Virus record (IMG/VR): IMGVR_UViG_3300044825_002573
Coordinates: 1 to 38,449 of that record
From: a virus
Strand: one strand, 5' to 3'
DNA length: 38,449 bases
The notes below the pieces were generated by a model. That model did not search any database. It was given only the letters and a program-made list of their open reading frames with translations, and was not told the DNA's origin. The translations under genes were made by a program, and so were the position numbers. The stretch's first letter is position 1; each line of letters starts with the position of its first letter. Positions 1 through 38,449 of the stretch are shown piece after piece.

Positions 1-552
1 CGCCCAGCCGAGCAGCGGCGCGAGGTCGCCGAGGTGGTCATCGACGCTCGACGCTCGCCACGGCACCGGCTCCGACGAGTCGCTGTCCCCGAGCAGCACC
101 ACGCGCCCCGGCGCCACCGTCGGCACCGCCGAGACGAGCCACTCGCGCGCGGCGTGCGCGACCTGGATCGCGACCGGCGCCCGCTGGCGCGTGAGCGGCG
201 GCAGGTCCGCGAGCGTCACCGTGTAGGTGGTCGCTTCGAGCCGGGCGAACGTCGCCGCACCCTGCGCGTCGGTCCGCGCCTCGATGCCCGGCGCCAGCGT
301 CACCCGCGCGCCCACGATCGGCAGCGCCGACGGGTCCACGATCACGCGGACCGTCACGCCCTCGACGATCTCGACGGCGGGGGGCGGATCGGGCGGCGGT
401 GGAGGTGGCTCGGTGGGCGGGGGGCTCGGTGGCTGAGCCGGTGTGTGGGGCGAGGGGGAGCCGCAGCCGGCGACGGCCAGCAGCATCGGCACCACGAGCC
501 AGGCGAGCACGACCGCGAAGGCGATCGCTCCGGCGATGCGTCGGCGGCTCAT
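1..552 (-). CDS. Phage-encoded lipoprotein with Pro-rich linker and Ig-like domain (3' end cut off by window)
   Basis: The start ATG at 552 overlaps the preceding stop by 4 nt (ATGA). The first 30 residues are SRRR followed by a long hydrophobic stretch ending in a lipobox (LLAVAGC, lipid-accepting Cys30), so the protein should be exported and anchored as a lipoprotein. Residues about 31-60 form a Pro-rich spacer. Residues about 62-115 (VRVIVDP...GARVTLAPGIEARTD...) look like a carboxypeptidase-regulatory/CnaB-type beta domain, in which a variable loop follows G-A-x-V. The frame is open to base 1, so at least 184 residues are seen and the C-terminus is missing. Its place beside a holin-like gene allows an outer-membrane spanin, a lysis accessory or a superinfection-exclusion lipoprotein; I cannot choose between these. 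The lipobox is a direct observation and the role is inference. Confidence 0.72.
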   Translation of the reverse strand, partial: MSRRRIAGAIAFAVVLAWLVVPMLLAVAGCGSPSPHTPAQPPSPPPTEPPPPPPDPPPAVEIVEGVTVRVIVDPSALPIVGARVTLAPGIEARTDAQGAATFARLEATTYTVTLADLPPLTRQRAPVAIQVAHAAREWLVSAVPTVAPGRVVLLGDSDSSEPVPWRASSVDDHLGDLAPLLGWA

Positions 553-743
553 CTGCGCGCCCGCCGCTTCCCCGCCCGCGCCGCGACTCGCGCCAGCAGG
601 TCGGCCACCTCGCCGAGCGGGCGCGTCGCGAGCCACTCGAGCGTGAGCCGCTGGACCTCCTTGACTTGCCCGATCGGCAGCGAGCGCGCGCCGCCTTCGG
701 AGAGCGTGACGGTCGCGGCGAGGTCGTTCTGGTTGATCTTCAT
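549..743 (-). CDS. Small phage protein of unknown function (64 aa)
   Basis: Starts MKINQNDLAATVTLSEGG and ends in a basic tail (ARAGKRRARR). Start and stop both lie in 4-nt ATGA overlaps with the neighbours, which is the main evidence that it is translated. The first half is predicted to be beta/loop and the second half an amphipathic helix (LEWLATRPLGEVADLLARVAARAG). There is no signal peptide, membrane segment or cysteine. It sits between a holin-like gene and the lipoprotein gene, so it may belong to the lysis or tail-end cassette. No family recognised. Confidence 0.6.
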   Translation of the reverse strand: MKINQNDLAATVTLSEGGARSLPIGQVKEVQRLTLEWLATRPLGEVADLLARVAARAGKRRARR

Positions 744-970
744 GGCTTGTCCTCGTGTGCGGCCACAGCGTTGACCATCCGCTCGATCTGGCCGTCCTTC
801 CGGTCGATCTGCTTCAGGAGCTCGCGGATGACGTAGATGCTCACCACCGCCACGCCCGCCGGGCCGGTGAGCTTGTCGACCCACCACGCCGCGTCGGTCG
901 GCGTCTCGGCGACGGCGAGCGGGACCGCAAGCGCGCCGCTGAGGAGTGCCGCGATGGCGAGCGGCTTCAC
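740..970 (-). CDS. Holin-like small membrane protein (76 aa)
   Basis: The GTG start at 970 lies in a GTGA overlap with the upstream gene. The protein has two hydrophobic segments, residues about 3-21 (LAIAALLSGALAVPLAVA) and about 36-52 (GPAGVAVVSIYVIREL), then a charged tail with KQIDRKDGQIERM. Two short membrane helices, small size and a charged C-terminus fit class II holins and the phage membrane proteins usually found near lysis genes. The first segment ends AVA-ET and could instead be a cleavable signal peptide. No endolysin is visible nearby; it may lie beyond base 1. Holin is inferred from topology and position only. Confidence 0.55.
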   Translation of the reverse strand: MKPLAIAALLSGALAVPLAVAETPTDAAWWVDKLTGPAGVAVVSIYVIRELLKQIDRKDGQIERMVNAVAAHEDKP

Positions 971-1164
971 GAAGCCCCTCGGATCGCAGCGCACTCGCGA
1001 ACGAGCGCGGCCCGGTTCAGCCGCTTCGCCGCGCCGCGGAGCTTCTGCTCGGCGATCGCGAGCAGCGTCTCCCGCTCCTCGGGTGGCGCGTCGCTGCGTA
1101 CCAGGATGCGGCGGGTGATCGTGTCGACGACGGGTGACGGGCGCGCCTGCGCGATCGGCTTCAT
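967..1164 (-). CDS. Small basic phage protein of unknown function (65 aa)
   Basis: ATG at 1164 shares its A with the stop of the upstream gene (TGATG). The product is helical and basic, with the core EERETLLAIAEQKLRGAAKRLNRAALVRECAAIRG and no membrane segment. It ends in a GTGA overlap with the holin-like gene, so translation is probably coupled to it. No family recognised. The support is coupled overlaps and codon use matching its neighbours. Confidence 0.55.
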   Translation of the reverse strand: MKPIAQARPSPVVDTITRRILVRSDAPPEERETLLAIAEQKLRGAAKRLNRAALVRECAAIRGAS

Positions 1165-1949
1165 CACAACATCTCCACGACCGTGAGCGAGAACCCCTCC
1201 ATCATCCCCGGCTCGATCGGCGCCACCGGCAACGCCGGCAGCCGCCCGAGCACCGAGTACCCGCGCTTCGTTGCGTTCACCCGGTCCGCGCAGGCGAGGA
1301 TGGGGCGGACCGTCTTCACGCTGTCGATCGCGGTCCAGAGGTCCTCCAGCTCGTCCGTGTCCTCATGCGCGTAGACCTGCATCGTGAGCGTGAATTGCTC
1401 GGGCTGCTCGCTTGCGAAGTCCGCGCCGAGCTGGCCCGCCGCGTGCGTCGAGAGGTCCGCGGGCGCGCGCGTCTGCGCGGGGCGCCCGATCGCACCACCC
1501 GAGCCGGTGAGGCTCACCCGCGGCGCGATGCCGAAGAACTTGACCTCGATGGCGACCGGGTTGCTCGGGTCACCCGGGTCGCTGATGCGCAGGTACCAGC
1601 TCGAGGTGTCCGCCGTGACCTCGGAGAACCCGATCCACACGTTGGCGGGCCAGCACTTGGCGAACGTCGTGACCAGCGTTCCCGGGCTCCCGATCGTCCC
1701 CCGCCGGAGCGTGATCTCCGCGTCGTCGCTCGCGTCGCAAACCATGGCGAACGCCGCCGACGAGGGCCGGATCGCGTCGCTCGTGATGTTGCACTCGAGG
1801 ACGTCGTCGTCCTCGTCGCCGACCCACGACGGGCCGAGGTTCCCCTGCCCGTAGATCACCGCGTTCGCGGCGAGGCCGTCCGGCCCGTTCTCGGACGTCG
1901 GATCGCTGACGGTGAGCGTCAGCCAGTCGTAGGCGACGAACCACTCCAT
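1164..1949 (-). CDS. Tail-tip or fibre-associated protein, function unknown (261 aa)
   Basis: A 261-residue protein directly downstream of the fibre gene and one small ORF. The sequence is rich in beta-prone stretches (WFVAYDWLTLTV, AVIYGQGNLG, SWYLRISDPGD, QFTLTMQVYAHE) with acidic loops such as GDEDDDVLE, like many virion surface proteins. It has no signal peptide or membrane helix. Position after hub and fibre suggests a baseplate, fibre-assembly or adhesion component. It is not a recognised family, so the virion role is inferred from synteny only. Confidence 0.6.
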   Translation of the reverse strand: MEWFVAYDWLTLTVSDPTSENGPDGLAANAVIYGQGNLGPSWVGDEDDDVLECNITSDAIRPSSAAFAMVCDASDDAEITLRRGTIGSPGTLVTTFAKCWPANVWIGFSEVTADTSSWYLRISDPGDPSNPVAIEVKFFGIAPRVSLTGSGGAIGRPAQTRAPADLSTHAAGQLGADFASEQPEQFTLTMQVYAHEDTDELEDLWTAIDSVKTVRPILACADRVNATKRGYSVLGRLPALPVAPIEPGMMEGFSLTVVEML

Positions 1950-1952
1950 CGG

Positions 1953-2171
1953 TCAGGCCGCCTTCGGCTCGGCGTCGGCCTGCGCCCGGAGCATCGCCAT
2001 CACGCTGGTGAGCCGGATGACGTTGCCGATGGCGCTCGGGTCGGGAAGCTCGAGGATCGACTGCTCGCGCGCCTCGGTGATGGCCGCAAGCTGGGCGGCC
2101 GGGTCGCCGGGGTGCGCCTTCACCACGTCGGTGAACGTCATGGGGCGCTTCGTGTCGGGCGTCGGGCTCAT
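1953..2171 (-). CDS. Small phage protein of unknown function (72 aa)
   Basis: Begins MSPTPDTKRPMTFTDVVKAHP, preceded by AGGAGACCCC-ATG, a good Shine-Dalgarno at normal spacing. This decides the start after a 55-nt gap behind the fibre gene. The rest is two probable helices (AAQLAAITEAREQSILEL and IGNVIRLTSVMAMLRAQADAE). Its stop is 3 nt from the next start. It could be a fibre-assembly helper because short helical proteins often follow tail fibre genes, but nothing in the sequence proves this. Confidence 0.55.
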   Translation of the reverse strand: MSPTPDTKRPMTFTDVVKAHPGDPAAQLAAITEAREQSILELPDPSAIGNVIRLTSVMAMLRAQADAEPKAA

Positions 2172-2226
2172 GGGGTCTCCTGGTGTGGGTTCAGGGTGCC
2201 AGTGCGGGTGCGGTTCGTTTTCCCGG

Positions 2227-3984
2227 TTACGAGACGGTGGATTCGTCCACCTTCACGATCGTGAACGAGGCTTCGTGGAGGGTGATGCCGACCGTCGCGC
2301 CGGTCGGGCTCTTCACCACCGGCGCAAGCGCGCTGCCGGTAGTCACGTTCAGCAAGCACGTCACCGACACCGAGTGCTTCTCGGTGTCGATCGTCTCGAC
2401 GCGCGCCTGGCGCGTGAACTGGACGAACGTGGGCGGGCCCTCGCCCTCGGGCGGCACCAGCTCCGCGACCGCGAACACGTACTCCGTCGCCGCCTCGCCC
2501 GAGAAGGAGACGGAGAGCGACACCTCGAAGAGCGCGCCTGCCACCGGCGTGATCGCGCCGTTCACCGTGTCGACGTCGCAGCCCGCCGAGTCGCCCTCGG
2601 CGTCGAAGCCCGCGAGCGGGTTCCACTCATTCGGGCCGTCGGTGATGCTCGACGCGGCCGAGCCGTCGGTGAGCGAGAGCTCGGCGTACACCGGCTCGGG
2701 GACGGTCGGAATGCCGAGGTCTTTGGTGGCGAACACCGGCACGTAGGCGTCCGAGCCGTTCTTGTCGACGACGATCCACGCGTCGGCGCCACCGGCCGCC
2801 GCGTCGAGCGCGGTGTGCGTGCCGGGGGCGGCGTCGAAGCGCAGCGCCGAGGGGGCCGTGGCGCCGATCAGGACCGCGCCGGAGGTGGCGAAGGTGCCGT
2901 CGCCGTAGAAGCGGTGGATGCCGGAGCCGAAATTCGATCCGAACTCCAGGTGACCCTCCGGAGTCGTCGCGGTCATCACCACTTGCTGATAGAAGCCCGA
3001 CTCCGAGAACGATGCTCCGTTCCAGTAGTTGCCGCGCAAGGTCATGGCGGGGCTGTTGACGAGCTGGTCCCCGAGCGTTGCCTCTTCATAAGGGCGAAGG
3101 GTGATCGTTTCAGCCGCGAAGCCCGTGTATCCCGTCGTCGGGTTCTTGAACCGCCAGATGGCGCGCTTCGTGGCCTGCCCGTGCACGAACACACACGCCG
3201 CCTGATCGGGGTCGGTCGACGTGCTCGTGAGGTATCCGAACTGGCCGCTCACCGTTCCCGATCCGTCGAGGCTCGACGACAGCACGATTCCCGCGGCGTC
3301 CGCGTTGCCCTGGAGTCGAAGCTCGCCATCGCTGGTGACGCGCACCACGTCGCGCTCGGTGCCACCGGCCGCGAGCCGCGAGAGGCGCCACTCCCAGATG
3401 TCCGACGCGTCGGCCGGCGAGCGCACGTAGGTGCGCGCGCTGAAGTCTCGATCGACCGCCGAGCCGCTCCACGAGCTCGCGCGCCACGTGCTCCGGTCGC
3501 TGTGCTGAGCCTTCCCCGAGAGCGTCGCCGCCGTCCTGTACTCGGCGCGCACCCCCCGCCCCCAGAACCGCCCCTCGGCCGCCCCGTAGTGCTGGAGGTA
3601 CGAGTCCCCGGAACCGGTGTCGATGAGGATCGAGTCCCCGTCGCGCACGCGCCCGTCGAGCGGCGGGTAGGCACCCCGCACGCCGGGGCTCGCCTCGCTG
3701 TCCGTCCAGAGCCAGTTGCCCCGGTAGGGCGTCGCGAGGAGGAGGCGGTCCTCGTCGTCCGCGGTGGCGGTGCCGCTGATGCGGTACTGCCGGAAGATCA
3801 GGTCGCTGCCGAGGTGCGTGGCGCCGATCTCGCAGTCGGCTTGGGCGAGGACCGTCTCCCCGACGGTGTAGCGGTGGCGGCCGAGGCGCAGCGTGTTGTC
3901 GCGGAGGCCGTCCGCGTACTCCTTCTTCCACGCGCGGCGCGCAAGGAACGTCGTGGTGCGGAGCAGTAGGGCGTCAGCGGCCAT
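2227..3984 (-). CDS. Putative tail fibre / receptor-binding protein (585 aa)
   Basis: A long beta-rich protein immediately after the tail hub. The N-terminal third (LRLGRHRYTVGETVLAQADC) could attach it to the tail tip. The middle is repetitive in character, with many Gly/Ser/Thr strands (SSSLDGSGTVSGQFGYL, GYTGFAAETITLRPYEE). The last 130 residues (YAELSLTDGSAASSI ... ASFTIVKVDESTVS) have the alternating hydrophobic pattern of a small jelly-roll tip domain, as in C1q/TNF-like fibre heads. A 'GS(D)GAxGxL' collagen-like shaft is absent. No chaperone-cleaved autoprotease motif is evident. The assignment rests on composition and on order tape measure-hub-fibre. Confidence 0.62.
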   Translation of the reverse strand: MAADALLLRTTTFLARRAWKKEYADGLRDNTLRLGRHRYTVGETVLAQADCEIGATHLGSDLIFRQYRISGTATADDEDRLLLATPYRGNWLWTDSEASPGVRGAYPPLDGRVRDGDSILIDTGSGDSYLQHYGAAEGRFWGRGVRAEYRTAATLSGKAQHSDRSTWRASSWSGSAVDRDFSARTYVRSPADASDIWEWRLSRLAAGGTERDVVRVTSDGELRLQGNADAAGIVLSSSLDGSGTVSGQFGYLTSTSTDPDQAACVFVHGQATKRAIWRFKNPTTGYTGFAAETITLRPYEEATLGDQLVNSPAMTLRGNYWNGASFSESGFYQQVVMTATTPEGHLEFGSNFGSGIHRFYGDGTFATSGAVLIGATAPSALRFDAAPGTHTALDAAAGGADAWIVVDKNGSDAYVPVFATKDLGIPTVPEPVYAELSLTDGSAASSITDGPNEWNPLAGFDAEGDSAGCDVDTVNGAITPVAGALFEVSLSVSFSGEAATEYVFAVAELVPPEGEGPPTFVQFTRQARVETIDTEKHSVSVTCLLNVTTGSALAPVVKSPTGATVGITLHEASFTIVKVDESTVS

Positions 3985-3987
3985 CGG

Positions 3988-6309
3988 TCACTCCATCAGG
4001 CTCGTGTTGTAGACGGACGTGTCATCCGTCGAGATGTGCTCGTCGTCGTCACTGATCCATCCGCCGACACCGCTTCCGTAGTTGGCGGCCCATGCCTTCT
4101 GCGCGTCGGTCCAGCCTTCGTCCCACGTGTCGCCGATGAGCCCGCCGCCGAGCTCGGCCGGGAACTCCTCGGTGTCATCCATCATCAGCATCAAGCTCTG
4201 CGACGCTGCCGCGACCGCGCCGAACTTCCAGAACGTGAACGTCGAGACGTCGGTCTCCGGCGAGTGCTCGAACCCAAGACAGAGGGCGAGGCTCGACGTC
4301 GAGAGCAGCCGGCGCACGTTCGCGTCCGTGCGGCTCGCGATGTACCCGGGCTGCAGCGTGTCGCCCGCGACCACCGAGAACTGCGCGTCGAGGTCGGCAT
4401 CGCTCGCCACCGCGCCGGGCTCGCGGCCGTGCACCGAAACCGTGTAGGTGTCGCTCGGCAGCCCAGCGACCGAGACGTACTCATCGACGCACGCGCGCAT
4501 CTCGTCGCGGTCGTAGAGGAACTTGAACGCGAAGGTGGTCGAGACCTTGCCGTCCGCGTTCGCGGCGATGGCGGCCTCGTTCGTCCGCTCCTCGATCGTG
4601 ATCTTCCCGTCCTCGAGCTGGTACGGAAGTCCATGCTCGGTCGTCCCGTTCGCCGCGTTGTAGTAGTCGCCCCACGACTGCGAGCCGAGCTTCATCGTGC
4701 GGCCGATCACGGCCGCCTCGGTGAAGCGGAACGTGGCCGGTGGTGGCGCGTTCAGGCTGGTGCGCTTCCAGCTCACCTTGCCGTCGGCGCGCACGTAGGG
4801 CAGCAGCCGCGCCTCCTGGCAGAGCGCCGCGTAAAGGTCCGCGACCGACTCACCGCTCGTGATGTAGCGGCGCCCCTTGGGGAGCCCGAGGTCCTGGAGC
4901 TCGGCGGCGGCGTCGAGGTCGAGCTTCTCCGCGGGCACCTTCCCGTGCTCGACCAGCGTCCGGACGATCTCGCCCATGAAGCGGTAGGCGTCCGGCGCGA
5001 ACGCGGCGAGCACCGTCGCGTCGTTGGTCTGCGCGCCGCCCGCCTGGGTCAGGATGTGGAAGCGCGACGGGTCGAAGACGAAGTCGGGCTTGTTGAAGAC
5101 CTTCGACCGCATCCACGCCTGAAGCACGTTCACGTTCACGTCGAAGGTGCCGAACTTCGAGCCGGGGCCACCGGGGGCGTGCCAGGTGATGAGCCCGCCC
5201 GCGAGCGTGTCCACACCGTCCTTGCGCAGATACCGAAACTGCCCCTGCTCGATCGAGTCCTTGTCGCTCGTGTAAGTCCAGGGGTTCGTGAGCGGCTCGC
5301 CGTTCGCGTCCTCGGTTGGCGGCTGGGTGTCGATGATGATGACGTCGTTGTTCCCGGCGGTCCGGGTCTTCATCACCGCGCCGTCGGCGTCCTGGAGGTC
5401 TTCGTAGACCAGCTTCAAGAGCGAAGCGCTGGCCTGCATCCAGTCGTACGGCATCGCCGGCACGTAGAACTTGCCGTTGGCGTACTGGCCGTAGATCACC
5501 GGGATTGCCTGGCCCTCGTACGCGTTCGACACCTCCGCCGGCGCCTCGCCCTCCACGTCCTCGGGGTTGATCCACAGCTGCACCGCGCCGTAGCTCGGCA
5601 CCGTGAACGTCGCCTGGCCGGCGAAGATGATCGAGTCGGCGGCGTTCCGACCCACCACCGTGAACGTCGTCGAGCCGGTCGCGAGTCCCGAGATGCGCCG
5701 CGGCCCCACCGGCCACGGCCCCGCGTAGGGGATCGCCAGCGCGAAGCCGTGGTTCGTCTCGATGCCGACGCGCACGATCTCGTCGGAGCCGGCGCCGCCC
5801 GTCGCCTCGAGCGTGACCGCCACGACCGGCGCCGGCGCCAGGTTCGGGAAGGTGTCGCGGTCGAGCGTGACCTTCCCGCCCACGGTCTTCTGCGGCAGGA
5901 AGTACCCGAGCACGTCCGTGCATTGGAACGTGACGCTCACGTCGTCGGCCTGGACACCGTTCTGCGCCAGCACGTAGCCCGAGAAGATCACCGAGCCCAA
6001 CGTGCCGCGGATCTCGCGCCACACCGTCACCTCGGCGCCGTCGAACCGGTCCTCGTCGAGGTGGTCCGCGATCCACCAATCGACGTTCTGCGAGACGAGC
6101 GTGACCTGCGAATAGACCGGCACGCGGCTCTGCGGGCGCGGGATCGCCGCCGCGATCTTCACGGGCTGCAGCGCGGCAGGACGGAACCACACCATGCCAA
6201 CGCCGTCCACGTGGGCCATGAGCCCGCGCGCGGCCGACGAGAGGCCGTAGTGCGTGCCGTCGCGCGTGACGAGCAGCGCGCACCAGCCGCGGCCAGGGAG
6301 TCGGCTCAT
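3988..6309 (-). CDS. Tail hub / baseplate protein (773 aa)
   Basis: Start ATG at 6309 overlaps the tape-measure stop by 4 nt. In long-tailed phages the large gene or genes after the tape measure build the tail tip and hub. Here one 773-residue protein fills that place. It has a beta-rich N-terminal half (QVTLVSQNVDWWIADH, VTVWREIRGTLGSVIFSGYVL) resembling the double-barrel hub fold of gp27-like proteins, a central YGQYANGKFYVPAMPYDW region, and a C-terminal half containing YAALCQEARLLPYVRADGKVS and many aromatic strands. The C-terminus is acidic (SDDDEHISTDDTSVYN). I see no peptidase or lysozyme motif. Function is from synteny and fold-like patterns, not from a diagnostic motif. Confidence 0.65.
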   Translation of the reverse strand: MSRLPGRGWCALLVTRDGTHYGLSSAARGLMAHVDGVGMVWFRPAALQPVKIAAAIPRPQSRVPVYSQVTLVSQNVDWWIADHLDEDRFDGAEVTVWREIRGTLGSVIFSGYVLAQNGVQADDVSVTFQCTDVLGYFLPQKTVGGKVTLDRDTFPNLAPAPVVAVTLEATGGAGSDEIVRVGIETNHGFALAIPYAGPWPVGPRRISGLATGSTTFTVVGRNAADSIIFAGQATFTVPSYGAVQLWINPEDVEGEAPAEVSNAYEGQAIPVIYGQYANGKFYVPAMPYDWMQASASLLKLVYEDLQDADGAVMKTRTAGNNDVIIIDTQPPTEDANGEPLTNPWTYTSDKDSIEQGQFRYLRKDGVDTLAGGLITWHAPGGPGSKFGTFDVNVNVLQAWMRSKVFNKPDFVFDPSRFHILTQAGGAQTNDATVLAAFAPDAYRFMGEIVRTLVEHGKVPAEKLDLDAAAELQDLGLPKGRRYITSGESVADLYAALCQEARLLPYVRADGKVSWKRTSLNAPPPATFRFTEAAVIGRTMKLGSQSWGDYYNAANGTTEHGLPYQLEDGKITIEERTNEAAIAANADGKVSTTFAFKFLYDRDEMRACVDEYVSVAGLPSDTYTVSVHGREPGAVASDADLDAQFSVVAGDTLQPGYIASRTDANVRRLLSTSSLALCLGFEHSPETDVSTFTFWKFGAVAAASQSLMLMMDDTEEFPAELGGGLIGDTWDEGWTDAQKAWAANYGSGVGGWISDDDEHISTDDTSVYNTSLME

Positions 6310-9300
6310 CGGCCCGCCCTGCCCCGGACGAGCGGGTGAACGCGGAAGCCGCCGCCGGTCTCCACGTAGCCGTCGGCCACGTCACGCTCGATCCGCACGA
6401 GCGCGCGGTCGATCAGCGCGTCCTCGTGGACCGGCACCAGGCGCCAGCCCGGGGCCATCGCGGGGCCGCTCGCTTGGGCAGTAGCCGCCGCCGCCCCCGC
6501 CTGCGCCCGCGGCACCGCCACGCTCGGCGACACCCGCGCCACGATGTCCGCGGGGAGCCGGAACGCCTCGCCGGAGAGCAGCGCCGACACCAGCGACGGG
6601 GGGAGGGTCGTGGCGGTCTCGGCGGGGACGACGAGCTCTTGCGCTTCGAGGAGGCGGAGCGTTTCGCTGCCCGGCATCCCCGGGATCAGCTCGCCGGTGT
6701 GGGACGTGGGGATCTCGACGGCCGACGTGTCGATCGCGCCGTCCTGCTGCACGTGGATCGTGATCGTCTTGTCGGTCGGCAAGTCGTCGAGCGCCTGTTG
6801 CAGCATCAGCACCGCGCCGCGCGCGGAGTCGAATCCGCCCTTCCAGTCGCCGGTCGCTCCCGCGATGGCGAGCGTCAGGTCATCGAGCGTCTGCGGCAGC
6901 ACCCGGTCGAGAATGTCGTTCAGGTCCGCCAGCCCTTGGCCGTCCCCGGGCTCGCCGATCAGCGGCCGCAGCGCCTCGAGCATCGCGGAGGCGTGCGTCG
7001 CCGTGCTCGCGGAAAGCGCCTCGACGGCTTCACGCCCCGCCAGCACCGCCTTCGCGTACTCGGTGGCCGTGTCGGCGAGCCGCTGGTAACCCTCGGTGGT
7101 CTCGGGCGGGATCGGCTGCGGGGGCGGGGCGCCGGTGGCCGGCGCGGTGGGGTCCTGCGTCGGATCGGTGGGCGCCGGCTGGCCGTCGGGCGTCGTGGGC
7201 GGCGGGACCTCGGGCGGGTTCTCCTCGATCGCCTTCTTGTACTCGTCGTAGGCGGCGAGCCCCTGGTCGATCATGTCCTGCGTGATCGTCTCGGCGTTCG
7301 CCATCGCGATGATCGCGGCGTCGCCGGTCATCGCGCCGATCTTCGCGAGCAGATCGCGGGTCGCCTGCTGGATCGCTGGATCGTTCAGCGCCTCGACGGG
7401 CAGCAGCGCGAGCTGGTCGAACATCACCCCGATCTCGTCGAGGCCGACCCACCCGTCCTCATTCATCTGCGCCCACATGCCCGAGATGGCCGTGGACGCT
7501 TCGTCGATCAGCTCCTTCCCGAACGCGGTCAGCTCCTTCGTGACCTTGCCCTCGGCGTCCACGACCGAGCGGTACATCTCGTCACCGAACTGCTTCATCC
7601 GGTCCGTGACTTCCTTGAGGTTCTTGAGCGGCGCGCCGGTCAGGTCGCCGATCGCCTTGCCGAGATCGTTGACGGCGAGGATCGCGTTCCGCGTCGCCTC
7701 GGGCAGCGGCGGGTCGATCGAGTCGACCAGCTCCTGAACCGACATGTGCGACTCGACCGCCATGCGCGCGAAGTCCTCGCGCAGCGCGTTCACGAACTCG
7801 CTCGACCGCATCATCTCGGGCGAGATCAGGGACACCGCCGTCTTGAACGCGTCGATGCTCTCCGACGAGTAGCCCAGCTCCTCCGCCGTCGCGATCACGT
7901 CATCGAGCGCCGTCAGCACCTTCTGGCGCAGGATCTCGGCCGTCCCGTCCGCCTCGTTCCCGAAGTCGCGGAAGTCCTCGCCCGCCTCGCGGATCGCAGT
8001 GCCGGCATCGTTCGAGATCGCGAGCACCACGTCCGAGAGCCCGCCGGAGAACTTCTCGATCGAGATCCCGGCGAGGTCCATCGCGTTCTCGATCACGCCG
8101 AGCGCGCGAGTCGCGTCACCACCGACCGCGGCGAGCACCTCCTCGAGGTTGCCCACCTTCATCTTTTTTCCGGTGATGAGCTTGAGCTGCTCGTTGATCT
8201 TCGCGTAGAGCGCGTCCATGTCCACGCCCGCGTCGATCATCTCGGCCTGGAGACGCTGGAACGACGCGATCAGCTCTTGCGACGTGCCGAGCGATGCGTC
8301 GATGCGGTGGAGCGCGACGAGGATTTCGTCGGCGCCCTTGCCCGCCTGCTGCATCATCCCGATAAAGGCGATCGACCACTGCTGAGCGAACTTGATCGCC
8401 TTATCACCAACGAATCCCAGCTCCTTCGCGATGGCGGTACCGGCCGCGACGGCGCTCTGCTGAATACCCGTCGCTACGTCGTCGGTGATGTCCTTGTAGA
8501 AGACGTGCAGGACGTCCGCGATCGAGGAGTGGATCAGCTGCGTCCCGTGCTCCTTCATGTCCTGATAGAAGCCGTCGCTGAACTGGTAGCTCGAATCCTC
8601 GCCGAGCTGCGCCCACGCCTCGCCGACCGCGAGCCCGAGCCGCTTCGGCGCCTTCACCATGAGCGTGCCGAGGCCGTCGCTCAGGAAGAGGCCCACATCC
8701 TCCAGGCCCGCGTTGATCGCGTCGAACACCTCCGGATCCTTGAAGCCCTTCTTGATCTGCTTCGAGAGCATCCGCGCGACCTGCTGCTGGATGTCCGGCC
8801 CCTCGAACGCGCCGAACGCAGCGGCGATGCCGACGCCAATTCCGGCGACGCCCGCAGCGATTGCCGCCGCCGTGCCGCCCACACCCAGCGCGCCGACGAT
8901 CGCATCCGGAGCGAGCGATGCGATGCCGTCGGCCATCGTGCCGACCAGCGCCTCCGCGCCGCTCGCGCCGACCTGCTCGGCGGCGGCGGTGACTCCCGGC
9001 GAGATCGCGTCCGCGAGTCCGCCCGCGAGCGCGTTGCCCGCCTTCGAAAGCCCCGTCTTGAGCATGTCGCCCAGGCCCGACGTGAGGCTGCTCGTCAAGT
9101 CGTTGAGCACCGATGAGCCGAGCGACTTGAGCACGTCCTCGGCCTTGCCACCGCTCACCGCGAGGTCGACGAGGGACTTGGCGAAGTCGTCGGTCACCTG
9201 GCCGGCAGCGTCCGCCGTCGTCGCCCATCCGTCGGCGGCGGTGGCCGTGTCCTCGATCGCGGGAGCGGTCTTCTCGGCGGCAGTCGCGGTCCGCTCGATG

Positions 9301-11267
9301 CCCGCCGCGAAATCGTCGCCCGCCGGGATCGCCCGGAGCATTTCGGCCTGCCAGTTGCCCGTGCCGTCGGCTGCCGCCTCGGCGCCGCGCTTGATCGCGT
9401 CGAACTGGGTCTTGGTGACCTTGAGCGTCTGGCCCGTCTTGAGCGTGACGGTGTAGAGCTTCTCTTCCTCTGCGCTCAGGTCGAGAACGTGATCGCTCGC
9501 CTCCTTCGCGGCCTTGCCCGTGTCGGCGATAGCCGGGGCGGCGTCCTTGTGCGCGGTCGCGACGCGCTTCGCCCCGTCTGCGGCGGTGTTGCTGGCATCG
9601 GCGCTCTCGTGCAGCGACGCGGAGAATGGCTTCACCACGCCCTTCGCCGCCTCCATCCGCTCCTTGAGCCCTGCAAGCTGCGTCTCGAGGTTCTTGTATT
9701 CCTTGCTGGCCTTTGTTGTTGCCTCTGACTCGAACCACCACAGCTTGTTCGAGTCGATGAGGTCCTGCATTTCCTTTTCGGTGTCACGGATCTGCTGGTT
9801 CAGCCCGCCGAAGGTGTTGTCGAGACCGCCGCTCCACCACAGGAACGCGTCGGCGACCGCACGCACCGCGGGTGCAAGGCCGTTCACGACTTCCGCGACA
9901 CCCGCCACCCAATCCTTGAAGCCGGACCGCATCAGCTCGGAATTGGCGCGCATCCACGAGAGCGACTCGTCGGTCACTTGCTGCGCGAGCGGGATCAGGT
10001 CGCGACCGATCGAGAGGCCGAGACCCTTCACGCCCGACTGCAACACCACGACTGAGTCGGAAAGGTTGTCGGCCGCCTTTGCATCCTTGTCGGTCCACGT
10101 AAGCCCGAGCTGCTCGGATGCGAGCGCGAGGTCGTTGATCTCCTCGCGCGTCATGGCGGCGAGCGGGAGGAAGTCCTGCGCCGAGCGGCCGAGGAGCTGC
10201 TGCGCGGCAGCCATCGTGTCCGCGCCGTCGCCGGCTGCCGCAAGCGCCTGGGTCGTCTCGGTGAGGAGCTGGCCCATCGGCTTGATCTGCCCATTCGCGT
10301 CGAACACCTCGACGCCGAGCTGAGCGAACGCCTTCGCGCTCTCGCTGCCGCTGTCCTTCGCATCCACGGCCGCCGTGGCGAGCTTCCGCATCCCCACCGC
10401 GAGCGTGTCTTGGCTTACTCCGGCGGTATCGGCCGCGAGCGCGTAGTGCGACAGCGACTCGACGGACGTGCTGGTCTTGATCGCGAGATCGTGAAACGCC
10501 TCACCGATGTGCGCGGCTTCCATCGTGAGCTTCACCGTCGCAGCACCGACGGTGCCCACACCGCCCGCGAACGCGCCGAACGCCAGGCCCGCCGAACGTG
10601 CCGCGTCGGCCATACCGGACAGGCTCGGCTTCAACCTTGCCCAGCGCTCTTCGGCCTTCTGCGTCTCGGCGGCAGCGTGCGAGATCGCCTCGCCGAGGTT
10701 GCGAACGCCGTCGCTCGTCTGCACCGCCGAAGCTGCCGCCGCCCGCTCCTGGTCGTCCAGCGCGGACAGCCCCTCCGCCGCCTGCACCGCCTTCCCGCGC
10801 ACCGTCGCGAGCGCCTGGTCGTGCTGCCGCTGCGCCGCCTCGAGCTGCAGCGTGGTGCGCGTGAGCAGCGTCTCCTCGTCGACGAGCCCGCGCTGCGCGT
10901 CGGCCTGGCGCTGGATCTCGGCGCGCACCATGCCGAAGCGCTCTTCGAGCAGCGCCTCCGCGCGCGCGAGGTCCTCGGTGATCTGGACGCCGGACTCCGC
11001 GGACTTGAAGGCGCTGACGAGGTTCGAGACGTCGGAGGCGATGGCGTCGAACTTGAGCGCTTGGATCTGCTTCTCGGCCTTCTCGGTCTCGCGCGCGAAC
11101 TGCTCGACCTCCTTCGCGAGCCCGGCGAGGCCGGTGTTGGCGGTCTGCTTCTCGACCTTCTCGAGCGCCGAGATGATCGAGTCGGAGACCTTCGCGAGGT
11201 CGCCCGCGAGCTTCTCCTGCGAGGCGCGCAGCTCGATCAGCGCGGATCCGAGGATCTGGTCACTCAC
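6306..11267 (-). CDS. Tail tape measure protein (1653 aa)
   Basis: The longest gene in the window, directly after the tail assembly chaperone pair, as in lambda-type siphoviruses. Residues 1-220 are almost continuous heptad-like coiled coil (KLAGDLAKVSDSIISALEKV). Residues about 225-700 resemble the tape-measure core (SVESLSHYALAADTAGVSQD). Residues about 785-820 form a Gly/Ala-rich hydrophobic segment (GTAAAIAAGVAGIGVGIAAA) that may insert into the membrane on infection. A Pro/Thr-rich linker lies near residues 1350-1392. A GTG start at 11267 overlaps the frameshift-product stop by 8 nt. Tape-measure length scales with tail length at about 0.15 nm per residue, predicting a tail near 250 nm. 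No lytic transglycosylase or peptidase motif was noticed. Confidence 0.9.
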   Translation of the reverse strand: MSDQILGSALIELRASQEKLAGDLAKVSDSIISALEKVEKQTANTGLAGLAKEVEQFARETEKAEKQIQALKFDAIASDVSNLVSAFKSAESGVQITEDLARAEALLEERFGMVRAEIQRQADAQRGLVDEETLLTRTTLQLEAAQRQHDQALATVRGKAVQAAEGLSALDDQERAAAASAVQTSDGVRNLGEAISHAAAETQKAEERWARLKPSLSGMADAARSAGLAFGAFAGGVGTVGAATVKLTMEAAHIGEAFHDLAIKTSTSVESLSHYALAADTAGVSQDTLAVGMRKLATAAVDAKDSGSESAKAFAQLGVEVFDANGQIKPMGQLLTETTQALAAAGDGADTMAAAQQLLGRSAQDFLPLAAMTREEINDLALASEQLGLTWTDKDAKAADNLSDSVVVLQSGVKGLGLSIGRDLIPLAQQVTDESLSWMRANSELMRSGFKDWVAGVAEVVNGLAPAVRAVADAFLWWSGGLDNTFGGLNQQIRDTEKEMQDLIDSNKLWWFESEATTKASKEYKNLETQLAGLKERMEAAKGVVKPFSASLHESADASNTAADGAKRVATAHKDAAPAIADTGKAAKEASDHVLDLSAEEEKLYTVTLKTGQTLKVTKTQFDAIKRGAEAAADGTGNWQAEMLRAIPAGDDFAAGIERTATAAEKTAPAIEDTATAADGWATTADAAGQVTDDFAKSLVDLAVSGGKAEDVLKSLGSSVLNDLTSSLTSGLGDMLKTGLSKAGNALAGGLADAISPGVTAAAEQVGASGAEALVGTMADGIASLAPDAIVGALGVGGTAAAIAAGVAGIGVGIAAAFGAFEGPDIQQQVARMLSKQIKKGFKDPEVFDAINAGLEDVGLFLSDGLGTLMVKAPKRLGLAVGEAWAQLGEDSSYQFSDGFYQDMKEHGTQLIHSSIADVLHVFYKDITDDVATGIQQSAVAAGTAIAKELGFVGDKAIKFAQQWSIAFIGMMQQAGKGADEILVALHRIDASLGTSQELIASFQRLQAEMIDAGVDMDALYAKINEQLKLITGKKMKVGNLEEVLAAVGGDATRALGVIENAMDLAGISIEKFSGGLSDVVLAISNDAGTAIREAGEDFRDFGNEADGTAEILRQKVLTALDDVIATAEELGYSSESIDAFKTAVSLISPEMMRSSEFVNALREDFARMAVESHMSVQELVDSIDPPLPEATRNAILAVNDLGKAIGDLTGAPLKNLKEVTDRMKQFGDEMYRSVVDAEGKVTKELTAFGKELIDEASTAISGMWAQMNEDGWVGLDEIGVMFDQLALLPVEALNDPAIQQATRDLLAKIGAMTGDAAIIAMANAETITQDMIDQGLAAYDEYKKAIEENPPEVPPPTTPDGQPAPTDPTQDPTAPATGAPPPQPIPPETTEGYQRLADTATEYAKAVLAGREAVEALSASTATHASAMLEALRPLIGEPGDGQGLADLNDILDRVLPQTLDDLTLAIAGATGDWKGGFDSARGAVLMLQQALDDLPTDKTITIHVQQDGAIDTSAVEIPTSHTGELIPGMPGSETLRLLEAQELVVPAETATTLPPSLVSALLSGEAFRLPADIVARVSPSVAVPRAQAGAAAATAQASGPAMAPGWRLVPVHEDALIDRALVRIERDVADGYVETGGGFRVHPLVRGRAGR

Positions 11268-11936
11268 CGCTCGCCACCGCCTTCCGCTTGCGGATCACCT
11301 TCGTCGGTTGCAGGTCGAGCTTCGGCGGGATCGGCCGCGAGACGCTCGCGCGTTCGGCCTGGCGACCGAGACGGCGCTGCAGCGACGAGCGAGCGCCCGG
11401 CTCCAGGTTCGGCGCGATCGTGGCCGTCATCATGTCGAGGGTGCGCTCCGCGGCGATCCCTTGGTGCGCGTTGAGGTACGCGAGCGCCTGCCGGACGGTG
11501 ACGCGCTTGCACTCGCGGTCGTGCCACCCGAAGGCAGCGGCGAGCCGGCCGCGGAGGCCGTCGAGGTGGAGCTCGTGGACGGGGCCGTCGTCGCCCTTCG
11601 CAGGCGCTCCGCCCTCCCCGCCGTCAGCAGCAAAGGGTCCACCTGCGCCACCCCCAGGAGCGTGACGTAGCCTTCGTAGAGGCGGATCGGGCGCTCGGCG
11701 AGCTTCGCCAGCGCTTCGGCCGGGACCGTGGGCGCGTAGAAGCGGAACGCCGACACCATCACCTCGGGGTGCGCGACGAGGTGTTCCGCGTCGAGCATGT
11801 GCTCGGCCTCCGGGCGCAGCCGGAGGAACGCGTCGATCGAGCCGTTCGGCACGTCGCGGAAGTGCCAGACGTCGTACGAGACGCCGTCCACGTCGATCTT
11901 GCCGGCCGGAATCGGGTCTGCGGTCGAGAGCTTCAC
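11260..11936 (-). CDS. Tail assembly chaperone long form made by programmed -1 frameshift (gpGT-like, 225 aa)
   Basis: From 11936 the ribosome reads the G-like frame for 102 codons to the heptamer C-CCT-TTG (plus-strand 11631-11637), slips back one base, and continues in the -1 frame to the stop at 11260. The -1 frame has no good independent start, and its sequence (HELHLDGLRGRLAAAFGWHD, RQALAYLNAHQGIAAERTLD, ending KVIRKRKAVASGE) looks like real protein, whereas the 0 frame past the site becomes Ser/Thr-rich junk. An SD-like GGGGGTGG ends about 10 nt before the heptamer and GC-rich sequence follows it; both could stimulate slippage. In siphoviruses gpG and gpGT are bound to the tape measure during tail assembly. 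Gene order and the frameshift mode match that family. Confidence 0.8.
11430..11936 (-). CDS. Tail assembly chaperone short form (gpG-like, 168 aa)
   Basis: Unshifted product of the same start. Residues 1-102 (MKLSTADPIPAGKIDVDGVS, VWHFRDVPNGSIDAFLRLRP, LAKLAERPIRLYEGYVTLLG) are the shared chaperone domain. Beyond the slippery site the 0 frame gives a low-complexity Ser/Thr/Arg tail before TGA at 11430. In lambda most ribosomes make the short form and a few per cent make the fusion. The gene follows the major tail protein after a strong hairpin and precedes the tape measure, the invariant position of this pair. The tail is unusually long for a gpG, so the functional part is probably the first 105 residues. 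Confidence 0.8.
   Translation of the reverse strand: MKLSTADPIPAGKIDVDGVSYDVWHFRDVPNGSIDAFLRLRPEAEHMLDAEHLVAHPEVMVSAFRFYAPTVPAEALAKLAERPIRLYEGYVTLLGVAQVDPLLLTAGRAERLRRATTAPSTSSTSTASAAGSPLPSGGTTASASASPSGRRSRTSTRTKGSPRSAPST
11631..11637 (-). other. Slippery heptamer for -1 ribosomal frameshifting
   Basis: On the minus strand the sequence is CCCTTTG read as C-CCT-TTG in the 0 frame, an exact X-XXY-YYZ site. Re-pairing of both tRNAs in the -1 frame gives CCC-TTT. It lies exactly where coding character moves from the 0 frame to the -1 frame. It would join ...VAQVDPL to AADGGEGG.... Confidence 0.82.
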
Positions 11937-11953
11937 AACACCTCAAGGGGAAG

Positions 11954-11983
11954 GCCGGGCGGCCCACGGGGGAGCCGCCCGGC
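11954..11983 (-). terminator. Strong GC hairpin between major tail protein and tail chaperone genes (possible attenuating terminator)
   Basis: A perfect 10-bp inverted repeat (GCCGGGCGGC / GCCGCCCGGC) with a 10-nt loop occupies the 64-nt gap between the two genes. In the minus orientation it is followed only by CTTCCCCTT, a weak U-tract. It may be a partial terminator or an mRNA-stabilising element that keeps abundant tail-tube message above the downstream tail genes. The structure is seen; the effect is inferred. Confidence 0.5.
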
Positions 11984-12000
11984 GGTGGGTACGTCAGAGA

Positions 12001-12576
12001 TCAGCTCGCGGGCGTGGCGGTCTCGTCGCCGATCACGTAGAGCGCCGGCTGGCCGTCCGGGTCGAGATCGTCCTCGGACGGGAACGCCTCGAACGTCGCC
12101 TCGAACACCCGCTGGTTGTCGAGCGAGTACTCGATGGTCGGCGCGTTGTCGGTCGCCACGACCTTGAAGAACCGGACCCACTTGTTCCGGTCCGCGGTGG
12201 GGCCGGCGCCGGTAGCCGGCTTGATCAGGAACGACTTCGCCACCGAAAGCAGGTCGAGCCCGATGTTCTGGCCGACCACGATCTTCTTCTTGGTCGAATC
12301 CACCGCGTCCGTCTGGATCTCGGTCCCGGGGAGGAACGTGAGGTAGGTCTCCAGCGCGTCCTCCGCGAGCATGACCTTGATGGTCGCCCCGCGGCCGTTG
12401 ATGTTCTTCTTGACCGGCGTGGTGCCGCGCTGATCGACCACGATGGGAACCGTGGTGGTGGTGGGGGTGTACGACCCGCCGCCCTTCGTGTAGCCGAGCG
12501 TGGTCTCGGCGCCCTCGGCCCCCATGTAGAAGTACGCGGGGTTCGCGAACAGGTTGTCGATCGACTGCAGAGCCAT
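12001..12576 (-). CDS. Major tail (tube) protein (191 aa)
   Basis: Forms the hexameric rings of the tail tube. The 191-residue length is typical. The sequence opens MALQSIDNLFANPAYFYMGA and alternates beta strands (GRGATIKVMLAEDALETYLT, KKKIVVGQNIGLDLLSVAKS) with a late motif VRFFKVVATDNAPTIEYSLD, the pattern of the tail-tube beta-sandwich fold. It lies between the tail terminator and the chaperone pair, the standard place. AAAGGAAGGTGA before ATG is a strong ribosome-binding site, and a small hairpin sits just upstream, both fitting high expression. No Ig-like C-terminal decoration is present. Confidence 0.82.
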   Translation of the reverse strand: MALQSIDNLFANPAYFYMGAEGAETTLGYTKGGGSYTPTTTTVPIVVDQRGTTPVKKNINGRGATIKVMLAEDALETYLTFLPGTEIQTDAVDSTKKKIVVGQNIGLDLLSVAKSFLIKPATGAGPTADRNKWVRFFKVVATDNAPTIEYSLDNQRVFEATFEAFPSEDDLDPDGQPALYVIGDETATPAS

Positions 12577-12591
12577 GCGTCACCTTCCTTT

Positions 12592-12608
12592 GCCCGGTCC
12601 AACCGGGC
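12592..12608 (-). other. Small perfect hairpin upstream of the major tail protein ribosome-binding site
   Basis: GCCCGGT-CCA-ACCGGGC, a 7-bp stem with a 3-nt loop, lies in the gap before the major tail gene and a few nucleotides before its Shine-Dalgarno. There is no T-tract in the minus direction, so a 5' mRNA stabiliser or processing site is more likely than a terminator. Confidence 0.4.
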
Positions 12609-12624
12609 TTGAGACCCGGTCGGA

Positions 12625-13053
12625 TCATCCGGCCGGTTGGACAAGCACCATGAGGGTCACCACGCGCGCCCGGACGTTGGTCTCGGGGTCGTACACGGTG
12701 CCGGAAACGCGATCGACCAGGACGCGGATCGTGCAATCGCCCACCGCCCCGCCGATGCCGTTGTAGATCTCGGTCACCAGGTCCGTGACCTGGCGCAGCC
12801 GCGTCGAGGACGAGTCCTCGATCACGACGTCCCACTGACACGCCCACCCGCTCGTCTTGCCCTGGTCGACGTGCGCCGCCGTGCGGTCGGCCATGTGCCA
12901 GGCCATGCGGGGCACGTCGGTGACGCGCATGGGGAACTCGTCCGCCATCGACGCCACCGGCACGATGAGGCGCAGCGCGACGGCCTCCGCAGAGGCCCCG
13001 ACGGTCGCCGCCTCGCGCAGCTCGGCCTGGATCGCGTCTTCGTCAACCAGCAC
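12625..13053 (-). CDS. Tail terminator / tail completion protein (142 aa)
   Basis: Caps the tail tube and contacts the connector in siphoviruses. Evidence is length, position directly before the major tail protein and after the gp10-like protein, and the alpha/beta sequence: an N-terminal helical part (IQAELREAATVGASAEAVAL), VTDVPRMAWHMAD, then strands with WDVVIEDSSSTRLRQVTDLV and a terminal RVVTLMVLVQ. GTG start at 13053 overlaps the upstream gene by 11 nt. Motif support is modest; synteny carries the call. Confidence 0.65.
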   Translation of the reverse strand: MLVDEDAIQAELREAATVGASAEAVALRLIVPVASMADEFPMRVTDVPRMAWHMADRTAAHVDQGKTSGWACQWDVVIEDSSSTRLRQVTDLVTEIYNGIGGAVGDCTIRVLVDRVSGTVYDPETNVRARVVTLMVLVQPAG

Positions 13054-13588
13054 GGGCGTAGGTCTCCGCGTAGATGGATTGCAGCTCGGGCCACGAGGTC
13101 TTCATGGTCGGCACCCACGCCGGACGCTTCATCTCTTCCTCGAGCCAGCGCGCGTACTTCACGCTCGGACCGCTCGGGCCGATCTGCGCGATCACGTCGC
13201 CGGCCGCGTTCGTGCCGATGCGAAACGACACCGTCTTGGACAGCGCGCCGGTGAGCCTCCGCGGCGCCTGTCCGCGCGCGCTCGCCTGGTGAACGCGCCC
13301 GCGGACCTTCCACCCGCCGATCGGCTCGGCCATCGGGATGACCTTGCCGTTGCGCGTGAAGAACCGGACCGTCCCGTCTGCGCCGTACGAGCCCGCGCCG
13401 AAGCTGCTGGAGTCGAGCGGCCAGAGGTGCCCCTTGTAGAAGTCGTAGCGCCGGCCAGCGCCGCCACCACCCTCGGCCAGCGCATCCTTGACGAGCCCCT
13501 GCAGATGCAGCGCCGACGCCTTGAGCGCCAGCGCCGAGCGACGCTTGACGCCTGCGAAGAACGCCGCGGTCTGTGTCCAGGTCGCCAC
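13043..13588 (-). CDS. HK97 gp10-like head-tail joining / neck protein (181 aa)
   Basis: GTG start at 13588, one base after the stop of the upstream gene. The N-terminal helix (FFAGVKRRSALALKASALHL) and the C-terminal segment YARWLEEEMKRPAWVPTMKT follow the gp10/phage neck family pattern, in which a 'Y(A)xxLEhG...RPFhxPA' motif is typical. Between them lies RRLTGALSKTVSFRIG with a following strand, also characteristic. It is placed between head closure and tail terminator genes as expected. It probably helps join the filled head to the preformed tail. Confidence 0.72.
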   Translation of the reverse strand: MATWTQTAAFFAGVKRRSALALKASALHLQGLVKDALAEGGGGAGRRYDFYKGHLWPLDSSSFGAGSYGADGTVRFFTRNGKVIPMAEPIGGWKVRGRVHQASARGQAPRRLTGALSKTVSFRIGTNAAGDVIAQIGPSGPSVKYARWLEEEMKRPAWVPTMKTSWPELQSIYAETYARAG

Positions 13589-13589
13589 G

Positions 13590-13937
13590 TCACACCCCTC
13601 CCGGCGTGATGCCCACGCGCAGGTGGTGCGCCCGCCCCGGTCCCGACGTCCACGGATCGCGCGCCTCGACGCGGTAGCGCGTGCCCGCGATCGTGAGCCG
13701 GTCGCCCTTCGCCACGTCCGCCGAGATCGCGGTGACCGTCATGTACGACGCCACCTCGAAGTCCCCCGGCAGCGTGCGCTTGAGCCGGTCCGTAAGCGGC
13801 TGAGGCGGCGCGCAGGGCTCGGCCGCGGTGACCGTGGTCCACGTCGGCACGACGGCGCCTGAGCCCGTCGGGCCCGGCCCGGTGGACGTGTCGCGCTCGA
13901 TGAGGGCGCGCGCGGAAAGGATGCGGGGGGAGGGCAT
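13590..13937 (-). CDS. Head closure / head-tail adaptor protein (115 aa)
   Basis: Matches the small beta-barrel head closure family (SPP1 gp16/HK97 gp7-like) in size, order and content: an early VVPTWTTVTAAEP strand pair, LPGDFEVASYMTVTAISADV, KGDRLTIAGTRYRVEARDP and a terminal HHLRVGITPGGV. The 'GDRLxIxGxxYRVxxxxxW' string is the strongest family-like signal. The start overlaps the upstream stop as TGATG. It would plug the portal after packaging and receive the tail. Confidence 0.72.
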   Translation of the reverse strand: MPSPRILSARALIERDTSTGPGPTGSGAVVPTWTTVTAAEPCAPPQPLTDRLKRTLPGDFEVASYMTVTAISADVAKGDRLTIAGTRYRVEARDPWTSGPGRAHHLRVGITPGGV

Positions 13938-14074
13938 CAGCCGGCGGCTCCAACGAGCAGCCCGACGAGGGCGAACCCGCCCGCCGCGACGACGGCGCCG
14001 ATCACGACGAGCAGCGCCACGGTGAGCGGCGAGGGGCGCCGGTAGAAGCGGCGCGAGTAGCGGTCGGTGTTCAT
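13937..14074 (-). CDS. Small single-pass membrane protein (45 aa)
   Basis: Begins MNTDRYSRRFYRRPSPLTVA and continues as one uninterrupted hydrophobic segment, residues about 17-43 (ALLVVIGAVVAAGGFALVGL...). A basic N-terminus followed by a membrane helix suggests an inner-membrane peptide with the N-terminus inside. It is locked by a 4-nt overlap to the MopE-like gene and a 1-nt overlap to the head closure gene. It belongs to a three-gene insertion of envelope-type proteins in the connector module. Family not recognised. Confidence 0.6.
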   Translation of the reverse strand: MNTDRYSRRFYRRPSPLTVALLVVIGAVVAAGGFALVGLLVGAAG

Positions 14075-15414
14075 GGGAACAGCCTCCGAAGCACCTGGAG
14101 CGCCTGGGCGCCTGCGGATGCGGGGCGGGGGCGCGACAGCGTCTGCACCAGGTCCCCGCCCGAGCAGTCCTGGTCGATGCCGTCGTTCGCGACCTCGGTG
14201 GCGCCCGGGTTCACACCGGAGCTGCCGTCGTCGCAGTCGACGCCGTGGCTCGCGCAGAAGATCGAGTCCGTCGAGCCGTACCCGTCCCCGTCCGCGTCCG
14301 CGCACGATCCCCACGCGGCGTAGTGCGTGCCATCGGCCATCATGACGAGCGGGTTGTCGGTGGCGTCGCCGTCTTGGTCGACGTCGAGCCCGGTGATGGC
14401 GAAAAGCGGCGTGCTGCCCCCGAGCGGCGTGCTGCCGATGTCGTAGGTGGCGTTCGTGCTGACGCTCGTCGGCGCGGTCGCGCTGTTCGAGACGCGCACC
14501 GTGCCGTCTGCCTTGTTGACCCACCACCCGCGCCGGAGGCTGCCCGTCGGGTCCCAATCGCCGAGGGGAATCAGGTCGATCACCCCCGCGTCGGTGACGG
14601 TCACGGTCCCAGCGATCGGCGTCGAGAGGATGTAGGTGTGCGAGTTCGACTGCCGCTTGACCGTTCCAATGCACGCCGTCGCGGATAGAGCGAAGGGCGG
14701 GTAGAAGTAGCTACCAGTGTTCATGACGGCGGATGCCGGTTGCGACGTAAAGGCGTACGACGTGCCGCTTGCGTAGCCGCGAACGTGAGCCTGCCCGCTG
14801 CTGTACTCGCCCGCGAGCGAACAATAGAAGTTCGAGTTGATCGAGGTGCCGACCGCCTCGACGTCGCCGGCCACGGGCGAGGAGCCCGCGATGTTCCCGA
14901 GCGAGAAAGAACCAATCGAGAAGTTGAACAGCCGCGTTGTCGAGCAGCCGGGACAGATGTTCGTGACCTGCCACACCTTGTCCGGGGACGTCGGCGTGAT
15001 CGTGCCGCCGTTGCCCTGCCCGGACGCCGAGGCGTTGCTTTCCAGCGTCCACGAGGCGAGGTTCGAGAGCGCCGCCGACTGGATCCACGTGCCGCTTCCG
15101 CTGACGAGCGCGGTTGTCGAGTTGCACCCCACGCCGAGGATCTTCTCCATCAACGTCGGGCTGGCCGGCGTGTGCGTCGTCGCCGTGATCGCCGAGGCGC
15201 TGACCTCCAGCTTCGTGAGCGCGTTAGTGAGCGACGTGCCGCGCCGGTTGATGACGAGCGCCGTATCGGAGTCGCACGTCGCCGGATAGGCGAGCGTCTC
15301 CGTCCGCCCGCTGCCCGAGAGCGTGCCGCCGTGCCAGGCATCGGCCGCCCCCGCGGGCGCCGGAAGCGCGACCGCCAGCGCCAGCAAGGTCGCAAGGATG
15401 CGACGCCTGCTCAC
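14071..15414 (-). CDS. Exported protein with MopE-like C-terminal metal-binding motif (447 aa)
   Basis: GTG at 15414 overlaps the upstream stop (GTGA); a GTG three codons earlier is possible. The N-terminus SRRRILATLLALAVALPAPAGA is a signal peptide with a twin-Arg flavour. Residues about 25-330 are Ser/Thr/Gly-rich beta sequence with scattered cysteines. Near the C-terminus come DVDQDGDATDN and CADADGDGYG, then HGVDCDDGSSGVNPGATE and NDGIDQDCSGG: the 'DxDGDG...DCDD...PGAxE...DxDC' pattern of the putative metal-binding motif of MopE-like secreted proteins (PF11617 type), common in Myxococcota. The motif predicts calcium or copper binding outside the cytoplasm. It lies inside head-tail connector genes, where exported proteins are not expected. 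Role unknown; lysogenic conversion and virion decoration are both possible. Confidence 0.78.
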   Translation of the reverse strand: MSRRRILATLLALAVALPAPAGAADAWHGGTLSGSGRTETLAYPATCDSDTALVINRRGTSLTNALTKLEVSASAITATTHTPASPTLMEKILGVGCNSTTALVSGSGTWIQSAALSNLASWTLESNASASGQGNGGTITPTSPDKVWQVTNICPGCSTTRLFNFSIGSFSLGNIAGSSPVAGDVEAVGTSINSNFYCSLAGEYSSGQAHVRGYASGTSYAFTSQPASAVMNTGSYFYPPFALSATACIGTVKRQSNSHTYILSTPIAGTVTVTDAGVIDLIPLGDWDPTGSLRRGWWVNKADGTVRVSNSATAPTSVSTNATYDIGSTPLGGSTPLFAITGLDVDQDGDATDNPLVMMADGTHYAAWGSCADADGDGYGSTDSIFCASHGVDCDDGSSGVNPGATEVANDGIDQDCSGGDLVQTLSRPRPASAGAQALQVLRRLFP

Positions 15415-15923
15415 TGCGCGCACCCGGCCGTGATCGACACGCGGCCCGCCGCGCAGGTGTCACACGTCGCGTCGAACGTGATGCTGTCGGCGGTGGCCGA
15501 CCCGGCCTTGCAGAAGAACTCGGTCCCGCCCGGTGGAATCCGGCCCGAACCGCCATCCGGCCCGGTGAAGCCCAGATCGTACGTGCGCGAGAGGTTCGTC
15601 GCCTTGGCGTAGAGGGCGACGTTCCCGGTGCAGCCCGCGTCCACGGTCGTCGAGGAGTTCGACACCGCCGAGTAGGCCGACTTGGTGCTCGCCGCGGGGG
15701 CGATGCACTGGAGTCGCGCGTCGGTCGCCGCCGTCCCGATCGAGCCGAGGTTCACGGTCGAGCCGGAGACGTCGAGCCCGGCGCCGCCCAGCGTGCACGT
15801 GCCGTCGCCGTTGTCGCCGCAGAGCGTCACGACGCTCGATCGTACAGAGCTGATCGCTCGATCCTCGGCGCGAGCGCCGACGGCTAGGGCGAGGAGTGCG
15901 ATCGTCAGGAGTGCTCGCTTCAT
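15411..15923 (-). CDS. Exported cysteine-rich protein of unknown function (170 aa)
   Basis: GAGGTGACGACC-ATG gives a clear start at 15923. MKRALLTIALLALAVGARA is a textbook signal peptide with a cut predicted before ED. The mature part has eight cysteines, first at C35 and C43 in LCGDNGDGTCTLGG (a DxNxDG calcium-loop-like stretch), later FFCKAGSATADS and ATCDTCAAG, consistent with disulphides outside the cytoplasm. It follows the first connector gene and overlaps the MopE-like gene by 4 nt, so the two are coupled and may act together at the cell surface. No family recognised. Confidence 0.7.
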   Translation of the reverse strand: MKRALLTIALLALAVGARAEDRAISSVRSSVVTLCGDNGDGTCTLGGAGLDVSGSTVNLGSIGTAATDARLQCIAPAASTKSAYSAVSNSSTTVDAGCTGNVALYAKATNLSRTYDLGFTGPDGGSGRIPPGGTEFFCKAGSATADSITFDATCDTCAAGRVSITAGCAQ

Positions 15924-15928
15924 GGTCG

Positions 15929-16597
15929 TCACCTCAGCCACACGTTCGAGCGCGCGCGGCCGTTCTCGAGGGTCATCCGGCTCGGCGCCGAGAGCTGGCT
16001 CTCGAGGTCGCCGAAGTTCTGGTTCACGTACGAGTAGCCACCGGCGCTCTCGCTCGAGAGGCCCGCGGCGGGGATGCGGTTCATCGCGAGCGCCACGAGC
16101 TCGGCGACCAGGGCCGCGTACTCGGCCGGGAACTCGCCGTCCTCGTAGCCCGCCGTGTAGGTCACCTGGACGCACCGCAGGATCCCGGGGAAGCCGGGGT
16201 CGTAGACGATGGTCGCCGGCCCCTCGTCGTCGAGGTCCACGTACCGCGCCGATGAGGCGAGCGCGGTCGCTGACGCGAAGCTCCGGCCAGCATCGGTCGC
16301 GATCTTCACCGTGACCGGGTTGTCGTCGTCCTCGATCACCGGCCAGCGGCGCAGCGGGAGCAGCGTCGAGGCGACGCGGCGGCCGGCGCCAAGCCCGAGG
16401 TAGGCGCCGAAGTCGGCGCTGCCGCCCGGGTCGCTCGACACGCCGGGGCCGTCGTAGACCTCGACCTGGCGCGCGCGCGCGTAGAGCGAGCACTCGCGCA
16501 TGACGCGGTCCTCGATCGCTGGCACGAGCGCCTCGAGCTGCTCGGTGGGCGACGCGCCGATGATCGTGGCGACCTGGTCAGCGGTGAGGATTGCCAT
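15929..16597 (-). CDS. Head-tail connector protein, gp6-like (222 aa)
   Basis: A head-tail connector that binds below the portal. The sequence begins MAILTADQVATIIGASPTEQ with an early helix-rich part, and continues with SLYARARQVEVYDGPG, RRWPVIEDDDNPVTVKIATD, then VTYTAGYEDGEFPAEYAALV and AMNRIPAAGLSSES. A 'VxYxAGYxDxxxPxxhxxAhxxhV' stretch is the hallmark of this connector family. TGATG links it to the preceding small gene. It is three genes further from the head closure gene than usual because of the exported-protein insertion. Confidence 0.8.
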   Translation of the reverse strand: MAILTADQVATIIGASPTEQLEALVPAIEDRVMRECSLYARARQVEVYDGPGVSSDPGGSADFGAYLGLGAGRRVASTLLPLRRWPVIEDDDNPVTVKIATDAGRSFASATALASSARYVDLDDEGPATIVYDPGFPGILRCVQVTYTAGYEDGEFPAEYAALVAELVALAMNRIPAAGLSSESAGGYSYVNQNFGDLESQLSAPSRMTLENGRARSNVWLR

Positions 16598-16800
16598 CAC
16601 TTCGTCTCGTAGTTCCGTGCCATCCGGTCCACGCCTCGCCAGGGTCGACGCTCGCGCACGCCGGGGTGACCGGCCGTGGTGGTTGTCGACTCCGCCGAGC
16701 CGGGCACCGGCGTGGTGCTGCGGCCCGGGGCGCCGCCAGCAGGCGCAACGTCACGCTCGGCCGTGGCCGGTGGTCGCGTGGATTCGTTGCGGTTCTGCAT
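16597..16800 (-). CDS. Small disordered basic protein downstream of capsid gene (67 aa)
   Basis: The product (MQNRNESTRPPATAERDVAP ... GVRERRPWRGVDRMARNYETK) is rich in Pro, Ala, Thr, Gly and Arg with few hydrophobics, so it is probably disordered. AAGGGG about 9 nt before ATG is an acceptable ribosome-binding site. The stop shares bases with the next start (TGATG). A short gene between capsid and connector is often a decoration, scaffolding or neck accessory. None of these can be shown here. Confidence 0.5.
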   Translation of the reverse strand: MQNRNESTRPPATAERDVAPAGGAPGRSTTPVPGSAESTTTTAGHPGVRERRPWRGVDRMARNYETK

Positions 16801-16839
16801 GGCGGGCGCCCCTTCGCTTCCGTCTGTGGTCGGCCTGGA

Positions 16840-18165
16840 TCAGCCGGTGATGCCGCTCAGCACGCACACCGCGTCCGACTGCGCGACCTGGCCGTCGTGG
16901 CCCATGGTCCCGCGGATGTAGGTGCTGTTCTGCTTCGCCGCCGCGTGCTCCGACGGGAAGATGTTGAGGTCCTCGCGGGTGCCGGCGTAGTACGCCGCCT
17001 TGCCCGCCATGAGGTAGATCGCGGACGGGTCCGACTCCGTCGCGGTTCCCTCGAGCCCCGGCAGCACGATCCCGGGGATGCCCGCCAGGGTGAAGTCCAT
17101 CGGGCGCACGGTCGGCCCGACGGCGCCCACCGTGGTCATCGGGGTGGTCTCGAGCCGGAAGAACATCGGCCGGCCCACGTCGTCCTCGATGAGCTGGCAG
17201 ACCTCCTTCATCGACTGGTTCATGACCCACACCAGCCCGTCTTCCATCGGCGACTCGGTCCACTCGTCGCCGAGGGTGTTGAGGGCGCGGATCAGGTGCC
17301 GCCAGTTCACGGCGCCGTTGACCGCGACCTCCTTCGAGTAGGAGCCGTTCTCGATGCCGAGCGGCTCACCCGAACCGGTGCCCGCGCCGGTCGCGTACTG
17401 CAGGAGCTGCTGCCGCTTCATCTGGCGGCCGATCTCGCGGAAGATCGTCTCCATCAGCGGGCCGTTCGCGTCGCGAATGGTCTCGTTCGGCACGATGATG
17501 GAGCCGAAGAGCTCGTTCGCCGTGAGGGTGACGTTCGCGATCGCGATGTCTTCCGGCTCGTGGCTGGCGCCGCGCGTGTGCTTGACGACCGTCGGCGTCG
17601 AGCTGGTGAGCTTCGGCCAGCGCACCATCGCCTGGGGCATCGGCACCACCTGGGCGAAGTCCAGAAAGCGCGACATCAGGTAGCGCTGGAGGATGAAGTC
17701 GGTCGCGTACGCGGTGATGACGAGGTTCGCGTGCGACGCGTCGCTGATCGTCTTGCTGGTGAGCTTGCCCTCGTCCACGAGCTTCTGGACCTGCTCGGCG
17801 AAGGCGCCGTGCTCGATGGCGCGGTTGACCGAGGCGAAGGTCTTCTCGGCCGAGAGCACGCGCACGCGCTTCTGGCCGGTCTCGTCGACCTGCATGCGGA
17901 ACAGGTCGCCCAGCGCCCGCTTCTCCTCGTACTTCGCGCGGGTCGGGAAGGTCTTCTCCGCTACCCCCTCGGGCAGCAGGTCGGGCCGCACCAGCGCGGC
18001 GCCGAGCTTCTCGCTCTTGGCCTTCGCGGCCTCGGCGCTCATGCCGCTCTTGGCGAGCATGTCGGCCATCTGGTCCTGGATGAACTTGACCATCCCCTCG
18101 AGGCCGGTGGGGATGTCGTACTCCTTGGCGATCTCGGCGATCGTCCGGTCCGGCATTGCAGTCAT
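16840..18165 (-). CDS. HK97-fold major capsid protein (441 aa)
   Basis: ATG at 18165 has GGGAG at good spacing. Residues about 1-120 form a charged helical delta-like domain (LEGMVKFIQDQMADMLAKSG), probably scaffold removed by the protease. The fold follows: FLDFAQVVPMPQAMVRWPKL, NVTLTANELFGSIIVPNETI, MKRQQLLQYATGAGTGSGEP (the E-loop/spine to P-domain run), NTLGDEWTESPMEDGLVWVM, and a final AAKQNSTYIRGTMGHDGQVA strand. The 'LLxGxGxGxPxGI' string is typical of phage_capsid family members. It forms the icosahedral shell. It is preceded by protease and portal, the canonical order. Confidence 0.92.
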   Translation of the reverse strand: MTAMPDRTIAEIAKEYDIPTGLEGMVKFIQDQMADMLAKSGMSAEAAKAKSEKLGAALVRPDLLPEGVAEKTFPTRAKYEEKRALGDLFRMQVDETGQKRVRVLSAEKTFASVNRAIEHGAFAEQVQKLVDEGKLTSKTISDASHANLVITAYATDFILQRYLMSRFLDFAQVVPMPQAMVRWPKLTSSTPTVVKHTRGASHEPEDIAIANVTLTANELFGSIIVPNETIRDANGPLMETIFREIGRQMKRQQLLQYATGAGTGSGEPLGIENGSYSKEVAVNGAVNWRHLIRALNTLGDEWTESPMEDGLVWVMNQSMKEVCQLIEDDVGRPMFFRLETTPMTTVGAVGPTVRPMDFTLAGIPGIVLPGLEGTATESDPSAIYLMAGKAAYYAGTREDLNIFPSEHAAAKQNSTYIRGTMGHDGQVAQSDAVCVLSGITG

Positions 18166-18195
18166 GGTGGTTGCTCCCGTCTCTCGGCCGGCGCG

Positions 18196-19674
18196 TCAAA
18201 TGCGCACGATGCCGAGGTGCTTCTCGCGTCCCGCGGTGAATCCCGCTCGGAGGACGCGCTCCATCAGCCCCGCGTCCATCGCTGGATTCGGGGGCGCTGC
18301 CGCACTGCCGGCGGGTTCGGCGTCCTTGGCGACGGGGGCCGGGTCGGCCGTCGCCTCACTGGACGCGGGGGCGGCCTTGGTGCAGCCGCACGACTTCGTG
18401 TTGAGCGCCGATGCCTTGTCCGCTTCGACCTGCTTCCAGATCGTCACGTACGAGTCCTCGACGTAGCGGCGCGTGTCGACGAGGCCCTTGCGCACCTCGG
18501 CCGCGAAGCTCGCCATGGTCATCGGGGCGTCGCCCTCGTCTGGCTCAGGGGGCTCGGCGGCGGACTCCATCCGCGCGCAGCACGCCTCCATCGATGCGCA
18601 CGCCGCGGTGAGCCGCGAGACCGTGGCCTCGAGGATTCCGGCCAGCGCGCCGATCGATCCGGCGAGCGCCGAGAGGCGGGTCTCGAGGGCGGAGGCTTCG
18701 GGGTCGGTGAGCTTCTCGCGCCGGCGGAACGCCTCGCGCATCTCCGCCTCGGTGAACGTCTTCCCACCGCCCGCGGGCACCGGCTCGTCACCCTTCGCAG
18801 CCGCCGGCTCCGGCTCGCCCGCTTTCTCGGTTGGCTGACCAACCGATTCGGGCGCGGACGACTTGGCCGTCAGGTCGAAGCCGTCATCCTCGACGGCGGA
18901 CGGCAGCGCCGCGGCGAGCAGCGAGCGGACCCGCTCGGGCGCCTTGTCGGCGGGGACACACCCCACGCAGATCGGGTCCTCGGTGCCAAGGATCGATCGG
19001 CGGAACCGCTCGAGCGGCTCACCGTTGCCGAGCTTCTCGCGCGCCAGGTCCAGCACGCGCTTGACGGGCCAGTCCGGCGAGCCCACGAGGCCCGCCCGCT
19101 GGATCTCCGCGCCGGGGTTCGCCGGGATGCCGACCGGGCTCCACTCGTAGAGCTCGCTCGTGACGATGTCGATGCCGCTGATCCACCGGCCCGCGTTGCG
19201 CGCGGTGAGCTCATCCTCGGTGAGCAGCGAGTCCGCGAGCTGCTTCCACGAAACGATCCGAAAGCCCTGGGAGGCCGCGTTCACGTAGCCGTCGCGGCAC
19301 AGCGCGAACGCGAGCTCGGCCTCGCCGTGGCCCTGCTCGGCCAGGCTCGCAAACTGCGCCTCCGCCCACGTCACCATGACGCCGTCGGCGCCCTTCTCCT
19401 TCTTGAGCTTGATCGTCTTGGCGATCGGGAACGACCACGACTGGTGCCCCCAGAAGACCACCGGGTTCTTCTGGTAGTTCGTGGTGTCGATGCCGCGCTG
19501 GCGCACGATGTCGCCGTCGCGGTCGCGGATCTCCTTCGAGATGATGAACCGGAGCACCCGGTCCTCGTTCGAGACGACCTTCACCTCGAAGCCGGCGCTC
19601 GACGCGACCGCCTTGTAGATGAGCTGGCCGGTGTGCTTGTCGACGTCGGCCTGCATTGGAATCACGCTCGCCAT
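18196..19674 (-). CDS. Prohead (U35-type) protease with long C-terminal extension (492 aa)
   Basis: Residues about 30-210 are the caudoviral prohead protease: ISKEIRDRDGDIVRQRGI, NYQKNPVVFWGHQSWSFPI with the probable catalytic His77, and SELYEWSPVGIPANPGAEI near the end. The catalytic serine should be in the ASQGFRIVSW/ISGIDIVTS segment. The protein continues for about 280 residues with an acidic Pro/Ala/Glu linker, a helix run EAEMREAFRRREKL, cysteine-rich pieces (CASMEACCARMES, SCGCTKAA) and an Ala/Pro tail. A protease of 200-250 residues is usual, so the extension may be a fused scaffold. The start overlaps the portal stop by one base. Confidence 0.85.
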   Translation of the reverse strand: MASVIPMQADVDKHTGQLIYKAVASSAGFEVKVVSNEDRVLRFIISKEIRDRDGDIVRQRGIDTTNYQKNPVVFWGHQSWSFPIAKTIKLKKEKGADGVMVTWAEAQFASLAEQGHGEAELAFALCRDGYVNAASQGFRIVSWKQLADSLLTEDELTARNAGRWISGIDIVTSELYEWSPVGIPANPGAEIQRAGLVGSPDWPVKRVLDLAREKLGNGEPLERFRRSILGTEDPICVGCVPADKAPERVRSLLAAALPSAVEDDGFDLTAKSSAPESVGQPTEKAGEPEPAAAKGDEPVPAGGGKTFTEAEMREAFRRREKLTDPEASALETRLSALAGSIGALAGILEATVSRLTAACASMEACCARMESAAEPPEPDEGDAPMTMASFAAEVRKGLVDTRRYVEDSYVTIWKQVEADKASALNTKSCGCTKAAPASSEATADPAPVAKDAEPAGSAAAPPNPAMDAGLMERVLRAGFTAGREKHLGIVRI

Positions 19675-22064
19675 CACGCCCCCTTCACGACCGCCGCGAT
19701 GGTGCAGCGGCAGTTGCAAATTTCCCCGGGGCCGGCGCTCGGGTCGCCCGGATACTTGAGCCCGTTCGAGAACTCGCCCTCGACGTCGACCGTCTCGCCG
19801 TCGATCCGGTGCGAGTCGCGCACGTGCTCATCGCGCGCGGAGAGCCACATCTTCGACTCGACCAGCCCCTCGTCCTTTGCGTCCTCGAGCACGAGCTGCT
19901 GCGAGCGCCCGAACGCCGTGCCGATCTCGGTCCGCGCGATCCGCGCGGCGCGGTAGCCGGGCATGACCGCGTCGGTGTCCTCGGTCTGGTCGGACCACGA
20001 GCCGAACACCGTGCGCAGGTCGCGCATGATCTCGGAGGTGGTCTTCTCGTCCGCCACGCCGTCCCGGATCACCGCGGAGAGGAGCTGCGCCGACGTGTCC
20101 GTGATGTCCGCGGCGGTCTGGGTGACGTGGGTCTCGAGCCAGGCCGTGACCTTGGGGCTCTCGACGCTCCACGAGAGCCCGAGCTGATTCGCCAGCAGGT
20201 CCCCGCCGTCGCTCGCCGCGGTACGCGCGATCGGGCGCAGGGTCTCGGCCAGGTGGTCCCGCTCGCCGGGAATGTCGAACCCGCCAGGCTCGTCCTTCCC
20301 CATCTTGAAGACGGCCAGCCACTCGCCCTTGCGCTCGACCTCGGCGAACCAGCGGAGCACCTTCGCGCGCGAGGCGCCGTGGAACTTCGCGCCAAGCGCC
20401 TCGATGTGGGGCTCCATCGCGGGCAGCACGCGCGCCGCCTGGGTGCGGAAGAACGAGTCGAGGATCTTGGTAGCGCGCTTGGTGTGGTCGTCCTGGGGCT
20501 TGATCTGCTTCGCCCAGAAGTCCGCGCGCTTCTCGTCGGTGTCGAGCTGCTCGGACGTCGGGTGCGTCACCGTGCGCCGGACGACCGGCGCCGGCGGCAG
20601 AGCCCGGACCTCGATCGGATCCGTCACGACCGGGAGCGCCGCGATCTGCTTCGCGAGCCAGCCCTGCATCTCGGCCGAGACCGACGGCGCGAGCTCCTTC
20701 GCGATCTCCGCCGCGGTGCTCGCCGACACGCGCGCGTTGGCGAGCGGGATGCCGCCCGCGCTCGCGAGAGGCGCCCGCTCGTCGCCTTCGGGGCCTTCGA
20801 TGGTCGGCTGGCCGACCAGCTTGAGCGACTGGTTCCGTGTGGTGAGCCCGGCCTTGAAGAGCTCGGTGGCCGCGCGCAGCAGCCAGTCCCGGTCGCCCTT
20901 GATCGCGCTGTCCCGCTCGAGGCGAAGCCGCACGCCGGTGGGCTGGATCGCGTTCAGCTCGCCGACGATGTCCCGGTTGAGCGCGCCCCACAGGTTCGTG
21001 GCGAGCGGCTCGAGGGTCGCGGCGCCGTAGCGATCGACCTCGGTCTCGAGCGTCGCGCGCGCCGGATAGCTCTCGGTGTGGCCGTGCAGCAGCGCCGACG
21101 TGCCGAGGATCTCGAACAGGTTGTCCCGGCTCAGGTTGAGCTGCTCGATGAGCTGGAACTGCTCGGCCGAGAAGCCGAGCGTCGACACCGTGGTGCCGTC
21201 GGGCACGACGAGCGGGAGCCCCGTCTTGTCGATGCCCTGGTGGTGCAGCATCAGGTTCGCCCAGAACGTGGCGAGTGCCTTCGGCCGCTCCTTCCCGACG
21301 GGCAGCTTGGGCGCGAGGATGTAATCGGGGCGTGCGCGGTTATCGATCTCGGCGAGCCGCATTCGCAGCGACTTGTCGGTGATCGACTTCTCCCACAGCG
21401 CCGCGCGCAGCGGCGGCCAGCCGTAGAGCCCGCCGACGAGCGAGCGGGTGCGGAATAGCACCACGTCCTCGCGCGCGAAGCCGATCGCCTTCCCGCCAAA
21501 CCCGTCCGGGTAGTAGTTCACGCCATCGACGGGGCGCACCTTGCCGGCGACGAGCTTCGTGAGGTGCGGCAGAAGCGGCCAGAACTGGAGCTGGCGGCTG
21601 TCGTCGTCGCGGACCTTTGCCCACGCGCAGAAGCCCGCCGAGAGCTCCCAGCCCGCGGCGAGCCCGAGCATCTCGGGGCCGGTGTAGAGGCTGTTCGGAT
21701 CGTCCAGCGCTTCGAGGATGTAGTGATCCTCGATCACCACCGTTTCGCGGGCGCCGCGACGACGGGCCGTGAGGCGCATCGACTGCGCCAGCGTCTCGAT
21801 CTGGTTGGCCGTGAAGTTGATCGAGCTGAACGCGTGGCCGGTGTTGGCCTTCACGGCCTCGAGCGCGTTCCAGTCGTTCGCCTCGCCAAGCTGCCCACCG
21901 CGGGGGGTCGGCATCACCGACGAGAGCGGCGTGTTCGGGATCCGCGCGGTGGCGCTCGAGGTGAGCCGCTCGGCCGCTCGGCCCAGATACGCGAGCGCCG
22001 CCCGGGGCAGCGATGCCAGGGCGGCGAGGTCGTCGCGGGCGGTTCGAGTGGCGGGAGCGCGCAT
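19674..22064 (-). CDS. Portal protein fused to MuF-like head morphogenesis domain (796 aa)
   Basis: Residues about 55-430 are an HK97-type portal: WNALEAVKANTGHAFSSINF, WPLLPHLTKL, EDVVLFRTRSLVGGLYGWPP, ALATFWANLMLHHQGIDKTG, FEILGTSALL. The last 95 residues carry the MuF pattern: ARIARTEIGTAFGRSQQL, MWLSARDEHVRDSHRIDGET, and GPGEICNCRCTIAAV with the closing CxCRC cluster. The portal forms the DNA-entry dodecamer, and MuF proteins are minor head components often ejected or acting in early assembly. These are usually separate adjacent genes, and here one continuous frame covers both. It lies after the large terminase gene and an 82-nt gap with a strong hairpin. Confidence 0.88.
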   Translation of the reverse strand: MRAPATRTARDDLAALASLPRAALAYLGRAAERLTSSATARIPNTPLSSVMPTPRGGQLGEANDWNALEAVKANTGHAFSSINFTANQIETLAQSMRLTARRRGARETVVIEDHYILEALDDPNSLYTGPEMLGLAAGWELSAGFCAWAKVRDDDSRQLQFWPLLPHLTKLVAGKVRPVDGVNYYPDGFGGKAIGFAREDVVLFRTRSLVGGLYGWPPLRAALWEKSITDKSLRMRLAEIDNRARPDYILAPKLPVGKERPKALATFWANLMLHHQGIDKTGLPLVVPDGTTVSTLGFSAEQFQLIEQLNLSRDNLFEILGTSALLHGHTESYPARATLETEVDRYGAATLEPLATNLWGALNRDIVGELNAIQPTGVRLRLERDSAIKGDRDWLLRAATELFKAGLTTRNQSLKLVGQPTIEGPEGDERAPLASAGGIPLANARVSASTAAEIAKELAPSVSAEMQGWLAKQIAALPVVTDPIEVRALPPAPVVRRTVTHPTSEQLDTDEKRADFWAKQIKPQDDHTKRATKILDSFFRTQAARVLPAMEPHIEALGAKFHGASRAKVLRWFAEVERKGEWLAVFKMGKDEPGGFDIPGERDHLAETLRPIARTAASDGGDLLANQLGLSWSVESPKVTAWLETHVTQTAADITDTSAQLLSAVIRDGVADEKTTSEIMRDLRTVFGSWSDQTEDTDAVMPGYRAARIARTEIGTAFGRSQQLVLEDAKDEGLVESKMWLSARDEHVRDSHRIDGETVDVEGEFSNGLKYPGDPSAGPGEICNCRCTIAAVVKGA

Positions 22065-22104
22065 GCGCCCCTACCAGTACCGGGGGCGGGGAGCGCTTTC
22101 TAGG

Positions 22105-22133
22105 GGGGACGTAACAGGACGTGTTACGTCCCC
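22105..22133 (-). other. Perfect 12-bp inverted repeat between terminase and portal genes
   Basis: GGGGACGTAACA and TGTTACGTCCCC flank a 5-nt loop in the only sizeable gap of the packaging-head operon. There is no T-tract on either side, so it is not a standard intrinsic terminator. An RNA processing or stability hairpin, a regulator binding site, or a packaging-related site are all possible. The structure is read directly; the function is open. Confidence 0.6.
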
Positions 22134-22146
22134 AAGGGCCGGCGGA

Positions 22147-23460
22147 TCAGCGCCCGCGGGCCTTTAGGGCGTCGGCGAAGGCGGCCGAGCGAAGCACAAT
22201 TTCGGCCTCGATCTCGGCCTCCATCGCCTTCTCGTCGGGCGGCGTCATCACGTCGAAGTCGAACGACTGCGCCACCTGGCCGTAGCCGAGCTCGGCCCAC
22301 TTGTGGACCGCCAGCGCGAGCGCCATGACGCAGTCGTCGTGCAAGCCGCTCGGCGCCGTGTACCGAACGCCGGACGGCAGGTACTGGTAGCCGAACGCGA
22401 GCAGCTCGTTCAGGATCGGTCCTTCCGGGTACTGGATCTCCCGCCGCTGGATCGCGCGGCGCAGCCCCTCCATGAGCTGCTGCTTGGATGGGCTCGTGAA
22501 CTTGTAGCCCTCCACGTTCGGAACCCGCCGCTGGATCATCTCAACTACCGGATCCCCGACGCCCGTCGAGTCGATGAGGGCGGGCTCGCGCACGAGCTCG
22601 ACGATCCGGTCCTCAGTCTCCTTCCAGGGTCGCTGGAAGCGCTCGAAGCCGCCGCCGCACACCTGCCCCTCGGCGTTCAGTCCGATCATCACCGTCCAGT
22701 CCACGGACTTCGCGAGGTCGACACCCCAGGCCACGACCGGCCCGTCACCGAGCGGCCCCTTACAGTCGAGGATCGCGTCCTCGCCGAACGGGTTCCCGCC
22801 GTCCGCGGCCGGGACGCCCTCGTACTCCTGCGCGAACACTTCGGGCGGCATGTCGCGGCGAGCGCCGTCCACCTCGGACCGGTCCATGTGGGGGTTCGAG
22901 ATCGTCGGGAAGTTCCAGCTCATCCACTCCGGGTCGCCGGACTGGCCGCGGGCGTAGAGCGTCGTGAGGTACTGGCGCCCCTTCGGTGTCCCGAGGAACC
23001 AGGCATCGCCGCGCAGGTCGGTGAGCGTCGGCCGGATCGCGGCCGTCCACGCCTGCTCGAGGTTCTGGGCGCGGTCGCACTCGTCCACGATCGCGCGGGA
23101 GTACTTGCGCCCGCGGCCCGCGTCGGGATCCTCGAGCGACCAGAACTCGACGAGCCCGCGCATCGCCTCGCCGTTCGGTGCGCGTCCGCGTGTCACCAGC
23201 TCGATCCGGCGCTCCTGCACACTCACTCGCGACGTGATCGGCGCGAGCATGCGGACGATGTCGTCCCACACCTCGATGATGAACTTGTAGGTCGGCGCGA
23301 ACCAGGCGACCGGGAAGCCCTGCGCCGCCATCGTGACGGCGCGCTCTTGGCCCAGGATCGTCTTGCCGAAGCGCCGGCCGCAGCGCAGGACCTTAAACCG
23401 CGCCGGATGGTCCGCCACCAACTGCTGGTTCGGGTGGAGCCCCGGCACTTCGATCTGCAC
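22147..23460 (-). CDS. terL: Terminase large subunit (437 aa)
   Basis: The packaging motor ATPase and nuclease. Walker A is RCGRRFGKT (residues 26-34), Walker B is SRAIVDECD (acidic pair D126/E127), and the coupling motif is FLGTPKG (155-161). The RNase H-like nuclease shows WGVDLAKS (D248), LIDSTGVGD (D297) and GLHDDCVMALALA (D375/D376). All catalytic residues are intact and the length is normal. GTG start at 23460 overlaps the small subunit gene by 68 nt; slightly later GTGs are possible starts. It cuts concatemeric DNA and drives it through the portal encoded next. Confidence 0.95.
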   Translation of the reverse strand: MQIEVPGLHPNQQLVADHPARFKVLRCGRRFGKTILGQERAVTMAAQGFPVAWFAPTYKFIIEVWDDIVRMLAPITSRVSVQERRIELVTRGRAPNGEAMRGLVEFWSLEDPDAGRGRKYSRAIVDECDRAQNLEQAWTAAIRPTLTDLRGDAWFLGTPKGRQYLTTLYARGQSGDPEWMSWNFPTISNPHMDRSEVDGARRDMPPEVFAQEYEGVPAADGGNPFGEDAILDCKGPLGDGPVVAWGVDLAKSVDWTVMIGLNAEGQVCGGGFERFQRPWKETEDRIVELVREPALIDSTGVGDPVVEMIQRRVPNVEGYKFTSPSKQQLMEGLRRAIQRREIQYPEGPILNELLAFGYQYLPSGVRYTAPSGLHDDCVMALALAVHKWAELGYGQVAQSFDFDVMTPPDEKAMEAEIEAEIVLRSAAFADALKARGR

Positions 23461-23818
23461 TCGGCGGGGCGCCGGGCGTGTTGACGTAGCGATGGATCAC
23501 CTCCACGACGAGGGGCGCGCCGTCGGCGTTGCTCACCTCGAGCGCCTGCTTCTCTCGCCACCCCATTCGCGCCTTCGCCCAGAAGATCATCGCGGCCGTG
23601 TTGCCGCGCTTGGCCTGGCTGAACAGCGTCCGGCCGATGGCGTCGTTCGCCTCGATCGAGGCGAGGTCGAGCTCGCGCGCGTAGTGCTTTCGCAGCGTGC
23701 CCTCGGCCACGCCGATCACGGCCGCGATGTGCTCGTGCGGCGTGCCGATGCGCGCCAGGGACGTGACCTGACCGCGCGTCTTCCGCGTTGGCTTGTGGGG
23801 TGGTCGACCGGCCGGCAT
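23393..23818 (-). CDS. terS: Terminase small subunit (141 aa)
   Basis: Begins MPAGRPPHKPTRKTRGQVTS, then IGTPHEHIAAVIGVAEGTLR, a helix-turn-helix that binds the packaging site, then HYARELDLASIEANDAIGRT and FSQAKRGNTAAMIFWAKARM, a hallmark string of one widespread small-terminase family. The C-terminal 40 residues are Pro/Ala/Gly-rich and overlap the large subunit gene. It recognises DNA and delivers it to TerL as a ring. Confidence 0.88.
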   Translation of the reverse strand: MPAGRPPHKPTRKTRGQVTSLARIGTPHEHIAAVIGVAEGTLRKHYARELDLASIEANDAIGRTLFSQAKRGNTAAMIFWAKARMGWREKQALEVSNADGAPLVVEVIHRYVNTPGAPPSADRSAGAPPEPAVGGGPSGAV

Positions 23819-23832
23819 GGTTTTCTAGGCCG

Positions 23833-24189
23833 TCAGAAATTCACCACCGCCAGCCGATCCCCCACCGGGTCCCGCCCCTCGAAGCGCGCCAGCGTCATCT
23901 CGGTGAGCGGCCAGAACCGCCCCCAGCGCTGCTCCTCGAGCACAGGCCGCGGGGTCTGCGCCCGCACCGCGTCCAGGATTCGGGGCACATGGGGCCGCGC
24001 GGCATAGATCCCGGTCGGCGTGCACAGCGACTCGATCCGCTGGCGAGCGGCGTCGAGGCAGATCACAGCCCCCGAGCGCAGGAAGCGCACGCGGGCGATC
24101 ACCGGCGCGTCAGGGGTCGCCGGCGGATCGGGCGTCACGATCGGCTCGCTCGCACTCGGGATCGCAGTACTCCGACGTCGCTTGCTCAT
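23833..24189 (-). CDS. Unknown phage protein before terminase (118 aa)
   Basis: Starts MSKRRRSTAIPSASEPIVTP with GGGAG at good spacing; this gives an 80-nt overlap with the upstream regulator gene. A GTG at 24102 would remove the overlap but has no ribosome-binding site. The body (VIARVRFLRSGAVICLDAAR, PTGIYAARPHVPRILDAVRA, RWGRFWPLTEMTLARFEG) looks folded and not antisense noise. It has no membrane helix. Position suggests a packaging or late-gene accessory. Family not recognised. Confidence 0.55.
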   Translation of the reverse strand: MSKRRRSTAIPSASEPIVTPDPPATPDAPVIARVRFLRSGAVICLDAARQRIESLCTPTGIYAARPHVPRILDAVRAQTPRPVLEEQRWGRFWPLTEMTLARFEGRDPVGDRLAVVNF

Positions 24190-24409
24190 GGGATCTCCCA
24201 CACCAGGGGCACTTGGTGAGCCCCACCATCGAGTCCAAAGATACTCCGTACGTGAGGCAGATTTCGCGGAATCTCGCGATCGCCGCCGGGAGGAGCTTCA
24301 TGTTTTCGTAACGTGAGATCGCCTCGCGATGCACGCCGAGAACGTCCGCGACGGCCCGCTGACTGAGGCCCTCCGCCTTGCGCGCCCGGCGCAGCCGCTC
24401 GCCGATCAC
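24110..24409 (-). CDS. Cro/CI-type HTH regulator with C-terminal zinc-finger-like tail (99 aa)
   Basis: Residues 1-60 are an HTH_3 domain: IGERLRRARKAEGLSQRAVA then DVLGVHREAISRYENMKLLP, with helix-turn-helix at about 15-36. The tail has C67xxC70 (CPWC) and C82xxxC86 (CDPEC), a probable zinc site. GTG at 24409 overlaps the resolvase stop by 4 nt. Phage repressors and late-gene regulators use this domain. It is the last gene before the terminase module, so control of early or late transcription is plausible, but it is embedded in the operon and not at a divergent switch. Confidence 0.8.
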   Translation of the reverse strand: MIGERLRRARKAEGLSQRAVADVLGVHREAISRYENMKLLPAAIARFREICLTYGVSLDSMVGLTKCPWCGRSHEQATSEYCDPECERADRDARSAGDP

Positions 24410-25014
24410 GCATCCCTCGTTCGCCGCAACTCGATCACCTCGGCTCGCGCGACGGGGGCCGGGGCCGCCTTCGCCTTCCCCACGGGCTTGGGCGCCGGTC
24501 GGTGCACCACCGGGCCGAGGTACCGACCCGCCACCGCGATCAGCAGCGCCTCCGCGCGGCCGTCGTGCTTCTCGAGGTGCAGGTCCACGGTTGGGAACCG
24601 GCGGCGCGCCGCGGCCAAGCTCTCCTGCTTGGTCGTGACGCCGGCTGCGCGAGAGGTCCGGCGCCGGGCCGCGGTGGTGGGCATCGTGAGCCCTCGCCAC
24701 TGCTGCGGGGTCATCTCGCGCACCTCGAGCGCGAAGCCGATCGCGATGCCGCGCAGCAGCCCCGCAGCGGCGTGGAGTCGCGCCACCTGGCGAGAGCGGG
24801 CCTGGTCGCCCACCATGAAGTCCGGCACCCGCTCGATGGCCACCAGCGTGTCCGGCGGTGCGCTCAGGAACAGCAGGGCGACCGCGTTGCCGTCGATTTC
24901 GCGGCGCTCGCCGACCATCACGACGGGCATGTCCTCGCACCAGACGACGCGCTCGCTGTCGTCGAGCAGCGCGATGGCGCCCGAGAGGCCAGGGTCGATG
25001 CCGATGGTGTGCAT
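24406..25014 (-). CDS. RuvC-like Holliday junction resolvase (202 aa)
   Basis: An RNase H-fold endonuclease that cuts four-way DNA junctions. The first strand is MHTIGIDPGLSGAIALLDD with catalytic D7. The second acidic site is AIERVPDF (E61). The C-terminal motif is EKHDGRAEALLIAVAGRY with D151 and E155. KQESLAAARRRFPTVDL matches the connecting segment in phage RuvC proteins. The tail is Pro/Lys-rich. Its likely job is to debranch concatemers before packaging, fitting its place between replication and terminase genes. ATG at 25014 shares its A with the upstream stop. Confidence 0.85.
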   Translation of the reverse strand: MHTIGIDPGLSGAIALLDDSERVVWCEDMPVVMVGERREIDGNAVALLFLSAPPDTLVAIERVPDFMVGDQARSRQVARLHAAAGLLRGIAIGFALEVREMTPQQWRGLTMPTTAARRRTSRAAGVTTKQESLAAARRRFPTVDLHLEKHDGRAEALLIAVAGRYLGPVVHRPAPKPVGKAKAAPAPVARAEVIELRRTRDA

Positions 25015-25283
25015 CACGCGTGCGCCTCTGGACCGCGGTGCCCTGGCCACGCCTGGGCCTCCCGGATCGCATCGAGCGCGCGCAGCACCAGCCAGTGAGG
25101 AACCGGGAAGTCCCGCTGGGCGCGGCCTGCGGCGCGCAGCACGTCGATGCGCATCTGCACGTCGTCGTCGGGTCCGGTGAACACCACCGTGGTGGTGGGC
25201 CCGTCGCCGCGAACCTGAAAGCTCCACTCGGCCTGGTCGTTGGCCTCGATGGACTCGTCGATCTCGAGCTCGTGGTCGGTCAT
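25014..25283 (-). CDS. Acidic small phage protein of unknown function (89 aa)
   Basis: GGAGGATCACC-ATG gives a strong start overlapping the replication gene stop (ATGA). The N-terminal half is acidic (HELEIDESIEANDQAEWSFQ), followed by strands TTTVVFTGPDDDVQMRIDVL and a helical end HWLVLRALDAIREAQAWPGH. No cysteine or membrane helix. Sandwiched between replication and resolvase genes, it may be an accessory of DNA metabolism. Family not recognised. Confidence 0.6.
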   Translation of the reverse strand: MTDHELEIDESIEANDQAEWSFQVRGDGPTTTVVFTGPDDDVQMRIDVLRAAGRAQRDFPVPHWLVLRALDAIREAQAWPGHRGPEAHA

Positions 25284-26395
25284 GGTGATCCTCCGGTGAT
25301 GGCGCGCAGCTTCGACCGCACGTCCGGTGGCGGTGGGACCGCGGTGCGCTCTTCGGCGCGCCGCTTCGCCTCTTCGGCCTCGCGGATCTTGTGCTGCGCC
25401 TGGTAGTCGGGTGGCTCGGGCCCGCGGCCTGGGCGCGGTGGTGGCTCGGGCGGCGGTGTCGCTGGCGCCTGCGCTGCGACCAGCGCCTTCCGGATCTTGG
25501 CGAAGTGCAGGCCGAAGTCGGCGAGCGTGCCGACCTGGTACCGCCAGCCCTTGAACCGCAAGCCGTCGCCGTGGTCGTGCATGGCCCACGTCAGGGTCTG
25601 GCGGATCAGGTCGGCGGCGTGCCCCGCCTGCAGCAGCCGCACGACGTGGCCGGCTTGCTCTTCGCGGGCGAGCGACCACGCATCGTCGGTCGCGGTCGCT
25701 GGGTCGGCCGGGTCGACCTTGCGGCGCAGGGGCCGCCAGTCGTCCGCGATGCCGAGCGCGGCCTTGCGGGTCGCGGCGGCCTTGGCGTCGAGGCCCTGGT
25801 CCTCCCCTACGTCCACGTCCCGCGCGCGCGCACGCGCGGTAGTGTGTGCGTGTGAAGGTGCTGGTGGTGGTGGCTGTGAAGATGAAGTTGAAGATGACGC
25901 TGACGCTGGAGAGCCATCGCCAGGCATGCCTCCAGCCATCCCTTCGGGCATAGCCCCAGCTATGCCCGTGCCATTGCCTGTGCCATTGGCCGTGGCATTG
26001 CCTGTGCCATCGTCCGGGCAGTCGTCGGGCATCTGGTGGAGGCCCTGGGCGCGGCCGCGCCACTTCGAGTTGGCCCCCTTCTTCCCCTTCTCGGACGCGA
26101 TCTCCTTCCGCGCCTTGGCGGCGGCCAGCTCGATCAGCAGCCGCTTCTGGGTGACCTCGGTCGCCGTCACCTCGAAGAACTCGGCGATGCCCGACCAGAC
26201 GGTCGGCCAGCGATCGGTCGGGACGTGCGCGAGCGCGGCCAGCCGACGCGGCTCCGTGGGCAGCTTCCCGTCGCGGGTCCAGGCCGCCATGAGGAGCATC
26301 AGGTACGCGCCGTGCTCCTCGGCGCTGAGGTGTCCGGTGTCCCGGAGATAGTCCCCGATGTAGAGGGGCATGTGGATGTCTACGCCGCCCGCCAC
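25280..26395 (-). CDS. DUF1376-type phage replication protein (371 aa)
   Basis: Residues about 8-95 (MPLYIGDYLRDTGHLSAEEH, AYLMLLMAAWTRDGKLPTEP, RLAALAHVPTDRW) are the DUF1376/YdaU domain, which in phages marks replication initiators. GGAGGG before GTG at 26395 decides the start. A low-complexity linker (residues about 115-205) contains a four-residue x-N-x-T repeat, Gly/Met and Ser/Pro runs. The C-terminal part has WSLAREEQAGHVVRLLQAGH and LRFKGWRYQVGTLADFGLHF, a typical distal domain. The linker DNA holds the candidate origin, as in lambda O. It should recruit the host helicase or polymerase, since no phage polymerase is visible. Confidence 0.78.
   Translation of the reverse strand: MAGGVDIHMPLYIGDYLRDTGHLSAEEHGAYLMLLMAAWTRDGKLPTEPRRLAALAHVPTDRWPTVWSGIAEFFEVTATEVTQKRLLIELAAAKARKEIASEKGKKGANSKWRGRAQGLHQMPDDCPDDGTGNATANGTGNGTGIAGAMPEGMAGGMPGDGSPASASSSTSSSQPPPPAPSHAHTTARARARDVDVGEDQGLDAKAAATRKAALGIADDWRPLRRKVDPADPATATDDAWSLAREEQAGHVVRLLQAGHAADLIRQTLTWAMHDHGDGLRFKGWRYQVGTLADFGLHFAKIRKALVAAQAPATPPPEPPPRPGRGPEPPDYQAQHKIREAEEAKRRAEERTAVPPPPDVRSKLRAITGGSP
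25821..25854. repeat. Alternating purine-pyrimidine tract inside the replication gene
   Basis: An 18-nt pure CG/CA alternating stretch (25821-25838) is followed after a short break by GTGTGTGCGTGTG. It encodes Arg-Ala repeats, but such DNA also favours Z-form and easy melting. It lies about 110 bp from the 12-bp tandem repeats, so it may be part of the candidate origin. Confidence 0.45.
25946..25967. repeat. Perfect 9-bp inverted repeat next to iteron-like repeats
   Basis: GGGCATAGC-CCCA-GCTATGCCC forms a hairpin directly beside the four tandem 12-bp units. It is part of the candidate replication origin, though it also encodes the Gly/Ala/Met linker of the replication protein. Confidence 0.55.
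25968..26015. repeat. Four tandem 12-bp iteron-like repeats (candidate replication origin)
   Basis: Units GTGCCATTGCCT, GTGCCATTGGCC, GTGGCATTGCCT and GTGCCATCGTCC lie head to tail with no spacer. They sit within the replication gene, flanked by an inverted repeat and, 70-90 bp away, a lower-GC purine-rich stretch (GAAGATGAAGTTGAAGATGA at 25878-25897). This arrangement of iterons plus a meltable purine-rich tract inside the initiator gene parallels lambda ori in gene O. It could instead be only a repeat-encoded flexible linker. Confidence 0.55.
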
Positions 26396-26396
26396 G

Positions 26397-26666
26397 TCAG
26401 CCCTCCGCTCGATCGATCACCACTACTGACCACCCGTTCCTGGCGGAAAGACACCAGTTCGCAGGCCAAGAAAAACGAAGCGAGCGGCTCGGCCGGTCCT
26501 GCCCCGGCTCGGGCTCTCGGATGCGCTCGTATGCTGCCCCGTGCGCGAACACGGGTCCGGGCACTGCACGCCCGGCGGCTTGTTTCCCGCTGCCCCGAAG
26601 GGCTTGGTCGTCCGGTGCGGTCTCCCCGCTACCACCGCCGGTGCCCATCGCCGGCGGTCGCCGCAT
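26397..26666 (-). CDS. Doubtful small ORF just upstream of the replication gene (89 aa)
   Basis: Runs MRRPPAMGTGGGSGETAPDD to GWSVVVIDRAEG and stops 1 nt before the GTG of the replication gene, which supports coupled translation. It overlaps the end of the preceding doubtful frame in another register. Third-position G/C is only moderate. It may be the -1/+1 continuation of that frame, or unreal. No family recognised. Confidence 0.3.
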   Translation of the reverse strand: MRRPPAMGTGGGSGETAPDDQALRGSGKQAAGRAVPGPVFAHGAAYERIREPEPGQDRPSRSLRFSWPANWCLSARNGWSVVVIDRAEG

Positions 26667-26926
26667 AGCTGGAAGCCTTCGATCGCCACGTCGATCGCCG
26701 TGGCCAGGGATGGCCTCTCTCCGAGTCGCGACTTGCGCGTGTCATCTCGCCACGCCGCGAGCCGCTCGCTTCTGGCACCCCTCGCCGATTTGAACGGCTG
26801 TCCGTCGATCGCGTGCGGACCGAGCGTGATCCCGCTTCGCGCGGGTCGCAGGGGCAGACGGCCGGTTACGCCGGCCAGGCGCCGCGGGATCGGCCCGCGG
26901 GAATCGGTTGGGTGTCCGGTGGTCAC
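26423..26926 (-). CDS. Doubtful reading frame between early genes (167 aa)
   Basis: GTG at 26926 makes a GTGA overlap with the upstream gene, the habit of this operon. The first 95 codons are mostly G/C at the third position and give a plausible protein (RSGITLGPHAIDGQPFKSAR, AAWRDDTRKSRLGERPSLAT, AIDVAIEGFQLCGDRRR). After about 26640 codon use decays and the translation becomes Ser/Pro/Arg-rich (GQHTSASESPSRGRTGRAAR). A second minus frame (26397-26666, 89 aa, ending SARNGWSVVVIDRAEG) ends 1 nt before the replication gene and could be the true 3' part. A frameshifted gene, two short genes or a partly non-coding leader are all possible. Confidence 0.4.
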   Translation of the reverse strand: MTTGHPTDSRGPIPRRLAGVTGRLPLRPARSGITLGPHAIDGQPFKSARGARSERLAAWRDDTRKSRLGERPSLATAIDVAIEGFQLCGDRRRWAPAVVAGRPHRTTKPFGAAGNKPPGVQCPDPCSRTGQHTSASESPSRGRTGRAARFVFLGLRTGVFPPGTGGQ

Positions 26927-27282
26927 GCGGGCCTCGCGACGATCGAGGACACGTCGACCGCGACCTTGCCCGGCGTCCACGAGAGCGGTTCGAGCCTCGC
27001 GCGGATCGTCGCGTTCAACGTGTCGAATGCCTCTTGAAGCCAGTCCGGGACTTCGTCCACGTCGTCGGGGAGCAGGTCATCGTACAGATCGAACGGATCG
27101 ATCTCGTACGCGTAGACCGGGTCGCAGAACACGAGCCGCAGATCTTCGGGGTCCTCACCCTCCAGCGCTTCGAGCAGGTCGGGCGCGGCGAAGTAGATGT
27201 TCTCGGTCACCTCGGAATAGACGGGGGTGCCGTCGTAGGGCCTGCGCTCCCGTCGCGCGTGTCGTTCGTCGGGGGTGGTCAA
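26923..27282 (-). CDS. Highly acidic phage protein (119 aa), TTG start
   Basis: A TTG start at 27282 overlaps the upstream stop as TTGA and is served by GGAAGGGAG, so the rare start is well supported. The middle is very acidic (EALEGEDPEDLRLVFCDPVY, EIDPFDLYDDLLPDDVDEVP), and the end PLSWTPGKVAVDVSSIVARP matches a pattern I associate with small early proteins of temperate phages of Gram-negative bacteria, without a named function. Dense acidity allows a DNA-mimic or anti-restriction role, but this is speculation. Confidence 0.68.
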   Translation of the reverse strand: MTTPDERHARRERRPYDGTPVYSEVTENIYFAAPDLLEALEGEDPEDLRLVFCDPVYAYEIDPFDLYDDLLPDDVDEVPDWLQEAFDTLNATIRARLEPLSWTPGKVAVDVSSIVARPA

Positions 27283-27680
27283 GCCGGCTCGCTCCCTTCC
27301 GCCGACCCCTGCGTCCGGGCCAGCCCATCCGCCGACTTCCACCCGATCCGCAGCCCCGCGCGCGGCGAGTAGATCCCAGCCGCGATGCCCGCCTGCATCC
27401 GCGCGCCGTTGCCCTGGTTCTGCCGCGACGAGCGGCGCGACGCGATCTCCGCGACGGCGCCGTTCCGGCCGCAAGCCTCGGCCACCGCGGCGACGTGCGA
27501 GCGGTACCGGAAGCCGGTGTCCGGGAGCGCGCCGTTGAACAGGAACGCCCCGTCGAGGCGCCGCATGGGGCCGGCCTCGAGCTCGCACGTCGCGAGGTGC
27601 AGGACGTCGAAGAACCACTCCGGCCACATGTCGGCGGTTCGGTGCAGCCGGCGCAGCCGCGGGAACGTGTAGGCGCTCAT
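27279..27680 (-). CDS. Unknown phage protein (133 aa)
   Basis: Start ATG at 27680 and stop at 27279 are both in 4-nt overlaps with neighbours. It reads MSAYTFPRLRRLHRTADMWP then EWFFDVLHLATCELEAGPMR, with aromatic residues spaced as in a folded domain, followed by GFRYRSHVAAVAEACGRNGA (helical) and a basic, poorly ordered tail. No motif recognised. It is expected to be part of the early DNA-metabolism operon. Confidence 0.58.
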   Translation of the reverse strand: MSAYTFPRLRRLHRTADMWPEWFFDVLHLATCELEAGPMRRLDGAFLFNGALPDTGFRYRSHVAAVAEACGRNGAVAEIASRRSSRQNQGNGARMQAGIAAGIYSPRAGLRIGWKSADGLARTQGSAEGSEPA

Positions 27681-27895
27681 CGCGACCCCCGATCGCTGGC
27701 GACGTGCACCGCGGCGCGGGCGGTCACCTCGTTGGCCGCCACGACGCCGAGCTCGGCGGCTCGGTCCGCCAGGTCGTCGAGCGTGGTGACCCGATCGCGC
27801 AGCCGGCGGACGGACTCGCGGCCGGACCACTGCTCGTAGTCGGCGAGCGCCCGGACGTGGGCGGCGTACTCGTCGGCGTAGGTGGTGGTGCTCAT
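27677..27895 (-). CDS. Small helical protein of unknown function (72 aa)
   Basis: MSTTTYADEYAAHVRALADY followed by EQWSGRESVRRLRDRVTTLD and a helical end AAELGVVAANEVTARAAVHV. Both ends lie in ATGA overlaps. It is predicted all-helical with charged faces, perhaps a small coiled-coil binder. No cysteine or membrane segment. Family not recognised. Confidence 0.55.
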   Translation of the reverse strand: MSTTTYADEYAAHVRALADYEQWSGRESVRRLRDRVTTLDDLADRAAELGVVAANEVTARAAVHVASDRGSR

Positions 27896-28209
27896 GCCGC
27901 CACCGCCCTTTCCGCCGCTCGCTCCGCGGCCCGGATCTCCTCGCGGGTGACGCGCGCCACGGGGCGCGTGCGACCTCGACGGTTGACGTAGACCTCGGCC
28001 GATCCGTAGATGCGAGCCGCGAAGTCGGCCGCCATCCGAGCCTCGAGCTCGGTGTCGCGGGTGAGGAAGTCGTCGCCGCAGCCGGGCCAGAAGACGAGAT
28101 AGGTAGCGGGGAAGCGGAACGGAGCTACACTCAGCCCGTCTCCGGAAGTACCGTCTCGGGGCTCGGCGTCCGTCAGGACGTCGAGCCTCTTCTGCTCCTG
28201 GCAGGTCAC
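27892..28209 (-). CDS. Unknown phage protein (105 aa)
   Basis: GTG start at 28209 forms a GTGA overlap with the SbcC stop. The middle ATYLVFWPGCGDDFLTRDTE is folded-looking, followed by the helical AARIYGSAEVYVNRRGRTRP and an Ala/Glu/Arg helix to the end. It is probably co-translated with SbcC and could be an accessory to it. No recognised domain. Confidence 0.55.
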   Translation of the reverse strand: MTCQEQKRLDVLTDAEPRDGTSGDGLSVAPFRFPATYLVFWPGCGDDFLTRDTELEARMAADFAARIYGSAEVYVNRRGRTRPVARVTREEIRAAERAAERAVAA

Positions 28210-30677
28210 CGGACCACCACCCTTCCCGCCTCGATGTGCAGCCGGACGTCCGCCAACTCCTGCAGCTCGGGCGCGTGCGACACGAAGAGCACCCGGTCCG
28301 CACCGGTCAGGTCGGCCGCGCGCCGCAGCATCGCGACGTAGGCGCGGCCGTTGACCGGATCGAGCGCCGCCCCGCTCTCGTCACGCACCAGGGTCGGCCG
28401 GTCGATCCCGGCGCGGCGGCACGCCACCATCGAGAGCGCCAGCGCGATCGCCTCGCCGATCACCACCCGCTCGCCGCCGCTGAACGTCTCGGCAGTCCCC
28501 TCCCTGCCCTTCTCGGTGTCGAGCACCCGGACGTCGCACGACTCGAGCTCGCGGCCATCGGCCCCCGTGCGGGTCGTGTCGATGGCGATGGTGAAGCGGG
28601 GGCCGAACGCCGTGTGCAGCAGGTCATTCGCCATCGCGGTGAGCTCGGGCCCGGCCGCGTCCACCTCGAGCGCCTGGAGCCCGTTCTTCCCGAGGTCGCT
28701 CGCCAGCCGGGTCCAGTCGGCGAGCTCGCCGAAGATCACGTCCCGCTCGGCGTCGAGCGCCGCGATCCGACCCGCGGCCGCGCGCGCGTCCTCGAGCGCC
28801 TTCTCGGCCACCGCGACACCGGCGTGCGCCTCGCGCGCGGTGCGCTCGAACACCTCCACCCGCGCCCGCGCCGCGTCCAGGTCCGGCGCCTTGGGCGCCT
28901 CGCCCGGGTCGGTCGCCGCGGCCTGGTCGCGAAGCTGCCGCGCCTCGGTACCCAGCGCCTCTCCGGCCGCGCGCGCCGCCTCGAGCTGCGGGCGCAGCTC
29001 CTCAAGCCGCGCCTCCGCCTGGGCAAGCGGGTCCGCCAGCTTCAGCGTCGGCGCCAGCGCGGCGCGCTCCTGAACCAGCGTCGGCTTCCGATCGGTGAGC
29101 GCTGCGGCCTCGCGCTCGAGCGCGTCGAGCTCGGCCTGCGCCTCGGTGCGCACCTGCTCGGCCGTGGGGACGGCGCGCTCGGCACTTCCCACCTCGATCC
29201 GAGCGGTTTCGAGGTCCGCCGCGGCGCGCTCCATCTCGCCCGCACGGGACGCCGCCCGCTCGTACTCGGTGACGATGCCGCGCGTGGTTGCGAGCTCGCG
29301 CGTCAGCGCCGCCCGCTGCTCTGTCAGGCGCCGGATCTCGGCGGGCACCTCGGCTGCGGCCTTGACCGCTTGGTCGTCGGCGGCGAGCGTCCGGCCGGCG
29401 ACGAGCGACGCGTTGGCGTCGTCTCGGGCGATTGCCTCGAGCCCGCCCCGGAGCCCCTCGATCCGCCCCTCCGCGGTCGCGAGCGTCTTGCCCCGCGCCG
29501 CCTCCAGCTCGGCCTCGACGTCCGCTACCTCCTGTTCGAGGTTGGCCACCCGACCCTGCGCGCCCGGCAGGTTCGCCACCGCGGCGATCACCGCGCCCCG
29601 GTCGGCGAGCACCTTCTCCAGCCGCCGCACCGCCTCCTGCGCCGCGGCCAGGTCCATGCGCGCCTTGCCCAGGTCTCGGCCCGCCTGTACCAGTCGATCC
29701 CTGGGGGCAGCCTGCCGCGCGCGGATCTCGGCCGCCTGGCCGTCGAGGGCCGCCAGCTCGGCCCCGATCGCGGCGTCACGGGCGACCGCCGCGCGGATCT
29801 CGTCGCCGCGCGCCAGCACCGCCTCGTTGTTCGCGACCCGCTTGCCGAGATCGGTGACCCGGTCGCGCTCGGCCGTGGCCTTCGCTTCGAGTTCCGCCGC
29901 GCGCCGTCGGAGGTCCGCCGCCTCGAGCCGCTTCCGCTCATGTTCCCGGAGCAGCGCGGTGGCGTCGGCCGCCGCGGCCTCGGCATCGGCGAGCGCCAGG
30001 CGAACCCGGCTCAGCTCCTCGTCGGCGCCCGCGGCGGCCTGGCGCCGCATCGCGAGCGTGGTCTCCGCCGCGTCGGGATCCAGCGACCGGCCGCGCTCGT
30101 CGGCCAGCCGCGCCTCCGCCGTCGCCAGTCGCGCCTTCGCCTCCCGCACCCGCTCGCGCGCGCCCTCGGCGAGCCGCTCGAGGTGCTCGATCCCGAGGAT
30201 CCGGAGCAGCACCTTCTTCCGCTCGGTCGGCGACAGGTCGATGAAGCCGCCGCTGCCCTGCGCCGCGAACGTGGACGCGTACAGCACCTCCGGCGCCGGC
30301 AGGTGCGACCGGATCCAGGCGTCGGCGTGAGAGACCTTCGCCGAGTCGAGGACCGGGGCGCCGGCCGCGTCGAGGATGACCGTCTCGCCCTTCCCCGAGA
30401 CCGCGTCCACGAGCTGGCGGATCGTGTAGCGGGCGCCGTTCTCGACGGTGAGCTCCACGAACGCGTCGCGCGCCGTGGCGAGCTTCGCCAGCGTTCCGCG
30501 GGTGGGCGCCTCGCGGAACAGACCCGCGGGGAAGAGCTCGAGCAACGTCGACTTGCCGGCGCCGTTCGAGCCCGTGATCGCGACCACACGCGCGTCGTCG
30601 CCGAGCGCGTCGAGGTCGACCTCCACCTCGAGGGGGAAGGCCGGGAACCCGGCCGCCTTGAGCTTACGCAGCCGCAT
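28206..30677 (-). CDS. sbcC: SbcC/Rad50-like ATPase subunit of a DNA end-processing nuclease (823 aa)
   Basis: Walker A is GSNGAGKST (residues 36-44). FAAQGSGGFIDLSPTERKKV and LLRILGIEHLERLAEGARER (near 130-165) match the Rad50 Q-loop and exit helix. Residues about 165-700 are one long pair of coiled coils rich in Ala/Glu/Arg. The C-terminal lobe has the signature TFSGGERVV (732-740), Walker B RPTLVRDESGAALD (D766/E767, with Arg in place of the usual hydrophobic residue before D) and the SHAPEL switch (H801). The protein has only two cysteines, both in the C-terminal lobe, so the CxxC zinc hook is absent. It overlaps the SbcD gene by 14 nt. Together they should resect or cleave ends and hairpins for phage recombination. 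Confidence 0.93.
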   Translation of the reverse strand: MRLRKLKAAGFPAFPLEVEVDLDALGDDARVVAITGSNGAGKSTLLELFPAGLFREAPTRGTLAKLATARDAFVELTVENGARYTIRQLVDAVSGKGETVILDAAGAPVLDSAKVSHADAWIRSHLPAPEVLYASTFAAQGSGGFIDLSPTERKKVLLRILGIEHLERLAEGARERVREAKARLATAEARLADERGRSLDPDAAETTLAMRRQAAAGADEELSRVRLALADAEAAAADATALLREHERKRLEAADLRRRAAELEAKATAERDRVTDLGKRVANNEAVLARGDEIRAAVARDAAIGAELAALDGQAAEIRARQAAPRDRLVQAGRDLGKARMDLAAAQEAVRRLEKVLADRGAVIAAVANLPGAQGRVANLEQEVADVEAELEAARGKTLATAEGRIEGLRGGLEAIARDDANASLVAGRTLAADDQAVKAAAEVPAEIRRLTEQRAALTRELATTRGIVTEYERAASRAGEMERAAADLETARIEVGSAERAVPTAEQVRTEAQAELDALEREAAALTDRKPTLVQERAALAPTLKLADPLAQAEARLEELRPQLEAARAAGEALGTEARQLRDQAAATDPGEAPKAPDLDAARARVEVFERTAREAHAGVAVAEKALEDARAAAGRIAALDAERDVIFGELADWTRLASDLGKNGLQALEVDAAGPELTAMANDLLHTAFGPRFTIAIDTTRTGADGRELESCDVRVLDTEKGREGTAETFSGGERVVIGEAIALALSMVACRRAGIDRPTLVRDESGAALDPVNGRAYVAMLRRAADLTGADRVLFVSHAPELQELADVRLHIEAGRVVVR

Positions 30678-31824
30678 GGGAGACCTCGCCTTCCAGCGCG
30701 AGCGCGCGACCGATGATCCGGTCACGGTCGGCCTTCTCGGGGAGCTCGCCGCGCGCGGTCCAGTAGGCGGCGAGCTTCTGGTCCAGCGATCCCGCGCTCG
30801 CCACCTCGGGCGCGCGCGCCTTGCTGGTGGGGCGAACCACCTCCTCCACCTTCACGGAGACGGCGCCGCCCATCCGGAAGGCTTCCTCGCGCTGGCGAGC
30901 GCCGGCCGCTGCGGCGTCGCGGTGCTCCGCGTCGACGGTGTACCGGAGCCGCACCTCGGCGCCAGCGAGGTCGTCCCACCTCCACTCGTTCGCGTTGGTG
31001 CAGGCGAGCGCCGCCGTCGCCGGGTTCCACTCGGCGTTCACGAGGAGCATCGGCATCGCGGGTGTGGCGATGCGCCGCCACGCGATCCTGCTGCGGTCGA
31101 TCTCGGCGAGGACGTACCCCTTCTCTTCCGCCTCGCCGAACGCCGTGCGCCGCGGCGAGCCCGGGTAGATCACCGGGGCGTCGTTTACCGACCACTCCTG
31201 CGGCATGTGGATGTGGCCGAGTGCGAAGAGATCGGCGCCGGCCAGCGCCAGGTCCTCAAGCCCGATCTCCATGTCGCAGCCGACGAGCGGTTGGCCGAGC
31301 GACGTCCGCGAGCCCCGAACCATCGCGTGAGCGAGCACGATCCGCGGCCCGTCGTGCTGCGCGAGCGTGGTGCCGAACCCACGGAGTACCGCCTGCAACG
31401 CATCCCGCGCCGTGGCCTCGCTGCCCTCCCGGTCGGTTTCGCCCGTCAGAGCGAGGAGCTGCGCCTTCCGCGGCCAGGCCAGGCACGCGACCATCGCCCC
31501 GCCGACCAGGTAGCAGCGCGCCGCCTCCTCGACGATCACGCTGTGCTTCGTCTTGAGCCGCTCGAGGAACGCAAGATCCCCGAGGGCGTCGTGGTTGCCC
31601 CGCACGATCACGACCGGTGCGACGTCGGCCAGGTCCTCGACCCAGTCCGCGACCGCCTCACGCTCGCGAGCGGTGGAGCGACGTTCGAACACGTCGCCCG
31701 CGTGGAGGATGAGATCGACGCCGCGCTCGGCGAGGTCGCGCGCGATCCAGCGGTGCAGCCGCGCGCACTCCTCGAACCGCGAGCCTTCGTCGAAGTGACT
31801 GTCGGCGATGATGGCGACGCGCAT
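30664..31824 (-). CDS. sbcD: SbcD/Mre11-like nuclease subunit (386 aa)
   Basis: A calcineurin-like metallophosphoesterase with all core motifs: DSHF (D8/H10), AGDVFE (D44), RGNHDA (N77/H78/D79), LAHAMV (H166) and GHIH (H204/H206). The C-terminal half includes YTVDAEHRDAAAAGARQREE and ends LPEKADRDRIIGRALALEGE. Length fits the family. It is directly between the putative annealing protein gene (3 nt upstream) and sbcC, an arrangement like exonuclease-recombinase pairs. It would make or trim 3' ends in the presence of Mn2+. Confidence 0.93.
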   Translation of the reverse strand: MRVAIIADSHFDEGSRFEECARLHRWIARDLAERGVDLILHAGDVFERRSTAREREAVADWVEDLADVAPVVIVRGNHDALGDLAFLERLKTKHSVIVEEAARCYLVGGAMVACLAWPRKAQLLALTGETDREGSEATARDALQAVLRGFGTTLAQHDGPRIVLAHAMVRGSRTSLGQPLVGCDMEIGLEDLALAGADLFALGHIHMPQEWSVNDAPVIYPGSPRRTAFGEAEEKGYVLAEIDRSRIAWRRIATPAMPMLLVNAEWNPATAALACTNANEWRWDDLAGAEVRLRYTVDAEHRDAAAAGARQREEAFRMGGAVSVKVEEVVRPTSKARAPEVASAGSLDQKLAAYWTARGELPEKADRDRIIGRALALEGEVSHAAA

Positions 31825-31827
31825 GGC

Positions 31828-33081
31828 TCAGTACTCCCCTTCCGGGCCAGCGCCCTGCTCGGGGTAGAGCGGCGGCTCGCCGTCGAGCGGAAGGTCGGCC
31901 GAGCCCGCGCCACGCCGCTGCGCGATCTCCTGCTGGATCGCCGCAAGCTGCTTCTCGGTGCGGTCGAGGTACTGCTCCTGGACCTTTCCGTCGTCGAGGT
32001 CTCGCGCGAGCCGACCGCCCCAGTAGTCGAGGTCTTTGTCGCTCGCCTCGGAGACCATCTTCTTGTCCTTGCCCGGCATGTAGACCCGCGAGGTGTCGAT
32101 GCCGCCGGCCTGGCGCTGCTGCTGCGGGGGCGGCGGTTGACGCGACCCTCCGTTGCCGCCCGCGGCGGTGCGCGGCGGCTCGGGCTCGGGCTGGTAGTCG
32201 TCCTCGTCGAGCGGGACCGCGCCCACGGGCGGCGGCGGAGCCCCGCACCCGTTCCGATCCCCGCCGACGTCGATCACGCGACTCGCCGGCTCAGCCTGCC
32301 CGCCGCCGTAGAGCGCCCGCGTGCCGCCGAGGAACGACGCCGCCGTCATCTCACCGAACGTCCGCTTGAGGACCGGATCTTCGGTGCGGCCCGTGAACAT
32401 CACGCGCGCCATGAGGAAGGGCTTGCTCAAGTCCTCCTTCGGGTACGCGGCCCGAACGCCCATCGAGCGGATCGCGCGGAGCCGGGCCTTCGTCTGCGCG
32501 TGCGCCAGGATGTGCAGGCGCATCTCCCGGATCTGGTTCTCGGCCTTCTCTCGACCGAGCCGGCGCTTCGTGCGCTCGTCCATCCCCTCGGCCTCGCGGC
32601 CGAGCTTCCGGACGCACCGCTCGACAATCGCCTCGACCTGCGGCGAGCCCTCACGGAGGTCCATCTCCTTCTCGCCGGTGAGCGTCATGATCTGCCCATC
32701 AAACGAGCGGTAGTGGCCCACCCACTTGAAGCGGCAGTAGCGGGGGTCGCTGCCGTTATCGAGGCGACCGCTCGCGACGGGATCCGCGGTGATTCCCACG
32801 CCCGCCGAGATCCGATCGAGCACGGGACCGCCGAGTCCGCGCTTGCCCATGCCGACGTCGTAGGTCTCGTTCTCGATGTCGACCTGCACCGCCGTGATCG
32901 CGACCTCACACCCCTCGGGCAGCGAGCCGCACGCGGTCGCCGGGCTCACCAAGTGCCCCTGCTCCTGCGCCTTGGTCAGCCACTCCGTGACCACCTTGGG
33001 ATTGCGATACGAACCGACCGCCTGCTCGACACGCGCCACCGCGGTGCTCGTTCGCTGCTGCTGCATGTTTCCACCTGCCAT
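31828..33081 (-). CDS. Putative single-strand annealing / recombination protein (417 aa)
   Basis: The core has PKVVTEWLTKAQEQGHLVSP, MGKRGLGGPVLDRISAGVGI, CRFKWVGHYRSFDGQIMTLT with EKEMDLREGSPQVEAI, then IREMRLHILAHAQTKARLRA and AIRSMGVRAAYPKEDLSKPF. I recognise this as a recurring phage protein that lies by recombination nucleases, but it has no settled name. The strand-strand-helix core and Lys/Arg-rich helices suggest a Rad52/Red-beta-like annealase. The remainder is a Pro/Gln/Gly-rich linker and an acidic tail DLPLDGEPPLYPEQGAG like those of SSB-interacting proteins. The start MAGG at 33081 has GGGGAG; a second ATG five codons later is possible. Adjacent SbcDC is the strongest support. 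Function is inferred. Confidence 0.62.
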   Translation of the reverse strand: MAGGNMQQQRTSTAVARVEQAVGSYRNPKVVTEWLTKAQEQGHLVSPATACGSLPEGCEVAITAVQVDIENETYDVGMGKRGLGGPVLDRISAGVGITADPVASGRLDNGSDPRYCRFKWVGHYRSFDGQIMTLTGEKEMDLREGSPQVEAIVERCVRKLGREAEGMDERTKRRLGREKAENQIREMRLHILAHAQTKARLRAIRSMGVRAAYPKEDLSKPFLMARVMFTGRTEDPVLKRTFGEMTAASFLGGTRALYGGGQAEPASRVIDVGGDRNGCGAPPPPVGAVPLDEDDYQPEPEPPRTAAGGNGGSRQPPPPQQQRQAGGIDTSRVYMPGKDKKMVSEASDKDLDYWGGRLARDLDDGKVQEQYLDRTEKQLAAIQQEIAQRRGAGSADLPLDGEPPLYPEQGAGPEGEY

Positions 33082-33094
33082 GTCGTGTCTCCCC

Positions 33095-33115
33095 GGCCGG
33101 TGTCTCACGCCGGCC
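33095..33115 (-). other. GC hairpin in the leader of the annealing-protein gene
   Basis: GGCCGG and CCGGCC flank a 9-nt loop just before the Shine-Dalgarno of the gene starting at 33081. It may tune translation or mRNA ends. A standard U-tract is missing. Confidence 0.35.
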
Positions 33116-33135
33116 ACCGTCTCGTTGTTCGCTGC

Positions 33136-33477
33136 TCAGATCGCCGCGCTGATCTCCTCGACCTCGAACCGCGCCGAGGTCGTCGTCTCGGGCGCTGCGT
33201 GCGCCTCCGGCACCACCGGCGCCTCGGCGACGACCGGCCCCTCGGTGACGTCTTCGCCTTCGATCACACCCGTGACGCGGTCGAAGTGAGCCGCGCACCG
33301 CGAGCAGTAGACGTCCATCAGCCGCGCCTTCACGCCCACCTTGATCTCGCCGCGCTCCCAGGTGTAGGTGGCGAGATCAACCCTCGTGGCCTCGATCGTC
33401 ACCGGCGAGCTCCACGCGTGCCCGCACTTGCAAGCCAGCCGCGCCGCCTCGTTCGTGTTGACCTGAAAAAACGCCAT
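33136..33477 (-). CDS. Zinc-ribbon-like phage protein (113 aa)
   Basis: GGAAGGAGCGGAG-ATG decides the start. The first 70 residues hold two cysteine knuckles, C16KC18 (ACKCGHAW) and C58SRC61 (YCSRCAAHF), likely to bind one zinc. Between them lies VTIEATRVDLATYTWERGEI. The tail is acidic and Val/Ala/Pro-rich. It lies just upstream of the putative annealing protein, suggesting a nucleic-acid role. Specific family not recognised. Confidence 0.68.
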   Translation of the reverse strand: MAFFQVNTNEAARLACKCGHAWSSPVTIEATRVDLATYTWERGEIKVGVKARLMDVYCSRCAAHFDRVTGVIEGEDVTEGPVVAEAPVVPEAHAAPETTTSARFEVEEISAAI

Positions 33478-33512
33478 CTCCGCTCCTTCCGGGGGTGCCG
33501 CCCCCTTGCGCC

Positions 33513-33803
33513 TCACGGCGCGTTGATTCGTTCGGATGTGGCCGCGATCGGCCACGGAACGTCGTCGAGAATTGCAACCGGGCCCGACGGCGAGCGGCCG
33601 ACTTGCTCGCCCTTCATGTTGAGCCAGCACGGCCGACCGTCGCCGAGAACCACGACGACCCGGTCGCCCCGCAGGAACGCGCCTTGCGCGCCGAGCCGTT
33701 GCGCGACGATCCGGATCCCGACGGGAACGCCCACGTCGCACGACCACGAGACGACCGCCGGCTTGACCGCGCGGCGACCCTCGAGATCGGGAAAGAGGCT
33801 CAC
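33513..33803 (-). CDS. Small beta-rich phage protein (96 aa)
   Basis: GTG at 33803 is in a GTGA overlap with the stop of the membrane peptide gene. The sequence alternates strands (PAVVSWSCDVGVPVGIRIVA, AFLRGDRVVVVLGDGRPCWL, GPVAILDDVPWPIAATSERI), suggesting a compact beta barrel, such as an SH3- or OB-like fold. No catalytic motif is visible. Part of the early small-gene cluster. Confidence 0.58.
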   Translation of the reverse strand: MSLFPDLEGRRAVKPAVVSWSCDVGVPVGIRIVAQRLGAQGAFLRGDRVVVVLGDGRPCWLNMKGEQVGRSPSGPVAILDDVPWPIAATSERINAP

Positions 33804-33892
33804 GACACCACCCAGAGCGCGAGCCGCGCGGCGATGTCGCCGAGCACCGCCGCGGCGGTGAGCATCGAGAGGAGGCGGGCGAGCGTGGTCAT
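33800..33892 (-). CDS. 30-residue membrane micropeptide
   Basis: ATG at 33892 makes a 4-nt overlap with the upstream stop, and the stop at 33800 makes a GTGA overlap with the next start. The product MTTLARLLSMLTAAAVLGDI-AARLALWVVS is almost wholly hydrophobic with three Arg, so it should lie in a membrane. It is too short for usual gene finders. It fills exactly what would otherwise be a gap between coupled genes, the main support for it being real. Function unknown; a toxin, holin-like or host-membrane peptide is possible. Confidence 0.55.
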   Translation of the reverse strand: MTTLARLLSMLTAAAVLGDIAARLALWVVS

Positions 33893-34326
33893 GCCGCGCG
33901 GCCCTCGTAGAGATTCCGCAGCCCCGTCGCCAGTGGGTCGTTGCCCCACTCGGCGCCGAGGTGCTTGCAGAGATCAACGAACGCGCGGGTACAGGCCACC
34001 CACTCGCGAGAGCGGAGGAACTCGACCATCTCAATCGGCTCGTAAGAGAACCGACCCGAGTCGTCCGCGAGCCCGCACACGGCGAGCAAATGGAGCCCGC
34101 CCTCAATGCCACCCATGCGAGCCACGGCGGCGCACGTCGCCATCTGCCGCACCCGTCCCGGCATTCGCCATCCGTCACGGATGGCAACCTCTCGCCCGTC
34201 CGGTCCGGTGATCACCAGGTCCGCGTCATCGCGCGGCTCGTCGTCGCGCACGAACTGGATGTCACCACCGGCAGCGGCCCAGCTCTCGAACTGACGCTGG
34301 ATCTCGGCTTCCCTGTTCGTTTTCAT
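33889..34326 (-). CDS. Unknown phage protein with possible nuclease-like fold (145 aa)
   Basis: GAGGAG-TGC-ATG sets the start, which overlaps the previous stop by 4 nt. Residues about 1-60 read MKTNREAEIQRQFESWAAAG, GDIQFVRDDEPRDDADLVIT and GPDGREVAIRDGWRMPGRVR. The 'D-hydrophobic-x-G-x-(E)VAI' stretch vaguely recalls endonuclease cores, but no clear PD-(D/E)xK is present. The rest is helical (CTRAFVDLCKHLGAEWGNDP). Not assigned to a family. Confidence 0.6.
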   Translation of the reverse strand: MKTNREAEIQRQFESWAAAGGDIQFVRDDEPRDDADLVITGPDGREVAIRDGWRMPGRVRQMATCAAVARMGGIEGGLHLLAVCGLADDSGRFSYEPIEMVEFLRSREWVACTRAFVDLCKHLGAEWGNDPLATGLRNLYEGRAA

Positions 34327-34655
34327 GCACTCCTCAAGGCGCGCGTCTCGATGAGCGGCGCCAGGCTCGGGTCCGCCTTCACCAGCAACCGCGCCAGCCG
34401 CGAACTCAGGCTGTTGTTGAGCGCCCAGCGCTCGTCGGTCCGCACCGCGAGCAGCCGCTCCACCCGCGCCCGCTCGAACAGGTACTTCGCCGAGATCCGC
34501 CGCGCGCCCGCGTCGCGGAGCTGCTGCGCGTGCCGGAGCATCCACAGCACCAGCGGACGGTTCGCGGCGAAGAACGCCTCGGCGCGGTCCTGGATACTCG
34601 GGTCCGGCGGCGCCAGCGGCGGCAGCACCAGGTCGAGCGCAAGCTGGTCAGCCAC
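34323..34655 (-). CDS. Unknown helical phage protein (110 aa)
   Basis: GTG at 34655 is preceded by GGGAGG at 6-7 nt and overlaps the upstream stop by 8 nt, so it is preferred over an ATG at 34676. The sequence DQLALDLVLPPLAPPDPSIQ leads to FFAANRPLVLWMLRHAQQLR and RISAKYLFERARVERLLAV, ending in RLARLLVKADPSLAPLIETR. The central run resembles a small family of phage early proteins carrying an FNxxxP-like helix, but I cannot name it. Confidence 0.6.
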   Translation of the reverse strand: MADQLALDLVLPPLAPPDPSIQDRAEAFFAANRPLVLWMLRHAQQLRDAGARRISAKYLFERARVERLLAVRTDERWALNNSLSSRLARLLVKADPSLAPLIETRALRSA

Positions 34656-35139
34656 GGGCAACCTCCCACTCCCCACCCATGACCCGCGTCACGAGCGCCG
34701 CGAGCAGAACGTGCCCGGCGAAGCTCGACCGCGCGACCGACCACCCGCGAGCGCGGCGACGTCGGCGCCGGAGATCCTCGGCGTGCGCGTCCTTCTCGCC
34801 CTCGCGTACCGCGACCCGCTCGGCGATATCCCCGCGTAGCGCGTCCAGCGGCAGCCCGAGCGCCGCGGCGCACCACGCGATGCCGCACGCGTCCTCGTCG
34901 TCGGCCGCGCGCAGCCACGCGAGCGCCTCGGTGCGGTACGCCCGCACCCGCGCCCGCCGGTCGGCCAGGTCCTCGACGGCGCGGTAGACGATCGCCCGTG
35001 CGAGGTCCGCGGCGTCGTCCGGCGTCGCGGTCCAGGGCTGAGCCACGTACGCCGCGGCGCGGAAGTCGAGATCCGCGTCCGTCGGCTCGGCGATCGGCGC
35101 CGGGGCGTCGTCCCAGGGGAAGAGGGCGAGAGCGTTCAC
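34648..35139 (-). CDS. Unknown phage protein (163 aa)
   Basis: GTG start adjoins the upstream stop exactly. The protein begins MNALALFPWDDAPAPIAEPT, is helical and acidic in the middle (AVEDLADRRARVRAYRTEAL, RAADDEDACGIAWCAAALGL), then highly basic (DLRRRRRRARGWSVARSSFA). The basic stretch could bind nucleic acid. No recognised domain. It belongs to the coupled early operon. Confidence 0.55.
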   Translation of the reverse strand: MNALALFPWDDAPAPIAEPTDADLDFRAAAYVAQPWTATPDDAADLARAIVYRAVEDLADRRARVRAYRTEALAWLRAADDEDACGIAWCAAALGLPLDALRGDIAERVAVREGEKDAHAEDLRRRRRRARGWSVARSSFAGHVLLAALVTRVMGGEWEVARG

Positions 35140-35583
35140 CTAGGCGGCCTCCTGGTGCAACCGCGGCCGATGTGCCGCCTGGCGCGCGATGCCGAGTCGG
35201 TCCATGCGCCGGCACACGGTCCGCGCCGACACCGCCAGCCGCACCGCCAGCCGCTCCGTCGAGCGCTCGCACGCCTCGTACTCGGCCGCGAGTAGCGCCG
35301 CGCTCGCGAGGATCTCGGCCGCCGAGGGGACGTAGACCGACTTCCGCGGCGCCGTCAGCACCATCCACCGATGAAGGCCCGCGAAGTCGCGCCAGCCCAC
35401 GATTTCGTGCGCCACGTCCCAGGCGGGAGAGTCGACCCAGGCGATGGCCCACGCCTCGCCGCGCTCCGCAGCGTCCGTCGCCTCCTTGATCTCGGCGGCC
35501 GTGACGGCGCGCGCGTCGAGACCCTCGCGGGCGAGGGCGCCCGAGCGAAGGGTGGCGAGGAGGCTGAGCCAGTCGGGGGTCAT
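35140..35583 (-). CDS. Protein with C-terminal helix-turn-helix (147 aa)
   Basis: Start overlaps the preceding stop by 4 nt. The N-terminal 90 residues are helical (AREGLDARAVTAAEIKEATD, AAWVDSP-like Trp motif, FAGLHRWMVLTAPRKSVYVP). The C-terminal region ERSTERLAVRLAVSARTVCR-RMDRLGIARQ is a clear helix-turn-helix of the sigma/HTH_23 sort. It may be a transcription or replication regulator acting near the promoter upstream. The N-terminal part is not recognised. Confidence 0.6.
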   Translation of the reverse strand: MTPDWLSLLATLRSGALAREGLDARAVTAAEIKEATDAAERGEAWAIAWVDSPAWDVAHEIVGWRDFAGLHRWMVLTAPRKSVYVPSAAEILASAALLAAEYEACERSTERLAVRLAVSARTVCRRMDRLGIARQAAHRPRLHQEAA

Positions 35584-35990
35584 GCGGCGCTCCGATACGA
35601 AGCCCCGTCGTTCGAGCCGCTACGTACGGCCCACGCCCCCAGGTGGTGCGCCCCACACAACGGGTTCGCGGCATGCACCCGCGACCACCGCGCCTCGACG
35701 GCCTTCCGGGCCGATTCGCTGCGCTGCTCGGGGGTGAGTTTGGCGGCGCGGGCCTTGCCGCCCTTGCGGCCGGCGTCGGCGATGGAAACGACCTTGCTGC
35801 GTGGCGAATCCGTGCCCGTCGGAGGTTCCGGCTCGGGCTGGCGGTTGGCCCACCGCGCCGCAGCAGCCTTGCGAGCGATCTCGCGGCGACGCTTCGCGCT
35901 GAGCTTCTCGGCGCGGCGCTCGCCACCCTTTCGCCCGAGAAGCGCAGCCGCTTGGCTACGCGCTTCGGCGATTTCTTGCTCGGTCATCAT
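35580..35990 (-). CDS. KGG-motif twin-repeat protein, likely nucleic-acid binding (136 aa)
   Basis: Contains two copies of one motif about 50 residues apart: GRKGGERRAEKLSAKRRREI with ARKAAAARW, and GRKGGKARAAKLTPEQRSES with ARKAVEARW. This 'KGG...KLTPEQR...ARKAAxARW' unit is frequent in small phage and bacterial proteins and is usually taken as DNA binding. The linker is Pro/Glu-rich, and the tail ends in AANPLCGAHHLGAWAVRSGS. The start is taken at the ATGATG near 35990; an ATG at 36002 is also open. It is the first gene after a promoter with 12-bp direct repeats, suggesting an early regulator or chromatin-like protein. Confidence 0.7.
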   Translation of the reverse strand: MMTEQEIAEARSQAAALLGRKGGERRAEKLSAKRRREIARKAAAARWANRQPEPEPPTGTDSPRSKVVSIADAGRKGGKARAAKLTPEQRSESARKAVEARWSRVHAANPLCGAHHLGAWAVRSGSNDGASYRSAA

Positions 35991-35991
35991 G

Positions 35992-36023
35992 GCGCCAAGC
36001 ATGGCACCATTGCGCCAAGCATG
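35992..36023. repeat. Two 12-bp direct repeats, 20 bp apart (operator-like)
   Basis: GCGCCAAGCATG occurs at 35992-36003 and 36012-36023. Centre-to-centre spacing of 20 bp is about two helix turns. One copy overlaps the candidate -35 and the other the candidate -10 and start codon of the KGG gene. Confidence 0.6.
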
Positions 36024-36027
36024 TCAA
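35999..36027 (-). promoter_or_regulatory. Candidate leftward early promoter
   Basis: On the minus strand TTGACA (36027-36022) is followed after 18 nt by CATGCT, which is a perfect -35 but only a fair -10 (3 of 6). It sits just after the SGNH terminator and before the long leftward operon, where a promoter is required. The two 12-bp repeats overlap it, so a repressor could block it. The match is direct; activity is inferred. Confidence 0.45.
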
Positions 36028-36048
36028 GCGGGTTCGTATCGCCGGAGT

Positions 36049-36077
36049 AAAAACGCCCCCGGCCGAAGCCGAGGGCG
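36049..36077 (-). terminator. Intrinsic terminator of the SGNH hydrolase gene
   Basis: A 10-bp stem with one mismatch closed by a TTCG tetraloop (CGCCCTCGGC-TTCG-GCCGGGGGCG-like) is followed on the minus strand by five Ts (36053-36049). It starts 23 nt after the SGNH stop and separates that gene from the leftward operon. Confidence 0.85.
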
Positions 36078-36099
36078 CGGGGATCGCGGTAGCGGAACG

Positions 36100-37014
36100 C
36101 TACAGCGCGGCGAGGATCGCGCGCGCGGCGATGGCGTGCCCGCGCGGGCTCAGGTGGATCGGATCGTTCGGGAGGTAGAGCGTGCCGCGCGGCTCGGCGC
36201 GGAAGCGGGCGAGGAGATCCACGACGCGAACGCCGGCCGCATCTGCCATCTCGGCGGCCTCGGGGCTTGTGCCCTCGCCCGGTCGGTCGAGCTGCAACTC
36301 CGACGGAACGAGAACCGCGACGGCGGGGCGACCACCACGCGCGGCCTGCATCACCAGCGCGGTCCACGCATCGGACCATTCGCCGCGCCAGTTGAGCGGT
36401 GGCGGATTCGCCTCGACCTCGCGCCGATACTCGGCCGCCTTGCGCAGCGCCACGACGTACCGCGCCGCCCACACCAGCCCGATCGGGCTCGGCTGGATGG
36501 CGTCAAGGATGGGCTCTTGGTGTTCGTAGTACGCGGACCACTCCAGCATCTGCGACAGCTTCACCGTGTCGTTCGTGCAGAACACGACCACGACTTCGGT
36601 GGGCGCGAAGATCGGGTCGAGCCGTTCGAGGTAGCGCCGCTCCTGCCACGTCTGGTAGCCGGTCACGGAGGCGTTCATCACCTGCCAACCTTTCCCGAGC
36701 TGACGCTCCGCTACTCGCGCCATCGTCTCGGGTTCAGGCACGTGGACGCCGAACCCAACCGAGTCGCCCATCATCAACACGCGGTGCGGCGCGATCGGAT
36801 CGATCTCGGGGCCGCGAAGTCCGACCGCGTTGATCGGGCCAGACTCGAACGCGGCGCTTGTCCCCGGTCGCGGGCGGAAAAGGATCTCCGGGTCCGCGTC
36901 CCACGTCATCACGTCCTCGTGGAGCGTGCTCGTCGGGTCGAAGTGAACCCACAACCGCGCCACCGGTTCGAGCACCGCAAGCGCCACCACCAGCGAAAAC
37001 GCGATCTTCTTCAC
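36100..37014 (-). CDS. SGNH/GDSL hydrolase with N-terminal signal anchor, probable moron (304 aa)
   Basis: Residues 1-22 (MKKIAFSLVVALAVLEPVAR) form a signal peptide or membrane anchor. INAVGLRGPEI precedes the GDS block LMMGDSVGFGV (Ser85). FCTNDTV (near 146) is block III, with Cys in place of the usual Gly. NDPIHLSPRGH gives Asp284 and His287. Thus the catalytic triad is intact, and the enzyme is probably an esterase or deacylase acting outside the cytoplasm on glycans or lipids. The start GTG lies after AGGAGGTGAT, complementary to the 16S tail. It has its own terminator. Such stand-alone cargo genes are typical morons. A weak promoter (CGTACA-N16-CATTAT) could precede it. Substrate unknown. 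Confidence 0.87.
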   Translation of the reverse strand: MKKIAFSLVVALAVLEPVARLWVHFDPTSTLHEDVMTWDADPEILFRPRPGTSAAFESGPINAVGLRGPEIDPIAPHRVLMMGDSVGFGVHVPEPETMARVAERQLGKGWQVMNASVTGYQTWQERRYLERLDPIFAPTEVVVVFCTNDTVKLSQMLEWSAYYEHQEPILDAIQPSPIGLVWAARYVVALRKAAEYRREVEANPPPLNWRGEWSDAWTALVMQAARGGRPAVAVLVPSELQLDRPGEGTSPEAAEMADAAGVRVVDLLARFRAEPRGTLYLPNDPIHLSPRGHAIAARAILAAL

Positions 37015-37096
37015 GCCATCACCTCCTCACCCATCGCCTCGACCATCCTAGCCGCAAGGGATTAGCCGATAATGTGGCCCGGCGTGCGGGTGTACG

Positions 37097-37303
37097 CTAG
37101 GGGTTGTGGCCGGGCGGGCGCGGCAGCGCGGCGTCACGATCGGCCGCGTCCAGCAAGATCAGCCGCGCCGCGATGGACACGGGCACGCCGAGCCGGTCCG
37201 CGTAGGCGCGCACCTTCGCGGCCTCGGCGCTGGTGAGCCGGACGAATAGCGCCTTCGGGCGCGTCCGCTTCGGAGCCTGTTTTCGCGTGGGTTTCGTCGC
37301 CAT
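37097..37303 (-). CDS. Ribbon-helix-helix (CopG/Arc-type) regulator (68 aa)
   Basis: A basic leader (MATKPTRKQAPKRTRPK) leads to ALFVRLTSAEAAKVRAYADR and LGVPVSIAARLILLDAADRD, the strand-helix-helix pattern of CopG-type DNA-binding proteins with turn G-V-P-V-S. It is divergent from the rightward genes, with palindromes between them. This supports autoregulation and control of the rightward promoter. No toxin gene partner is adjacent. Confidence 0.78.
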   Translation of the reverse strand: MATKPTRKQAPKRTRPKALFVRLTSAEAAKVRAYADRLGVPVSIAARLILLDAADRDAALPRPPGHNP

Positions 37304-37312
37304 GCGCGCATG
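37301..37312. promoter_or_regulatory. Perfect palindrome over the RHH start codon
   Basis: CATGCGCGCATG is a perfect 12-bp palindrome covering the ATG of the ribbon-helix-helix gene. On the minus strand TGC-TATCAT, an extended -10-like element, ends 6 nt before ATG, so a leaderless transcript under operator control is possible. GC-rich alternating palindromes can arise by chance. Confidence 0.4.
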
Positions 37313-37347
37313 ATAGCACGTCGCGGGAAATTATTTCACGCCACCAC

Positions 37348-37376
37348 TTGACAGTGGCTAGCCACGGAAGTAGTAT
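37348..37376 (+). promoter_or_regulatory. Strong sigma70-type rightward promoter with operator in spacer
   Basis: TTGACA (37348-37353), 17-nt spacer, TAGTAT (37371-37376); predicted start near 37383. The spacer carries the perfect palindrome GTGGCTAGCCAC (37354-37365), and CCACT-TGAC-AGTGG overlaps the -35. It drives the rightward gene starting at 37416. This is the best promoter match in the window and one of the lowest-GC spots. Confidence 0.82.
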
Positions 37377-37415
37377 CAGTGCCACCAACGCAGCACACAC
37401 CACGGAGCCGCCACG

Positions 37416-37928
37416 ATGAACGCCGCCGCCACCGAATACAGCCACCCCTTCGAACGAGCCGGGCTTGGCGCCGCCCCGTATCGCCTGGTCGGCATCCGCG
37501 AGGCGCTTTTCGTGGCACACCCCGGAGCCCCCGCGAAGCCGGGCGCGTCGTGCGACTATTGCGGCACGGCGATCGTTGACGTCTTCATGCTGCGCGCCGC
37601 CGACGGTCGCGAGTTCAAGGTCGGCTGCGATTGCGTCGAGAAGGCGAGCCGAAAGGGCGACCGCATCCTGACCGACGTCCAGAAGGCCGTGCGCGAAGTG
37701 CGTCGCGAGCGTGCCGCCGCGAAGGCCGACGAGAAGATCGCCGCCGCCGTGGCCGCCCTGATCTTCGACGACGCGACCCGCGCCCGCGTCGAGGCGCAGC
37801 CCCACCCGCGCGGCTTCGTCGATCGCGAGACGGGCCGTCCGCTGACGCTGCTCGATTGGGCGGCGTGGATGTTCACCAACGCCGGCCGCGCCGGGCGGCT
37901 TGAGGTGGCGAAGGTCGTCACCGCCTGA
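37416..37928 (+). CDS. Early phage protein with Cys4 zinc site (170 aa)
   Basis: MNAAATEYSHPFERAGLGAA leads to PGASCDYCGTAIVDVFMLRA and REFKVGCDCVEKASRKGDRI: C46xxC49 and C71xC73, a zinc-binding module I have seen in many phage and plasmid early proteins of unknown role. A long charged helix follows (KAVREVRRERAAAKADEKIA), then RPLTLLDWAAWMFTNAG and GRLEVAKVVTA. No enzyme motif. First gene behind the strong rightward promoter, and divergent from the RHH gene. Confidence 0.72.
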   Translation: MNAAATEYSHPFERAGLGAAPYRLVGIREALFVAHPGAPAKPGASCDYCGTAIVDVFMLRAADGREFKVGCDCVEKASRKGDRILTDVQKAVREVRRERAAAKADEKIAAAVAALIFDDATRARVEAQPHPRGFVDRETGRPLTLLDWAAWMFTNAGRAGRLEVAKVVTA

Positions 37929-37941
37929 CCCCTCCTGACGA

Positions 37942-37960
37942 GGCCGGGTCGCCCCCGGCC
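37942..37960 (+). other. GC hairpin between the two rightward genes
   Basis: GGCCGGG-TCGCC-CCCGGCC, a 7-bp stem, 14 nt after the stop of the zinc-site gene. No T-tract follows. It may slow transcription or protect the 3' end of the first message; a full terminator is doubtful. Confidence 0.35.
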
Positions 37961-38007
37961 GAAACCCCGCGAGGGGTCGAGGGAAGCGAAGCCGAAAGGG
38001 ACCGACG

Positions 38008-38268
38008 ATGAAAACCGCCCCGTTCTACATGCCGATCGACCCCGCCCGCGACGGTGAGCCCTGCATGATCCTCTCGTGCCTGGCGACGATCGATGGACGT
38101 ATCTGGATCGGTGAGAACGCCCGCGAGCGCGCCGCGTCCGGTACCCGCTCGCTCGGAACGCGATGGATCGAGGACGTCGGCCCCGTGACGAAGAAGGCGT
38201 GGGCTGCAGCCGAGCGTGTGGTCGAGGAACGCAACCGCTACACGATCTACATCCCCGAATCGAAGTAA
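38008..38268 (+). CDS. Unknown early phage protein (86 aa)
   Basis: Preceded by AAAGGGA. Starts MKTAPFYMPIDPARDGEPCM and continues ILSCLATIDGRIWIGENARE, then KKAWAAAERVVEERNRYTIY to a short end. It looks like a compact alpha/beta domain. No named family recognised. It belongs to the rightward early operon. Confidence 0.62.
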   Translation: MKTAPFYMPIDPARDGEPCMILSCLATIDGRIWIGENARERAASGTRSLGTRWIEDVGPVTKKAWAAAERVVEERNRYTIYIPESK

Positions 38269-38280
38269 CCGAGGTCTGCC

Positions 38281-38439
38281 ATGCAAAAGCCCCGACAGTC
38301 CGTCATCACCGTGATCCTGCCGTACCTGATCGCCCACCACGCCCGGCGCCCGGTCCTCGTGCGCGGCGTCGCGGTCCCGTCGAAGGGCCGCCCCGTCGCG
38401 ACCACCCGGCACGCCAAGGCGATGCGGGGGACGGTGTGA
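38281..38439 (+). CDS. Small basic protein (52 aa)
   Basis: GAGGT before ATG at 38281. Reads MQKPRQSVITVILPYLIAHH and then ARRPVLVRGVAVPSKGRPVA with a basic end RHAKAMRGTV. The stop overlaps the next ATG (TGATG at 38437-38441). One short hydrophobic stretch (VITVILPYLI) could be membrane-associated or a buried strand. Role unknown. Confidence 0.6.
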   Translation: MQKPRQSVITVILPYLIAHHARRPVLVRGVAVPSKGRPVATTRHAKAMRGTV

Positions 38440-38449
38440 TGATCGAGCT
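38439..38449 (+). CDS. Start of another rightward gene (cut by the window edge)
   Basis: ATGATCGAG begins 1 nt inside the previous stop, following the TGATG coupling habit. Only M-I-E is visible, so nothing can be said about its product. Confidence 0.4.

Follow-up and report, generated by a model that had tools for sequence, protein, structure and literature searches.

Three genes appear to have been inserted as a cassette between the head-tail adaptor gene and the head-closure gene of a siphovirus-type late operon in an uncultured phage, and comparison with the layouts of related phages supports this conclusion well. Our preferred explanation is that the cassette represents late, Sec-exported, moron-like cargo that would act at the envelope. 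This explanation is tentative, and we estimate its probability as somewhat short of even.

Late operon and cassette genes

The operon occupies the minus strand of the window, i.e., the whole 38,449-base stretch of DNA that was analyzed, in the order terminase, portal-MuF, protease-matched gene, capsid, adaptor, cassette, head closure, Neck1-like gene, further neck gene, tail tube and tape measure; the neck region has 65-75% GC. At its upstream end are the terminase (22147-23460), a single 796-aa ORF in which Portal and MuF domains are fused (19674-22064), a gene matching phage head proteases (18196-19719) and the capsid (16840-18165). The upstream flank of the insertion is a gp6-like head-tail adaptor (15929..16600; phrog_442, E = 7e-10). 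The downstream flank is a head-closure (Hc1)-like gene (13590..13937) that precedes a Neck1/tail-completion-like gene (13043..13588). The matches of these two genes are weak (PF05354, E = 0.0011, PF05521, E = 0.0055, phrog_763 and phrog_82 for the former; phrog_5, E = 0.008, for the latter). The tail-tube family protein (12001..12576; phrog_2175, E = 5e-30) has a relative in Bacillus phage KLEB27-1 that is annotated as 'major tail protein'. All of these genes are on the minus strand. A portal-MuF fusion is also annotated in Arthrobacter phage Kumotta, and the best phage match of the terminase is at 34%, in Halorubrum phage Hardycor1. Elsewhere on this strand, SbcC-like (839 aa) and SbcD-like (386 aa) subunits are encoded together (28206-31824). 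PADLOC detected nothing.

The 1,991 bp between the adaptor and head-closure genes hold three genes, all on the minus strand and located where the first-pass annotation had described a coupled set. Gene 1 (15411..15923) encodes 170 aa with 8 Cys and begins with the predicted signal peptide MKRALLTIALLALAVGARA, which would be cleaved before ED. Its strong ribosome site, AGGTGA, spans the last codon and stop of the adaptor gene, and its ATG follows 5 nt further on. Gene 2 (14071..15414) encodes a Ser/Thr-rich protein of 447 aa with 10 Cys, a predicted signal peptide ending in LPAPAGA, with cleavage before AD, and a C-terminal PF11617 (Cu-binding_MopE) motif. Its GTG at 15414 overlaps the stop of gene 1 (GTGA); this start is more likely than the GTG at 15423, and the signal peptide is kept with either. 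Gene 3 (13937..14074) encodes a 45-aa protein with a cationic N-terminus and a single membrane span, as had been proposed. It overlaps gene 2 in ATGA, and its TGA overlaps the head-closure ATG in TGATG, such that the overlaps within the cassette and into head closure are all 1-4 nt.

Each of the three genes has a GC3 of about 0.9, similar to that of the neighboring genes. In genes 1 and 2, GC is lower at the first codon position and higher at the second, in keeping with their Ser/Thr-rich composition. We considered a chimeric assembly and thought it unlikely, given this GC3 and the way in which the cassette overlaps or lies close to the flanking genes on either side. In positions 12500-17000, a consensus scan that has low power at 70% GC gave no match to a sigma-70-type promoter or a terminator. 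The layout thus far described is consistent with the earlier proposal that the cassette is made together with virions, and we infer that it is expressed alongside the virion genes.

The same site in related phages

For comparison, we aligned the tail tube with three phage relatives, which led to 80 viral loci, and we added annotated phages. Enough upstream sequence was available for 54 distinct layouts. In each of these, the four genes before the tube were taken by position, rather than by individual homology, to be the adaptor, head closure, Neck1 and the next neck gene. On this basis, the median gap from adaptor to head closure is 0 bp, versus 1,991 bp in the window, and the cassette is absent from the interval. 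No layout among the 54 has a signal-peptide ORF between these two genes. Only two have a gap above 100 bp, namely L073 and L060 (690 and 723 bp), and the larger gap, in L060, falls where the similarly organized L057 carries a 233-aa ORF.

Two individual relatives show the same arrangement. In L011, which is the closest by tube identity (46%), 1 bp separates adaptor from head closure. In the terminase relative L004 (49%), extended as L092, the adaptor (phrog_442, E = 5e-25) overlaps head closure (phrog_501, E = 7e-6) by 4 nt. The neck module had been said to be normally free of cargo, and these empty sites bear this out for the interval between adaptor and head closure. Because the relatives are distant, what the comparison reveals is that the window departs from the common layout by an insertion, and not how old that insertion is. 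L004 also has an 1826-aa ORF that starts with a portal and contains repeated CGTGxGGFxxGNDCAEGHG segments (11182-16662), and the ORF after it, of 519 aa (16659-18218), carries a similar one.

Export signals, cysteines and homologues

We evaluated signal peptides using a rule-based test written for this analysis, which is distinct from SignalP. Among 20 products of the window, this test flags genes 1 and 2, as well as the membrane span of gene 3, and none of the 17 others; thus no other virion gene tested has a signal-peptide-like N-terminus. Both flagged N-termini have a charged n-region, a hydrophobic core and an AxA cleavage site. When the first 45 residues are shuffled, the observed score is attained in 0.5% of trials for gene 1 and 0.14% for gene 2. 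The signal peptides claimed for both proteins are upheld as predictions, as are the eight cysteines claimed for the first. A start-site error, as one form of the sequence error that the first-pass annotation feared might create false N-termini, is unlikely to be their source, because in gene 1 no further in-frame start occurs before codon 32, and in gene 2 none occurs before codon 91 except a TTG at codon 13, which falls inside the hydrophobic stretch. A lipobox Cys is absent from both proteins: the first Cys is at residue 35 in gene 1 and 47 in gene 2, and no Cys is near either cleavage site.

Cysteine makes up 18 of the 617 residues in genes 1 and 2, compared to 32 of 6,036 (Fisher P = 2e-7) in the rest of the virion genes. 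The even counts of 8 and 10 match what would be expected of proteins that fold outside the cytoplasm. It might instead be supposed that genes 1 and 2 encode ordinary cytoplasmic virion proteins whose N-termini merely resemble signal peptides, given that they are coupled inside the connector operon. Gene 1 also matches a virion structural protein, phrog_2729, but at E = 0.37, which is at the level of chance. The complete set of n-region, hydrophobic core and AxA site at both N-termini, the Cys excess in both proteins and the fact that the comparator layouts do without such a protein argue against this idea, and we regard it as improbable.

The test additionally flags two minus-strand genes that are outside the set of 20 products. 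One of these (36100-37014) encodes a GDSL-like hydrolase (PF13472, E = 3e-11) with a hydrophobic N-terminus, for which the phage collection yielded no relative. The other (740-994), which is close to where the tail cluster ends, encodes 84 aa that begin like a signal peptide and include a second hydrophobic stretch; it has no family match and is a possible lysis gene. This latter gene is relevant to the idea that the cassette is itself an accessory for lysis, which, as infection ends, would bind to the outer envelope or weaken it, with the 45-aa protein being holin- or spanin-like. Two proteins bearing export signals, encoded beside a small membrane protein in a late operon, would suit such a role. 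However, Pfam, PHROGs and NCBIfam gave no match to a lytic enzyme, holin or spanin, and the end of the tail cluster, where the separate signal/TM gene is found, is the more usual place for lysis genes. We therefore consider a lysis function for the cassette to be doubtful, to much the same degree as misread N-termini.

Database searches, which had been proposed for each protein, found no relative of gene 1 or gene 2 in viral contigs, in the phage collection or, by sequence, in the PDB; the body of gene 2 also had none in genome contigs. The cassette DNA matched phages only in short pieces (at most 3% of the query), and genes 1 and 2 are not homologous to one another. In Pfam, PHROGs and NCBIfam, genes 1-3 matched nothing beyond chance except for PF11617, and there was no match to a connector or decoration family. 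Because the collection scans use short exact peptides, they are sensitive to close relatives only, and distant relatives of genes 1 and 2 may exist. The capsid, portal-MuF and central-tail proteins yielded no relatives in viral contigs; the terminase yielded three there and none in genome contigs.

The PF11617 match in gene 2 (14155-14238) is the single real family-library match of the cassette (E = 2e-8; 34.7 bits, and 38.7 bits in a second scan, versus the Pfam cut-off of 27), and it reads DADGDGYGS...DCDDG...NDGIDQDC. A plasmid search with gene 2 matched this motif region and no other part, in Persicobacter (E = 3e-3); searched against phages, the region gave nothing better than E of about 3, which is no match. 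The motif is named for MopE of Methylococcus capsulatus (PMC3423442), a secreted, non-phage protein with which gene 2 shares only these 28 residues. The copper ligands of MopE are His132, His203 and kynurenine 130 (PMC3423442) rather than the Asp-rich repeat. The earlier description of gene 2 as MopE-like holds for the motif and does not extend beyond it; the Asp-rich DxDxDG pattern appears to resemble a calcium loop just as much.

Lysogenic conversion had been suggested previously, and export signals together with a motif that takes its name from a bacterial surface protein could fit a cassette that alters the host surface during lysogeny. Against this, there is no integrase among the window ORFs scanned, although the record may be a fragment, and no promoter of the cassette's own was matched in the consensus scan, which has little power at 70% GC. 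Lysogenic conversion is the least supported of the alternatives, and we consider it very unlikely.

Structure prediction was of limited use. AlphaFold models from single sequences had a mean pLDDT of 46 for gene 1 and 32.5 for gene 2, and the latter model was left unused. The C-terminal ~90 aa of gene 1 were modeled, weakly, as all-beta with eight strands; we do not rely on the weak structural matches of this model, which include 7dou, a phage cement protein, and small proteins of phages. These matches relate to the main alternative explanation, in which the proteins would be exported, folded with disulfides in the periplasm and, at lysis or later, bound to virions as a decoration or adhesion protein. 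The location of the cassette inside the head-neck operon, overlapping head closure, is also compatible with this explanation. However, the gene 1 model is poor, so the fold matches mean little, and the literature searched showed no precedent in tailed phages. We judge an externally added virion part to be unlikely, albeit ahead of misread N-termini and a lysis accessory. A two-compartment assembly, in which two disulfide-bonded proteins are exported in step with the neck proteins and joined to particles outside the cytoplasm, is slightly less probable again.

Proposed exported cargo and its possible role

Tailed-phage virions assemble in the cytoplasm, so proteins that are made with them and exported are most simply explained as cargo that acts at the envelope. 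In this moron-like explanation, the cassette would be translated with the late virion genes, and the products of genes 1 and 2 would be exported by Sec and processed by signal peptidase I, with disulfides probably forming outside the cytoplasm. Both would stay out of capsid and neck assembly, and would act at the periplasm or the surface of the infected cell. The most plausible action would be to bind or mask a surface structure, leading to superinfection exclusion or receptor protection; the proteins might perhaps be shed at lysis, and the 45-aa membrane protein may be a partner or anchor.

Cargo is favored by signal-peptide-like starts that occur on two adjacent genes but nowhere else among the virion genes tested, by a Cys excess, in even counts, confined to these two genes, by tight overlaps within the cassette and with head closure without a promoter or terminator match in the weak scan, and by the site being empty in the 54 related-tube layouts and L092. 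Several points count against it. Since the searches gave genes 1 and 2 no homologue, conservation of their signal peptides cannot be shown. Both lack a lipobox, unlike the mEpimmI exclusion lipoproteins described below. Moreover, translational coupling to virion genes with no promoter match of its own (in a weak scan) is unlike a classical moron, and two exported proteins, one of them 447 aa, are large for an exclusion system.

Exported exclusion proteins whose genes belong to a structural cluster have a precedent. In mEpimmI coliphages, the genes for Lpp021 and Lpp010, which are single lipoproteins with a lipobox, are located in the structural cluster and exclude related phages when expressed (PMC11893012). 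In view of this precedent, exclusion or receptor masking leads among the roles to consider, and we offer superinfection exclusion as a guess by analogy. In contrast to these tested proteins, the cassette has no lipobox and would provide two larger Cys-rich proteins and a membrane protein. Another comparison is with gp15 of phage HK97, which is reportedly one gene in the tail region. Like the cassette, gp15 is an extra gene among morphogenesis genes, whereas the cassette consists of three, located where the adaptor and head-closure genes meet, with no promoter match of its own in the weak scan. PMC10883804, citing Cumby et al. 2012, describes the gp15 moron as blocking DNA injection by other phages. 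Finally, lambdoid prophages carry periplasmic SodC, an exported metalloprotein borne by a phage (PMC2569942), but SodC is an enzyme with a known activity and bacterial homologues, and it has no homology with the cassette proteins.

Exported cargo in a structural cluster is of a known kind; what is new here is the identity of the proteins and the site that they occupy. If the cassette is indeed exported cargo, then the adaptor/head-closure junction, which is free of signal-peptide genes in all layouts compared, can accept translationally coupled genes that act at the envelope, and the cassette would add orphan proteins to the candidates for a role in superinfection exclusion or in binding to surfaces. 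If the products of genes 1 and 2 are instead found on virions, then the assembly of tailed phages would reach beyond the cytoplasm.
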